DNA from: Meghimatium bilineatum
Lineage: Eukaryota > Mollusca > Gastropoda > Stylommatophora > Philomycidae
Reading direction: 5' to 3'
NCBI GenBank assembly: GCA_034231615.1
Contig: CM067306.1
Span: 31,194,617-31,258,616, forward strand
Length of the DNA: 64,000 nt
In this document: piece by piece, positions 1-64,000 of the stretch
Position numbering within the stretch: position 1 is the stretch's first letter
Layout of the letters: each line of letters opens with the position of its first letter
The notes under the pieces: generated by a model
What the model was told of the DNA's origin: nothing
Databases searched by the model: none
The model's input: only the letters and a program-made list of their open reading frames with translations
Position numbers and translations under genes: made by a program

Positions 1-2143
1 AGAGGATTTAGAATATTCTATAATCCGTAACACGTAGGGGTGTAAAAGGGAGATGAAAATTGATGTCCCATATACCAAACCGCACCTAGAAAGCGTGAAA
101 GGTGTTGATGGTTGTGACATATTGTCTCCAGAACTTTGTTTTCCTAATGAACTACCTGAACTCTTCTCTGTCTTGGGCGATGCAGCTTGAATTTTTCGAC
201 GATGTATTCATTCTATCTTTATGTTGATGGTTACGCCAGTTGATATCTCAGGGCAGTATTGAGATGAAGGAAAACGTGATACAAATTCAAGGAAGATATG
301 ATCAAATAAGTTGCAGAGGCGTGAGGAGTCGCAGAATTGAATGATGATCGGTTTTCAGGCTATTGCAAGTCTGGTCGCTTGATATGAAGTAATACTTTGC
401 CTCGTTAGAATGTTGGTAACTCATTCAATCCAACTGTTTCTTTGTCTTCTGTATCTTGCTGTTTCCATTTTCATGTTATATGCTCTTGCTGCTGGTCAAG
501 GGTTCTTTCTCATTAAGTGGCCGAACCATTTCAATCTCTGTTTTTCAATATATTTTGACCACGAATGTTGTTCCAGATGTTGATGAAACTTTCTCTCTTA
601 TTCTTTATTTAGTGTCCATGTCTGACAGTGAAAACATAATGTTGGGATGAATATTGAATTTTTTATGTGTCTTTTGGTTTCCTGTTTCAAAATTGGAGTA
701 AGTTCATAATCTACTTAGTTGGTTTTTTCATCAGCTGTAAAAATGTTTGTTTGTTAGTTGGTGGATTTGTCTGTCTAGTCAGACACGCCCCCTTTCAACC
801 GTGGAATGGTTTTCCTTTGGTTATATCGGGGCGTATATCGTGGCCCAATGGCCTGGGTTGTCCTGTTAGGGACTGGTGATGTGACCTGGGGTCTGGTCTG
901 CGTGTCCTTATGAAAGAAAATATTGGGGGATTGGGATGTAGTCCTAAGAAGGACTTGTTTGTTGTACTTGGTGCGTTTGGTGTTAGGCTGGTGGGTCTTG
1001 GTTCTCCTCCTGGAAATAGATGGTTGTAGATCTTTTGTTGGCATCCTAAGGTTTGGATGGCCTTGTAGACTCTGGAGGATTTTATTTTCCTTTTTTTAAA
1101 AATATTCAATAAATGTAAATTAAAAAACGACTTTACTGCTTATATACATATATAGTATTTTTCCATTAAACAATGGGTTCTTACACACTCACTCATACAT
1201 ATATACATGCACCCATATACTTTACATATGAAAAAATACACATGCATCCATATACTTTACATATCAAGAAAAACCCATGTACCTATATACTTTACATATC
1301 ATACATACCTATTCACATACATATACTTTACACATCATAATTACATATGCACCATATACTTTACTTCTTGGAGCTGACTGGCAGCAAATAGCATGTCCAT
1401 TATTTTTTTACACACATGGAATTCCCACTGACTTTCTGGCAGAAGATCATCTGCAATTTTATGTGTAATTTAGTTGAGCATTACACAAGCCAATATTTTT
1501 CCAGCTTTGGATAACAAAACTATTTCTATGTGGTTATAACAGAACTGGGGTCATTACTGAAGATGTGTCTACATTATTTACCAAATAAACCACACATTAT
1601 TTAATGAAACGAGCTTTTGCTAAAGGCGCACACAAAACCTCATCTATCGATCTGCGTGGAACGCATTGAGAGCCCCACTTTCCTGGAAAACTTTTGGGGA
1701 GCGGGGGAGTCGAGAGAGCTCTCAGTCCATTGCGCGCAGATCGAATGCTCGGTAGTAGACGCTGTTTTATTTCCGCGTAACAGAAGCTGTGTGAAATCAG
1801 CCTAATATTTAAAAGTTGGAAAGTGTTGGACACGTCTACCCGTAATTAACCCAAAACTGTTTACTTCATTTTGCTTCATACAGGTAAACTATTACGGCAT
1901 CTTTCCGATTTTTTTAGCAGTGTTCCTGAGATCCAAAGCGTGACAAAAATATTAAGTTTCTGTGCAAGCACAGCTCGTCATATCATGAAGATTTCTGCTG
2001 GGATGACAATCATTTCAGTTAAGCAAGACATAAACAACAACGCATCTCTAATAGTAAAATAAAATACATTCAGATCATTTCCTTCAATGCAAGACGTTAT
2101 ATGCCACAATACAGAGCATGATATATTCAGATTCATTGCAGAG
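1..2143. other. No gene recognised
   Basis: Only the 1.2-1.37 kb repeat is notable. The short open frames (up to 104 codons, for example around 800-1,100) show no recognisable domain and overlap one another on both strands, so I do not call them. Confidence 0.6.
1195..1370 (+). repeat. Imperfect tandem repeat around CATATACTTTACATAT
   Basis: The phrase ATATACTTTACATAT recurs at about 1,215, 1,250, 1,287, 1,321 and 1,352 with variable spacers. Confidence 0.7.
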
Positions 2144-2573
2144 ATGAACCCATATCCCGTTTTTTATTTCAATAGGAACTCATCGAATTATTCATTTCAA
2201 GATGAACCCATATCCCGCTTTTTATTTCAATAGGAACTCATCGAATTATTCATTTCAAGATGAACCCATATCCCGTTTTTTTTATTTCAATAAGAACTCA
2301 TCGAATTATTCATTTCTTCTTCTTCTTCTTCAGCGTACATTCTCAAACTCCTGCTGAATTCTCTTGTAGCAGGACATGTCCTACTAGATTTCCAGCAGAA
2401 TGTAGTCCAGAGAATGGAAATGTGTTGTGTCGCCGTTTTATTTGCGCCAATGGCCCGACACATCCGTCTTCGGTGGTGAATTATTCATTTCAAGATGAAC
2501 CCATTTCCCGTTTTTTTAATTTCAACAAGAACTCATCGAATTATTCATTTCAAGATGAACCCATATCCTAATA
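2144..2573 (+). repeat. 58-bp tandem repeat interrupted by a SINE
   Basis: Five imperfect units built on GATGAACCCATATCCCGTTT, TTTCAATAGGAACTCATCG and AATTATTCATTTCAA. A SINE-A at 2,317-2,477 splits the third unit and duplicated 14 bp of it. Confidence 0.85.
2317..2477 (-). mobile_element. SINE-A, full length, 14-bp TSD
   Basis: 161 bp, ending in (GAA)n on the minus strand. The TSD GAATTATTCATTTC lies at 2,303-2,316 and 2,478-2,491, which defines the element's borders. Core: GACGGATGTGTCGGGCCATT. Confidence 0.9.
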
Positions 2574-2699
2574 ATAGGGACTTTTTTATCAAGAAACAAC
2601 AACGGACTAGAAATAAAGATGAACCCACATACAATTCTCACTAGACGTGTCAATGCCAGTTGTGTCATCCCTACTTATTTTTGATGTATACGTGTATGT

Positions 2700-3290
2700 A
2701 ATCCTTGAGAAAGGCCTTTCGGTTTAAACACTGATTTATGTGTGTGCTTATGTGCGTTTCATGTTATTAGCGAAACTTCATTACCCCGTTTCATACTTAC
2801 CTGTTGGATTTCAGTTTTCCTCTGTATGTATTTTACATTCTTAGCTTCCTCCTATAAATGAAGATGTTCTTCAATTCACACACGTCTTGATGTGCTCATA
2901 CATCATTCTTGACAAATATTATCTACTGACATCTTTTTTAATCATTAATATGGTTCGTGTGTAGAGGTATGTGTGTATGCGTGCGTGAATAATGAATATG
3001 ACACTTGAAGAGGTTGAGCAGCTCCATAGAACCGAGAGGCTTACATAATGGAAATGAGGACATCTGTAAAGGACACGTCACATACAGGTAGATTGAAATA
3101 TATCATACTCATTTCTCAGTTTATTCATTTCTAACACACACAAATCAATGTCCATGGTGTTGTTCTTGCTTGTTTTTTTGTTGTGTATGTAGTCTTGATA
3201 AAGGTCTTTTGGTCAAAACGTCAATTTGTGTGTGTTATGTGTTTCCAGTGATTAACAATACTTCATTACCCTTTTTCAAGCTTTACCAAA
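2700..3290 (+). repeat. Dispersed repeat E, two copies
   Basis: CTTGAGAAAGGCCTTTCGG (about 2,703) and CTTGATAAAGGTCTTTTGG (about 3,193), each followed by (G)TCAAAAC-like sequence, GTGTG, and AACTTCATTACCC. Other copies lie at about 23,070 and 50,281. The stem-loop flanked by TGATGA-like and AAAAC resembles, imperfectly, a hammerhead core. Confidence 0.5.
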
Positions 3291-3480
3291 TGACCCTTTT
3301 AGTACTTAGGCTTAATGGCATATGCAAATGTTAAATGTTTGTGGTCATCAAAGAATTTACATACTTGTACAGTGTGCATAAGATGTTATGTCTTTCGATC
3401 GGTCAGAATATATTCATAGCAACTTGACAATATACACATTTAAAGTTTTGAGTAAAATCATATCTTTTTAGATAAGCTGC

Positions 3481-3641
3481 CCTGCCAAAGACGGATGTGT
3501 CAGGCCATTAACGCAAATAAAACGATGACAACGCATTTTCATTTTCTGGACTACATTCTGCTGGAAATCTAGTAGAATTTCATGGTCCTGCTAGAAGGGA
3601 GATCCAGCGGGAGTTTGAGAGTGAACGCTGAAGAAGATACC
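3481..3641 (+). mobile_element. SINE-A, full length
   Basis: 161 bp from CCTGCCAAAGACGGATG to GAACGCTGAAGAAGATAC, with flanks GATAAGCTGC (3,471-3,480) and GGTAAGCTGC (3,642-3,651). Confidence 0.88.
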
Positions 3642-3999
3642 GGTAAGCTGCGTGGTCGAAGTAAGAAAACGCCAACTCAAGTTGCATAGGAAATAGTGAA
3701 TGACCTGGTTCAAATTCCATCTACTGTCTTCTTGCTGGTGAAAGTTGGAGTCTTTTGGGTGTGAAAGAAGTCTCTGCAACCACCCTCTGCCTTTTCCAAA
3801 TTCCACATAGGTAACATAAGCTTCGCTGCTTGTAACCTTTGGGGATCAAACCAAAGATAAAAGAACATAGTCTACCAACATCGTCCTATGTTCTTTGAGC
3901 AGCGAGTCTGAGGGTGTCATGTGATGTTTTGGTCAGTTTGCAACAATTATTTAACTGCAAAATGGTTGGTGCCTAGAATATACGAATCTGTTATGTCAA

Positions 4000-4322
4000 T
4001 CGTGGCTATCTGAAACAGTGTCTCTGTCTGTCATGTTTTGTGCCTAGTTAGAAAATGAGACCTAGTCACACCTCTAGAGTTTGGGTATCTAAAACAGTGT
4101 CTCAGTCTGTCATGTTTTGTGTCTAGTTAGAAAATGAAACCTAGTCACACCTCTAGAGTTTGGGTATCTAAAACAGTGTCTCAGTCTGTCATGTTTTGTG
4201 CCTAGTTAGAAAATGAGACCTAGTCACACCTCTAGAGTTTGGGTATCTAAAACAGTGTCTCAGTCTGTCATGTTTTGTGTCTAGTTAGAAAATGAGACCT
4301 AGTCACACCTCTAGAGTTTGGG
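4000..4322 (+). repeat. 79-bp tandem repeat, four copies
   Basis: Units of 79 bp (GGGTATCTAAAACAGTGTCT ... CACACCTCTAGAGTTT), almost identical. The first begins at about 4,005. Confidence 0.92.
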
Positions 4323-4831
4323 TCAAACGGCATGAGCCCATAATCCGCTGGATCAGCAACCAACCTCTAGAGTTGATGATAGATATTGTCTTATTTTTAA
4401 GAGTTATGACTGCATGTTGGCATCAGTGCACACTGGAGAGTTCATAGGTGCTCTCAAATTCACCCGTCTCAATAAATCCATCAGAGAGAAGCGGCCGACA
4501 GTTTCAGTTCGATGCTGGTTTATCAATATCTTCATACATTTATTATGTTATTTTTACAAGCTGTTTCAACCGTTACACCAAATCTCTCACAGTCTTGACT
4601 ATGACAATGATTCATACTTTAAAAAATCTTCTGAGCAGACAAGGTCCCATAATGCATTCACTATGTCAGATCGATCCATTGATGTACCTATTGACACTGT
4701 GCCCATGCTCGCTAGTGTATCGACTCCTTTATTGGCTTAAGCTCCCGCATGCACTAATGCTTTCACAGCTGTTTCAACTAGCTCTTGTGTTATCCCTGTC
4801 ATATTTACTGGCCATATTATTCTGCGTTAAT

Positions 4832-5057
4832 TCTTAAACTCCTGCAGACCAGAATGCACTGTGTTATAGTTTACAGCTTGGCTATGTTATCTGCGCATTT
4901 CAGCATGAAACATCCAACTTCAACATGGGTATTAAGTTAATTTGGCCATATGGGATGGAACAACCAACTACATCCCTAAACCTCATTAGTCACCTCTTAT
5001 GTCATACATGACAGGTAACTCACTTTTCTTTGCTCTCTTTTCAGGCCTGACAACACA
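4832..5057 (-). mobile_element. SINE-B, diverged
   Basis: Contains AAACTCCTGCAGACCAGAAT, TTACAGCTTGGCTATG, TATGGGATGGAACAACCAAC and TTAGTCACCTCTTATG in SINE-B order. Confidence 0.75.
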
Positions 5058-5194
5058 ATGATGATTGGCCATATTGTGATATAAGCTGTGTGGTCAATAA
5101 AATGACCAACACTGATACTACCAAATGGTTTCAGGCTCTTATGCAACTTCTATACATGTTCCGTGCGTGTGTATAGAAGACACCAACATAAGGG

Positions 5195-5320
5195 ATATAT
5201 GCGTGTATATACAAATATATATACATATACACACATACATATATATATATACACACATACATATATATACACATACATATATATATATATACACATACAC
5301 ACACACATATATATACAAGC
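5195..5320 (+). repeat. TA/CA microsatellite
   Basis: Alternating ATAT and CACATA blocks, about 125 bp. The short open frames across it on both strands are artefacts. Confidence 0.92.
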
Positions 5321-5329
5321 ATAGACCCC

Positions 5330-6098
5330 CCCCCTTCTGAGTAGGAGGCTCCATCTCATAACATTACATACTGGTGAGGGTTGGATTCTTCTAGGTATGA
5401 ATAGAAACTCTGGAGGACACCCCCCTCCCCCCAAATTGCACATAGGAAACAATTGGTTTAATAGCTTGTAATGCCTAAGTACCAAAAGAAATATCTTATA
5501 GTGACAATACAAACATTACATGAATGAGCTAAAGGCAATTAAAATTGTGAAATCATTTAATACAGTAAAGTATTCCATAGAACAAGTAACAGAAGCATAG
5601 TTTCTATTTTGTGATGTTATCTGTGCTGGTACAGTCCACAGATTGATGATTTCATATAACCTGGATCATATAATTGCACTAGTACTATTTATTAGTAACC
5701 TTTTTTTGGTTAAATAAAACATATCTCTTATGTGAGGTACGCTCCTTTCAACTTCAGACGCGAGTTCAATTTGGTTATATCAGAACTTTCAACCATCAGA
5801 AATAGTGGAGTTGATAGTTCTGGTAACCCTGTTACCCTAACCTCTGGAGTAGTGATTGGTAACTTACCTACTGGAATAATATAGTAAGAAATGGGTGATA
5901 GATATATAACTTTGTTAAGTCTGTGGAGGTGAGATAAAATATGTTTAACACATCAACATATCAGTTGGTTCATTGTTGATCCAGTGGTTTGTAGGTTTCC
6001 ACCTTGTGGCTAACAACAAATGGGCAAACTGTAACAATACTACATAGTAAAAGTACATATAGAAACAAAATTTACAAAATACTATATCATACCACACA
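5330..6098. other. No gene or repeat recognised
   Basis: Unique-looking, AT-rich sequence without domain matches or long frames. Confidence 0.6.
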
Positions 6099-6690
6099 GT
6101 GTTGCCAGGCCTGAAAGCATAGCAAAGAATAGCAGCTGTTACCTGCCATGTAAACTTTTACAAACAACCTAACTCTGCCAAAGACGGATGTGTCAGGTCA
6201 TTGGCACAAATAAAACAGAGACACTGCGCATTTTCATTATCTGGACTACATCCTGCAGGCAATCTAATAAGACCATGGTCCTGCTACAAGAGAGATCCAA
6301 CGGAAGTTTGAGAATGAACGCTAAAGAAGAAACACCCTAACAATTTCTAACATTATGAATCGTTAAGTCAACTTTAGAAGACCTGCATTTTTTCAGAATG
6401 ACACTGAACTGCTAAAAGTTGATCAACTCAGCAGCAACTGGATATAGGAAACAACATGTCATTCATTTTCTAAGAGGGGAGTAAGGAGATTTTGGGGGAT
6501 GGAGTTGACTGTCCCATCCTATAGAGGATAAAAATGACCCATAGGCCATACTTAAATATTGGATGTTTCTAGCAAAAAGGTGCAGATATCACAGCTAAGC
6601 AGACAATCGTGACACAGAACAGTCAATTCTCTGGACTACGGTATATTCTGTTATTCTGTACAAGTTTGAGAATGAACATGGAAGAACAGA
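6099..6690 (+). mobile_element. SINE-B split by a younger SINE-A
   Basis: The head (GTGTTGCCAGGCCTGAAAGC, to 6,162) and the remainder (GGGGATGGAGTTGACTGTCC near 6,495, GGACTACGGTATATTCTG, to 6,690) belong to one SINE-B type sequence. A SINE-A (6,174-6,330) and about 120 bp of other DNA separate them. Confidence 0.65.
6174..6330 (+). mobile_element. SINE-A with 11-bp TSD
   Basis: 157 bp. Flanks AACAACCTAAC (6,163-6,173) and AACACCCTAAC (6,331-6,341). Confidence 0.88.
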
Positions 6691-6699
6691 ACCAAAGAA

Positions 6700-7915
6700 A
6701 AATAAGACCCATGATTCACCATTAAGATCTACTCTGACCCATGTTTCACCATTGATATCTGCTCAGATCCCATCCTTCCTCGTTAATATACATTCAGATC
6801 CCATTTTGAATCATTAATAGCTACTCAGATACAATCTTTCATTTGGGGAGAGGGGAAGACCCCGAAAAGAAAATATTTGTAACACTGTGACCTACAAGAT
6901 TAACTAAGTGTGAAAGTGCGGGTTGACCTCACTCCATTCTGCAAAAACATCACCGTTAAAGACAGATGTACGTGCTAGGCTGAATAGTACAAATATCACA
7001 ACAGTAAATTAGCAACACAATATGGTAACTGTGCAACTATCAACACAATATACTTTCAACTGTCTAAAATCACACAGAGAAATCTAAATAGATAAACTTG
7101 CATAAATACAAGTAGAAAAAACAACATAAAAATCACTTGTGAAACAACATACATTTAAGTAGTCACACAAATGATAGGGAATGTCAAGAATGTCTAGATC
7201 CGGGTAAAACTATTTTTACTGGTCCGTCAGGATGATTTAAAATACTTTACTCACTGGAAGTTGGGTTCAGAAGATATCAAATCACAAGCTATCTCAGCCA
7301 AACTGTATAATATGATACTAAACTGATAAAGAAGAAATGATTAGGTCAAACAATTGATGTTGCTAGTTTAAAACTGTTCAAAACAAAACAAACTTCTCAG
7401 ACAGTGACTACCTCCAATTTTTTGATGTTCGCTACTGGATGTGACAAAAGCTTTGACCTCAAACACAGCAAATCTTTCAATATTCAATAAAGCACTTTTT
7501 GCAATTAATCGAAAAAAACCATCTTTTTTAACCTCAAATCACAACAAAAAAGTTTTTTTGATTCTATCCCAGGTAAACATCCTGAATACTCACAAACCCA
7601 AACAAGATTGCCCACCTTTGATCCAGAGGAATATATGTAACTTATAGTAATACCTCTACACACCATTCAGTGTAGAGGGTAATATGGTATTTCTGCATTT
7701 TTCGTGGACCAACGACACACCTAATTTAGTTAAATTTTAATTTTCTGAATCAACAGTGATGCAGACAAACCCATAGGTACTCAGTCTCTTCCTGCATATG
7801 ATGAAGAGTATGCATGCTGGTGGTTCTTGTAAGTCACTGGTTACACACACCTTGAACTCAACTGCCCTATTCTGCTTGCCCAGAGGGTAATTCTTAATTC
7901 CTTAAATCGCATTTC
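6700..7915. other. No gene recognised
   Basis: Short phrases GACCCATG/GATCCCAT with CATTAATA recur loosely at 6,715-6,840 (a degenerate tandem). The rest is unremarkable A-rich DNA. Confidence 0.55.
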
Positions 7916-7919
7916 ATAT

Positions 7920-8065
7920 CTATTTTCCAGATTACAAAAAAACTGTGAAGCAAGACAAAATTGTGGACATACTGGACTGAACTGAGGTAGAAAATTTGGC
8001 CTGCAGAAGACTTGGAGCTTTGTCCTAGCAAGTGGCATGAAGATCTAGCAAGACCAAAAGAATCA
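7920..8065 (+). mobile_element. LINE family-1-like 3' fragment
   Basis: Degenerate; similar to 52,740-52,960 (GCAAGACA...ACTGAACTGAGG, GGAGCTTTGTCCTAGC, AAAAGAATC), including the A-rich GAAAACAGAAGAAAA end. Only the 3' end is recognisable. Confidence 0.55.
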
Positions 8066-8205
8066 CGAAAACAGAAGAAAATATTTCTTTCTAGTCTAGT
8101 GTCCTCATTTATAAAATATTCATGTAGAGATCTTAATATGTCATTTTTGCACATAACTAATTCTCCAAGCAGAGATGTTTCACCCAATCAGGGTTAACTC
8201 CATGA

Positions 8206-11200
8206 AGTGGAGATAGAGCTAAGTCACGTAAACAGAGGCAGGATCATAGTCCTGCCCCCCATCGAGACCAGCACCGTGCAGAGATGAAGGGGCTTAGTTC
8301 AGCCATCATGGGCTGGAAACTAAGACTAGTCGGGCAGTCCCACTCGAGCAGGACCATAGTCCTGCCCAAGTAAGCAGAGTGCTGAAGACGGAGGCATGCA
8401 GCCAAAAGGCGCACAGTAATCAGGATGCCACGCACAAAACACAATGGAAACATGTCTACATCTATAAATAGTTATGGTGCCTGCCCTGTGGCGGACGTTC
8501 AGGCAGGGACGGTGCCGGGCCCTATACAAAGAAAGGGCCCAACCTCAGTTACTGGAAGTCCTTCTCAATTGCCCAGAGGAGCCAGGAGGCAAGGGAATAG
8601 AGCTACTGGCCAAACAAACAAACGACCAATAAAAATAATGCACTGGAATGCTGAGGGTGTCAACAGTAAAAGAGATGGATACAGCAAAAAATTTGAACTT
8701 GAAAATGTCCTCAGTGAAGAACAAGTTAGTATATGCTGTATCCAAGAAACACACCTCAGCAGCGACATAGCCTTCAAAATCAGAGGCTACCAGTGCTACC
8801 GGTCTGACAGAAAGGACAGGCGAAAGGGTGGAATTCTGACACTTGTTAAAAACAATATCAGCGCATGTCAGCTGGAAGTATATATGGAAGGGGCAGAATA
8901 CCAGATGCTCCACCTAAAAACAGACAGTGCAGAATTCCATCTGCTGAACTACTACTGCCCAAATGATAAACCATTGGCACTAGACACAATTCCAGACAAA
9001 GAGAGACTTATGGTGTGTGGTGACTTCAACAGCCATTCTCAGAGCTGGCGCTACGATCATATCGACAAGAGAGGTGAGGAACTTGAGAGCTGGCAGGATG
9101 AAAATAATCTCATCCTTATTAACCAGCCAGCTGACTCGCCAACCTTCTACTCGAGAGCATGGCACACCACCTCTACACCAGACCTGGCATTCCACTCACC
9201 AGGCTTGGAATGGAACATCACACGTGTTGTTGGAAAGCAGCTTGGAGGTAGTGACCACAGACCAGTATTTCTGGAAATCCACAATGAATTTACCAAGGAC
9301 AGTAGCACGCTCACTAGGTGGAACTATAAAAGGGCAGACTGAAAAATGTACTAGCATTTAACCAGTGTTCTAGCTAAGGACATGAACTTGGACAAAGACA
9401 TCAATAGAGTAGTGAGTGAATTTAAAAGATGTATACTACATGCTGCTAGTAAAACCATACCCAGGGGGGCACGCAAAAACTACAAACCCTACTGGAATGA
9501 TGAACTGGAAAAGCTGCAAAATGAGATGGCAACATCTAGACAGCAGGCTGAGAACAGACCTAGCCAAGAACATCACAACAAATATCAGCAAACAAAGGCT
9601 AAATTTCAAAGAGCCAAGTTACAAGCCAGACGGAGCAGCTGGAAAGAAAAAACAGAGTCGCTGAACCTAGAAAGAGATACTAGGAAATTATGGAAACTTG
9701 TAAAACAACTAAATGATGAAGGTACAGGGAGAAATACCAGGATCACACTTTATAAAGATAGAAACATTGTAACAGGTAAACATGCAGCTGATTACTTTGC
9801 AGATTCCTTTGCAGAAGACAATAACGTCAAAGTCAGCCCAGACAAACAACAGGAGGTTCGAGAGAACCAGCAAAACATTGGACAAGGTGAACCTATACCT
9901 GAAGTCATGGAGGCACCAATCACAATGAGAGAACTGGAGCATGCAATATCCAAATTGAAAATGAAAAAGTCCCCTGGAGCTGATGGAGTGTCCAATGAAA
10001 TGATTAGAAACCTGGGAATTGCAGCAAGAGCAAAGCTACTGCAGATCTTTAACACAAGCTGGTCCACAGGTAATGTACCACAGGCGTGGAGAGAAGCAAT
10101 AATGATACCACTCCTCAAATCAGGAAAAGATGGCAACACAGTCTCCAACTACAGGCCCATCAGCCTCAGAAGCTGTCTATGTAAAACAATGGAACGCATT
10201 ATTAATCTTAGGATGCAGTGGTACCTTGAAAGTGAAAACCTTCTGGTATCACAGCAAGCAGGTTTCAGACAGTGCTACTCTAATGAAGATCAGGCAACCT
10301 ACCTCTCCCAAGAGATTGAGGATGCCTTCCAAGAAAAGAAACTGGTACTAGCAGCATGGATAGACCTCAGGAAAGCATTTGATAAGGTCTGGAAAGAAGG
10401 GCTCCTAAAGAAATTGCGAAATTGCAGGGTTAGCTCAAGAATGTACAAATGGGTAAAAGCATACCTGCATAATATAAGAGCCAGGGTACAATTAGATGGT
10501 CGCAAAGCAAGAAAGTTCTACTGCGTCATGGAGTCCCCCAGGGAGGAGTCCTGTCACCCACACTTTTCTTGGTTTACATGAATGACCTAGTTGCTGAACT
10601 ACCACACGGGATCAAAGTGGCAATGTATGCTGACGACCTGGTGCACGGAAGAACATGCAACAGTGGCCACTAAACAAATACAAAGAGCTATCGATGCCCT
10701 AACCTTATGGGCAAATAGATGTTGCGTCAGCATTAACACAGATAAGTGCAGCACTACACTCTTTACCCTCTCACCAAAACAAAAAGCTGGTCATATCAAG
10801 AAAGATGGAGAGCTCTTGAAAGAAGACAAACAACCCACATACCTCGGAGTTACTTTTGATGATAAGCTGACATGGAAGCAGCACATAAACAAAGCAACAA
10901 CAAAAGCCAGGAGGAAGTTAGCTATCCTGAAAAAACTAAGTGGAACCACATGGGGAGCCAGTGGAAATATACTCAGTAAAGTTTACCAGCAAGGCATAAG
11001 ACCACACCTGGAATATGGTTCAGCTGCGTGGTGTCCTGCATCAAACACCACATTACAAGATCTAGATAAAGTGCAAAACCAGGCACTTAGAATAATGTTG
11101 GGAGCAATGAAATCAATACCCATAGCAGAGATGCAGAAAATGGGAAGAATGCAAACACTTGGCGAACGCAGAGACACAAAAGTACTAATTCAAGCAGAAA

Positions 11201-12289
11201 AGTTGCAGTGTATGCCAAGTCATCCAATGAAGGAAAGATTCCAAAATCTAGCAATGGGGCGACTGAAAAGGAGCAGCTTTATCCATCAAGCTAAACGACT
11301 CCGTAGACAACTTACAGACCTACCTGAAGTTGACAGCCCTTTAAGGTCTGTACCAGAACAAACCCCGTGGAGTAAAAGCCATGGAATGCCAATATACATT
11401 CAGACCCATGTGAAAGGAATACTAAGCGAGGATGAACAGAACAGTGTGCAGCGAATGACATTCACCCTCAGTTTCCTGGATGAAGAACATCCACAAGATA
11501 TATGGGTCAGAGTGTACACAGATGGGTCAGCACAGAATGCTGTGAGGAATGGAGGTGCAGGTGTATATATAGAATATCCACACAAGCCTAGAGATACAAT
11601 CAGAACATCAACAGGGAAATTCTGCAATAATTATGATGCAGAAATCCAGGCAATTAGTGTGGCAGCTAAAAAACTGCTGAACTCCAACTCTGGCCTACAG
11701 CCTGTGGTATTCCTGACAGATGCAAGGTCAGTGCTTCAAGCTCTCCAGTCTGGAAAACTAACAGACTTAAAAAAACTACTTAGCGAATTGTCTTATCAGT
11801 ATAGGGTAACCATACAGTGGATACCCTCTCACTGTGGAATACCAGGAAATGAAAATGCAGACCAACTGGCTAAGGAAGGTGCTGCCGAAGACCAACCAGA
11901 TATACCAATCACCTACCATCAGAAAAAACAGATGATCTAGTCAATAAGAAAGCCACAAACGTCAACACAAGATGACTATCACATTATGAACAGATCAGAA
12001 CAAGTGATAATTCTACGTCTCAGAACAGGACACAACCGACTCCGCAGTCACATGTATACACAAAGTTCAAGATTGGCAACACGGCCATGTGTACAGGCAG
12101 CACAGAGTGCCAAAAATATACTTCAAGAGTGTTCTGAGCATGAAATGCTGAGGCAGACATATTGGCCAGAGGAAACAACACTGGAATCAAAGTTCTATGG
12201 GACACTGTATGAACTACAAAAGACAGTGAGTTTTATTAAGGAGACAGAATTACAGATATAGACATGTTTCAAGTGAACGAAAGAAGAAG
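8206..12289 (+). mobile_element. LINE family 1 (RNase H-bearing, I/Nimb-like), near complete but inactive
   Basis: A non-LTR retrotransposon with domains in order: apurinic-type endonuclease, reverse transcriptase, RNase H, and a Cys/His C-terminal region, ending in a (GAA)n-type tail (AAGAAGAAG at about 12,275). The 5' part (about 8,240-8,424) has two copies of a block around TAGTCCTGCCC, resembling repeated promoter units. No gag-like ORF1 is seen. RNase H plus endonuclease points to the I superfamily. The exact clade is inference. Confidence 0.85.
8425..12261 (+). pseudogene. LINE family 1 polyprotein, broken
   Basis: The endonuclease (from about 8,629: MHWNAEGVNSK, CCIQETHLS, CGDFNSHS, GGSDHRP) is followed by in-frame stops at 9,340-9,342 and 9,355-9,357. 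The reverse transcriptase (about 9,900-10,900: SPGADGVSNEM, AAWIDLRKAFDKVWKEG, HGVPQGG at 10,527, YADD at 10,626-10,637) is split by two compensating frameshifts (about 10,520 and 10,640), so YADD lies out of frame with its neighbours. RNase H (about 11,500-11,900: YTDGSAQ, DAEIQAI, HCGIPGNENADQLAKEG) ends at a stop (11,938-11,940) that is a Lys codon in the copy at 55.7 kb. The C-terminus resumes to 12,261. It cannot make a working protein. Confidence 0.88.
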
Positions 12290-12400
12290 AATAGTCCTGC
12301 CCAAGCAAGCACAGGTGCTGAAGTCAGAGATACCAGGTTGAGAGGTGCACCAGCAACCACAGTATCATGCAACACGACCAGATAACTATCTTCACAACAA
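12290..12400 (+). mobile_element. Second copy of the family-1 LINE 5' block just after its 3' tail
   Basis: The stretch ATAGTCCTGCCCAAGCAAGC at about 12,290 and the following GGTGCTGAAGTCAGAGATAC match the 5' leader at about 8,352-8,400 of the preceding LINE (AGTCCTGCCCAAGTAAGC, GTGCTGAAGACGGAGGCATG). It looks like a tandem head-to-tail LINE remnant of which only the 5' leader survives. Confidence 0.55.
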
Positions 12401-12740
12401 AAAATAACGAGCCGGCTTTTTCATTGCCGCAGACTCCCACATGTCCAGGAGTATAAATCTACAGAATTATCCACAGATAAGAATATGAAATGTACTCCAT
12501 CCACTCATCTGAGCCACCCATTATGAACCTTTCTAAGCATGGACTGAGAGTCTGACTATTACAGCTCCTATGAAATACCTAGAGATGATGTCATTACTAC
12601 CATTCCTGAAGCCTTTAATTTCTCGGATTTTCTTAAGTTGTATCATGGGTTGCCTGAAGAGTCATTAGTGATCTAAAAAATTTTCCAATTGAGTCTCAAG
12701 ATTTATCTAACTCATCCCGGAAGCCAATGCACAATCTACT

Positions 12741-12811
12741 GAGCTCCCACAGCTCAGATGTAAATACAAAACACAGCTCAGATGTAAATACAAAACACAG
12801 CTCAGATGTAA
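12741..12811 (+). repeat. 24-bp tandem repeat serving as LINE target
   Basis: Three copies of a unit built on CACAGCTCAGATGTAAATAC plus AAAA. The third is interrupted by the family-2 LINE after AGATGTAA and continues at 15,935 (AGATGTAAATACAC). Confidence 0.8.
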
Positions 12812-15800
12812 GTGGGATAGTGACAATATCCAGTTACAGGCAGTGAGGGTCCAGCACCCAATCATGATTGTAAATGTGTATGCCTGCAACACGAGCATTG
12901 ATCTTCAGGGTTGGAAGATCCTAGGGGAGATAATGGAACAGGAAAAGCAGATCCTCTTTTGTGGTGACTTCAATGCGAAAGGTACATCATGGGGCAATAG
13001 TGCTTCGAACAAACAGGGAAGAGAACTTGAGGAGGCCCTGACAGATACGGACCTGGTGTGCCTTAACGATGGCCGTATAACAAGGATGGCAAGCAGGGAT
13101 GGTGATGATGATAGCGCTATCGACCTGGCATTGGTGTCATCAGCTGCTGTGGCTATCTGCAAATGGGACGTGCTGGGGCATCATGGCAGTGACCACCTCC
13201 CATGTGTTGTTCTCTTAAAAAATGACAAAAGTAAGCAGATAAGGCCAAAGGTAAGATCCTTTAAATATGATCGAAGAGGAGTGGATGTTGTGAGCAGAAT
13301 TCGACAAGACAAACGTAAGGCTCAAGTAGTGGGAAATCTGGTGTGGGATAGGCCCTCCTGGTGGAACGAAGAGGTTCATAGGGCATGGAGCGAGAAACGG
13401 AAAGCAGTATCACTATGGCAAAGGGCACGGAAACGTGTTGCGGCTCAGCCCATGGAGGTCGCACAATGGAAACGGAAGAAAGATATCTTAGTCCAAACAT
13501 TCAAAGATATTGCAAAGTCAGCAAAGGCGTCAAAATGGGACGAATTTTGCAAAGAGATCACACGCGAAAAGTCACTAAAATTGTTCTGGCGGTTACACAA
13601 ATCCATGCATGGTCTCACAAGACGCGTGACTATTGCCGATTTCCAGAGCGACGATACCGTCTGGCAGAAGACGGACGAGACAAAAGGTGCGGCATTGCTG
13701 GCACACTACACCGCACAAATTGGTCAGAGAAATGTGGAGGCATATCAAGAAATCAGGAAAACGCTCACAGACACGTGTAAGAACTTGAGCATGGAAAACC
13801 ATATGCTAATCACAGTTGAAGAAATCAGGAAGGCACTGAAAAGTACAAAAAATACAGCACCAGGGCCAGATGGCATTAGATACGATGACATTAGTCGAAG
13901 AACGGATGAGGAGTTGGGAGAGTTGGCGGACATGTTCAATATTAGCCTTCTAAAGGGCACAGTGAAAGAAGACTGGTTGCACAGCTATTTAGTTCCACTA
14001 CACAAACCTGGGAAGGACCACACCAGGATACATGGCTACAGAATAATAACTATGCAGTATACGATTGGCAAGCTTTTGGAAAAAATTGTGGCCCGGAAGG
14101 TATCGTGTTATCTTGAAAGACATAAGTGTTTACCAACATTGTTAGGAGGATATCGTCCAGGAAAGAAGACATGGCAAAATGCAGCCATATTTGCGCAGGA
14201 TGTTTTTGAGGGTTCGATTCGCGCATGGAGACATGTGCGGTCGCAATAGACCTTGAGGATGCGTACAATAGGGTGTCCTTGGATATCTTGATGCACCAGC
14301 TGTTAAATCTTGCAGTTAATCCTTTTGTCGTGCGTTGGGTTGGCGCACAGGTGTTGTCAATCAAATCACAGGTGTTGGCAGAACGATGTCATATGCCGAT
14401 GATATCCTGGTGTATAGACAGGGCAGAAATCGAGAAGAGTGCGTCGTGGAACTACAGAAGGAGCTGGACAGACTGACAAATTGGTGTCGAGATACGGGAG
14501 CAGTGGTTAATCCGTCTAAGGCATTCGTGACGTGGTTTTCCTTGAACAATCACATGGTAAAGACACCCATGCCACAAGTTTCGTTGTCCGGGAAAAGTTT
14601 AGAAAGAACTAGCACAATGAGATATCTGGGTGTGTTTTTTGACAGAAGCCTGAGTTTCAGGGAACATGTTGACCACATTATCATAAGGGCAGGCAAAGGC
14701 TTAGCAGCAATGAAGGTTATGGCTGCTGCGCAATGTGAGCAAAGATTGTTATTTCTTTTGTACCAGGGTTTGGTAGTGGCTGTGGTGGAATATGCACTGG
14801 CAATTCTGACTCTTAGCCAAACTCAGATCGAAAGACTGGATAGAGTCCAGAATGCAGCAATGCGTATCATTCTGGGATGCACAAGAGACACATCGACAAG
14901 AGCTATGCGATACCTACTTGACTGCCCAACAGCTGAGCATAGATTACAGTATTGCCGTGCACGGGCGTACCTTCAAATACATGCAGATAAGGAACACCCG
15001 TTGCATTCCGAAATACAGAAAGTTAAAGGCAGCAGACTCAAGAGAGGAAGGTCGTGGATGGGACGTGCTGAAGATGTAATACAAAGCGTGTGCCGATTAC
15101 AGGATGTGGCAGTTGGTGCGGAATGGATAGGTCTACCCACAGATTTCGAAACTTGTTTGAGAGTAGTAATATCACTTAGCAGGGAATGCAGAGAATGGTG
15201 TCCCACAGCTGTGGAGAAAGAAGTGCAGGCTTTAATCAGTGAGAATACCAAAGAGGGGGATGTGATTATATACACTGATGGATCTGTAATTAGGCATGTT
15301 CGCAGTGCTTGGGCCTTTACAGCTCAGTGCGCAGGTAAAACGATCAAGGAGGAAAGTGGTGCCTTTGCGGTCACTACGAGTAGTATGACCATGGAGACTA
15401 TGGCGGTGACCAAGGCATTTGAGTGGCTACGCACACAGAAAGTAACGCAGGTCTGCATCTTGAGTGACTATGAGTATGATTAAGAAGGTGCAAGTGGGTC
15501 TCGTTCGCGAACAGTGGATTGAGGCCTTGAGAAATGCGAGCTTGAAGGCGGTTACATTTATTTTCGTGCCGGGACATGTGGGCGTTCGAGGCAATGAAAG
15601 AGCGGATCAACTGGCATCGTGTGCGATTGTGGCAAAGGGCGATGGGGCAATGGATCGCGCTGACGTTTTGAACTCCTTAAGATATATAACACGCGAGAGT
15701 GAGACTAATGTGGATGATGATTCCTTTTCAATGGCTAGGATTAAAGATCAGGGATTGAGATGCGGTGTTGCTAGAGGTGAACATTTTGGAGGGCGCAGAA

Positions 15801-15934
15801 GAATGATGGTCAACCAGCATAGGACCGGTACTGTCAGCAGAAGTGTGATGGCGGATACACTCAAGGAGAGATCGGATCAACTATGGATGTGTCCAGTTTG
15901 CAGTGATGATGATCCGACGACTAACTAACTAACT
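12812..15934 (+). mobile_element. LINE family 2 (RNase H-bearing), 5'-truncated, with target-site duplication
   Basis: A non-LTR element carrying endonuclease, reverse transcriptase and RNase H regions, ending in a tetranucleotide tail (CTAACTAACTAACT). It is flanked by AGATGTAA at 12,804-12,811 and 15,935-15,942, an 8-bp target-site duplication inside the 24-bp repeat. The 5' end is truncated within the endonuclease. It differs from family 1 in sequence and in tail type. Confidence 0.85.
12843..15928 (+). pseudogene. LINE family 2 polyprotein, broken
   Basis: The endonuclease part has CGDFNAKGTSWGNS (about 12,960), IDLALVSSAAV and GSDHLPCV. The reverse transcriptase part has NTAPGPDGIRYDD (about 13,850), VPLHKPGKDHTRIHGYRII, VAIDLEDAYNRVS (about 14,235) and YADD at 14,392-14,403. 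A frameshift near 14,240 and a deletion just before YADD remove the expected PQG-type motif. RNase H has IIYTDGSV (about 15,266) and GHVGVRGNERADQLAS (about 15,575). Another frameshift lies near 15,466 (stop at 15,481-15,483). Non-functional. Confidence 0.85.
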
Positions 15935-16200
15935 AGATGTAAATACACAACAAACATTTTTTTTTTCAAATAAAATGCACAACAGTTAACAATAATAACA
16001 AAATAAAATATTTTCAACAAAATCCCAAGTTTCCAGTGATCAAAATTTCACTAAAACTAACCAAATCTAATCAAATTTATCATTAAGAAAATGACCATCC
16101 CATTTTTGAAGCAGTAAATTCTTATTTTTGACTTACCAAAAACAAGAAACAAAAATAGATACACAGATTACTGTGTATTGGTATTGTAAAATATTCATGA

Positions 16201-16515
16201 TTAAAATTTCCAAAGACAATTTACAATATTTATTTCTTCCTCAACATCAACCTCCATTTTGAAAGTGTTCTTTCCAGACTCGTGGATCCCAAACCATCGG
16301 GGTTTCTCATAGACTGCCTCTTTAAGAGTTTTAACATTAGCCTTGGTGGAGATATCTTTAGTACGAGCAAATCCAACGCGATTGTTTCCCATATCAAATT
16401 CAGTGTAGTAGGGTCCAATAAACACATCTCCCAGGATCCATAAAGGTCCAGCTGGTGCAGGCACATCCAAGCCAATGAAACCACTGAGACACTCAGTCTG
16501 CCCCATCGTTGTGAC
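16201..16515 (-). CDS. Cathepsin D-like terminal exon with C-terminal extension
   Basis: A 315-bp exon (acceptor CTTCAG, stop TAA at 16,201) encodes [20 protein letters not shown], then [20 protein letters not shown] and VGFARTK. This is the diagnostic end of A1 proteases (ILGDVFIG...NNRVGFA). Vertebrate cathepsin D stops a few residues later. Here about 55 more residues follow ([20 protein letters not shown] and an acidic EVDVEEE stretch). C-terminal extensions exist in some invertebrate cathepsin D proteins, but no function can be read from this one. Confidence 0.92.
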
Positions 16516-16564
16516 CTGAAGTAAGACATTAAAAATAATTGTTTATATTTATAGAATTATGAAT

Positions 16565-16724
16565 TTCTTCTTCTTCTTCTTCAGTTTTCATTCTCAAACT
16601 TTCAATGGATCTATCTTGAAGTAGGACAATGGTCCTACTAGATTTCCAGCAGGATGTAATCCAGAAATTGAAAATGTGCAGTGTCACCGTTTTATTTGCG
16701 CCAATGGTCCAGCACATCTGCAGT
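16565..16724 (-). mobile_element. SINE-A with 10-bp TSD
   Basis: 160 bp. AATTATGAAT on both sides (16,555-16,564; 16,725-16,734). Lies 50 bp upstream of the last protease exon, in its intron. Confidence 0.9.
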
Positions 16725-16914
16725 AATTATGAATATAATTCGACCACACCCTACTATTATTATACAGAGGGGAGACTCTAAGGCGGTCACTGTTGTATTA
16801 AACCATCTTCTGGCATGACCTGCTTGTTTCCAAGTCTATTGACATTGCTTTTTCTTTTAACTAATCAAGAGGGGGGGAAGGTCCAGTGCAGATGGCAAGG
16901 CACATTTTCCATAA

Positions 16915-17000
16915 AACCTGTACAGGCAAGCAGTCGTATGAAACCTGTCCAGGAAAGCAATCATGTGAAACCTGTCCAGGCAAGCAGTCGTGTGACACGT
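16915..17000 (+). repeat. 25-27 bp tandem repeat, three copies
   Basis: AAACCTGTCCAGGCAAGCAG plus TCGTATG-type ends, three times. Confidence 0.8.
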
Positions 17001-17154
17001 ATTAACTATGTATCTCTGCAATTTACACTGGCCTGCTTTCTGACAATATGTAAAGATCCAAAAGGCCATTATCATCATCCTACCAGCAGTTACAGGAAAC
17101 CATTAGCATCATCTTCATAAATGTTTGATGTACCAAACAAATATTACAACACTC

Positions 17155-17345
17155 TTCTTCTTCTTCTGCGTTCAGCATCTGTGGTTATGCTATACCGTCA
17201 GGCCTGTCGTCAAGAAGTCCACTGTCTTCTCCAGGTCAGAGCGGCTGCCCCATAGCTTTTGCCTCACATCTATATTCTCTGGCCAGGTCTGCTGTCTCTG
17301 CTCTTTCTATGTTGGGCAGTCTTGAAGTATGTGTTCCGGGGTCTG
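17155..17345 (-). mobile_element. LINE family-1-like 3' end fragment
   Basis: The minus strand reads PEHILQDCPT then QTWPENIDVRQKLWGSRSDL and EKTVDFLTTG, the family-1 C-terminal region (compare AKHILQECSEHE...WPEETKLESKLYG). The 3' terminus reads GATGCTGAACGCAGAAGAAG with further GAA repeats. That terminus resembles the SINE tails. Confidence 0.75.
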
Positions 17346-17867
17346 GGTTCCGGTACAAGAATATTTTATAACTGTTGAATGCTAAAATGCAGTACAAAGT
17401 CCATCTTTAATATGTAAGTTGTATCAGATAGTTAATACATTTTACAAATGTGTTGAGGCTAAAAATCAGCTTCAAGCAGTTGGGTAACTGAACAATTCAG
17501 AAAACAATGGCAACCAAATGACAATACATATTACCCAGGAAACCACTACAACCACAAAATGTTGGGCTGATTGCTACATCTTGAATAAGACAAAACCAAT
17601 TTTAGATAGATTTTTGGTGGAAATTATCATTTTAACTGAAATTTTCTTCATAAATTCATGGTCATAAGTTCTACAGTTGTTTTAACTCAATTCCTACGTA
17701 TGTCCATTTTAACGTAGCAAAGTCTCCCCCTTTGACTACTTATGCACAGTATAACGGGACTCCATATATACCCTCCGTTTTGGCCTTGTTTGGTTCGTAA
17801 ATGACAACTATTAACTTATTTAGCCATTTAACATTTAGAAATCTGGCTAACTCCTCCTAAGATGTAT

Positions 17868-18090
17868 GTGATGACAGGCAACAGTGTTGCTGTTCTTTAC
17901 TTCCCTCCCTGGCACCAGCAACACACGTTCGTTCTTTGTCATGTATAGAGCTATTTGTTTTAGGTCATCCTGTATTCCCCACAACTTGTTTTGCAGAGAA
18001 GCTCCTGTGGGCCAGATTGTTGTTCTGTCAACAGTGAAACTGGGACAATTCTGTAGTGTGTATTCTGGTGTCTGCACTGCTCCTCAGATG
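17868..18090 (-). mobile_element. LINE family-1-like C-terminal fragment joined to a SINE-B 5' end
   Basis: The minus strand encodes QTPEYTLQNCPSFTVDRTTI and WPTGASLQNKLWGIQDDLKQ, the family-1 C-terminal region. It is directly followed (17,930 to 17,868) by a SINE-B head (GTGTTGCTGGTGCCAGGGAG, then AAAGAACAGCAACACTG). Either a chance nested insertion or a chimeric transcript end. Confidence 0.65.
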
Positions 18091-18501
18091 CAGGCAGCAG
18101 AGTTGATAATTTTTATGTGGTATCTGTTTGCTATAGTCAGAATGTTCTATTTAGTTATGGTTATTTGGTTCCTGTAATTTACTTTGTGTCTCTGCTCTTG
18201 AACGACATTTGACCGCTTTTCATATGGTGCATGGATTCAATTGTGTAGCGTAAACCTCCTCTTTCAAGTTCTACATCTCATGGGCCAACGTTTTCTGACT
18301 CGGCGGTGAGGAAGTATCTATGATACCTATCTGAACGCTGGTTTTCAGGGGGCATCCTGCAAATTAGCTTTTTTGTGTGGAATACAACGAATGTATCATA
18401 ATGGCAAAAATTACTTGACTACGCCGCTATCTTGGTGCAACTGGAAGTCGAAAGAGTAATGATTTGAGTCATTGAGCAGAAGTAACGGTACAGGTAAATT
18501 A

Positions 18502-18692
18502 TGAGCCAGCATCATAGCACAGTTTCCCATAAGTACTGAGATGCCTAGTCTGTGGTTAACCATAAACCACCTGACTAGCACCTCCTACCACACTTTTTAA
18601 GTAGTAATGGTACAATTTCTCAACCTTCCCAAAGCATGAGCCCTGGTACCTCACTTTCTGGTTTTTGAGGGAACCATAAGAGTAAATTTTGT
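18502..18692 (+). repeat. Dispersed repeat D, copy 1
   Basis: Shares CAGTTTCCCATAAGT, AACCACCTGACTA and GCATGAGCCCTGGTACC with 26,826-27,015 over about 190 bp. Type unknown. Confidence 0.65.
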
Positions 18693-18936
18693 TTCATCCT
18701 ATGAATAATAAATGGACTTGAAACCCAGGTGTGCTGGTTGGTGGGCAGATGACTTAACACTACACTATTGCAGTTTCCAAGGGGCATATTTCAGTGCAGA
18801 TTTTATTATAGATTAATCCCTGAATAAAAATTTCTTACAGAGAATTTGAACTAATATCCTCAAAACTTAAGAGAGTGGTATATTAGCTACTTGACGACAT
18901 ACTACTCTTCCACTAATGAAACTGAAATAAACTAAC

Positions 18937-19035
18937 CTGGAGAACATATTGTTGAGGTGTAAGCACAAATCCCTGTCCTCCAATGGTAAAGGTCATATTT
19001 GGCATTTTTGGAATGTTAGCACACACAACCAGATA
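18937..19035 (-). CDS. Cathepsin D-like exon, C-lobe middle
   Basis: A 99-bp exon (33 codons, acceptor CTGCAG, donor CAG|GTTAGT) encodes YLVVCANIPKMPNMTFTIGG and then QGFVLTPQQYVLQ. It matches the cathepsin D stretch with MPC..I..LP.ITLKLGGKGYKLSPEDY. NMT is a possible N-glycosylation site. Phase 0 at both ends. Confidence 0.92.
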
Positions 19036-19734
19036 CTGCAGGATGAAAGTGTCAAAATTTGATCTACAACTCACGGAAATTTTGAAAACAATAACATATA
19101 ACAAACTGCTTATAGTTTATACCAGCAATTCTTAAACCATTTTTTTCCCGTCTACTCTTTCTGTATAATTATGCTTCTGTTTGAATGAAACCTCAAATAA
19201 AAGCTTGTTAACTTTTTTTCCAGGTTTATATTATATTATATTAAATATTGTGGAAATCTTTCTCTGCCCTTTCTCCCACTAGAAAGATCCACTGTCCCTA
19301 ATCTCCGATTTTTTATTTATGGTCACAGCAATATGCTGTGGTCTCCTGAGGGGCCTAATGGCCCAACTTGACAACCACTGGTTTGGACAAATGGCTAGGT
19401 CAGTTACTGTATAGGACTCTCAATCCATGATCCGCAAGATTTAGAATAGATAGCTAACCCATGAGTGGATGAAGTATGTTGTGGTTTCACACCTGCAAAA
19501 ACTTCTGTAGATGTGGTGTGGCAGAAGACGGAAAACATGTTGAATCAAGTTGCGAGGTGAGTAGATGCCATCTGAGCAGATCTGGTTCAAATCCTGTTTG
19601 CTGCAATGTGATTTTTTTCTGAACTAGAAGTCTAGGTCCAGGTGGTTGGAACACCATGAGAGAAGAGACTATTATTAAGAGATTGAACGAGTTCGAAATT
19701 GCTTGGGGTTACAGTAAAGGGTAAAGATTTTTAT

Positions 19735-19995
19735 CTTCTTCTGCATTATTTCTCACATTCCCGTAGATTAGCAGGTTATAGTCCGGCAAATGGAATGCAA
19801 TGTGTCATGGTTTACAGCTTTGCTGTGATGTCTACGCCTTTCAACATGAAACATCTGACTTCAGTATACGCTTGGGTCACTTTGACCATATATGGGATGT
19901 GACAGCCAACTCCACCCTACAACTTTCTTAGTCGCCTCTTATGACATGCATAAAAGTTAAAGAGTGTCACTATTCTTTGCCCCCCTTTCGGACCG
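19735..19995 (-). mobile_element. SINE-B
   Basis: CTTCTTCTGCATTATTTCTC, TTAGCAGGTTATAGTCCGGC, GGTTTACAGCTTTGCTG, TAGTCGCCTCTTATGACATG and CTTTGCCCCCCTTTCGG in order. In a protease intron. Confidence 0.82.
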
Positions 19996-20123
19996 AACAA
20001 CTCATAGACAGAGAAGTAGAATGAGGAAGATATACAGTGAATGAGTTATGGGAACTATCAGCGTACATGCTCTTCCATATCTGATAAAAGAGATGGAACT
20101 CCTATGGTGATGCACATCAGTCT

Positions 20124-20279
20124 TCTTCTTCAGCGTTCGTTCTCGAACTCTCGTGGATTTCTCTTGTAACAGGACAATAGTTCTACAAGATTTCCAGTTG
20201 GATGTATTCCAGAGAATGGAAATACACTGTCTGTGTGTTATTTGTGTCAATGGCCCGACACATCCGTCTTCGCAGCTGC
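20124..20279 (-). mobile_element. SINE-A with 9-bp TSD
   Basis: 156 bp. CATCAGTCT at 20,115-20,123 and 20,280-20,288. In a protease intron. Confidence 0.88.
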
Positions 20280-20734
20280 CATCAGTCTATTCAGAAAATC
20301 ACTAAACCACAAATGATCCAGAAAAACCCCACATCCACTTTTGTTTTATGTGATGTGTCCTGGTAACAGGCTATATGCTGAAGTATGGCAAAGTGAATTG
20401 GGGCTGAAGAGGAAAGGCAAAATGGGTCCCTTGTATGCCATGATGAAAATTACTCTGATACGTGTGAATACCAGAAAGGTACTTATTTGGTAAGGAAAGG
20501 GTAGCATATAACCGTGAACTTCATTATAACAGGCCAGAGTGCTCACTAACTTTACATCACTGAAGAATGCCAATCTCACTACTGCTGTACTTTTCATTGG
20601 CCGGCAAAACAAAGCATAAATAAATGAAATAAACAATATTAACACATTTCTTCCATATCTGCTTATCTTAATCCATTGCTTTGATTTCTTTCCATGTTTT
20701 ACCATTTTGAATGTGTCATTCTTTCCTCTATGAA

Positions 20735-21120
20735 TGTTATCTTCCTCTTTCCATGTCGGTTATTTTGCAGTTTCCTTCTTTCTTTGTTGGTTATCTTTCT
20801 CTTTCCTTCTTTTCCATGTGGGTTATTTTTTTCTTTCCCTCTTTTTCCTGTGGGATGTCTTTCTCATTCCTTTTTTTCCTTGTGGGCCGTCTTTCTCTTT
20901 CCTTCTTTCCATGTGGGCTGATTTTTGCTATCCTTCTTTCCCTGTGAACTGTTTCTTTACTTCTTTCCATGTGGGCTGTTTTTTGCTTTCCTTCTTTCCC
21001 AGTGGGCTGTATCTTTCCTTCTCCTTGTGGACCATCTTTCTCTTTTCCTGTAGGTTGTCTTGGTCTTTCCTTCTTTCCCCATGTGCTGTCTTTCACTTTC
21101 CTCCTTTCCCTGTAGATTTC
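20735..21120 (+). repeat. Pyrimidine-rich degenerate tandem repeat
   Basis: About a dozen degenerate units of CTTTCCTTCTTTCC(A/C)TGTG followed by GGCTGT or GGTTAT. The lack of stops gives open frames in several phases. Not coding. It lies 60 bp from the protease exon at 21,179. Confidence 0.85.
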
Positions 21121-21178
21121 ATAATACCTCTGCTTGTTCTAGGTAAACATAAAAAATGAGCTACACAAATCAACCCAC

Positions 21179-21320
21179 CTCTCCTTCTACAAACTTGATA
21201 GCTCCAATCTGAGCATTCAACTTTTCTATCTCACTGCTGGGACAAGCGAGCAACGAGGTGCCAGTATCAGCTATGGCCCTGCAGCCTCCATTGCAATATG
21301 TTGTAGTACTAACAGTCAAA
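21179..21320 (-). CDS. Cathepsin D-like exon with second catalytic Asp
   Basis: A 142-bp exon (acceptor TTCTCAG, donor GAG|GTGGGT) encodes LTVSTTTYCNGGC, then RAIADTGTSLLACPSSEIEK and IGAIKFVEGE. The ADTGTSLL block is the second catalytic-aspartate motif of A1 peptidases, and the Cys spacing fits cathepsin D. It opens with a single base completing an upstream codon, so an earlier exon must have existed. None is found next to it. Confidence 0.9.
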
Positions 21321-21899
21321 CTGAGAAAACAAACAAAACAAATGGAATTATATGGAACATCAGGGTTTCTCAATATTTTAAACTGTGTACACCACATCTA
21401 AGCACAGATTCTCAACTTTTTTGTGTCTGGACCCAATTTTATAAAAGGAAAGTCTGTGGCTATGTTGATAACGACAAAAATGTCCAGCAAGTGTGATTTT
21501 GGTTAGCTTTGAGGTTGGTGACTTGGGAACCAGATCTCTCTTTCTCTCTCTCGTGGCAGGGCTACTAGCAGTATGGTTACAGAGAAATAAAGTATACTAA
21601 CCATAACCCAAATAGTTTATTCTACAACTAATACAGCCTAATCATAACCCAAAACCATAATAAATCCATCTAAAAAAATACTCAAAAAAAAACAACCCCA
21701 TCCTAAAATCAAGATCTTTCCACACTCGTCTGCATCTCCAAAGGTAGAAACTGCTGGAGGACTACGTGTTGACATATGATATTGTGATTGATGGGAGACT
21801 ACGTGTTGACAAATGATATTGTGATTGATGGGAGACTACGTGTTGACATATATTGCGATATGAAAGTAATGAATATGTTTGAAAACGTGAGACACGTAC
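21321..21899. other. Junction interval between DNMT1 and protease half-genes
   Basis: Non-coding as far as can be seen. It holds a 43-46 bp unit repeated about 2.5 times (about 21,756-21,850: GACTACGTGTTGACA then ATGATATTGTGATTGATGG), a CT-rich stretch and A-rich DNA. Both flanking genes are cut at this interval, so it is the candidate breakpoint. No LINE or SINE end was recognised in it. Confidence 0.5.
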
Positions 21900-22020
21900 G
21901 TCCACACCCAGCAAAGACATCCAGTGTTCGCAGCTGATGTACTGAAAAATGTTTCACAGCATTCTCCTGTTCTAACTCATCTTTACTAGACTTTCCTTTG
22001 CCCTTGCCTTTTCCTTTACC
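21900..22020 (-). CDS. DNMT1: DNMT1 exon, GK linker and methyltransferase motif I
   Basis: A 121-bp exon with a TTGAAG acceptor encodes the (GK)4 linker, a polar stretch (SSKDELEQENAVKHF), then LRTLDVFAGCG, the S-adenosylmethionine-binding motif I of C5-methyltransferases. The family continues GGLSEGF. Here the base before the only suitable donor (GTACGT) is C, giving an Arg-type codon instead of the second Gly. No later catalytic exon (PCQ or ENV motifs) lies below this point. It is the last DNMT1 sequence seen. Confidence 0.92.
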
Positions 22021-22311
22021 CTTCAATAGAAGAAAAGAGAATAATGTTAACAATAACTATGTTTGCTTATTGCGACCATGAGAAATTATGACAATATCTT
22101 TCTTAATCTTGATGACGAGTAGTCTTTTGCATTCGTTTCCAAGCTCCCACAGATTAGCAGGATGTAGTCCGGAGATTGAAGAACGTTGTATTATGTTTTG
22201 CAGCGTATGACGATTAGTTGAGTTTGGTTATCAGCTAGAGACTGGCATTTCTGCTCTCATCCTTTCTTTCGCTAATAGGTAATCAAATCTTTTAAATCAC
22301 TGAATTACCAC

Positions 22312-22577
22312 TGCTCTTTTGCGTTCATTCTCAAACTCCTGCAGATTAACAGGGTGCAGTCCTGAGAACAAAGTTTTGTGTCATGATTTACAGTTTTGCT
22401 GCAAATATCTGCACCTTTCGACCTGACACACCGGCTTGAGTATGGTTTCTGGGTTACTTTGACCCTATGTAGTATAGGACAGTCAAATCCACCCCATAAC
22501 TTCTTTAGTTGTCTTATGACATGCATGGAAGATAAATAGTGTTGCTATTCTTTGCTCCCCTTTTGGGCCCAGGAACA
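22312..22577 (-). mobile_element. SINE-B; partial copy at 22,138-22,215
   Basis: CTCTTTTGCGTTCATTCTCA, ATTTACAGTTTTGCTGCAAA, TGCACCTTTCGACCTGACAC, CTTTGCTCCCCTTTTGGG. A shorter piece of the same family (CACAGATTAGCAGGATGTAG) lies just before it. Confidence 0.82.
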
Positions 22578-22594
22578 CACAGGAGCACCACTTC

Positions 22595-22775
22595 TCCAAT
22601 CTTTCCATTCAGTGAATTACCACTGATCCAATCACATTGAATTACCACTGATCCAATCATTGAATTACCAAAGATCCAATCATTGAATTACCAAAGATCC
22701 AATCATTGACTTACCAGTGATCCAATTATTGAATTACCACCGATCCAATCATTAAATTACCAGTGATCCAATCAT
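22595..22775 (+). repeat. 23-bp tandem repeat, about eight copies
   Basis: Unit ATTGAATTACCACTGATCCA plus ATC, with CAAAG and CCAGTG variants. In the intron between the motif I exon and BAH2. Confidence 0.88.
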
Positions 22776-23061
22776 TATAGTCTAAGGATGTACAAGGCGA
22801 TTATGATAATTTATTTTGCTGGAATCAGTCTTAAACTCTTTCAGGCCACCTCTCAACTTTCTCACATATTCTGTATCCATTGATGGACTCTTCTATATAG
22901 AATCAGACTTTAAACAAGTTAATGAAGTTTTGTTAATCACTGGTAACGTACATAATAAAACACAAACTGACAATTTGAATCAATAAAAGATCTTTATACA
23001 AAAACACATTCACAACATAATATGATGAGCAAGGAACGGCTCTAACTTATATTATGTTATT

Positions 23062-23235
23062 AATGTGTTCTTGATGAAGGCCTTTTTGTCAAAATGTTGA
23101 TTTATGTGTTATTATGTGTGTTACTAGTCATTGTGTAACTAACTTATGTGTGTTACTAACAAAACTTCATTGTCCTGTTCCAAGTTTTTTTTTCCTTTCT
23201 GGATTTCAGTTTTGCTGCAGTTTGTACATATGTAG
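23062..23235 (+). repeat. Dispersed repeat E, copy 3
   Basis: CTTGATGAAGGCCTTTTTGT then CAAAATGTTGATTTATGTG and AACTTCATTGTCC, continuing TTTCAGTTTTGCTGCAG as in copy 1 (TTTCAGTTTTCCTCTG). Confidence 0.55.
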
Positions 23236-23419
23236 AATCTGTTCGGTAAACATCCCCGGGTTTATAAAAAAAATGTTCTCATATCAGCACTAGGTCTTCT
23301 GTTTCTGGAGTTAGTAAGATTCACAAGATGTCAGAAGTAATCTGACAAAATAGAAACACATGGACTGTAGTAATCCAGGGTTAACAAGCAGTATAAATAG
23401 AAATAAGCCAAATGAAATA

Positions 23420-23690
23420 TTTTACCCGCATGTTGCCAAGGTCTGAAAGGGGAGCAAAGAATAGCAATACTTTTTCTGTCATGAGTAAGAGTTGGAGCTT
23501 TTGGGAGTTGGTTGTCCCATCCCATATGGGGTTAAAGTTACCCAAAAACCATGCTGAAATTGGATGTGCCAGACCCAAAAGGTACAAATATCGCAGCAAA
23601 GCTCTAAACCATGATGCAACACACTCCGTTCTCCAGATTACAGCCTGCTGACCTGAAGGAGTTTGAGAACGAACACAGAAGAAGATATGA
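23420..23690 (+). mobile_element. SINE-B
   Basis: CATGTTGCCAAGGTCTGAAA, GGGGAGCAAAGAATAGCAAT, TGTCCCATCCCATATGGGGT, tail GAACACAGAAGAAGA. It lies about 55 bp from the BAH2 exon at 23,745. Confidence 0.85.
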
Positions 23691-23744
23691 AAGATAAAAT
23701 CTGACAAAATTTAATTTAATATGAAGAATTTTAGAGCATCTCAC

Positions 23745-24009
23745 CTTCCCAGTATTGCCCATGAGCCGAGCCTTTGCTGGAGGGTCATCAAATTGTCGAG
23801 TGTCTGCACTGTAAGACTCAGCAAAATAGAAGCGGTCAGTCCCTCCAATGAAGTAACTGTCAACATCTTCTGTCAAGTTCTCTCTGTAAACAACTGTACA
23901 TTTTCCACGGATATGCGAGAAACCCAGAGTGGTCTCCTCATCACTCCAAAACAAGGCATTGAGGTCGGTGTGATAGACAGACTGTGACCCCTTATGTGTG
24001 TTCTCAATT
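23745..24009 (-). CDS. DNMT1: DNMT1 exon, BAH2 C-terminal part
   Basis: A 265-bp exon (acceptor CCTCAG, donor AAG|GTGAGA) encodes IENTHKGSQSVYHTDLNALF, then WSDEETTLGFSHIRGKCTVV, and ends DDPPAKARLMGNTGK. It matches BAH2 through the start of the glycine-lysine linker. Its first base completes an Ile codon with the AT overhang of the previous exon, and it ends in phase 0. Confidence 0.95.
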
Positions 24010-24104
24010 CTGAGGAACAAATGATTACACATTTATTAGAAAGTTAAAAAGAAATATAGTGATGAATTTCCCTACAAACATTCTTATAATATTATGTGTA
24101 TAAT

Positions 24105-24275
24105 TTCTACCTAAGGATCTATTCAGTCAAAAAAAATACCCACTCTTATAATTATGCGTAAAGTTGCTACCACGTATTGTAGGATCTATTCAGTAAAAAA
24201 AAATACCCACTCTTATAATTATGCGTAAAGTTGCTACCTGAAGGATCTATTCAGTCAAAAAAAAACACCCACTCT
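24105..24275 (+). repeat. 70-75 bp tandem repeat, about 2.5 copies
   Basis: Unit AAGGATCTATTCAGT(C)AAAA ... CACTCTTATAATTATGCGTA. DNMT1 intron. Confidence 0.82.
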
Positions 24276-24855
24276 TAGTTGTTTACTCTAAGTCAGAAGT
24301 GAGTAAGCATAAACTGGTTCCAGTTTAGGACTTGCTTTGTTAAAAAGAAACCAGTGTGTTCTTTTCACAAGAAGAAAATCTCTCTATTAGTGGTTTGTTA
24401 TTGGATGGAATTTTTGTCTGGTAGGACACAGGAGACCTACATGTGAACCTGTGTCATATCATCATCAAGTGTCATGCAGACTGACGTAGGTGATCACAGA
24501 TCTCCACAACTGTTTATATTCAGTATAACTTATCAGGATAGTAGTTGTTTTTTTGCCACTCCACGATGTCAAATGAATATTTTCTCTGTCAATCTATCTG
24601 ACCTTCTATCATGCCTGTTGTTACTCTTCTCCAGACCTCCCTGTCTCATAATGTGACCACAATAAACAAATATTGTCTTTTTCTATTATTAAATAACCCC
24701 TAATCTCACATTTAGAACATCCTCGTTAGTTTTTCTAGCTGTCCAAATTACTCTCGGCATTCCATATTCTCTGTTGTCTCCAATGTTGCCACTATCCTGT
24801 TTATTTATTTGCTATATAAATTCTCATATAAATAACACCACATAAAAAAACTGAC

Positions 24856-25032
24856 ATGTAAAACTTATTGACCTTCACCTTGACCTCAGAAAGTTCAGGT
24901 TGTTTTCCTGAGACTTTTTTGGTAAAGATTTCCATAAATCCTGGCAACACGAAAAGGTTCCGGGCACTTGTCATTTGACCCTTTCACGTATTCCGACTTG
25001 CGATAGGCCTCTGGGTAAACATCTTCATCAAC
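24856..25032 (-). CDS. DNMT1: DNMT1 exon, BAH2, with +1 frameshift
   Basis: A 177-bp exon (acceptor GATGCAG, donor AT|GTCAGT) starts [20 protein letters not shown] and [10 protein letters not shown] in one frame. It continues EIFTKK and [11 protein letters not shown] in a second frame, as expected for BAH2. The switch is explained by one extra A on the plus strand at 24,936-24,938. Read straight through, the original frame hits a stop within about 20 codons. A base-calling error in a homopolymer and a true mutation look the same here. Confidence 0.92.
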
Positions 25033-25049
25033 CTGCATCAACAATTTCA

Positions 25050-25190
25050 GAAAATAAATCCATATTTCAACAAATTAGAAAATAAAACCATATTTCATCA
25101 AATTTGAAACAATTTCAGAAAATAAAACCATATTTCATCAAATTTGAAACAATTTCAGAAAATAAAACCATATTTCATCAAAGTTGCAAT
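25050..25190 (+). repeat. 40-bp tandem repeat, about three copies
   Basis: AATTTCAGAAAATAAAACCA then TATTTCATCAAATTTGAAAC, repeated. Confidence 0.82.
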
Positions 25191-25411
25191 TTTTAAAATG
25201 TGCTTAATAAGCAGAAAAGTGATTTCAATGAAATGAGGAAAATATTAACATCTAAACAAATTACAAACAAGCTAAACATGAGAATTATAAAGTGTTACAT
25301 CTATTCTATATTAATGTATGGCTCAAAAACATGGACAATGAACAATTAGAAGACAGAATTAATGTCTTTGAGATGTAGATATGTAGAAGAATAAGGAAAA
25401 CACTTTCTACC

Positions 25412-25560
25412 TGATACATGGCTTCTGGGTCACTTTGACCTTATATGGGATAGCCAACTTTACCTCAAAACTTCCTTAGTTGCCTGTTATAACATGCTTG
25501 GCAAGCAATAGTGTAGCTATTCTTTGCTCCGTTCTCAGACCCTGGCTATGCACTGACAAC
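25412..25560 (-). mobile_element. SINE-B, 5' half only
   Basis: TGGCTTCTGGGTCACTTTGA, TATGGGATAGCCAAC, TTCCTTAGTTGCCTGTTATA and TATTCTTTGCTCCGTTCTCA match the SINE-B head. The GAA-tail part is absent. Confidence 0.75.
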
Positions 25561-25735
25561 TCCCTTTTCAAAGTCACTAAAATTAAGAATGTAATGTGGG
25601 TCCAAATAGCTGATAATAGAGGCAGGATTTATCAGCAGTTAGTGGGTGTAAATAGCTGGTATTAGAGATAAAGAGGCCTACAGAGATAGTGTTAATAACA
25701 ATTTATTGTATCTACCAGTAAATGCCTGGACTTAC

Positions 25736-25891
25736 TTTGGACTGTGATTTTCTTGCAGTTGAGATCTTCTCGTGTACGATCTTGAACCCATACGCCGCCG
25801 GATCAATGTAACAACAATCACCTATAGAATATTCTAGACCATTGGTTCTGACACTTGTGTAATACAGACAGCTGGACGATCCACCGTCTGC
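25736..25891 (-). CDS. DNMT1: DNMT1 exon, BAH2 start
   Basis: A 156-bp exon (acceptor TTGCAG, donor AAA|GTAAGT) of 52 codons encodes CLYYTSVRTNGLEYSIGDCC, then YIDPAAYGFKI and SQSK. It corresponds to the strand after the BAH1-BAH2 linker (vertebrate LYYSATKNGILYRVGD). Open and in phase with its neighbours. Confidence 0.94.
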
Positions 25892-26509
25892 CTGCAACAA
25901 ACAGAATAATTAAAATAGATGCTAAGATGTCAACAACACAAAATTGGTTATGAACTGACGTCTCCGCATTTAATGCATGCATGTGCTCAGTATCCCTGGC
26001 AAATGACTTAGGGTATGTATGCTTCTGGTATGCCTCACGGAATAAACACACTCCTGACCCTGCCTATGTTTGTTTGTCAATAACCCCAGGAATTGCGAGC
26101 AATTAGCTCTCACTTCCTATGTGTAGTGGGGTGGTTTTTTTAGCTTTCTTTCATACCCAGGAGACTTAAGCTTTCGGCTTAATACAAGTGCCTATTGAAG
26201 GAGCCTAGAGGGGTATATGTCACTAGACGAGCTGATAATTTGCCTGGGTCACCCAACATGCATCTTTCTTTTGACTAGGCACTTCGCAACCAGCGAGTTA
26301 TCCCTTGTGTAGGAAGACCATTCCTTTACCTCCCTTTGTGTCCCTAGGCCTAGATTTCTGTTTGAGTCGTGTTGGACAATGTGACAGTTGAATTGACTCA
26401 GGGTTGATATACCTTCCTAGACAAGGTGCTACTTTGCCAAAAAACTTCAGAATCTGGGATTTGGCCTGTTAATTTCTCACACACTTGCCTCGTCTACATG
26501 TGATGACTT

Positions 26510-26580
26510 TCTATTCCATATTTTGGTTATCTGTTACCCCTAGGTCTGCATGAGAGCAATGATAAGCCCTTTGTACTGGT
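26510..26580 (-). mobile_element. Repeat C fragment (head part)
   Basis: TTGGTTATCTGTTACCCCTA, GGTCTGCATGAGAGCAATG and CCCTTTG match 61,986-62,036. The sequence just upstream (26,060-26,510) is unlike anything else here. Confidence 0.5.
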
Positions 26581-26825
26581 TTCCCAGTACATTTCCCTCC
26601 ATTCCTTTCAACAAATGTGTTGCCATTATCAGATTTCTGCTGAATAAATATACTTTCAGTCATTTCGTTCACCGAAGTAGAACACCATCTGTAGACAGTA
26701 CCATTCATAGCACTTAACTCTGTAGCTCAAATGCTAATCACCAGTAATCTTTGATAAAAATTCACTTTGTAAAGAACATGTCATAGTCAGATTTAATACT
26801 GCAACCTAAAGTAAACGTAAAAGTA

Positions 26826-27015
26826 ACATGAGTTATGAACCAGCAACATAGGACGGGGCTTCCCATAAGTGCTCAGCAGGCTAATCATTGGTTGATCAGA
26901 AACCACCTGACTACCACACTTGCTCAGTATCGATGGTGCCATTTCTCGATCTCCCCAGAGCATTAGTCCTGGTACCCTATTTCCTGGTGGCTAGATGAAC
27001 CACAGGAGTAATCTT
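26826..27015 (+). repeat. Dispersed repeat D, copy 2
   Basis: Homologous to 18,502-18,692 (GGGGCTTCCCATAAGTGCTC, AGAAACCACCTGACTACCAC, GGTGCCATTTCTCGATCTCC). No coding match. Confidence 0.65.
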
Positions 27016-27174
27016 TAATAATGTTAGACAATGAGTGATTAGACACAAAGAGACTGTTCATGCTCCCATAGAATAATAGAAACGGGAGTGACAAAGGGAG
27101 GGGGAAGATAGTACATCCTCGCTGACAACAACAAACTGACTGGTACGCAGCGTATACACCCTTAGATGGATGAT

Positions 27175-27390
27175 CCCGCTGAAGATGGATGTGTCAGGTT
27201 ACTGACGCAAATAATTCTTAAAGTTGATGGGAATTGAATTTCCTACTTGAATTTACTTGTGATGCAAATAAAACGGTGACATAGCGCATTACCATTCTCT
27301 GGACTACATCCTGCTGGAAATCTAATAGAGCCATGGTCCTGCTAGAGGAGAGAACCAGCGAGAGTTTGAGAATGAACGCTGACAAAGAAG
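27175..27390 (+). mobile_element. SINE-A with a 40-50 bp internal insertion
   Basis: Core CGCTGAAGATGGATGTGTCA, then extra DNA (about 27,212-27,255) that partly repeats the GCAAATAA stretch, then ATAAAACGGTGACATAGCGC and the tail GAATGAACGCTGACAAAG. Confidence 0.75.
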
Positions 27391-27463
27391 TACATTGATG
27401 ATTGAACCAGCAATCTAAGCCTTTATGGGAATGTCCCCACATGCATGATGTTGGTTCCTAATC

Positions 27464-27617
27464 TTCTTCTTCTTCTGCGTTCATTCTCAAACTCCAACTG
27501 GATCTAGCTGGATCATGGTCCTGCTAGATTTCCAGCAGGATGTAGTCCAGAAAATGGAAATGAGTTGTGTCGCCGTTTTATTTGCGCCAATGGCCCGACA
27601 CATCCGTCTTCGGCGGG
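27464..27617 (-). mobile_element. SINE-A with 11-bp TSD
   Basis: 154 bp. GGTTCCTAATC (27,453-27,463) and GGTTCCCAATC (27,618-27,628). Opposite in orientation to the SINE-A only 75 bp away, so the two can form an inverted pair in RNA. Confidence 0.88.
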
Positions 27618-27798
27618 GGTTCCCAATCAAGAATGAAGTATTAAACCACAGTTTACAAATAAATGTATTCAAGAATACTAAAATCATAATGAGATTATAA
27701 ACAAATAATGCTTGCTTATAGAGCCTAATCTACATTTAGTTTATTTTTAAACATTACTTTTTGTTATGTCGGAAAAGGTCAAATTATCCACTACTTAC

Positions 27799-28056
27799 TC
27801 GAGTAACTTCCCTTAGGACTGTCTCCTCGAGCAATCTCTTCTTCTCCAACCTCTGACAGCTAATGCAGCAATTCTGGTTCTCACTGTCCGAAAGAACATC
27901 TATATCAGGAGGATCCTCAAACCTGCCAAAATTGGATTCATAAAACTTCTGAAAATAGAATGTCTTGCCATCATCCTCAGAAATGACATTGTCTTCATCT
28001 GGGTTGTCAATGCCACCTTTCATATTCCAGTCTTCAGGAACAACTTTCTGGATGAC
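27799..28056 (-). CDS. DNMT1: DNMT1 exon, BAH1 C-terminal part
   Basis: A 258-bp, 86-codon exon (acceptor TTCTAG, donor CGA|GTAAGT) encodes VIQKVVPEDWNMKGGIDNPD, then DDGKTFYFQKFYESNFGRFE, and later QNCCISCQRLEKKRL. It matches the BAH1-BAH2 connecting region of DNMT1, including the CxxC pair. Both ends are in phase 0 and the frame is open. Confidence 0.94.
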
Positions 28057-28154
28057 CTAGAACAGAAGAATAATGTATTTTTATAGAAAGTAACCAAAAC
28101 AAAGTTTATTCATTGTTTTCACACTCTTCTTGGTTACATGGATGCAGTCCTTTC

Positions 28155-28860
28155 AGCTTGACACATTAGACCTTGGCATAGCTTACAGCTTGGCACATTA
28201 GACCTCAGCATAGCTTACAGCTTGGCACATTAGACCTCGGCATAGCTTACAGTTTGGCACATTAGACCTTAGCATAGTTTACAGTTTGACACATAAGACC
28301 TCGGCATAGCTTACAGTTTGACACATAAGACCTCGGCATAGCTTACAGCTTGGCACATTAGACCTCAGCATAGCTTACTTACAATTTGACACATTAGACC
28401 TCGGCATAGCTTACAGTTTGGCACATTAGACCTTAGCATAGTTTACAGTTTGACACATAAGACCTCGGCATAGCTTACAGTTTGACACATAAGACCTCGG
28501 CATAGCTTACAGCTTGGCACATTAGACCTCAGCATAGCTTACTTACAGTTTGACACATTAGACCTCGGCATAGCTTACAGTTTGGCACATTAGACCTTAG
28601 CATAGTTTACAGTTTGACACATAAGACCTCGGCATAGCTTACAGTTTGACACATAAGACCTCGGCATAGTTTACAGCTTGGCACATTAGACCTCGGCATA
28701 GTTTACAGTTTGACACATAAGACCTCGGCATAGCTTACAGTTTGACACATAAGACCTCGGCATAGCTTACAGTTTGACACATTAGACCTCGGCATAGCTT
28801 ACAGTTTGACACATTAGACCTCGGCATAGCTTACAGCTTGGCACATTAGACCTCAGCATA
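28155..28860 (+). repeat. 32-bp minisatellite, about 22 copies, SINE-B-like unit
   Basis: Unit CATAGCTTACAG(C/T)TTG(G/A)CAC followed by ATTAGACCTCGG or ATAAGACCTCGG, with two irregular CTTACTTACA joints. The unit resembles SINE-B core pieces joined together (TTTACAGC, CTGACACATCCGACTTCAGCAT). It fills the DNMT1 intron next to the clipped BAH1 exon. Confidence 0.9.
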
Positions 28861-28966
28861 CCACTGAAGACGGATGTGTCGCACCATTGGTGCAAATGAC
28901 GACAACGCATTTCCATTTTCTGGACAACATGCTGTTGGAAATTTAGTTGGACCATTGTCCTGCTAC
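28861..28966 (+). mobile_element. SINE-A fragment fused to the BAH1 exon
   Basis: CTGAAGACGGATGTGTCGCA to GGACCATTGTCCTGCTAC, the first two thirds of a SINE-A, stops exactly where coding sequence of the BAH1 exon begins. The other side meets the 32-bp minisatellite. No TSD is seen. Confidence 0.8.
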
Positions 28967-29172
28967 AAAAGCTCATTGTCATCGCACTTGTCGACAAAAA
29001 ATAGCTCCAGAGGATCAGATGCCTCTCCTAAGACAGTTTCACATCCTCTATAGTACCAGTGGACATGTGCCTGCTTGCAGCCACCTTCTTCAAACAGGTA
29101 CTGAACTTGAGCAATGTAGAACGGCTGAGTTGGGTCTGCAGGTGAGATGGAGACATAGTCTCCATTGGTTAT
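28967..29172 (-). CDS. DNMT1: DNMT1 exon, BAH1 domain, 3' end clipped
   Basis: Encodes ITNGDYVSISPADPTQPFYI, then HVHWYYRGCETVLGEASDPL and ELFFVDKCDDNELL, a good BAH1 match. The exon runs directly into a SINE-A fragment, whose GTAGCA provides the only nearby GT donor (after CTTTT). Using that donor leaves phase 2, but the next exon (28,056) must open in phase 0. About eight residues present in vertebrates here (IHSKVK region) are missing. The 3' end of the exon therefore appears to have been replaced. Confidence 0.9.
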
Positions 29173-29399
29173 CTGGTGAAAGACAAGATTACATAAACAT
29201 TTTTTCAAAGGTAACATTCCATATCACTGAGGATTTTAGGGAATTTTACGTTGTGCCCACATTTTTGCCCGTAAATTGCATACATAGGGATGTGGTCAGA
29301 ATCATGCTTGGCGTTTCTTTCCCAGAAAATCTGGTACCCATTTCCTTAGGCTGGGTTGATCTAGAAGTTGTTTGTGGTTTAAAACTATTCCAGTTATAC

Positions 29400-30130
29400 T
29401 AGAAAATCTTGACAATCAAGTTAATACTGTAGTAAAACTGTATGAAAATAGTACTTACAAAACATGTGATGAAGTTTTACTGTACGACGATTAACACACT
29501 TTCATTATCTGAAGCTCACATGAAATAATACACACAAAACAAGCTAAAATCATACAAATAACAATACACATGACATAATCATTGTTATTTATAACAAGTA
29601 ATCATAATGCACAATGCATTTAAAACAGCAGCACGACTTGCCCGGAAGTTACAGCAACAACAACATACATCTGCACTTTTGAGAAGTTAGATTGCCACTG
29701 GTCAACCAACAACAAAGAAACGAAAAGTTTACCAACATGTCAATGATGCTATTAAAACAATGGTTGAACAGGTAAGATCCAGAAGAGCCTATCAACTTCT
29801 TGAAAAACAGCATGTGTTTTGAACATTAATGTTGTGTAGAACTTAATTTCATGTCTATCATTTATGAGACAATTCATATCATTTGAAGATTTTATTATAA
29901 TTATTTACTAGCTATATTGTTCATTAGTGTTTATTACAGTTTGTATGAAATATTTTATATATTACCTTTGTATTTTGTCTTGGGGATATTTTGCCTGGGA
30001 ATATTTATCTTGGAATATTTTGTCTTGGGTATATTTTGTCTGGAATATTTTGTCCTGGGAATATTTTGTCTAGTTACCCATGATTCTGTATCAATACTTG
30101 TATCATACATATCACATTTTCATACGTATT
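29400..30130. other. DNMT1 locus intron, no exon recognised
   Basis: Contains a plus-strand open stretch (about 29,610-29,820: TTKKRKVYQHVNDAIKTMVE) of unknown origin and a loose 15-20 bp repeat of GGGAATATTTTGTCT at about 29,990-30,070. Confidence 0.5.
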
Positions 30131-30134
30131 TGAA

Positions 30135-30330
30135 TCAAAGTAGAAGTTGACTCCTTTTTTCCCCCTCCAGATTGTCCCATAATTCCCAGATTTTTCCCCA
30201 GATTGTTGCATAAAGTGGATCCTCCTGTATTCTGCCATCTTTCATCCTCTTAGATTGTCCCAGCCATCTGAGTCTATGCAAACTGAGCATAGAAAATACT
30301 GCGGTATTGCCTGTTTGTTTCAATGCATGT
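30135..30330 (-). mobile_element. RTE-like LINE fragment
   Basis: The minus strand encodes LHRLRWLGQSKRMKDGRIQE and DPLYATIWG, matching the conserved post-RT signature RW.GH..RM.DGRIPKDLLYGEL. Short and in a DNMT1 intron. Confidence 0.7.
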
Positions 30331-30473
30331 TAGTAATGTTCTCCTGCCACCGAACAAAGAACAGTATTCTGATAGGGATTCCTTCCAGTTTCCATTTTTA
30401 TAACTGGACGCTAAGAATATCATTGGTTATTTTCTTACCATGCTACAGACACGGCTACATTATTTCACATCAT

Positions 30474-30600
30474 GTGAAAACTTCAGATCTCCTCCATATA
30501 GTTTGTGAAAACTTCAGATCTCCTCCATATAGTTTGTGAAAACTTCAGATCTCCTCCATATAGTTTGTGAAAACTTCAGATCTCCTCCATATAGTTTTTG
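30474..30600 (+). repeat. 31-bp tandem repeat, four copies
   Basis: GTGAAAACTTCAGATCTCCT then CCATATAGTTT, almost identical units. Confidence 0.92.
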
Positions 30601-30739
30601 GTATTCTAATGTTTCATTTACTTTCAGATATTCATTTTAGACTAGTTCTTGTGAGAGAACTAGTTTCCATGTTAACAAATCTACAATCATGGTTGGAGAC
30701 AGCTCTCAGCTAGAACATGCAAACATCCCTCCACAGACA

Positions 30740-30744
<5 letters not shown>

Positions 30745-30778
<34 letters not shown>
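30745..30778 (+). repeat. (GA)n microsatellite
   Basis: About 17 GA repeats, 50 bp from the acidic-linker exon. Confidence 0.95.
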
Positions 30779-30830
30779 AAGACATCTCAGATTATATCAC
30801 ATCTACGACATAAATGATTTTCGGACTGAC

Positions 30831-31032
30831 CTCGACGTCATTAATCCTGGCTGCTGTATAATATTTCCTCTTGGTTTCTTCATCAGGCCAAACTACTTTG
30901 GTCTTGACATTTGTAGCAGATTTATGTTTAGTCACTGCCACCAAGTTTTTGCTTTCTTGATCCTCTTTTTCAATTTCTGATTCCTCTTCAACATCATCTT
31001 CTTCTGCCGTCTTAATGGCCATATTTGGACAC
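30831..31032 (-). CDS. DNMT1: DNMT1 exon, end of CXXC and acidic autoinhibitory linker
   Basis: A 202-bp exon (acceptor CATTAG, donor GAG|GTCAGT) encodes CPNMAIKTAEEDDVEEESEI and ends KRKYYTAARINDVE. The CPN completes the last zinc ligand of the CXXC finger. The acidic run corresponds to the CXXC-BAH1 autoinhibitory linker of the family. The end leads into BAH1. Phases match both neighbours. Confidence 0.93.
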
Positions 31033-31073
31033 CTAATGGAAAATACAAAAAATAAAAAGTATGTGAACTTTAA

Positions 31074-32971
31074 CCTTTAGCAAGCCGGATTAAAAAATAC
31101 AAAACCTCTTCCTGCCACCGGATTCTTTTTTGAGAATTTTCATCTTTTCTGGTTGGTGTTACGGAAATGCAATAACTTTTTTGTTATTCGTGATAAAAAA
31201 AAAAAATTGTCCGTGCAAATGCAGAATTGAATACCGCAAATGTATGTATATTTTTAAAATTTTTATGTAACATACCCGGGGTTTGCGCAGGAAGTGAACA
31301 CCTTTTTTGCGCACAAAACCAACAGAAACAACAAGACATGGGTGTTCGGAAAACTCAATAACATTTTTGCTATTAGAGATTTTAAAATAATTTCAACAGA
31401 TTTAAATGCAGAATTGAATACTGCAAATGGGTGTGTAATTGTTTTTTTTTAAATGTATCTTACTCGAGTTTTGCGCAAGAGGTGAAGACATTTTCTCGAA
31501 AAAACAAAATATATGCAAAAAAGACACGGGTGTTCGGAAAACTCAATAACATTTTTGTTATTAGAGCTTTTAAAATAATATCAACACATGTAAATGCAGA
31601 ATTGAATACTACAAATGGGTGTGTAATTGGTTTTTTTTTATGTATCCTACCCGAGGTTTGCGCAAGAGGCGAAGACAATTTTTATTTTAAAATTACATAA
31701 AAACAAACAACACAAATGACTTACCCACTGGCCATGCAGCTCTGGAGTAAACCTACAGGCTGTGCTGCTCTCCTACATGCTGTGCAGCTCAGAGGAACAA
31801 TCAATTTTGAAATGTACCAATGTGTGGTATCTATGGAAGCAGGGGTAGGGGCACAGAGTGACCTGACATGCTGCGCACACGTACTGAGTCTGGTGACGCT
31901 TCTTTGACCGATCTGAACAGACTACACAGTCAGGAAGCGCAGGCTTGCCACTGGACAACCGTTTAGGATTTATAGCAATATGGTGTGTTGGTCCTATTGC
32001 CAATCATGCTTTCATCGATACTGATTTCTTTGGAGAGGCCATAATACTGTTGGAACAGAGGAATAAGTTTGTCAACAAACCCCTGTATCTTGAACGCCTT
32101 GCTGTGACCCGGTTGCCCTCGTGCAACAGCTGTTGTGTTGTCTACAAGGTGCAGGAATGAAAGAATAGCTAAAAATCTATTCCTACTCATGATATTCCTG
32201 AACCCAGGCATCTTGATGAGACCATCATTAGACCAATACAATTCAAAGGAGGAACGTTTGGTCAGTCCCATCAAGAGCACCAAAAGCTGTCATCTCATCA
32301 GCTGTGACTTCCTTCCACATCTTCACACGAGATGCATTGCCGGCGGCCTGTCCCTTCGAATCACTAACCTGCTTAGCGTAACGATTAGTTTCAGTTACCA
32401 ACATGTTCACAATATCATCTGTAATAAACAGACGAAACACGTCTACCGCACTAATGTCATCAGCTAAGCCTATAGGTCCAACAACTTCATCGAAGTTGCT
32501 AAGCCAATCATGGCTATACCCCGAAGGAACACTAGAATTTCCAACAATTTCTTCTTCCAATATGTCGTATCCGGCCACGCTGCGAACTGAATCAGTATCA
32601 CTATTATCTCTATCTAACAACACATCATCTATTGGAGCGATATCTGCATCTGTTAACGGCATACTTACCTCCTCATCCGAATCGGGATCCATTACGAACG
32701 CAAAATAAATTGTATCCATTGTAGGCCTAGGTTGCTGTCGGAAAATGCGATGGAACAACGTCTTGACGCTACTGTAAATTATAACAAATGGACAGGGCGG
32801 ACGTGAACTGGTACCGGCTTCGATTGCGCATGCCCTGAACTACATACATGCTGTGATTTGGCTGTTGTAAGCCTATTTGGCACAATGTCTCATTGAGTGA
32901 GTGCACTTGACAACGGTAAACAGCCGCCATCTTTTTTTTGTCAAACAGATTTAACAACGGCGCGGTGAAGG
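31074..32971 (-). mobile_element. piggyBac-type DNA transposon, internally deleted, TTAA-flanked
   Basis: Flanked by TTAA at 31,070-31,073 and 32,972-32,975. The inner ends start CCTTTAGCAAGCCGG and CCTTCACCGCGCCG. Between them are remnants of a piggyBac transposase plus, near the 31.1 kb end, three imperfect direct repeats of about 180 bp (about 31,250-31,680) containing GTGTTCGGAAAACTCAATAA and TTTGCGCA. About 1.9 kb, non-autonomous, in the intron between the CXXC and acidic-linker exons of DNMT1. Confidence 0.65.
31773..32758 (-). pseudogene. piggyBac transposase remnant
   Basis: The N-terminal 171 codons (32,758-32,243) carry an acidic region (DPDSDEEVSM, LLDRDNSDTDS) and FITDDIVNMLVTETNRYAKQ. 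After a frameshift comes GLTKRSSFELYWSNDGLIKM, then FLAILSFLHLVDN and LSKEISIDESM, the piggyBac core up to the first catalytic Asp. The sequence then jumps to a cysteine-rich C-terminus (CVVCSDRSKKRHQTQYVCAA, CLCPYPCFHRYHT-like). The other catalytic aspartates are deleted, so it is inactive. Confidence 0.8.
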
Positions 32972-33227
32972 TTAAGGTCAAGGCAAACGTGAACAAGTGA
33001 TAAAGTTTGTTAATGTTTTTTTTTTCCTTTATATTCCTAACAATCAATATTCTTCTTGTACATGTCGCGGCGTCTGCTATGGCAAAGCGGCCTTTATTTT
33101 CACAGTCCATAGAAAACCTCCCTGCACTCTATCACAGGAAAACATGTAGTAAGGAAAGTTTTTTTATATTCCTAACAATATTTTATTTTATTTTCAAAAG
33201 TATCTTCTGCATTAATCTTCTTTTGCA

Positions 33228-33475
33228 TTAATTCTCCTGCAGATTAGCAGGATGTAGTCCTGAGAACATAATGTGGTGTCATGGTTTACAGCTTTTCTGC
33301 GATATATGTGCCTTTTGATCTGACACATCCGATTTCAGCATGGCTTCTGGTTCACTGACTCTACGTAGGATGAGACACGCACACTCCACCCCAAAACCTT
33401 CTTAGTCACCACTTACAACATTCATGTAGGTACAGTGTTGCTATTCTTTTCCTCCTTCCGGAACCCAATAACACA
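33228..33475 (-). mobile_element. SINE-B
   Basis: TTCTCCTGCAGATTAGCAGG, GGTTTACAGCTTTTCTGCGA, CTTTTGATCTGACACATCCG and TAGTCACCACTTACAAC in SINE-B order. The head (TATTCTTTTCCTCC) is diverged. Confidence 0.82.
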
Positions 33476-33868
33476 AGGACAACTCAAAATTAAATTTAAT
33501 ACCATTCTTCCTCTCTCTGTGCAAGAGAGGATATCTGGTGGCATAGTGGTTAAGCCATTTGCAGTAAGTGCCATGGGTTTGATATCCTGCGACATCTTCA
33601 TTGCAAGTGAATTTAGGGGGGGGGGGGGGGGAAGAGAGAATCTCTGGACATTATCGCTTGAAGGTATGAGGTTATGTGTTATATGTGGTACTCTCAGCAG
33701 CTGGCATGCTGGTGCCGAGATGGGCGGAGTATATATGAGGTAACCGTAGCCATTTTTTCTTACCAACATAATCATCTATTCTGTTTCCAAGAGTATAGCT
33801 AACATCGTTTTTCTCTATCCAACTACCCAATGGTATCATTTAGACTTTTGTTTCTCACTTAAGGCAAG

Positions 33869-34430
33869 TATACGAGGGGTGGTTGAAAAGTTGTGCACTT
33901 TACTAAGTAATCGTAAAGAAGGGCAGACTTGCTGTGTATCATTCTAAAGACACACTACTAGTTGACAATTCCCGCACGTGCATTGCTCGAATGCTGCGGT
34001 GCGTGAAAAGAGAAATTAGCGGAAAACTAGTTCAGTTGTGTATGAAACTGTGTCACGGATAAAACAGAGCCTTGTTGTGTAATCTTCTTCAGCGTACATT
34101 CTCAAACTCCTGCTGAATTCTCTTGTAGCAGGACATGTCCTCTAAATTTCCAGCAGAATGTAGTCCAGTGAATGGAAATACGTTGTATCGCCGTTTTATT
34201 TGCGCCAATGGCCCGATACATCCGTCTTCGGCGGATTGTGTAATCAAATTCCTGCACTTGTAGCAGGGTAAATCTGCACAACAAATTCATGATGAGATAG
34301 TGTTTCTCATTTATAAGGATGTCACTGTAAAGCGTTGAAAAAAATCACTTTGAAACGCTAGCGGTCAAGATGAGCCAAGGAGCGGCAGGCTGTCCATTGC
34401 AGATCCATCAATCTATCTCTTTGCAACAGA
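33869..34430 (+). mobile_element. mariner-type transposon 5' remnant, split by a SINE-A
   Basis: Begins TACGAGGGGTGGTTGAAAAG, a mariner-like inverted-repeat end. It includes IKFLHL and QQIHDEI (near 34,245-34,300) and, near 34,365, DEPRSGRLSIAD, all from the helix-turn-helix half of mariner transposase. Stops and frameshifts abound. A SINE-A (34,085-34,235) sits inside it with a 10-bp TSD. It ends about 35-60 bp before the CXXC exon. Confidence 0.75.
34085..34235 (-). mobile_element. SINE-A with perfect 10-bp TSD, nested in mariner
   Basis: 151 bp. TTGTGTAATC at 34,075-34,084 and 34,236-34,245. The target is mariner transposase sequence, so the SINE is the younger. Confidence 0.9.
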
Positions 34431-34464
34431 ATTATTTTAAATAGTCACAAATAAACACATTTAC

Positions 34465-34562
34465 CTGCGTTCCTTACAAGCTTGTTTGGCTCGGCCTGAG
34501 CCCCCAAACTTGGTCATGTCACGGCATGCAGCACATTTACCACAATCTGGTTGTTGACATAC
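34465..34562 (-). CDS. DNMT1: DNMT1 exon, CXXC zinc finger core
   Basis: A 98-bp exon (acceptor TTGTAG, donor AG|GTAAAT) encodes [20 protein letters not shown] and then [13 protein letters not shown]. With CGICE from the previous exon it gives the CXXC domain's CGxCxxC...CxxC cysteine arrangement and the KFGG DNA-contact loop. In DNMT1 this domain binds unmethylated CpG and helps restrict the enzyme to hemimethylated sites. It is the best-conserved exon in the window and has no defect. Confidence 0.96.
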
Positions 34563-34794
34563 CTACAATTAAATTTAAATAAGTCGTACAAGTCAATCTG
34601 TTATTAAGTTGAGGTTTGAGTATGTTGATTATCATCATTGGACACGGAACATATCGATAGGTGCTGAGATCTCCGTTTCAGTAAATCTCTCAGGGTATAA
34701 TGACTGATAGTTTAGTCTTCAATATCTACCATCCGATAAGCTGAAATACCCAATCTGTTATTTAAAAGCATAAACACAATGAAATGTTTATGGC

Positions 34795-34855
34795 CAAATT
34801 GTTGGTTACAAAATGGCCAAAATTGTTGGTTACAAAATGGCCAAAATTGTGCATA
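34795..34855 (+). repeat. 23-bp tandem repeat, 2.5 copies
   Basis: AAATTGTTGGTTACAAAATG plus GCC, repeated. Confidence 0.8.
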
Positions 34856-35049
34856 AACTAATACAAACATGCTGAATTTTTTAGCTTGACGGATTTTATG
34901 ATCATGACATTTTATGATTTTATGACATGCTGAATTATTTAGTTTGAATTTTAAAGAATGCTACCGTTTTATAAATTTAATATTACCCCTCTCAAATTAT
35001 CAATATTCATTAATTTCACTATTGTCAATCCCCAGGTGGTGGAGTTGTC

Positions 35050-35585
35050 GTAGCTTCCATAGACCACAATCTAGGATACCTCACATGTCACAGACTGTCT
35101 GCGAGCATGCCTGTATACTCAGTGACTCCATGAACATGATTATGAAAGTTCAGGAGGGGTACGTTCGAGAACAGTGGCTGGATGCAGTGAAGATTCCTGT
35201 GTGCGTACAGTGACTTTTATTTTTGTGCTGGGACACGCGGGAGTCCGGGGTAATGAGAAAGCAGATAGGTTGGCCTCCCACGCTGCTTCTACGGCTGTTG
35301 GTGGAGTGATGGATCGGGCAGACATTTTGAATGCCATATGGGAAAATGCACGAACAAATGACTGTACAAGTGACGATGACTCTTGTTCCATGATTAGAAT
35401 AAAGGAACTTGGTTTGAAATGTGGGGTCGCTAGAAAGGAGAATTTCCATGGGTGAAAAAGAATGATGGTCAACCAACGACATACTGGGACTGTCAGTCAA
35501 TGTGTAATGGCGGATACACTCAAGGAAAGATCTGAGCACCTAGGGACTTGTCCGGAGTGCAATGACGATGATTCAATAACTAACA
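35050..35585 (+). mobile_element. LINE family 2, 3' fragment abutting the DNMT1 minisatellite
   Basis: Encodes CILSDSMNMIMKVQEGYVRE, then after a frameshift near 35,200 VTFIFVLGHAGVRGNEKADR, then CPECNDDDSITN. It is homologous to the RNase H end of the copy at 15,440-15,928. Its 3' terminus (GATTCAATAACTAAC) is followed at once by the first minisatellite unit. Confidence 0.85.
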
Positions 35586-38399
35586 TATGCCACAATCAAG
35601 CCTACCTCACATATGCCACAATCAAGCCTACCTCACATATGCCACAATCAAGCCTACCTCACATATGCCACAATCAAGCCTACCTCACATATGCCACAAT
35701 CAAGCCTACCTCACATATGCCACAATCAAGCCTACCTCACATATGCCACAATCAAGCCTACCTCACATATGCCACAATCAAGCCTACCTCACATATACAA
35801 CAATCAAGCCTACCTCACATATGCCACAATCATAGCCTATCTTACATATGCCAAATAAAGCCTACCTCACATATGCCACAATCAAGCCTACCTCACATAT
35901 ACCACAATCAAGCCTACCTTACATATGCCACAATCATAGCCTACCTTACATATGCCAAATAAAGCCTACCTCACATATGCCACAATTAAACCTACCTCAC
36001 ATATGCCACAATCATAGCCTACCTCACATATGCCAAATAAAGCCTACCTCACATATGCCACAATTAAACCTACCTCACATATGCCACAATCAAGCCTACC
36101 TCACATATGCCACAATCAAGCCTACCTCACATATACCACAATCAAGCACCACAATCAAGTCTACCTCACATATGCCACAAAGCCTACCTCACATATACAA
36201 CAATCAAGCCTACCTCACATATGCCACAATCATAGCATACCTTACATATACCACAATCATAGACTACCTTACATATGCCAAATAAAGCCTACCTCACATA
36301 TGCCACAATTAAACCTACCTCACATATGCCACAATCAAGCCTACCTCACATATGCCACAATCAAGCCTACCTCACATATGCCACAATCAAGCCTACCTCA
36401 CATATACCACAATCAAGCACCACAATCAAGTCTACCTCACATATGCCACAAAGCCTACCTCACATATGCCACAATCAAGCCTACCTCACATATACCACAA
36501 TCAAGCCTACCTCACATATGCCAAATAAAGCCTACCTCACATATGCCACAATCTAGCCTACCTCACATATGCCACAAAGCCTACCTCACATATGCCACAA
36601 TCATAGCCTACCTCACATATGCCACCAAGCCTACCTCACATATGCCACAATCAAGCCTACCTCACATATGCCAAATAAAGCCTACCTCACATATGCCAAA
36701 TAAATCCTACCTCACATATACCACAATCAAGCCTACCTCACATATGCCAAATAAAGCCTACCTTACATATGCCACCAAGCCTACCTCACATATGCCAAAT
36801 AAAGCCTACCTTACATATGCCACAATCAAGCCTACCTCACATATACAACAATCAAGCCTACCTCACATATGCCACAATCAAGCCTACCTCACATATGCAA
36901 CAATCAAGCCTACCTCACATATGCCACAATCATAGCCTATCTTACATATGCCAAATAAAGCCTACCTCACATATGCCACAATCAAGCCTACTTCACATAT
37001 ACCACAATCAAGCCTACCTTACATATGCCAAATAAAGCCTACCTCACATATGCCACAATTAAACCTACCTCACACATGCCACAATTAAACCTACCTCACA
37101 TATGCCACAATCATAGCCTACCTTACATATGCCAAATAAAGCCTACCTCACATATGCCACAATTAAACCTACCTCACATATGCCACAATCAAGCCTACCT
37201 CACATATGCCACAATCAAGCCTACCTCACATATGCCACAATAAAGCCTACCTCACATATACCACAATCAAGCACCACAATCAAGTCTACCTCACATATGC
37301 CACAAAGCCTACCTCACATATACAACAATCAAGCCTACCTTACATATACCACAATCATAGACTACCTTACATATGCCAAATAAAGCCTACCTCACATATG
37401 CCACAATTAAACCTACCTCACATATGCCACAATCAAGCCTACCTCACATATGCCACAATCAAGCCTACCTCACATATGCCACAATCAAGCCTACCTCACA
37501 TATACCACAATCAAGCACCACAATCAAGTCTACCTCACATATGCCACAAAGCCTACCTCACATATACAACAATCAAGCCTACCTCACATATGCCACAATC
37601 ATAGCCTACCTTACATATGCCAAATAAAGCCTACCTCACATATGCCACAATCTAGCCTACCTCACATATGCCACAAAGCCTACCTCACATATGCCACAAT
37701 CATAGCCTACCTCACATATGCCACCAAGCCTACCTCACATATGCCACAATCAAGCCTACCTCACATATGCCAAATAAAGCCTACCTTACATATGCCACCA
37801 AGCCTACCTCACATATACCACAATCAAGCCTACCTCACATATGCCAAATAAAGCCTACCTTACATATGCCACCAAGCCTACCTCACATATGCCAAATAAA
37901 GCCTACCTTACATATGCCACAATCAAGCCTACCTCACATATGCCACAATCAAGCCTACCTCACATATGCCAAATAAAGCCTACCTCACATATGCCAAATA
38001 AAGCCTACCTCACATATGCCACAATCAAGCCTACCTTACATATGCCAAATAAAGCCTACCTCACATATGCCACAATCAAGCCTACCTCACATATGCCAAA
38101 TAAAGCCTACCTCACATATGCCACAATCAAGCATACCTTACATATGCCAAATAAAGCCTACCTCACATATGCCACAATCAAGCCTACCTCACATATGCCA
38201 AATAAAGCCTACCTTACATATGCCACCAAGCCTACCTCACATATGCCAAATAAAGCCTACCTTACATATGCCACCAAGCCTACCTCACATATGCCAAATA
38301 AAGCCTACCTTACATATGCCAAATAAAGCCTACCTCACATATGCCACAATCAAGCCTACCTCACATATGCCAAATAAAGCCTACCTCACATATGCCACA
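35586..38399. repeat. 2.8 kb minisatellite built from a DNMT1 exon/intron junction
   Basis: Tandem units of about 23-27 bp (mostly 25-26), roughly 110 copies estimated from the length. In gene orientation each unit reads TGTGGCATATGTGAG then GTAGGC/GTAGGT and a short AT-rich spacer (TTGATTG, TTTATT, TTTAATTG or TTGG). The first part equals the last 15 coding bases of the exon at 38,385-38,550 (CGICE) and the second its 5' splice donor. Higher-order blocks of about 244 bp recur (for example 36,030/36,275 and 37,129/37,373). Most units lack stop codons in some frames, so reading frames up to 301 codons exist, but they are repeat artefacts. Confidence 0.95.
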
Positions 38400-38550
38400 A
38401 CGCTGTCTCTTAGTCTTGGAAGTCTCATCAATCTGACCTTGGAAAATGGAGTCAAAGATTCTTCGGACAAGAGGAGTCACAGTGGCTTTTGTGTCCTTGG
38501 GTTTTTCTTTTTTAGCCTTTACTCTGGCCACCTCTTTTCTCAACTGCCTC
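38385..38550 (-). CDS. DNMT1: DNMT1 exon ending at the start of the CXXC finger
   Basis: A 166-bp exon (acceptor TTCTCAG, donor GAG|GTAGGC) encodes RQLRKEVARVKAKKEKPKD, then TPLVRRIFDSIFQGQI, and ends KTKRQRCGICE. The last residues are the first zinc-binding cysteines of the CXXC domain. The exon's last 15 bases and the donor are themselves one unit of the minisatellite that fills the adjoining intron, so the true donor is followed by about a hundred near copies of itself. The donor is weak (GTAGGC rather than GTRAGT). Confidence 0.93.
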
Positions 38551-38647
38551 CTGAGAACGAGATTGACTCCATTACATAAATATTTATATTAGAAAAATTT
38601 CAGGAAGGACATAAAACAGAAAATGAAGTCTTTATATTGTAAAAGTT

Positions 38648-38930
38648 CTTCTTCTGCGTTCGTTCTCAAACATCTACTGCAGATTAGCAGGATGTAGTCC
38701 GCAGAACGGAATGCGTTGTGTCATGGTTTACAGCATTGCTGCGATATCTGCGCCTTTTGGCCTGACACATCCGACTTCAGCATGGTTTTGGGTTACTGTA
38801 CTGACCATATATGGGATGGGACAGCCAACCCCATCCCATAACCTCCTTAGTCGCCTTTTACGACATGCGTGGAAGGTAAACAGTGTTGCTATTCTTTGTT
38901 CCCCTATCGGACCACGGCAACACAAGGGTG
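38648..38930 (-). mobile_element. SINE-B, full length, 11-bp TSD
   Basis: 283 bp. TTGTAAAAGTT at 38,637-38,647 and 38,931-38,941 fixes the ends. On the minus strand it runs from CACCCTTGTGTTGCCGTGG to GAACGAACGCAGAAGAAG. Reference copy for family B. Confidence 0.9.
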
Positions 38931-39115
38931 TTGTAAAAGTTAAAATTAATGCCATTCCACAACACCTAAACCAAATTTAATTTAAAATGATAAGATTTTC
39001 TTTCTTAAGTACATGCATATTTAGTATCTCACTGACTCTCGAGACACATTTACACACACGCCTCGAGTGAGTGTGCTATATAAACATTTATCAGTTATAA
39101 ATGCTGCTAGTGAAA

Positions 39116-39250
39116 TAATATAACGCTGCCAAATTCGTACATGCTGAGCAACTGAAGCAAATAAAATTATGACATAACGCATCTGTTCTCTGGACATCCT
39201 TCTGGAAATCTAGTCTCACCATTTTCCTGCTAAAAGGGAGATCCAGCGGG
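39116..39250 (+). mobile_element. SINE-A, 3'-truncated and diverged
   Basis: CAAATAAAATTATGACATAA, CTCTGGACATCCTTCTGG and GGGAGATCCAGCGGG are recognisable. The GAA tail is missing. Confidence 0.7.
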
Positions 39251-39589
39251 GATCCCGTAGCCGTAACCTCCAATAACAGTTACCATGTTGTTTTGACATG
39301 CCGACGTTGTGCTTGGACTAGGACGGGCACAGTGTAGGTGAGCAGAACAAAGAAACCTGTCGCAAGGGCCTGAGTTGTGCCCTGATGTCGACGTCAGTTT
39401 CGGTGGCATAAGACTCAAAACACCATCAAATCGGATAGCTGCTGGAATAGAGGGAGTGCACTTATGGGAATGCCCCACGTGCTGTGAGGCCAGTTTCTAA
39501 TCAAGAAGATCCAGTAGGGAGTTAGAAAGCGAACAAACAAATAATACAACACCAGCTGACTGCGAAGATATTTATTGTGCTTCACACAC

Positions 39590-39771
39590 CTTTTACCCAA
39601 AGTTACGCCAGCCAGTTTGATTAGCGCCCTCATGCAAGGTGTAGTAATGAGCAGAGACTCATCCTCCTCTGCTGCATCATCAAAACTCTGGACTTGGTCC
39701 ACCACAAACTGGGCATGTCGGAGCACGCTATCTTCTGATTAACTTGTCTGCCCAGCTGGAGGTACGGTAGT
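39590..39771 (-). CDS. DNMT1: DNMT1 exon, RFTS-CXXC linker, with in-frame stop
   Basis: A 182-bp exon (acceptor CTCAG, donor AG|GTGTGT) reads [10 protein letters not shown], a stop, then [19 protein letters not shown] and [17 protein letters not shown]. It matches vertebrate DNMT1 strongly on both sides of the stop. The TAA lies at 39,739-39,741. The segment around it is about two residues shorter than the vertebrate sequence (LNLNRFTEDS region), so an indel plus the stop has damaged it. No alternative acceptor that avoids the stop keeps the frame. Confidence 0.9.
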
Positions 39772-39923
39772 CTGAGGAACATCAAGTTATGCCATGTGTA
39801 AATATAGAAACTAGAATATTTATAGAAATATAAGGTATTTTAAAATCTGCTCAAATTTTGACACAATTTTTCTATCAAAAATTCTCTTGAAGTGCATGTT
39901 TAAAACATTGTTTAGAACCACAT

Positions 39924-40078
39924 CCCGCTGAAGATGGATGTGTCGGGCCATTGCCGCAAATAAAACGGCACCACAGTACATTTCCATTCTCTGGACTACA
40001 TACGGCTGGAAATCTAGTAAGACAATAATCCTGCTACAAGAGAGATGCAGCGGGAGTTTGAGAATAAACGCTGAAGAA
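39924..40078 (+). mobile_element. SINE-A with 9-bp TSD
   Basis: 155 bp. GAACCACAT at 39,915-39,923 and 40,079-40,087. Confidence 0.9.
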
Positions 40079-40089
40079 GAACCACATGA

Positions 40090-40970
40090 CTTTCATTAAT
40101 TGTATCAATTTGTCTAGATCTAAATACACATGTAAATGTTCATAAGTTTTAAAATGTTCAAATGTAAGCATTAATGCAATTTTGGAAGTGACTGCTTGCT
40201 TCTTGCAATCACTGTTGATAATTTGATTACTGGCACTTTCCGTAACTTCATAATGCACAATCATTGGGTTCGTGCCATTTCTAACCTCACTGATTTGGTA
40301 CACAAAAAAAGCCAAAATGACACTTTTATGACTGTGGAGATGAAAGACAAGGGGGTATGGAAGGTACACAAGTGGAACAGAAGGTATACAAGGAAGATGA
40401 AAGGTACACGGAGGGATGAAACCCACTGTGTATGTGTGTCAGCGCACACATGTGAAAGGCACACAGGGCAGACGAAGGGGAGGGGGTTGATGATGATAAT
40501 GTTCCTCCTTTGCAAGCAAAGATGAGCATGGTATGAAAAACAAAAAATGTGGTGTGAACAAAAAGAACAAAAAATAATTTGTGATTGTCTAATTTGTTTT
40601 TGGTTTGTGAGTTTGCAGATGTCCGATTTGTGCTAGGAAAGTTCTATTGCAGTTTGTGCAAGAGGTTCCAGAGTAGGACAGATCTAAGATTTTTCCGTTT
40701 GCTTCTGTCTCTCCTAAATTGCCTGCAGTGTTCATTCTTTTTTCAAAATTAGTGATGTCAGCAGTGATCCGGGTGTGCCAAGCTGATCGATAAAGGGCTG
40801 TAGTCTCCCTGGAGCTAGGATCGATGCTGCAGTTCTAAACAGGGGGGAATGAAAGGGACACAGAGGAATGAAAAATACACAAGAAGGATACCTGGGGGCA
40901 CAAGAAGTTTTATGTGAATACGAATACCTGACAGAAAAGAACTGTTATTTTTCCAATAATTAATTTATTC
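40090..40970. other. DNMT1 locus intron, no exon recognised
   Basis: Unique-looking sequence with repeated GGTACACA / AGGATGAAAGG phrases at 40,350-40,460 and 40,850-40,900. No protein match. Confidence 0.5.
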
Positions 40971-40977
40971 ATAATAC

Positions 40978-41129
40978 CTGAATTTTATTCAATAAATCCT
41001 CGTAACTAGCATCTGGATTGTTGATGAGAAATTCAATAACAATCTTGGACATATGAACTTTGACCCTCATCTGCTCAATGAAAGGACTGTAAGCCTCGCT
41101 GGGTTGCATCAATATGTACTCGGCAAAAC
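40978..41129 (-). CDS. DNMT1: DNMT1 exon, RFTS C-terminal half
   Basis: A 152-bp exon (acceptor CTGCAG, donor CAG|GTATTA) encodes FAEYILMQPSEAYSPFMEQM and then VHMSKIVIEFL with SYEDLLNKIQ. This closely matches the RFTS segment that begins SFAEYILM in vertebrate DNMT1, where RFTS autoinhibits the catalytic pocket and binds ubiquitinated H3. The RFTS core that normally precedes it (GLIEKN, INEWWI and GGEKALIGF in vertebrates) was not found in the window. Confidence 0.92.
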
Positions 41130-41294
41130 CTGCAGTCAGAAGAAAAAAAATTATTTGTAACTGTAATCAAACCAGAGGTCGTAGTAACTGGATTACCAGA
41201 ACCACAATTTTTTTTATGGTTGTAAAGCTTTTATATAACCAAATTGGACTAACATCTAAGGTTGAAAGAATGTACCATAAGAGGTACATTTTAC

Positions 41295-41850
41295 TTAACC
41301 TTTAGGACTCTACAGGCGCAATTTTGCAACAAAAGTGTGCCCCACATCTTGCCTATTGGCTCAATATTGCCCAGCGACTTAACAGATAGTGCCCGAATCG
41401 CGAGTACGGAACTTCACGAAGTAAAGCTTATATGACGTAGAAATTCCCGCCACACGAAGCTAGGAATACGTCAGTCTAAAGATCAAATTCCTTTACACAT
41501 TACCATTGTAAGAAGGGGAAAGCCAGTTGGTTTTGTAACACATTTCTGGAGCGACTTTAGCTATTTTCGGTGCAGTATTTTACTATCAAATTGAGTACCG
41601 CCTGCCATGGGTAAGTAATCGCGACTACATGTTCTAATTGTTTTTTGTGTTTAATATGTTGTTATTTGTTAAGAATGTATGTGTATTCGTTCAAAAACAC
41701 AAAAATAATATGTATCAGGGGTGCCACGTGTGTGCATAGACAATAATTACGCTGTGTGTCGGCCAAGACCTAGTGTTGACCGGACGGACATTATGAGATT
41801 TCTTCACGTTTTATTCGTTTTTTAAGGCCATATTATATTAGTTTGTATAT
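41295..41850 (+). mobile_element. TTAA-associated DNA-transposon 5' region, copy 1
   Basis: Starts TTAACCTTTAGGACTC and shares about 500 bp with 46,081-46,690: GTAAAGCTTATATGA, TTCCCGCCACACGAAGCTAG, CAAATTCCTTTACACATTAC and the CACGTTT(T/G)ATT(C/A)GT end. It includes CTGCCATGG|GTAAGT at 41,604-41,616, which looks like an initiator followed by a splice donor. The CCTTTAG start matches the piggyBac remnant at 31,074. Family assignment is inference. Confidence 0.5.
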
Positions 41851-42019
41851 GAAACAATATATATACAACAAGTATAGGTATTAGGGAGGATTTTATCAAT
41901 TTTTCCACACATTGCTCAAGTATTAGGGTCGTTAAGAAGTTATATGTGCGATTTTGAAAATGGCGTTTTGCAATTTCCCCCCGAATTTTCAACTTCACAT
42001 CATGCTCACCACTGTCATC

Positions 42020-42405
42020 TTCTTCTTCTTCTGCGTTTCTACTCAAACTCCTGCAGATTAGCAGGATGTAGTCCAGAGAACGGAATGCATTGTGTCATTT
42101 CCCGCTACAGACATTACAATAGATCTATTATGTGTATGAGAGACAAAATTAGCTATAAACATCAATCTTCGGGATTCGTTTTTAAATTACTAGAGGAAAT
42201 ATATCACATCATGGTTTAAAGCTACACTATCCATGCATTTTTGGCCCAACACATCAAACTTCCGCATGACATTTTTGGTCAAAGTAAACTTATTGAATGA
42301 GGAAGTCAGTCCATACCAAAACATCCTTAGTCACCACTTACACTATGCATGGTAAGTGGCAGTGTTATTTCTTTGATCCCTTTTTCAGACCTGGCAATAC
42401 ACATC
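42020..42405 (-). mobile_element. SINE-B with an internal insertion
   Basis: Family-B sequence is broken at about 42,098-42,208 by unrelated DNA between TTGTGTCAT and ATCATGGTTTA. The repeated TCAT at the joints may be a short duplication. Confidence 0.75.
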
Positions 42406-42429
42406 ATGATCATATCCATAACCCTTCAG

Positions 42430-42700
42430 GGTCGTAGAGTTGAGACTCTTGAAATGTCAACAGAAAAATTTTGCCATGCCTCTCTGTTCTTTGTTTAGGT
42501 GAAGAATCTTAATCTTGTCCAGTCTTTAATATTATCAATCCATACTTTCCTCTAACCACCTCTTCTTCATCAACGATCAGCTGTTCCCTGCAAGATAATT
42601 TTGGAAAGGAAATCATGCCTCATGGCCAAACCACACAAGTTTTGTGATGTCTCACCACTGCCGTGAGATGTTCCTGTTGGCGTCAAATACACATAGGCCA
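42430..42700 (-). mobile_element. RTE/jockey-like LINE C-terminal fragment
   Basis: The minus strand carries FGHEA and MRHDFLSKIILQGTADR, then WTRLRFF and REAWQNFSVDISRVSTLRP, a well-known LINE C-terminal signature (RHDSLSKTILQG...WR.LS). Frameshifts are present. It sits in the intron where RFTS-core exons are expected. Confidence 0.65.
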
Positions 42701-42714
42701 ACAGAAATATAATA

Positions 42715-42820
42715 GCAAGTGAACTGCAGATTAGTAGCATGTACTCTGGAGAAAAGAATGTTGTCATGGTTTACAGATTGACTGCACCTTTCGGCCTGAC
42801 ACATCCAACTTCAGCATATA
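42715..42820 (-). mobile_element. SINE-B, tail-proximal half
   Basis: CTGCAGATTAGTAGCATGTA, TCATGGTTTACAGATTGA and CACCTTTCGGCCTGACACAT, then unrelated DNA. Confidence 0.7.
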
Positions 42821-42904
42821 CCAAGTAAAAAAATTAGAGACAGTTTTCAGGAATTCTAGGGATGCAATTATTAATTAAGAGAGAAAATGAAAAATTCACT
42901 GCAT

Positions 42905-43022
42905 GGTACATGCCGAAATCGGATGTGCAGGACCTTCCAAGGTGCAAATAACTCAGTTATGCCGTAAATTAGTACTACAACGTACTTCATGCTTCCCGGC
43001 GGAAATCACATGCACTTTTGTG
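42905..43022 (+). mobile_element. Repeat C fragment (tail-proximal part)
   Basis: Reads CATGCCGAAATCGGATGTGC then AAGGTGCAAATAACTCAG and TCCCGGCGGAAATCACATGC, matching the complement of 60,835-60,930. Confidence 0.6.
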
Positions 43023-43076
43023 TTGGTTACCAGAGTTCAAAAGAAGAAGAAGACTGTATGTCACAACTACAAAATT

Positions 43077-43332
43077 TTTTCTGAGCTTGTTCTCAAACTC
43101 CTGCATATAACAGGCTACAGTTCAGAGGATGGAATGAGTTGTACCATAGTTTGCAGCTTTACTACAATATCTGTGCCTGTCAGTCCAGCACATCCAACTT
43201 CAGTATAACATTGGATCGTTTATGAAACAGTAAATTCAACTCACAAAATCCTCTTAGTCACTTCCTACAACATGCATGGCAGGCCTTAGTGTTGGTACTC
43301 TCTGTTCCCCTTTTGAGTCCGGCAACACTTGC
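43077..43332 (-). mobile_element. SINE-B
   Basis: TTGTTCTCAAACTCCTGCAT, GTTTGCAGCTTTACTACAAT, TAGTCACTTCCTACAACATG and GTTCCCCTTTTGAGTCCGGC in order. Confidence 0.8.
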
Positions 43333-43738
43333 CCGACTACAAATAATCATTTTAGCTTAAGTAAGGCCTGCCGTCTAATGAAATCAATGAGATCAAGCAA
43401 TTACTAGAGTACACCCATAACTGAGCCAAATGCAAAGCGTGTTACGAAACCATGGCCTTTGGAAAAGTAAGAAATTGGTCGCTCACGGTCACTTACAAAG
43501 GACACTGTTCTGTAGCATTCTTTACATTCAGATCCGTCTCTCGTTTACACAAAAGTCGCTTCTAGTGGACAGCAGGCCTAATGTGTGCACAATGGAAAAA
43601 AAAATACTTTTATGGACGTGACTATTACTTTCTAACCTTGCTACAATGATCCTTCAAGGAACGATGCAAGGAAAAAAAGGAAGAGACAAATTTTTCTTAA
43701 TTGACCACAGATACAAACAAATGAGCAACACAACTTAC

Positions 43739-43856
43739 AGCATCTTCAGAATCACCAGGAAATAACTTCAGTTCCTGATCGTCCATGTACTTCAAACATT
43801 CATTACATCTTTCTGGGAGAGCTTTCGTATGACTTAAAGTCAACACTGTGGAATTT
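43739..43856 (-). CDS. DNMT1: DNMT1 exon, start of RFTS domain
   Basis: A 118-bp exon encodes NSTVLTLSHTKALPERCNEC and then LKYMDDQELKLFPGDSEDA. It matches the start of the DNMT1 RFTS (replication foci targeting) domain, where vertebrates have a C-x-x-C followed by QYLDDPDLKY. It ends in phase 0 (GCT|GTAAGT). The next recognisable exon (41,129) needs a phase-1 partner, so at least one RFTS exon is missing between them. Confidence 0.9.
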
Positions 43857-43917
43857 CTGTAAATAAGAAACATTTCATAACATGAAGTAAAAGATTACAA
43901 GTTGGAGGGGAAACAAA

Positions 43918-44118
43918 CAGATGATGATGATGAAATAATACCTTTAGCTGCGAGCATATACCTCTTGACACATGATGATGATGAAATAATACCTATAGCT
44001 GCGAGCAGATAGCTCTTGACACAGGATGATGATGAAATAATACCTTTAGCTGCGAGCATATACCTCTTGATACATGATGATGATGAAATAATACCTTTAG
44101 CTGCAAGCAGATAGCTCG
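43918..44118 (+). repeat. 53-60 bp tandem repeat, four copies
   Basis: GATGATGATGAAATAATACC, TTTAGCTGCGAGCA and TATACCTCTTGAC, four times. DNMT1 intron. Confidence 0.9.
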
Positions 44119-44428
44119 ACATTCCACTGATAAATTGACAGATTTTCTGACAGAAGTACAGGTCTTCCTCAACTAAGGTGATACCGGTGAGTATAAGCAT
44201 GGTTGTGTTAAGGGGGCTTATAGGTTTATGTTTTTCCCAAAAGGAAGCATTTATTAATTATTCGAGAAAAATAATACTATTCACGACATACACGTTATCT
44301 ACTAGGGATTTGTTGTTGCATGGTGGTTGTTCTGGTATGTCACTGGCGAGACCAGGCACTCTACATGCAGTAACATAATCTATGCCGAGTCATATGTCAG
44401 ATTGTAATTAATTTAAAAATCAGCTTAC

Positions 44429-44590
44429 CTTTCTTGTTGGTTGATATTATTTTCATCTTCTAGTTTGGCCCTCTTGGGACTGTTTTCCTTATCATCGCTC
44501 TCATCAGGACACTTGTCACATTCAGTCATCTCCTTGGCTTGAACATCATTAGCAACTATTTCTTGACCTTTCTTTGGTTCCAACTTGGGC
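44429..44590 (-). CDS. DNMT1: DNMT1 exon, charged linker before RFTS
   Basis: A 162-bp exon (acceptor AAGCAG, donor AG|GTAAGC) encodes a lysine- and glutamate-rich linker containing ECDKCPDESDD and SPKRAKLEDE, the latter a possible nuclear-localisation patch. No fold is expected. Its place between the PIP-box and CNECLKYMDD exons and its splice phases (joining through AGG and AGA Arg codons) support the call. Confidence 0.8.
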
Positions 44591-44594
44591 CTGC

Positions 44595-45560
44595 TTGGAA
44601 ATTATGAATGTTTCCGTAGAAAGTAGTTACAAACAAGTAATATCAATAATAAAATATCAATGCAAAAGCAGTCACGCTAAATTACATCTGGACAGAGCAA
44701 GCATATTATTTATCAAGTGAGATATTCTTCTCAGAACGATGTGTTCATCGTGGATACTCTGAGCGCTTCTCTATCCCGGGCAAGCAGGACTGCATTGGCC
44801 AGAGACGTGCATACATTCTTCGATGTCGCTGGTCCATCGTCTTCTTGGACCATGCACAGAGAAAGACAAATCAATGTAAAGAACATTAAATGTAGATAAG
44901 GGTCGAATCTTGAACAACATCACAACATGAAAGCTGAAGTTTATTTTGGTTATATAAAGAGACGTAATAGCATGAGAAAACTAGTAATGGAAGGCATAGT
45001 TGCTGGTAACAAGGCAAAGATAACAACGGACGAGAGACATTTCAGAGTCTTTAGAGGTGCCCATGGCGGCATCATGTCAACTTGCTCAGAATTGTGAGGA
45101 AGTTTAGTGCTCATAAGTAATACTGCATTTTGGGAAGAATGTAACTCAATTAATGCTTTTCATAATATATCCCAATCATTTATATTTTCATATAACCTTA
45201 ATTTCTTGCTGCCTCAATGGAGCCCTGATATACAGGAACAGACAAGATCTGGAACAGACCCGTGAGCTTTCTAAAAACAAGTTGTTTTAAAAACCTCTTC
45301 TATTTATGCTGTCCATATTTTCATGGGTGCCTCTCTAACTTTAAGCCCACTGTATTTAAACAGCGTCACTTTTCGGATGGTATTAGTAACTAGTAGCATG
45401 TCAGAACCATTTGACCTGCTGTTTTCTGATGAAGTTCCGCACTCGTGTTATACCCACCTGCCGTCTGATTGTCTCATTACTGATTATATCTATTTTTATG
45501 ACCTTGTGAAAAAAAACTACTGAAAGCAAACAAAAGGGTAAAGTACACCCTGATCAAGTG
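44595..45560. other. DNMT1 locus intron, nothing recognised
   Basis: No SINE, LINE or exon signature identified. Short frames of 60-66 codons have no recognisable domain. Confidence 0.5.
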
Positions 45561-45564
45561 AAAA

Positions 45565-45755
45565 TATTTGATAGAATAGGAACCACCAAATCAATCAATC
45601 AAAGAATAGGAACCACCAAATCAATCAAACAAACAGAATAGGAACCACCAAATCAATCAATCAAACACAGAATAGGAACCACCAAATCAATCAATCAAAC
45701 ACAGAATAGGAACCACAAAATCAATCAATCATAGAATAGGAACCACAAAATCAAA
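45565..45755 (+). repeat. 32-38 bp tandem repeat, six copies
   Basis: GAATAGGAACCACCAAATCA then (ATCA)n and AACACA, variable in the ATCA number. DNMT1 intron. Confidence 0.9.
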
Positions 45756-45938
45756 CAGTGATTGTTCCACGTAAACTGCTATTTTTTTTTTTTTTACCAA
45801 TATATATATTTACTTACCAATTGGTGCACAATTTTACTGCAGTTTTCTATTTACTTGAATTTTTTTAATCAAACTAATGCAAACATGTTTTGGCAGTAAA
45901 GAAAGTCAATAATAATCATGTACGTTCAAGTAACTCAC

Positions 45939-46020
45939 CTTCCAGAAAACAATGACATAATTGTGGGCTGTTTGTCATCAGGAGTCTTAGAGGCGAGACG
46001 ACCTGAAGTCCGAGCAGGTG
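45939..46020 (-). CDS. DNMT1: DNMT1 exon with PIP-box-like motif
   Basis: An 82-bp exon (acceptor CTACAG, donor AG|GTGAGT) encodes PARTSGRLASKTPDDK followed by QPTIMSFFSG. The Q-x-x-I-x-x-F-F pattern fits a PCNA-interacting PIP box. In known DNMT1 proteins a QTTITSHF motif at this relative position recruits the enzyme to replication forks. The frame joins both neighbours. Confidence 0.85.
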
Positions 46021-46080
46021 CTGTAGAGTATAGATAAAACATATACATATTTTCTGATGCCACTAAGCAATTACACCTAA

Positions 46081-46700
46081 TTAACCTTACAGGCTCTATA
46101 GGTGGTTATAGCCCCGACGTCATTATGTAACTTGGGTTGGTAGGCGTCTCCATTCAACCCCATTGCTATGCCCCAAATCATCAGCACGGAATCACACAAA
46201 GTAAAGCTTATATGATGTAGAATTCCCGCCACACGAAGCTAGAAAGAAATATGTCACAGCCTAAAGGTCAAATTCCTTTACACATTACGATTGCAAGAAG
46301 GAAAAAGCCGGCTAATTTTTGACAACAAATTTCTGAAATGAATTTGTCCATTTTCGACCACATATTTTACTATCAAATGTGGTGTAGCATTGGCAAGTGA
46401 TCAAATGTAGTGTAGCATTGGCAAGTGATCAAATGTAGTGTAGCATTGGCAAGTGATCGTCATAGAAAGTGATATCTGCATGTTTTAATTGCTGTTTTTA
46501 TGTTTTAGTTGTTGTTATGTTATAGAATGTTCGTTTATTCATTGAAAAACACAAAAACAATATGTATCAGAGGTGCCACGTGTCAGCATTTAAAATAAAA
46601 ACATTGTATGTCCATAGTCTTAAACGAGCGGACATTGTATGTGATTTCTTCACGTTTGATTAGTTTGTTCAGTCCATATTACATTAGTCTGGAAATAAAC
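46081..46700 (+). mobile_element. TTAA-associated DNA-transposon 5' region, copy 2
   Basis: Starts TTAACCTTACAGGCTC, homologous to 41,295-41,850 and more diverged. A 24-26 bp block (ATCAAATGTAGTGTAGCATT) is repeated three times at about 46,373-46,460 where copy 1 has its ATG and donor. The 3' end is not defined. Confidence 0.5.
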
Positions 46701-47189
46701 AATATTTAAAAAAAGTGATTAAACACGGAGTTGGTTGTCCCATCTCATATGGGGTCAAAGTGACCCAGATGCCATGCTTACCCTTAGAACCCAGTAGCTC
46801 GATACTTTAGGATTTACACTAAATATGGTTACCCCAGAAACCAATTTTTTGGTATTTCGACTTGCAAGAACAGCGTACAGCACAAGGTAAGTTAATGATA
46901 TAACAAAACATAATTTTATGCAGTATTTGTGTCAAAATAACTCAGATGCGGTGGAGCGTTTTTGTGTATTTTTTTTCCTCAGGCGCCCAGGGAAAGGGGT
47001 GATTAAGAAGGAGAGAAACCACATCACTGTACACAGGAAGTAGGAGAAAAACCACATCATTGTACATAGGATCAAACATTTTGTACAAACATCCTGCAAC
47101 AATTTAAGTGTTGTTATTCTTTGCTCCTCTTTTGGGCTCCAGCAACACCCGAGCGCAATGGCCTGTAAATTTCTTGGAACCAAAACAAA

Positions 47190-47346
47190 CTGCCAAAGAC
47201 AAATGTGCCGGGCCATTGGAACGCATAAAAAGGCGACACAGCTTATTTCCATTCTCTGAACTACATCGTGTTGGAAATCTAGTAGGACCATTGTCCTGCT
47301 ACAAGAGTGACCCAGTGGGAGTTTGAAAATAAACGCAGAAAAAGAA
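47190..47346 (+). mobile_element. SINE-A
   Basis: From CTGCCAAAGACAAATGTGCC to AATAAACGCAGAAAAAGAAG. The core and tail are intact. It follows a SINE-B head piece in opposite orientation (47,105-47,160). Confidence 0.82.
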
Positions 47347-47419
47347 GAAACGATAACCATTTCTTCTACAACTTATGAGAACAAATTTGTTGTTTATTAA
47401 ATTAATCCTCTATACTTAC

Positions 47420-47591
47420 TTCGAGTGGGTGTCTCTACGGATTTTCTACCTCCTTTTAATTTTTTAACCGGTAGTGAGAAGTCATCTTCATCCCCATTGT
47501 CTGCTCCGTTAGTGTCAATCTCTGCTTCAATCAGATCAACTTCCCCTACGCCGTTCAATAGTTGGTTACCATTCTGTGTCTCCGCGATATC
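47420..47591 (-). CDS. DNMT1: DNMT1 exon, acidic N-terminal linker
   Basis: A 172-bp exon with acceptor ATCAG and donor A|GTAAGT reads DIAETQNGNQLLNGVGEV and onward, then an acidic run (DNGDEDD) and a basic KKLKGGRK stretch, ending TPTR plus one base. Low-complexity acidic and basic linkers are usual between the DNMT1 N-terminus and the RFTS domain. The one-base overhang pairs with the exon at 46,020 to give Thr, which keeps the frame. Confidence 0.75.
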
Positions 47592-47740
47592 CTGATGACA
47601 TAAAGTAATATAGTATATAAAACAATTTCAAGGTCGGATTATTTTTACATATTTTGTAGTAATTGTTATAAAGAAACAATTTTTAATTCTGAAAATGAAG
47701 TCCATCATCAAAAGATCCATTAACATGGAATGGAGCTCAC

Positions 47741-47962
47741 CTCATCCATGGCAGCCAAAAGGACAATGCTATCTACAAGCTTGGAAGAAATGAACAAACT
47801 ATGTTTAGATTGAGAAAATACTCTAACATATGTACGGGAAGTTTGGAGTTGGTGTCACTGATATGTACCCTTTTGGACAAGTCCCAGAAAACACAAAACA
47901 TATTTTACAGAACTGCACACTGTACGTAAGTAAAGACAAGAAGAAAGCTATGAGCCTCTGAA
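47741..47962 (+). mobile_element. LINE family-1-like C-terminal fragment
   Basis: Plus-strand pieces read THLIHGSQKDNAIYKLGRNE then QTMFRLRK and, after a frameshift, YGKFGVGVTDMYPFGQVPEN with TKHILQNCTLY. This matches the FRLRTGH...HILQ.C region of family 1. It lies in a DNMT1 intron. A minus-oriented tail of the same kind (CTTCTTCGTCTGCGTTCAGC) follows at 47,966-47,985. Confidence 0.6.
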
Positions 47963-48229
47963 AAAGCTTCTTCGTCTGCGTTCAGCATCTGCATGTGCAA
48001 ACCAGACAGTGGTGTGAGCAACTATAGATATGCATACCACAGCGGTTTGGGCAGATACGGATATGTATGTGCAAAATAGACCACAGTTTGGGCAACTACA
48101 GACCTGAATTTAAAAACCAATGATTTTGGCAGATACTGGCCTGTATGAACACAATTCTCTTGGTGTGGTCACTGAGTACATTTTTTAGACTAATACTCCT
48201 AGATCTTGTACACAGTGTGTTAAATGTAC

Positions 48230-48400
48230 ACACATGTTGCCTTTCCCCAAAAGAAAACAAAGAATAGCATTACTAATCTTCCATGCATGGAGGGGGGGAA
48301 GGGGGTCATGTGTGTGTGAGAGAAAGTTGGCAGTCCCATTCCATAGGTCATAGTGACCCAAAAACCATGCTGAAGTCAAACGTGCCGAGCTGGTACAGGA
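48230..48400 (+). mobile_element. SINE-B, head part
   Basis: TGTTGCCTTTCCCCAAAAGA, AACAAAGAATAGCATTAC, GGCAGTCCCATTCCATAGG and AAACCATGCTGAAGTC follow SINE-B order, with a G-rich insertion at about 48,289-48,310. Confidence 0.65.
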
Positions 48401-48531
48401 ATGGGTTTTCAGCAGACTTCAGCTCAGAGAAGATCATTGGATGAAATAGCTCATACCTCCTTAGTACCTTCTTACGACATGTGACAAGTGTTATTTCCCT
48501 TTCTGGTGCCAATAACACACAGGCAGTATTC

Positions 48532-49042
48532 TTCTTCTGCGTTCTTTCTCAAACTCATGCAGATTAGCAGGATGCAGTCCGGAGAACGGAATGTGTTGTG
48601 TCATGGTTTACAGCATTGCTGCGATATCTGCACCTTTCGGCCGGACACATCCGACTTCAGCATGGCTTTGGGTCACTGACCCTATATGGGTAAATGCAAA
48701 TAAAGTAAATAGGTTACTAGAAAACTATCAATATAAAATAATAAAATATAGAAAATAACAATATAAAAAATTTTCTTTAAAAAAGAACAAATACAATTGT
48801 CAACGTGGTGGTCCAATTGGGATCTTTATCAAGACAACAAAAACAGTTAAGAACAAAAAACCATAACGAATATAAACAAAATGGATTCCTCCCACCAGGA
48901 AATCAACAACCAGCAACAACAGATCCAGTGCAATACCAACTCCATTCCATAACCTCCTTAGTCGCCTTTTACGACATGCGTGGAAGGTAAACAGTGTTGC
49001 TATTCTTTACTCCCCTTTTGGGCCCTGGCAACACACGGGCGA
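48532..49042 (-). mobile_element. SINE-B interrupted by about 245 bp
   Basis: The tail half (48,532-48,690) and head half (48,942-49,042) form one SINE-B within near-identical flanks GGCAGTATTC (48,522-48,531) and GGCATTATTC (49,043-49,052). The AT-rich insert (48,691-48,941) replaces about 10 bp. An 80-bp segment (CTTACGACATGTG to CAATAACACACAGGC) occurs on both sides of the element (48,455-48,530; 49,060-49,135). Confidence 0.75.
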
Positions 49043-49179
49043 GGCATTATTCTAAACTTCCTTATTACCTCTTACGACATGTGGTAAGTGTTATTTCCCT
49101 TTCTGTGCCAATAACACACAGGCATTATTCTAAACATAAATAAAGTTAGCAGCAGAGACAAGAAAAACATTTAATCTTG

Positions 49180-50272
49180 TTTGTTTTGCGTTCGCTCCAT
49201 TGTAATCAGCACAGATATTCATGTGATTTCCGCCAGGAGCGTAGTTACATTGTGCCACCGTTATGTGCCTTGCAGGCCCAGCACATCTGATTTCGACATG
49301 CCTTGACATTTCAGGTGGACTGCCCTAGCCTGTGACAGACTTCCTATCTGTCGTCAGGCAGTGAATGTGCACTTATTCTACGCCGAAACTGTTTGTCCTT
49401 CACATCTATCTTGCACGAGGTGTTCCGCCACCAGTGAACTTGTCTCATGTAATTTGACGTATTGTGACTGGGCCCATTGGGTACTGAACCTTTTCTCATC
49501 CTCAAACCTGGTTCCGGTTTAGTAAGAACTTGACAGAAGAAATGGACTCGGACTCGTTCACCCTCTTAGCCGAAGTGTTGTTCACCAACTTCATGAACCA
49601 CTCATCCTAAGTCCGAGTCTATACACATTTTTATGAGCGTCAGGGACTAGCATTTGTTCTAGAACAGCTGAACAGTGCTGTCACCCTGGAAGGCTGTGCC
49701 TGCGCCCATCAGGCACTGAATCTTTTCTCTCCGCAAGCATGATTCCGTTATAGAAAAAACTCAACAGTAGAGTTGGGCCTGGGCTTGGATCACCGGTATC
49801 TAGGAGATTGTCTCGAATAAACAAAACAATAGTTCTGATTTCCTTGAAACGTTTTTCATTCTCTTTGCATGTGCTGCTGTCCTCTAGCGCTGTGCTTCCC
49901 TCTCAGTGTACACATTGTGCTATTATTTTTATTGTGACTAATGTGCCATTCTTTATATTTCTCATAACATCTGCCCACTTTGTAACAACTGCATTAGCCG
50001 CCCTTCCGATGCTTCTGCAGAACTGACTAGCTTCACTGTGTGTCGACAGTGCTGCTGCATGTGTTGATGCAGAGGTGTCTGAGATATTGCCTGTCAAATC
50101 TCTTTCCAACTGCTACCTCCACTTTCACGGACACAATCCCCAAAAGTTTTAGTCAGAATCAGCATGAGCAGCTGTATTTGTTTCCAGGGTGCACCATGAG
50201 GAGGTAATTATGGGATCTTGGTTATCTGCTAACCCTGGGTCCGCCGAGAGCAATGCTGTACCCTTTGCACCC
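49180..50272 (-). mobile_element. Repeat C, second copy, with imperfect 14-bp TSD
   Basis: Homologous end to end to 60,791-62,040 (TTTGCGTTCGCTCCATTGTA at one end, CCCTTTGCACCC at the other). Flanks AACATTTAATCTTG (49,166-49,179) and AACATCTTATCTTG (50,273-50,286) match at 12 of 14 positions. It has about two internal repeats where the other copy has four. In a DNMT1 intron. Confidence 0.8.
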
Positions 50273-50564
50273 AACATCTTATCTTGATAAAGACCTTTTT
50301 GTTCAAAACATCAATTCTGAGAATTGTTTCACGTAAAACTGTTATACAACAATTTTTTATTCAATCAAATATCATGTGCCTACCCACTTTTTTCTGAATT
50401 GTGAACGAAATGTGCAGCTTCATTCCAAGTTTGTTATAGTACGAGCAGTTAAGGTCACCAGCAGACAATGCTGCCAAAAAAACAAAACGGTTAATTTAAT
50501 CGGAGATATCTGTTTAGTGAGCTTGCCAGCTACAGTACAGATAAAGATGTGTATTTGTTACAAA

Positions 50565-50795
50565 CTCCTGCCAAGGTCATGAGGGGGAGCTCTCAGTGTG
50601 TAGCGCACAGTTTGATTACAGCTTGGCTGCGATATCTGTGCCTTTTGGTCTGCCATATAACTTTTGGATCATTAGCCTGTGTTATGGAATAGCCAACTCA
50701 ATCCCCAAATCTCCTTAATGGCCTCATATGACATACATGGAAGGTGAGTGATGCTATTCTTTGTCCATATGTGACTCCGAGCAACACACGAGGTC
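50565..50795 (-). mobile_element. SINE-B, diverged
   Basis: ACAAACTCCTGCCAAGGTCA, TTACAGCTTGGCTGCGATAT, TGTGCCTTTTGGTCTGCCAT and GAGCAACACACG in order. Confidence 0.72.
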
Positions 50796-50964
50796 CTACA
50801 CTCAATTCAGCAGCCACTGCTCCTAACTAAGTGTTGAAATAATGACGACATTTCACGACTAACAGAACATCGACTCGTTTTATATGTAAGTCCCTCACCC
50901 AAGTGTTACCTGGGAACCAAAATGAGAACAAAGAATAAAAACACATTTACCTTCCATACAAATT

Positions 50965-51162
50965 GTAATAGGCGACTAAGGACGTTAGGTGGAGTTGGCT
51001 GTCCCATCCCACATATGATCAAAGAGACACAAAGTGATACTGAAGTTAAATATGTTCTGTTGAAAGGCGCAGATACCGCAGCAATGATGGAAACTGTGAC
51101 AACACATTCTAACTACATCCTGCTGATCTGCAGGAGCTTGAGAACAATCGCAGAAGATGAAA
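50965..51162 (+). mobile_element. SINE-B, tail part
   Basis: TAATAGGCGACTAAGGACGT, GAGTTGGCTGTCCCATCCCA, GAAAGGCGCAGATACCGCAG and ACATCCTGCTGATCTGCAGG, with tail CGCAGAAGATG. Confidence 0.8.
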
Positions 51163-51232
51163 TTTAAGTATGGAAACTGCTGGTTGCTCTAAAATATTGG
51201 CCATAAAACATAAATATTTCTCTTAGATCACA

Positions 51233-51378
51233 ATTTCCACCAAAGGCAGATGTGTCGGGCAATTGCCGCAAATAAAATGGTTTTAAAGCGTATTTCCATC
51301 CTCTGGACTAAATCCAACTAGAAATTGTGTAGGACAATGTCATGTTACAAGGGAAATCCAGCGGGGAGTTTCTTCTTC
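51233..51378 (+). mobile_element. SINE-A, tail altered
   Basis: CCAAAGGCAGATGTGTCGGG to CCAGCGGGGAGTTTCTTC. The GAACGCTGAAGAAG end is replaced by TTCTTCTTC. Confidence 0.78.
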
Positions 51379-51394
51379 ATCATTTTTCAGTCAG

Positions 51395-51560
51395 ATATCA
51401 GATACCAATAGCTTCAATGAATTGTGTGGTTCGCTTCAGGTCATCCATGGAACCCCTCAAGTCTAGAAGAAGTGCAGTCTCAGTGGGCCATATTTTCTCC
51501 TTCTCTTCTTGGTAGATTTGACACATATGAAGAATGTGTTCTGCAGTCTCTGGACTCTGT
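51395..51560 (-). mobile_element. LINE family-1-like C-terminus at the edge of a minisatellite
   Basis: The minus strand reads SPETAEHILHMCQIYQEEKE then KIWPTETALLLDLRGSMDDL and KRTTQFIEAIGI, ending in a stop. This is the family-1 C-terminal signature (HIL..C...WP.E...L.....DDL..T). The 29-bp minisatellite (51,549-52,317) begins directly upstream in the coding sense. Confidence 0.7.
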
Positions 51561-52317
51561 GGTAGTACATGTAATACTGATGAAGCTGTGGTAGTACATG
51601 TAATGATGATGAAGCTGTGGTAGTACATGTAATGATGATGAAACTGTGGTAGTACATGTAATGATGATGGAACTGTGGTAGTACATGTGACGATGATAGA
51701 ACTGTGGTAGTACATGTGACGATGATAGAACTGTGGTAGTACATGTGACGATGATGGAACTGTGGTAGTACATGTAATGATGATGAAACTGTGGTAGTAC
51801 ATGTGACGATGAAACTGTGGTAGTACATGTAATGATGATCGAACTGTGATAGTACATGTAATGATGATGAAACTGTGGTAGTACATGTAATGATGATAGA
51901 ACTGTGGTAGTACATGTAATGATGATCGAACTGTGATAGTACATGTAATGATGATGAAACTGTGGTAGTACATGTAATGATGATGGAACTGTGGTAGTAC
52001 ATGTGACGATGATAGAACTGTGGTAGTACATGTGACGATGATAGAACTGTGGTAGTACATGTAACGATGATAGAACTGTGGTAGTACATGTGACGATGAT
52101 GGAACTGTGGTAGTACATGTAATGATGATCGAACTGTGATAGTACATGTAATGATGATGAAACTGTGGTAGTACATGTAATGATGATAGAACTGTGGTAG
52201 TACATGTAATGATGATAGAACTGTGGTAGTACATGTAATGATGATAGAACTGTGGTAGTACATGTAATGATGATAGAACTGTGGTAGTACATGTAATGAT
52301 GATGAAACTGTGGTAGT
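51549..52317 (+). repeat. 29-bp minisatellite, about 27 copies
   Basis: Unit CTGTGGTAGTACATGTAATG then ATGATGAAA, with GACGATG, ATCGAA and ATGGAA variants. Because 29 is not a multiple of 3 and the unit has no minus-strand stop, all three minus frames stay open (up to 314 codons). These are artefacts. It adjoins a LINE family-1 C-terminus at 51,395-51,560. Confidence 0.95.
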
Positions 52318-52579
52318 ACTGTGGAATCCCTCTATAGCTCATACATTTCTAGCAAATTTCCTGTTACCAGCAAACACCTCCATCACTAACGCCCTTTATA
52401 CAGACATAACACAGCTGTTTATAACACAAACATAACACAGACCTACCACAGGGATCTGGTAAGTGAGTAATAAATGCTTCTTTCCCTGAATTTGCGCCTA
52501 CCAACTTCATTTTCTTTTGATTATAAAGAAAATATTATGAGTATACTCAATAGAGAGGTTGTAAGCTGGTAAACAGTGT

Positions 52580-52975
52580 CTACTTTCATAGGCAACAACA
52601 GACCATCATTTTTCGACTTAGAAAGGCTTCTGCACGACTCCAGGGCCACCTGTACCGAATCAGGGTAGCCCATACAAATGAATGTCCATGCCGAGCAGGC
52701 ATACAGATCCCTGAACACATACTCAACGATTGTCCAGGATACAAAGAACTGCAAGGCAAGACATAGCCACACTAGACTGAACTGAGGCAAAAACTTTAGG
52801 GCAGCCGCTATGACCTGGAGAAGATGGAGCTTCGTCCTGGCCACTGGCCTGAAGACCTAACAAAATCTTTAGAACAGCAGCTATGACCTGGAGACGACGG
52901 AGCTTCGTCCTGGCCACTGGCCTTAAGATCTAACACAACCAAAAGAATCCTGAATACAGAAACATGGTCTGCTGA
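52580..52975 (+). mobile_element. LINE family-1-like C-terminal fragment with internal duplication
   Basis: Plus-strand frame pieces read TIIFRLRKASARLQGHLYRI, then PCRAGIQIPEHILNDCPGYK and LEKMELRPGHWPEDLT. The stretch GCAGC(C/T)GCTATGACCTGGAG to CTGGCCACTGGCCT occurs twice (about 52,800 and 52,870), a short tandem duplication. Confidence 0.65.
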
Positions 52976-53212
52976 AATGTCGATGTGTCAGGAGTCAAGT
53001 TAACTATGTGATCATTGATGCCAACAAATAGAAGTTCTAAATTTTGAAAACTGATTTCGTTGGGTTCTGCTAACATCCTCCACCCCACGCAATCATCTTT
53101 GTTGTCTGATTCTACAAACTCACTCCCTATACACAATCATTTCTTGTTTGATTCCACTAACCCACTGCATATACACGATCATCTCTAATATTAAGCTCGC
53201 CCGTGTGTTGCC

Positions 53213-53470
53213 GGCCAGAAAGGGGAGCAAAGAATAACAACACTGTTTACCTTTCACGCATGTTGTAAAAGGCGACTAAGGAGGTTATGGGATGGAGTTG
53301 GCTGTCCCATCCCATATAGGGTCAGTGACCCAAAGCCATGCAAAAGTCGAATGTGTCAGGCTGAAAGGCGCAGATATCGCAGCAATGCTGTAAACCATGG
53401 CACAACGCATTCCGTTCTCCGGACTACATCCTGCTAATCTGCAGGAGTTTGAGAACGAACGCAGAAGAAA
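53213..53470 (+). mobile_element. SINE-B, well preserved, TSD AATATTAAG
   Basis: From CGCCCGTGTGTTGCCGGCC to GAACGAACGCAGAAGAAAAA. AATATTAAG flanks both sides (about 53,190-53,202 and just after the tail). It ends about 60 bp before the N-terminal DNMT1 exon. Confidence 0.88.
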
Positions 53471-53537
53471 AAAAGAATATTAAGTTAACCTCTGCTTCCA
53501 TTTAGACATATGACCAACTACAAACAATTCATCTCAC

Positions 53538-53586
53538 CTTCGCAGTTATGTCTCCATCTTTGAACTCTGACTCAATCTTGTTTAGC
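53538..53586 (-). CDS. DNMT1: DNMT1 N-terminal exon (DMAP1-binding/coiled region)
   Basis: A 49-bp exon between a TTTCAG acceptor and an AAG|GTGAGA donor encodes LNKIESEFKDGDITAK. This resembles the vertebrate DNMT1 N-terminal stretch that ends in GYLAKV. It closes in phase 0 and the next exon (47,591) opens in phase 0, so the two join cleanly. It is short and the similarity is modest, so it is the least certain exon of the set. Confidence 0.55.
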
Positions 53587-53619
53587 CTGAAATTCAAAAA
53601 ATATTAATATTCTTGCTAA

Positions 53620-54135
53620 AGTCAGATGTGTCAGGACAGAAGTCACAAATATGACATCAAAGCTGTAAACTGCGACACCAATGCACTACATTCTCCTTAC
53701 ATGCAGGAATTTTAGAACAAACGCAGACTTAGAAAGAATATAAACAACATAAAAATCAATGTCAGTTTTAGTCTTGTCTGCATTCTTTCTCAAATTCCTG
53801 CTTATATACAGGAGATAGTCCATACAACGGAATATACTATGTCATGATTAAATTGACATTAAGCACATGTGTTACTCAAACCGAAAGGGGAGCAAAGAAT
53901 AGCAACACCACGACCCTTGACCCATGCATGTCATAAAAGGCAACTAAGGTTTGGGGAAAGAGTTTGATGTCTCACCTCATAGGTTGAATTTACCAAAATA
54001 CCCATGATGAAATTGGATGTGGCAGACCAAAAGCAGATATTGCAACCAAGCTGTAAAACATGATACAATGCATTCTGCTATCCTGACTACATTCTAGTAA
54101 CCAGGAAACGTTTAAGAATGAAAACAGAAAAATTA
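53620..54135 (+). mobile_element. Cluster of three SINE-B pieces
   Basis: A tail piece in plus sense (53,620-53,735: GTCAGATGTGTCAGGACAGA...GAACAAACGCAGAC), a tail piece in minus sense (53,770-53,845), then a nearly full plus-sense copy (53,880-54,135: CCGAAAGGGGAGCAAAGAAT...CAGAAAAATTA). Confidence 0.75.
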
Positions 54136-54334
54136 TTTTTGAAACGATTGCAAAGTTTCACATTTAAACTTTACCACGAAACCAAAGGCAAACGTTGCCA
54201 GCGGTTTTCCTGCGGTAAAAGACCGCCAGACATTTTCAACTAGTTGCTATACTCATTTAGCAACATATAAAATGATGTTTAATGTTTACATGACCTGAAT
54301 TAACAAATGATAGCTAGTGATATTTTTGTTTTCA

Positions 54335-55445
54335 AAGTAGATATAGTAACACAGCATTCATAGACTTAACAAAAGCATTTGACATGGTAAGTAGGAAGGG
54401 GCTGTGGTAGATGATGTGTATTAGCCCCTACAATACTTAACATCATGTGCTCTGCTATGTTGGATGATGCTTTTAGAGATCTAAACTTTGGAGTAGACAT
54501 ATATCGCATCCATGGAAAATTATTCAACCTTTGGCGGCTCCGAGAAAAAAACAAAGTCAAATCACACACAATCAGGGATCTCTTATTTGCTGATGACTGT
54601 GCCCTAAATGCCAACTCTGAGGCTGATCTACAAAGTATTATAGACAGATTCTTAAAATCTTGTACCAACTTTGGACTTTCTATTAACATGGATAAAACAT
54701 ACGCAATGTTACAACTTTGACCAGCACCTGGCAAAAGTTCTCACGAGACCTGCATAAAGGTAAATGGTGTAGCCCTGAAAGTTGTGAATAGATTCACATA
54801 CCTAGGTAGCACTTTATCACAAAATGCCAACGTTGATGATGAAGTGTATACAATGATTGCCAAGGCAAACATTACTTTCGGCAGATTGTACACAAATGTG
54901 TGGCATAGAAATGGCATTAACCAACAGACTACGCTGAAAGTTTACAGAGCAGTGGTACTCCCAGTGCTGTTATACGCTAGTGAAACATGGACTCTGTATA
55001 GACGTCATGTGAGGAAACGCAATCACTGTCACACAACTTTCTCAGAAAAGTTATGAACATCACATGGCAAGACAAGATTCCGGTTACCACAGTCCTTGAC
55101 AGATCTGGTATCCCTAGGATTGACACTATCCTGATGCAGACACAGATTCGTTGGGCAGGTCATGTGGTATGTATGCTAATACTTCTCTATCGTCAGCTGG
55201 AGAAGGGTACATGATCTCAAGGTAGCCTGTCAAAAAGGGCACATCATCTTGTGAAAATAGGAGAAATGCAGCAGCTCACAGCGGAGAGTAGCTAGAAAGT
55301 CACGGACAGACCAAAAATCATCTATGGTGGTTATTCTATGCCCAAACTGTTCAAGCACATTTGCACCTCAAATAGGGCTCATTAGCCATCTACGAACTCA
55401 TGTGCAAGGACATATCTCTAACTGAATTTCCCATGTGGATGTAAC
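54335..55445 (+). mobile_element. RTE-like LINE fragment (reverse transcriptase to zinc-finger tail)
   Basis: Contains IDLTKAFDMVSRKGLW (with stops after it), LLFADDCALNANSEADLQSI, VNRFTYLGSTLSQNANVDDE, LPVLLYASETWTLYRRHVRK, then IRWAGHVV, and near 55,330 a C2H2-like end (LCPNCSSTF...IGLISHLRTH). This order is typical of RTE/CR1-type elements in marine invertebrates. Several stops and frameshifts. It continues into repeat sequence shared with 59,005-59,345. Confidence 0.8.
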
Positions 55446-55469
55446 AAAGTCATAATTACTTGTGATGGA

Positions 55470-55663
55470 CGAACAACAAAGACGTTATGGGATGGAGTTG
55501 GCTGTCTCATCCTAAATAGGATAAAAGCAACCCAGAAGTCATGCTGAAGTTGGATGTTTCAGGCCGAAAGGTGCAGATATCATAGCAAAGCTGTAAACCA
55601 TGACACAATGCACTCCCGTTTCTCGACTACATCCTGCTAATTTGCAGAAGTTTAAGAATGAAC
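55470..55663 (+). mobile_element. SINE-B, tail half, beside a LINE insertion
   Basis: GACGTTATGGGATGGAGTTG, GGCCGAAAGGTGCAGATATC, ACATCCTGCTAATTTGCAGA. The element ends 18 bp before the TSD of the LINE at 55,691. Confidence 0.8.
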
Positions 55664-55690
55664 AGTGTGCTATAGTATTTATAGCACAGT

Positions 55691-56617
55691 CCCATGGAGT
55701 GAAAGCCATGGAATGCCAATACACATTCAGATCCATGTGAAGGGAATACTAAGCGAGGACGAACAGAACAATGTGCAGCGAATGACAGTCACCCTCAGTT
55801 TCCTGGATGAGGAATATCCACAAGATATATGGGTCAGAGTGTACACAGATGGGTCAGCACAGAATGCTGTGAGGAATGGAGGTGCAGGTGTATATATAGA
55901 ATATCCACACAAGCCTAGAGATACAATCAGAACACCGACGGGAAAATTCCAGAATGATGCAGAAATCCAGGCAATTAGTGTGGCAGCTACAAAACTGCTG
56001 AACTCCAACTCTGGCCTACAGCCTATGGTATTCCTGACAGATGCAAGGTCAGTGCTTCAAGCTCTCCAGTCTGGAAAACTAACAGACTTGAAAAAACTAC
56101 TTAGCGAATTGTCTTACCAGTATAGGGTATTCATGCAGTGGATACCCTCTCACTGTGGAATACCAGGAAATGAAAAAGCAGACCAACTGGCTAAGGAAGG
56201 TGCTGCCGAAGACCAACCAGATATACCAATCACCTACCATCAGAAAAAACAGATGATAAAGTCAATAAGAAAGCCACAAACGCCAACACAAGATGACTAT
56301 CACATTATGAACAGATCAGAGCAAGTTATAATTCTACGTCTCAGAACAGGACACAACCGACTCCGCAGTCACATGTATACAAAGTTCAAGATTGGCAACA
56401 CGGCCATGTGGACAGGCAGCACAGAGTGCCAAACATATACTTCAAGAGTGTTCTGAGCATGAAACGCTGAGGCATACATATTGGCCAGAGGAAACAAAAC
56501 TGGAATCAAAGCTCTATGGGACACTGTATGAACTACAAAAGACAGTGAGTTTTATTATATTAAGGAGACAGAATTACAGATATAGACATGTTTCAAGTGA
56601 ATGAAAGAAGAAGAAGA
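55691..56617 (+). mobile_element. LINE family 1, 5'-truncated copy with perfect TSD
   Basis: Covers only RNase H and the C-terminal region of family 1 (YTDGSAQNAVRNGG, HCGIPGNEKADQLAKEG, YWPEETKLESKLYGTLYEL) and ends GAAAGAAGAAGAAGA. It is flanked by ATAGCACAGT at 55,681-55,690 and 56,618-56,627. It keeps a Lys codon where the 8.2 kb copy has its stop at 11,938, so one long frame runs from 55,691 to 56,456 before a frameshift. It inserted next to a SINE-B. Confidence 0.9.
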
Positions 56618-56629
56618 ATAGCACAGTGA

Positions 56630-57450
56630 AGAATCAAAAGCAACTTTTACTGACTGAATTTTCACTCCCTGCATTGTTCTCCATCAACAGGTTACTTTTT
56701 CTCTGTCAAGGTCTGCCTTCTCATTACCCCATGCTCTGCATTACCTACCATGGGTGATGATGACTTCACAGGTTACTGATGATGGTCAGGCTAATGATGA
56801 ATAACATATTGTTACATGGGTGGTGGCAACATTATTGTCAATTTATATTTATTATTGACTCTTTGCTCTTCTTTTCGTGCTCGCCAAAGTCATTTTATTT
56901 GCCTACTATAATTTAAATTCATATCTGCAGTTTTTTAAAATTATGGGTCTAATTAATTTAATTACTTAGTCGATCTGAATCAACGGGGCATGCATAGACT
57001 AACTTGAGCGTTAGGCCTGAGTCTTACTATGCCCAACACATGCCTATTTATTTATTACTAGTAGTAGTTTAGTTATCAAGGCTCCTAAGCATGTTTTGTT
57101 ATAATTAGAATTATTAATTAGTATTATTAATAATAATCATTATAATTAATAAATATTATTATATAATTAATAAATTATTATTAAATATTAAATCAAATGT
57201 TATTTTTATGCCAATCTTCACATTTTTATCAGACTTGCCTGCTCATACAATCTGCATCAATAATAACTTCTGTGGCAGAAGACAACCGCACAATTGACCC
57301 GGGCATGGCGAACGAAGATATGCAATGCAATTTTATTTAGAAACTGCAGAATATCTAACAAACAAATGCAAATGGAATTATACAGAAAGTTGGCAAACTT
57401 CGCGCTATTACAACAACCGGAACTCTTCTTCCTGTCCAAGGTTACCACTC
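56630..57450. other. Intergenic, nothing recognised
   Basis: Apart from the AT-rich block at 57,095-57,195, no repeat or coding signal was identified. Confidence 0.5.
57095..57195 (+). other. AT-rich block
   Basis: About 100 bp of AATTATTAAT-type sequence with almost no G or C. No function inferred. Confidence 0.8.
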
Positions 57451-57491
57451 AATATTTTAGACAAGTAAATTTAAGTAGGAAGCCAGAGGAT

Positions 57492-57808
57492 AATATTTTA
57501 AAAATTCTTGAGACTAACGGGAATTGAACCAGTCCGTTCACTAACGGGAATTGAACCAGTCCGTTCACTAACGGGAATTGAACCAGTCCGTCCAACTAAC
57601 GGGAATTGAATCAGTCCGTTCAACTAACGGGAATTGAACCAGTCCGTTCAACTAACGGGAATTGAATCAGTCCGTTCAACTAACGGGAATTGAACCAGTC
57701 CGTTCAACATAAAACTAACGGGAATTGAACCAGTTCGTTATAATAAATGATAAATTATTTGAACAGACTGGTTCAATTCCCGTTAGTCTCAAGAATTTTT
57801 AAAATATT
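57492..57808. repeat. 48-bp inverted repeat enclosing the B-box-like array
   Basis: The left arm (57,492-57,539: AATATTTTAAAAATTCTTGA, GACTAACGGG...GTCCGTTC) reappears inverted at 57,761-57,808 with one mismatch. The arms can pair into a long hairpin with the array as the loop. Next to both arms a direct copy of ATATTTTAGACAAG occurs (57,453 and 57,803). Confidence 0.88.
57510..57742 (-). repeat. 28-30 bp tandem array carrying Pol III B-box-like motifs
   Basis: Eight units of ACTAACGGGAATTGAACCAG plus TCCGTTCA. On the minus strand each reads ACTGGTTCAATTCCCGTTAG; GGTTCAATTCC fits the tRNA B-box/T-loop consensus GGTTCRANNCC (two units have GATTCAATTCC). The T-arm stem pairs at 4 of 5 positions. 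No A box or other tRNA part is seen, so this is not a tRNA gene. Confidence 0.85.
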
Positions 57809-58587
57809 TTAGACAAGAACTTGTTCAGAAGACAAATCATCATCAGGTGCCTTGCTGCATCAAAGTCGTTGTTGTTTCCTTGTCGTGCCAGGTTGTCAAA
57901 CTTCTAATATTTTCTCTGGAGGTGGCTCTGTTGCCTTAAATTTTGTCTGTTGTGACTATGTTCTCTAAACAATACAAATACAAATACAAAAAGCCCAGAA
58001 AAAATGTATTTGTTTGTGACACTCGACAATATAAGTTTTTTTTCTCTTTTCGTTGTATACCCCTTTGTGCATTGCAGCGTCAGAGGTAGAATATAATACA
58101 TAGAATCTTGGAATAAAAGGAGGAAAAATACTTTCAAACCTTCAATTCACAATCTTGACATCACTCCGATCTTCTCAGGTAAACTTGCAAGAGGTTTCTC
58201 ACAGCTGAACATGATTGCAACACCTTTAAAATCGTCATTACTGATTAAGATTATATCAACAGTTATGTTTATCAAGATAGTTGACTCCACTCTCTGTCAA
58301 TTTGATCCTACAAAATGTGTTGAATACTGGCTGCTTTTTGGGCACCACGCAGCAACAGATTACAAAAGCAAGGAAAGAAATAGAAATATTGAACTTTCTA
58401 AAGGCATGGATAAATTATGGCCATTATGATAAATTTGGCTACAGTAAGTCTTATATTAATGTATTTTTGTATGTATGTCTGTATGGGTGGAGGTTGTGAG
58501 GCCCATATATATATATGGAAAGGTTTGAGTGGTTCTTTTTGTTGCTCGTTCACATACTCAACACTAACCTCAAACCTATTAGTAGTC

Positions 58588-58660
58588 TCTTATGACATGC
58601 ATGGCAGATCAAAGTGTTAATATTCTTCGCTCCTCCTTCTGAAACTGTCAAAACACGAAA
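58588..58660 (-). mobile_element. SINE-B head fragment
   Basis: TAGTCTCTTATGACATGCAT and TTCGCTCCTCCTTCTGAAAC resemble the SINE-B head. Nothing more is recognisable. Confidence 0.55.
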
Positions 58661-58984
58661 TGATTGAACCCTTCCTCTTTAGATAACGCAACCTCATAAT
58701 TAACGCTACGGAGAATACACTACTAACCACACCGCCGCCCGTTTTATATATGACAGTAGAACTATAAGAAAATTATATGATTACTCAAAATGTTTCATAC
58801 GTAAGCTTGGGTTTTTTTTTCCAAAGTTCCCAATATGCAAATTATTACGGCCAAATGGAGGGGGTAGGGGAATGGGTGGTGGCCATTCATGTTAAAGTAT
58901 TGACCATCCACTTCTGTAAACGCCGTATACCCTTCTTTTTTCCTAGAAAAAAAAACACTTAATGTATGTATGTATGTATGTATA

Positions 58985-59345
58985 TATATGGCGCTCTACA
59001 GTCAAAAAGAGCGCATCATCTTGTGAAAAGAGGAGAAATGTTGCAGCCTAACAGCCGAGAGTAACTAGAAAGTCACGGATAGATCAAGAGGAGAAATGTT
59101 GCAGCCTAACAGCCGAGAGTAACTAGAAAGTCACGGATAGATCAAGAGGAGAAATGTTGCAGCCTAACAGCCGAGAGTAACTAGAAAGTCACGGATAGAT
59201 CAAAATCCGTCTACAGTGGTAATTCTACATGTTCGTACTGTGCACGGATATTTACAGCTCGAATAGGGCTCATTAGCCATCTACGAACTATTAGACATGG
59301 TCATAATTCTAATTGAATTTTCAAATGTGAATGTAAAAATGGTCA
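58985..59345 (+). mobile_element. RTE-like LINE 3' end with a 58-bp unit repeated three times
   Basis: The same 3' region as 55,220-55,445. The block GAGGAGAAATGTTGCAGCCT to GTCACGGATAGATCAA occurs three times in tandem (59,030-59,205). The end encodes CSYCARIF and IGLISHLRTIRHG, the C2H2-like motif. A (CA/TA) microsatellite follows. Confidence 0.75.
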
Positions 59346-59366
59346 TCATACACACACACGCACGCA

Positions 59367-59423
<57 letters not shown>

Positions 59424-59462
59424 ACATGCGTGCATGTGTGTGTGTGTGTGTGTGTGTGTGAT
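59345..59462 (+). repeat. CA/TA/TG compound microsatellite
   Basis: (CA)n, (CG CA)n, (TA)n over 40 bp, then (TG)n twice. It follows an RTE-like LINE 3' end. Confidence 0.93.
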
Positions 59463-59644
59463 CAAGGAATACTTTTGATCACAATATGTTTATGTAATAA
59501 ACCTCTGTTTTGTCATCCTCATGTTTCGTTATTACCTAACTCTTGTTTGTACTACAAACTATGTTATTATTATAATTAATTTTATTTAAAGTAACCTTAT
59601 GGTGAGGCGCACTTCTTTCAAACGCGTACATGGTCCAATTTCTC

Positions 59645-59910
59645 TCCTCTTCTTCTGCGTTCGTTCTCAGACTCCTGAATATTAGTATTATGTAGTTCGG
59701 AGAACGAAGTGCATTGTGTCATAGCTTATATCTTAGCTGCGATATCTGCGCTTTTCGGTCTGACACATCCTACTACTTTGACCTTTTTGGGTATGAAACA
59801 ACCAACGCGAGCCCAAGACCTGCTTACTACCCTCTTACAACATAATTGGCGGGTAATAATGTTGCAATTCTTTATCCCCCACCTTCTGTCCTCTGGCAAC
59901 ACACGGGCAC
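59645..59910 (-). mobile_element. SINE-B
   Basis: CTCTTCTTCTGCGTTCGTTC to GGCAACACACGGGCAC. Short CCAATTT repeats lie outside both ends. Confidence 0.82.
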
Positions 59911-60779
59911 CAATTTGGTTATATAATAGTTTTTTTAACCATAAAATAATAATAGAGCCACCCTTGGGTAATCCAGCCACCATGAATTCGAGAGTATGTA
60001 TTTCAGTGAGTGCTGCAAAACCATAACCGCCGAGTTATATATTCAATACGTTTTTGTCATCACAATGTTAATATTGGAATCATGGTGACTGGATGATCTG
60101 AAACAGTACCTTTTTTTGTGGCTGAAAGGCTCATACCTCGCCATAAGATACTTTCTTTATTTTTTTAAAAGAAAAACTGAAGAATTGTGATAATTTCAGT
60201 AAACTGTGAATATACTATATATTCAGAAATATATTTATAACTTTCATATTGTAGGAATGTCAAGGAAACTAACAATATATATGATGTCCCTATAATCTAC
60301 AGTTTACTCAATCTGTGTACTTTGAATCGTAGGTGCTTAACATGACTAGCATACCACCTAAGGACAAAGATGGTGCCATAGACCTCACACTCTAACATCC
60401 ACGCTTCCTTTTCTCACTTACTGTCTTTGGAATAAATGAAAGTGATAATTTGTCAGTGTATCACGTTACAGAAAACCCAAACTTTTCATCCATTACTCAA
60501 TAACTTACAGCGACCATGACTAACCCTTATACATAATAATACTAGACAACACACTGTTAAAATTATATTCATTACAACTCTCCCACATGTGTTACAATGA
60601 TATTCCTTACAACTCTCCCACCTATGTTAAAATGAATAAATGGTAGAAGTTTCTCTGGCAAAGAATGCCGCAATAAAAGCGAGAAAAAGGTTCAAAAGAA
60701 ACAATAGATTAATGCTTTTGAGATTGTTGAATAGTCCAATGTCAGATGAATAACTTCTAAATCCATAAATGTGATCCAT
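59911..60779. other. Intergenic, nothing recognised
   Basis: Two near-identical 31-35 bp phrases (CTTACAACTCTCCCAC) at about 60,570 and 60,608 are the only structure seen. Confidence 0.5.
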
Positions 60780-60790
60780 AAATGTCTAGT

Positions 60791-62040
60791 TTGTTTGTTT
60801 GTTTGTTTTGCGTTCGCTCCATTGTAACCAGCATGGATATCCGTGCGATTTCCGCCGGGAGCGTGATTACGTTGTGCCACAGTTATGCGCCGTGTAGGCC
60901 TAGCATATCCGATTTTGGCATGCCTTGACAATTCGGGTGGGCTACCCTAGCCTGTGACAGCCTCCATATCTGTCTCCAGGCACGCGTGTATGTGGTGACT
61001 CTTCGCCAAGACGATTTTTGCTCTCGTCTGACTCGTACGAGGTGTTCCACTGTCTATGAACTTGCCTCGTGTAATTGGACGTATTGTGCCTGTGCCCATC
61101 GGGTACTGAACCGTTTCTCATCCGTGAGCCTGGCTCCTTAAGGGGAAGAACTCAACAGAAGAGTTGGACCCTGGCTCTTTCGCCTTCTTAGCCGAGGTGT
61201 CATTCACCGACATCGTGTACCCCTTGTCCAAGTTCGAGTCTCACACCACGCGTTTGAGAGCAAGGCGTTATCGAGCTGAGCGACCGTGTCCCAATATCGC
61301 CTGAGCCCATCAGGTACTTAACCCTTTCTCTCTGCCAGTGTAGTTTTGGTGTAGGAAAACCTGACAGTAGAGTTTGGCCAGGGCTAAATCGTTGCCTCTT
61401 TTGTGCCTGAGCCCATCGGGTACGGAACCATTTCTTTCTGCAAGTGTACTTCCGGTATAGGAAAACTTGACAGTAGAGTTGGGCCAGGACATCCATCGGT
61501 GTCCCTTTCTTGCCTAAGCCCATCGGGTACGGAACCCTTTCTCTTCGCGAGCATATTTCTGGTTTAGGAAGGCTCGACATTAGAGTTGGATTATGTCTTC
61601 TTGCTTTTCCGAACGCCAATGATTGGGTCTGGGTCTCCGCCTGTAAGGAGCACAGGTAACTAGAAGCTCGTCTCGAGCTGACGGAGCTTGTAGTTCCCCT
61701 TTCCTATAAACTTTTCACTTTCTATTTGCAGTTCACGCAGTTCTTTTCACTTTCTATTTGCAGTTCGGACTGGACTGACTAGCTTCACTGTATGTCGACA
61801 GTGTCGCTATATGTGGTGATGCTGGTGGTGTCGGAGATATTGTCTGTCTCTTATGCAGTCAAATCTCTTTCCATCTGCTGCCTCCACATTCTCGGACACG
61901 ATTCCCCAAATGATTTGGCCAGAATCAGCTCGAGCTGCTGTATTTCTGTTTCAAGGGTGCACCGCGAGGAGGTACATTTGGGGTCTTGGTTATCTGCTAA
62001 CCCTGGGTCTGCATAGTGCAATGCGTTCCCTTTGCACCCC
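60791..62040 (-). mobile_element. Repeat C: 1.25 kb (AAAC)-tailed retroelement with 11-bp TSD
   Basis: Flanked by AAATGTCTAGT at 60,780-60,790 and 62,041-62,051. On the minus strand it starts GGGGTGCAAAGGGAACGC and ends in an (AAAC)n tail, the layout of a target-primed retroposon. It has about four imperfect internal repeats of about 105 bp (61,080-61,600) around CCCATCGGGTACGGAACC. No long open frame, so non-autonomous. Its tail-proximal part contains the core block shared with SINE-A and SINE-B. Confidence 0.8.
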
Positions 62041-62184
62041 AAATGTCTAGTGAATCCAAGGTGGAGAAAGTGAACAATGTATAACCCAAGTATGTAATTA
62101 TTGAGCACTCTGAACATTCTGCAGTTATGTTGAATGGTGTACAGGATTTTTGATGTATTTAAGATCAAAACTTGAAAAATGAAA

Positions 62185-62335
62185 TGTCTAAAGAAGGTCA
62201 TTGGAATCACCAGACTCAACAAAATGCGAAATGAGAACATCAGAAAGATAATAGATATAACACCATGCATAGAATATATATAGAAACAACAGATAAAATA
62301 GTTTGGACAATGGAGGGAGGGGGTTTAAATTTCAG
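62185..62335 (+). mobile_element. RTE-like LINE C-terminal fragment
   Basis: The plus strand reads ITRLNKMRNENIRKIIDITP then CIEYI, a stop, and KQQIKQFGQW. This is the RIRNE.IRR...I..Q.WFGH motif after the RT domain. The adjacent DNA carries a related piece in the opposite orientation. Confidence 0.6.
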
Positions 62336-62339
62336 TAAT

Positions 62340-63335
62340 TATTACTAATGCGGACGTTTTTTAATAAGAATTGTCTATTGTCGTAACGTCCACACTTGCC
62401 GCTGAGGGTAGAGGTTTGTATAGAAGATGTCTGTGTTCCAGAGCCAGGTATGTTGCTATGGTTGTAGTGTAGTCATGTTTATTCAGGATGGTCTTGATGT
62501 TGTCTATCTTTTCCTTGGTCTGCCCTTGGATTTTTATCATTAGTTAAATCTTGTTATACGCTCTAATGGGACCGTTCATCCTCATAAGACGTCCAAACAA
62601 TTTTATCGGTTGTTTCTCTATATACTTGATGCACTGTGTTATACTTAGTATCCGTCTGATGTTCTAATTGCGCACCTTGTCGAATCTGGTGACTCAAATA
62701 GTCTTACTTAGACATTTCGCATGTTTCGATCTTTCTCTTATGTGTAGGTGTTAGTTACCAAGTCTGACATTGGTAGCATAGTGTTGGTACAAAGATGCTC
62801 TTATTTATGTGTAGGTGTTAGTTGCCAAGTCTGACATTGGTAGCATAGTGTTGGCAGAACGATGCTCTTACTTATGTGTTTCTTTACTTCCGTGTTTTTT
62901 TTTGGGTGTTATAGCAAAAGTGACATCTGGTATATCCCAATATTTGCCATTTTTACATCTTTTTCTATCTCTCAATTGACTCATCCGTCTTCTGTAAAGA
63001 TACTTCGTAGGTACTTGAACTCTTTGACTTGTAATATTTTTGTTTTCTCTATTGGAATGTTTAAATGCTCTGTTGATCTCGTTATTTGCACAGTTTCTGC
63101 TTGTTGTCTGTTAATATCGTTATTTGCATAGTTTCTGCCTTTTGTCGGTTGATCCGCATGTTGTATTTATTGCATATTCTTGATAGTGAGTTGATGTGAG
63201 TTTGCAGTTTTTCTTCGTCATCATACATGATGTTTTTATCGTCAGCGAAAAGCAGTTTATTGAGTTTGTTTTTACGTTGTTCATTCTCTGTTGTTTCATA
63301 AATCAGAAGTTGTATAAGAATACGCATATAAATTC
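62340..63335 (-). mobile_element. RTE-like LINE, RT to C-terminus, minus strand
   Basis: The minus strand encodes NKLLFADDKNIMYDDEEKLQ, then HINSLSRICNKYNMRINRQK (about 63,110-63,280), and near 62,600-62,690 TRFDKVRN, IRRILSITQCIKYIEKQPIK and LFGRLMRMNGPIR. An internal 71-bp duplication lies at about 62,743-62,880. Degenerate. Confidence 0.7.
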
Positions 63336-63349
63336 TACTACATATGACT

Positions 63350-63765
63350 GTATATAAAAATAAGATGACAGCTATGTTGATGGAAAAGATCTAAAGATAG
63401 TAAGAAACATGTATAGGAAACAAACAGCTGTGTCGAGTGTTGACGGCAATGTAGGAGAATTTCAAAAGATAGAGATGGGCATCAGACAAGGATGTGTGAT
63501 GTAACCAGATCTTTTCTTTCTGTATACAGAGGATATTATATGAAACTTAGAAAACATGCTAGGAATAGCATCTAGAGGTTACAAAATCTGAATAATCTAA
63601 CATATGCTGACGATACAGTTCTGATTGCAGGGGGCGAAAAAGAAATTTGAAGTTTGTTAGACATGGTAGTACAAAAAAGTGAAAACAAAGCTCTCAGTCT
63701 AAACAAGAAGAAACTAGAAGTAATGGCTGTTTCAAGAAATACACACCGCCAGAATACAGCATTAC
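63350..63765 (+). mobile_element. RTE-like LINE, RT fragment, plus strand
   Basis: The plus strand reads KIVRNMYRKQTAVSSVDGNV, then IEMGIRQGCVM, a stop, PDLFFLYTEDII, and LTYADDTVLIAGGEKEI, so it includes the RQGC and YADD boxes of a reverse transcriptase with several stops. Confidence 0.7.
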
Positions 63766-63773
63766 TATCTATG

Positions 63774-64000
63774 TTATGTTATGTTCCTCCAGGGCCATAG
63801 GCGGCGCATAGGGCAGAAACCATAGCTTTCCATTTCTGTCTGTGTTGCCAGGTCTTTCAATTGTTGCGTGTTGTTTAGGTTCATTGACATGCCTTCTCTA
63901 TTAATGGATCTTCGTAGAGTTTCTCTAGGTCTCCCTCTTCTTACTCTAGGTGGTACCCAATATAGTGACTGCTGGGGAATTTTTAGGCTGTTCATTCTGA
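63774..64000 (-). mobile_element. RTE-like LINE C-terminus running off the window
   Basis: The minus strand encodes PRVRRGRPRETLRRSINREG and LKDLATQTEMESYGFCP, the RGRP..TW.R......W...Q.LA..R..W....CP signature of endonuclease-reverse transcriptases. It starts beyond the window edge. Confidence 0.65.

Follow-up and report, generated by a model that had tools for sequence, protein, structure and literature searches.

A minisatellite that appears to have been founded by the 5' splice junction of the CXXC exon of DNMT1 in Meghimatium bilineatum, and its occurrence in a candidate working gene and in dispersed truncated copies

The stretch analyzed here, referred to as the window, spans 64,000 nucleotides of contig CM067306.1 from the gastropod Meghimatium bilineatum. 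It carries exons of DNMT1 on its minus strand, and the intron that separates the two halves of the CXXC finger holds a long minisatellite that resembles the end of the preceding exon together with its splice donor. This raises the question of how an exon-intron border could give rise to such an array, whether the array resides in a working gene and what tens of repeated donors would mean for the splicing of its transcripts. The exons belong to what we take to be the RFTS, linker, CXXC, BAH1 and BAH2 regions and were located by tblastn with a human DNMT1 query. The CXXC exon also matches solved DNMT1 chains in the PDB (E 0.00013), in which RCGVCE is aligned to the RCGICE of the window, and it joins in register the exon at 34,562. 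The exons that bear on the argument are as follows, a slash marking the exon-intron border:

39589..39774, minus strand: DNMT1 exon upstream of the CXXC exon, with a TAA nonsense codon at 39,739-39,741
38385..38550, minus strand: DNMT1 exon, first half of the CXXC finger (sequence, tblastn, PDB DNMT1 chains); the final 15 bases, TGTGGCATATGTGAG (CGICE), recur in the repeat unit as its exonic part
38383..38384, minus strand: true 5' splice donor GT (GAG/GTAGGC), giving an in-frame join to the next exon
34465..34562, minus strand: DNMT1 exon, second half of the CXXC finger (tblastn), starting at 34,562
21901..22023, minus strand: the final DNMT1 exon of this copy, which opens the catalytic domain (LRTLDVFAGCG); its donor has C at base -1, where the DNMT1 gene of contig 10 has G

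The array and the elements at its far end occupy most of the intron between the two CXXC exons:

35583..38384, minus strand: minisatellite of 23-27-bp units, with four of 39 bp; 106 donor-like GTA sites, including the true donor
about 35105..35582, plus strand: 5'-truncated non-LTR (LINE) fragment with a TAAC tail, antisense to DNMT1, in the last unit of the array
35050..35092, minus strand: final, degenerate unit (TGTGACATGTGAGGTATCCTAGATTGTGG), lying beyond the LINE and holding the second copy of a target-site duplication of about 11 bp

TRF recovered one array at 35,583-38,400 with a period of 26, 110.5 copies and 84% matches. This agrees with the first-pass annotation of a minisatellite of about 110 units at the exon donor, and the array starts exactly at GAG/GTAGGC. 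In gene orientation (minus strand), the sequence runs through CGTTGTGGCATATGTGAG, GTAGGCTTTATTTGGCATATGTGAG and GTAGGC in direct succession at the donor of the exon at 38,550-38,385. Each unit is made up of the last 15 coding bases of the CXXC exon, the donor and intron bases. Among the 109 segments into which the window array was cut, the commonest unit (29 segments) was 26 bp long; others were 23, 25, 27 or 39 bp, and the last segment was a 13-bp remnant. The same annotation had proposed that every unit contains TGTGGCATATGTGAG followed by GTAGGC or GTAGGT. As worded this is an overstatement, because the array holds 53 exact copies of the 15-base exon end, 49 of them directly followed by GTAGG[CT]; what does hold is that a donor-like GTA site follows the motif in 106 of the 109 segments, true donor counted. 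The sequence AGGT is present 111 times in the window array and 55 times in a second array on contig 10 that is described below. The block-wise repetition of unit types suggests that the array grew by slippage or unequal exchange. A search of the window against Rfam returned no match at the gathering threshold.

Among the six DNMT1 donors tested, such a likeness to the sequence downstream was confined to the CXXC exon. The 21-mer at its donor (15 coding and 6 intron bases) has a copy matching at 21 of 21 positions within the next 3 kb; the five other DNMT1 donors that were put to the same 3-kb test gave best matches of 12-13 of 21. To place the array in its genomic context, we searched the window's assembly (1.61 Gb, 32 contigs) and read 14 loci across the exon and the array, two of which (L010 and L011) are near-identical tandem copies. 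In each of the 14, the exon donor marks the beginning of the array, and the intron sequence beyond the array is the same. Donor-like sites number from 7, in the shortest arrays, to 106 per array among these 14 loci of a single assembly.

The 15-mer has 1,622 matches in the genome (869+753) and its reversed control none, an abundance that at first suggested that an independent satellite, dispersed in the genome, had come to lie at the exon border through short homology and that its match to the exon was incidental. The first 100 of the 1,622 matches, which were those listed, all on contig 1, fall in eight loci, and 99 of them lie in seven loci that bear the DNMT1 exon, the array and the LINE tail. 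Furthermore, the exon bases in question code for a conserved motif. We therefore rejected the independent satellite, a very improbable origin given that the listed 15-mers sit at DNMT1-exon loci, with an isolated single match (L016) as the lone exception. Since the coding bases of the unit are the conserved DNMT1 motif (RCGVCE/RCGICE), the exon is the likely source of the array. The motif, the anchoring of all 14 arrays and the 99 of 100 listed 15-mers found beside the exon together argue strongly that the 5' splice junction of the exon was the founder, as the first-pass annotation had supposed when it singled out the real junction as the founder unit.

The course of events that we favor would begin with a tandem duplication of the 5' junction of the CXXC exon, the founder being about 26 bp long and comprising the 15 coding bases, the donor and the first intron bases. 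The duplicated junction would then have grown into a minisatellite inside a working DNMT1 gene. The intron sequence used as an anchor beyond the array is itself a dispersed repeat, with matches at 184 places, and the founding event could therefore have involved the end of a transposable element.

The LINE fragment at the far end and the unit beyond it had been missed in the first-pass annotation and call for a separate explanation. Its 3' end directly adjoins the array in the window and some non-LTR elements end in short tandem repeats, so that the array could be read as the tail of the LINE. However, the fragment has a tail of its own made of TAAC repeats, as does the LINE at 12.7-15.9 kb to which it is 68% identical in nucleotide sequence. 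Comparison with the empty site also places a target-site duplication of about 11 bp (TGTGGCATGTG and TGTGACATGTG) on both sides of the LINE, inside the last unit of the array. The unit beyond the LINE (35,050-35,092) is degenerate and has a local score of 41, versus 26 for the next best outside the array among 6,248 pieces. Moreover, the LINE is present in nine of the 14 loci read; the other five, namely contig 10 (L039) and L042-L045, have the array and an empty site. These empty sites refute an origin from the LINE tail, to which we assign a negligible probability. Elsewhere in the window, a minisatellite of 26 copies of 29 bp (51557-52319) lies in an open reading frame whose end resembles, in our reading, a LINE C-terminus.

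The DNMT1 of the window is not the working gene that had been supposed at the outset. The TAA at 39,739-39,741 is in frame, and the same position is read through in the contig 10 gene and in two further copies, designated A (contig 1) and B. A search of the window and of the 30 kb on its left revealed no DNMT1 exon beyond LRTLDVFAGCG, and homology to the contig 10 DNMT1 stops at about 21,708, after GAAAGATCTTGAT, at a fusion junction that is the same in copies A and B. The nonsense codon, the missing catalytic exons and the fusion rule out the window copy as a working DNMT1; judged by its sequence, it is a truncated pseudogene copy. Two other minisatellites were noted along this copy. One has 22 copies of 32 bp (28150-28860) and lies in the intron between two BAH1-region exons; the other has 2.5 copies of 37 bp (21760-21851) and lies next to the first catalytic exon and near the fusion junction; in copy B its region is a much longer self-similar stretch, of about 2.6 kb. 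Across the window (1-64000) the observed/expected ratio is 0.48 for CpG, 1.32 for TpG and 1.01 for GpC, and the depletion of CpG relative to GpC fits a methylating genome.

A candidate working gene was identified on contig 10. Four candidates for the Pfam methyltransferase domain (PF00145) were scored, and the domain was placed at position 38,917,521 of contig 10 and at a site on contig 8. The contig 8 match (L038), with 30% identity over 59 residues, represents a more distant methyltransferase. The contig 10 site (L037) has two DNMT1 catalytic exons, including PPCQGFSGMNRFNS, that are free of stops. From the four candidates scored, further catalytic copies of DNMT1 are unlikely. A CXXC exon lies at position 38,934,229 of contig 10, 16.7 kb upstream of the catalytic exons and on the same strand. 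The linker exon (L040) is also open. The reading of this gene covers seven exons or exon pieces (L037, L039, L040 and L041), and those read are open, which is consistent with the contig 10 DNMT1 being the working gene. It carries the array: 52 units extend from the exon donor (L039), end in GTATGCTAGATTGTGGCATATGAAAACTACGAC and are free of the LINE, and they contain 51 donor-like sites, that is, the true donor and 50 decoys. The first-pass annotation had counted an intact DNMT1 elsewhere whose CXXC intron lacks the repeat as evidence against a junction origin; as far as the gene was read, the opposite was found, and the array is present in the gene that has catalytic exons. The same intron of contig 10 has a second tandem array, of 22-bp units (AAATGAAAATTCAATAAACATC; about 1930-2330 of L039, reverse complement), with no counterpart detected by TRF in the window's intron.

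The other copies of the exon are numerous. Allowing up to two mismatches, a 31-mer of the CXXC exon upstream of the repeat has 63 matches, spread over 20 contigs (reversed control, 0); the fusion junction, with up to three mismatches allowed, has 104 genome-wide (control, 0). For at least 51 of the 63 exon copies, one of the listed junctions follows on the same strand at a distance of 6.1-35.9 kb downstream, and 54 of the 100 junctions listed, which fall on 25 contigs, have a listed exon upstream. Among the 12 exon copies without a junction among those listed is, as expected, the contig 10 gene. The distance from the exon to the intron anchor spans the array plus any insertion such as the LINE; as taken from 61 of the 100 anchor matches listed (of 184), it ranges from 221 to 8,613 bp in at least 51 of the 63 exon copies, with 12 copies having no listed anchor. 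Some dispersed copies carry coding changes in the CXXC exon: its end reads CGICQ in L012 and CGICK in both L014 and L015, the last codon having changed, and in L013 the exon is frameshifted.

Sequence divergence sets the contig 10 gene apart in the intron. In the 110 bp just past the array, contig 10 differs by 11-13% (87-89% identity) from the window and L009-L015, which differ from one another by 0-3%. Over the exon and the 60 bp before it, contig 10 is 97.2-98.6% identical to the dispersed copies and these are 97.6-100% identical among themselves; contig 10 is thus no more distant in the exon than some dispersed copies are from each other, and the separation rests on the 110 bp of intron. 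The shared junctions and the empty sites strongly suggest an order in which the array came first. Later, a DNMT1 segment would have been duplicated; a fusion to unrelated DNA would have cost it all that follows the first catalytic exon, and the truncated, fused segment would have spread to many places. In one sublineage the LINE probably entered the last unit, and further spread followed. The four dispersed copies that lack the LINE (L042-L045) all have a listed fusion junction downstream. In one region of contig 1 (53080001-53140000; L024-L029) we also observed a tandem duplication with a period of 34,113 bp, 99.98% identical over the 25.9 kb that can be compared. Each of its copies contains a truncated DNMT1, and the duplication is either very recent or an assembly artefact.

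The unit of dispersal extends well beyond DNMT1. Its features in the window are:

21700..21752, minus strand: fusion junction at about 21,708, the end of homology to the contig 10 DNMT1
16201..16542, minus strand: terminal exon of an aspartyl protease (PF00026, E 3.8e-12), in the part of the segment that is not DNMT1
321..64000, no strand assigned: section of a large dispersed segment (at least about 75 kb) that runs past the right end of the window and carries the truncated DNMT1

Blocks of copy A align in the same order with the window and its flanking sequence, over 73.5 kb of contig 9 and 67.5 kb of contig 1, and the blocks outside tandem arrays are mostly 91-98% identical. Homology of the window to other copies stops at 321. 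A 31-mer at this position occurs at 57 places and lies 30.9-41.0 kb from 12 of the 63 exon copies; another, located 11 kb past the right end of the window, occurs at 43 places and lies 36.6-47.3 kb from 11 of the 63, in the expected orientation. Both flank 31-mers are found in two copies, the window (a span of about 75 kb) and one on contig 15 (about 82 kb). Position 321 was rejected as the left end of the segment because eight of ten places compared continue leftward and are alike there, the window and a more distant member (L053) being the two that differ. A long inverted copy of this supposed left end was searched for by BLAST, and none was found in the stretches compared. Also common to the window and copy A is the aspartyl protease exon, which shares its strand with the truncated DNMT1 and lies downstream of it.

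The block collinearity of contigs 9 and 1 over 73.5 kb of contig 9, together with the wide scatter of junctions and exon copies over the contigs, could indicate a giant mobile element that captured the DNMT1 and protease exons, as opposed to a plain segmental duplication. We regard this as possible, although somewhat doubtful. No termini were found for such an element, and the break at 321 is not common to the eight of ten places mentioned above. Ten open reading frames from the window and neighboring stretches were scanned against Pfam and yielded two reverse transcriptases, two pieces of a piggyBac-like transposase, one aspartyl protease and five products without a family; no virus gene was among them. 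These reverse transcriptases are of the LINE type, and the piggyBac-like remnant is missing from other copies, both of which argue against a mobile element as well. The remnant (PF13843; 31073-32965) is situated in an insertion that is absent from L009, L012 and L015.

We then examined in silico what the decoy donors would do to the message. Joining the CXXC exon to the next exon gives a stop-free product via the true donor only; every decoy leads to a stop, in 50 of 50 cases in contig 10 and in 106 of 106 in the window (105 in the array and one beyond the LINE). Pairing with the 5' end of U1, a sequence assumed to be conserved in this host, was predicted as duplex energies of naked RNA. By this measure 46 of the contig 10 decoys equal the true donor, three are stronger and one is weaker; in the window, 74 are equal, seven stronger and 25 weaker, 15 of these by 0.1 kcal/mol. 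Counting the true donors, 97 of 107 sites in the window have a predicted duplex of -9.2 kcal/mol or stronger, as do 50 of 51 in contig 10 at -9.3 or stronger. The spliceosome at the working gene would thus meet one true donor and about 50 decoys, most with equal predicted U1 pairing. From this model, the exon-proximal true donor would be chosen in most cases, while a small share of transcripts would use one of the first decoys or omit the next exon. As every decoy gives a stop, the mis-spliced mRNAs would probably be lost by nonsense-mediated decay, and the array may slightly lower the output of DNMT1.

The retention of U1 pairing in most units of both arrays might instead reflect function, with U1 sites guarding a long pre-mRNA from premature polyadenylation or unproductive splicing setting the dose of DNMT1. 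However, recombination can homogenize the units, so that their conservation can be explained without selection; moreover, dead copies too have retained donor-like sites, and the exon-to-anchor distance varies widely. Hence, we consider a selected function quite improbable. Also unlikely is a bolder proposal in which the array is a self-made splicing brake of variable length on the maintenance methyltransferase, its decoys diverting a share of DNMT1 transcripts to decay and its length tuning genome methylation; in this proposal a large mobile segment, perhaps itself a target of methylation, has carried a catalytically dead RFTS-CXXC-BAH fragment with the array to about a hundred places. The reading that we consider highly probable is that of a junction-born array in a working DNMT1, with dead truncated copies dispersed through the genome, decoys that would mostly be bypassed and leaked mRNA that would be decayed.

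The first-pass annotation knew of no description of such an array, yet there is a direct precedent, the VNTR in intron 18 of human ABCA7 (PMC5954066). Its 25-bp units begin with the bases of the exon 18 donor, the donor of the second unit is used at 2+-1%, out of frame and unaffected by VNTR length, and skipping of exon 19 increases with VNTR length (PMC5954066). Like ABCA7 as described there, the DNMT1 array is in an intron of a protein-coding gene, on contig 10 a candidate working one, and has a unit of about 25 bp, a start at the canonical donor (in 14 of 14 loci), a donor in each unit (repeated in 106 of 109 window segments and at 51 sites in contig 10) and decoys that shift the frame, here by prediction. 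Unlike the ABCA7 unit, which is described as starting from GT, the DNMT1 unit also takes in 15 coding bases, and its array has been copied to dozens of places with a truncated gene. Furthermore, decoy use and exon 19 skipping were measured in ABCA7, whereas decoy use and exon skipping in DNMT1 are predictions. The retention of one unit in ABCA7 is reported as independent of VNTR length, and this precedent therefore lends no support to a length effect through decoys.

A second known system is the polyubiquitin gene UBC, whose tandemly arrayed AGGT sites are dual-specific and can serve as donor or acceptor (PMC10809524). The DNMT1 array is likewise tandem with AGGT in most units. In contrast to the UBC monomers, which are given there as 228-nt, coding and removed in frame, the DNMT1 units are short (23-39 bp), intronic and frame-breaking; with units of 23, 25, 26, 27 and 39 bp and a stop after every decoy, unit removal is not predicted to keep the reading frame. 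The DNMT1 units are also pyrimidine-poor before AG, which makes their use as acceptors unlikely. The presence of extra DNMT1 copies in one genome recalls the duplications reported in marsupials (PMC5886458). Unlike those, M. bilineatum has 62 further exon copies with introns on 20 contigs, and in at least 51 of these a truncation junction precedes the bulk of the catalytic domain. Neither an array in DNMT1 that includes coding bases nor a truncated DNMT1 dispersed in this way was found in searches of open PMC papers.

An array born from a splice donor is thus of a known kind; what is new is the DNMT1 host, the coding bases in the unit and the dispersal within a segment of about 75 kb or more. 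With ABCA7 as the first, it adds another clear case in which a gene's own splice donor gave birth to a minisatellite, and the many array lengths within one genome allow comparison. Its location in DNMT1 bears on what consequence, if any, tens of identical decoy donors have for a key enzyme. The amplification of a DNMT1 segment that lacks most of the catalytic exons was unexpected, and indicates that a host gene fragment of tens of kb can turn into a dispersed repeat.
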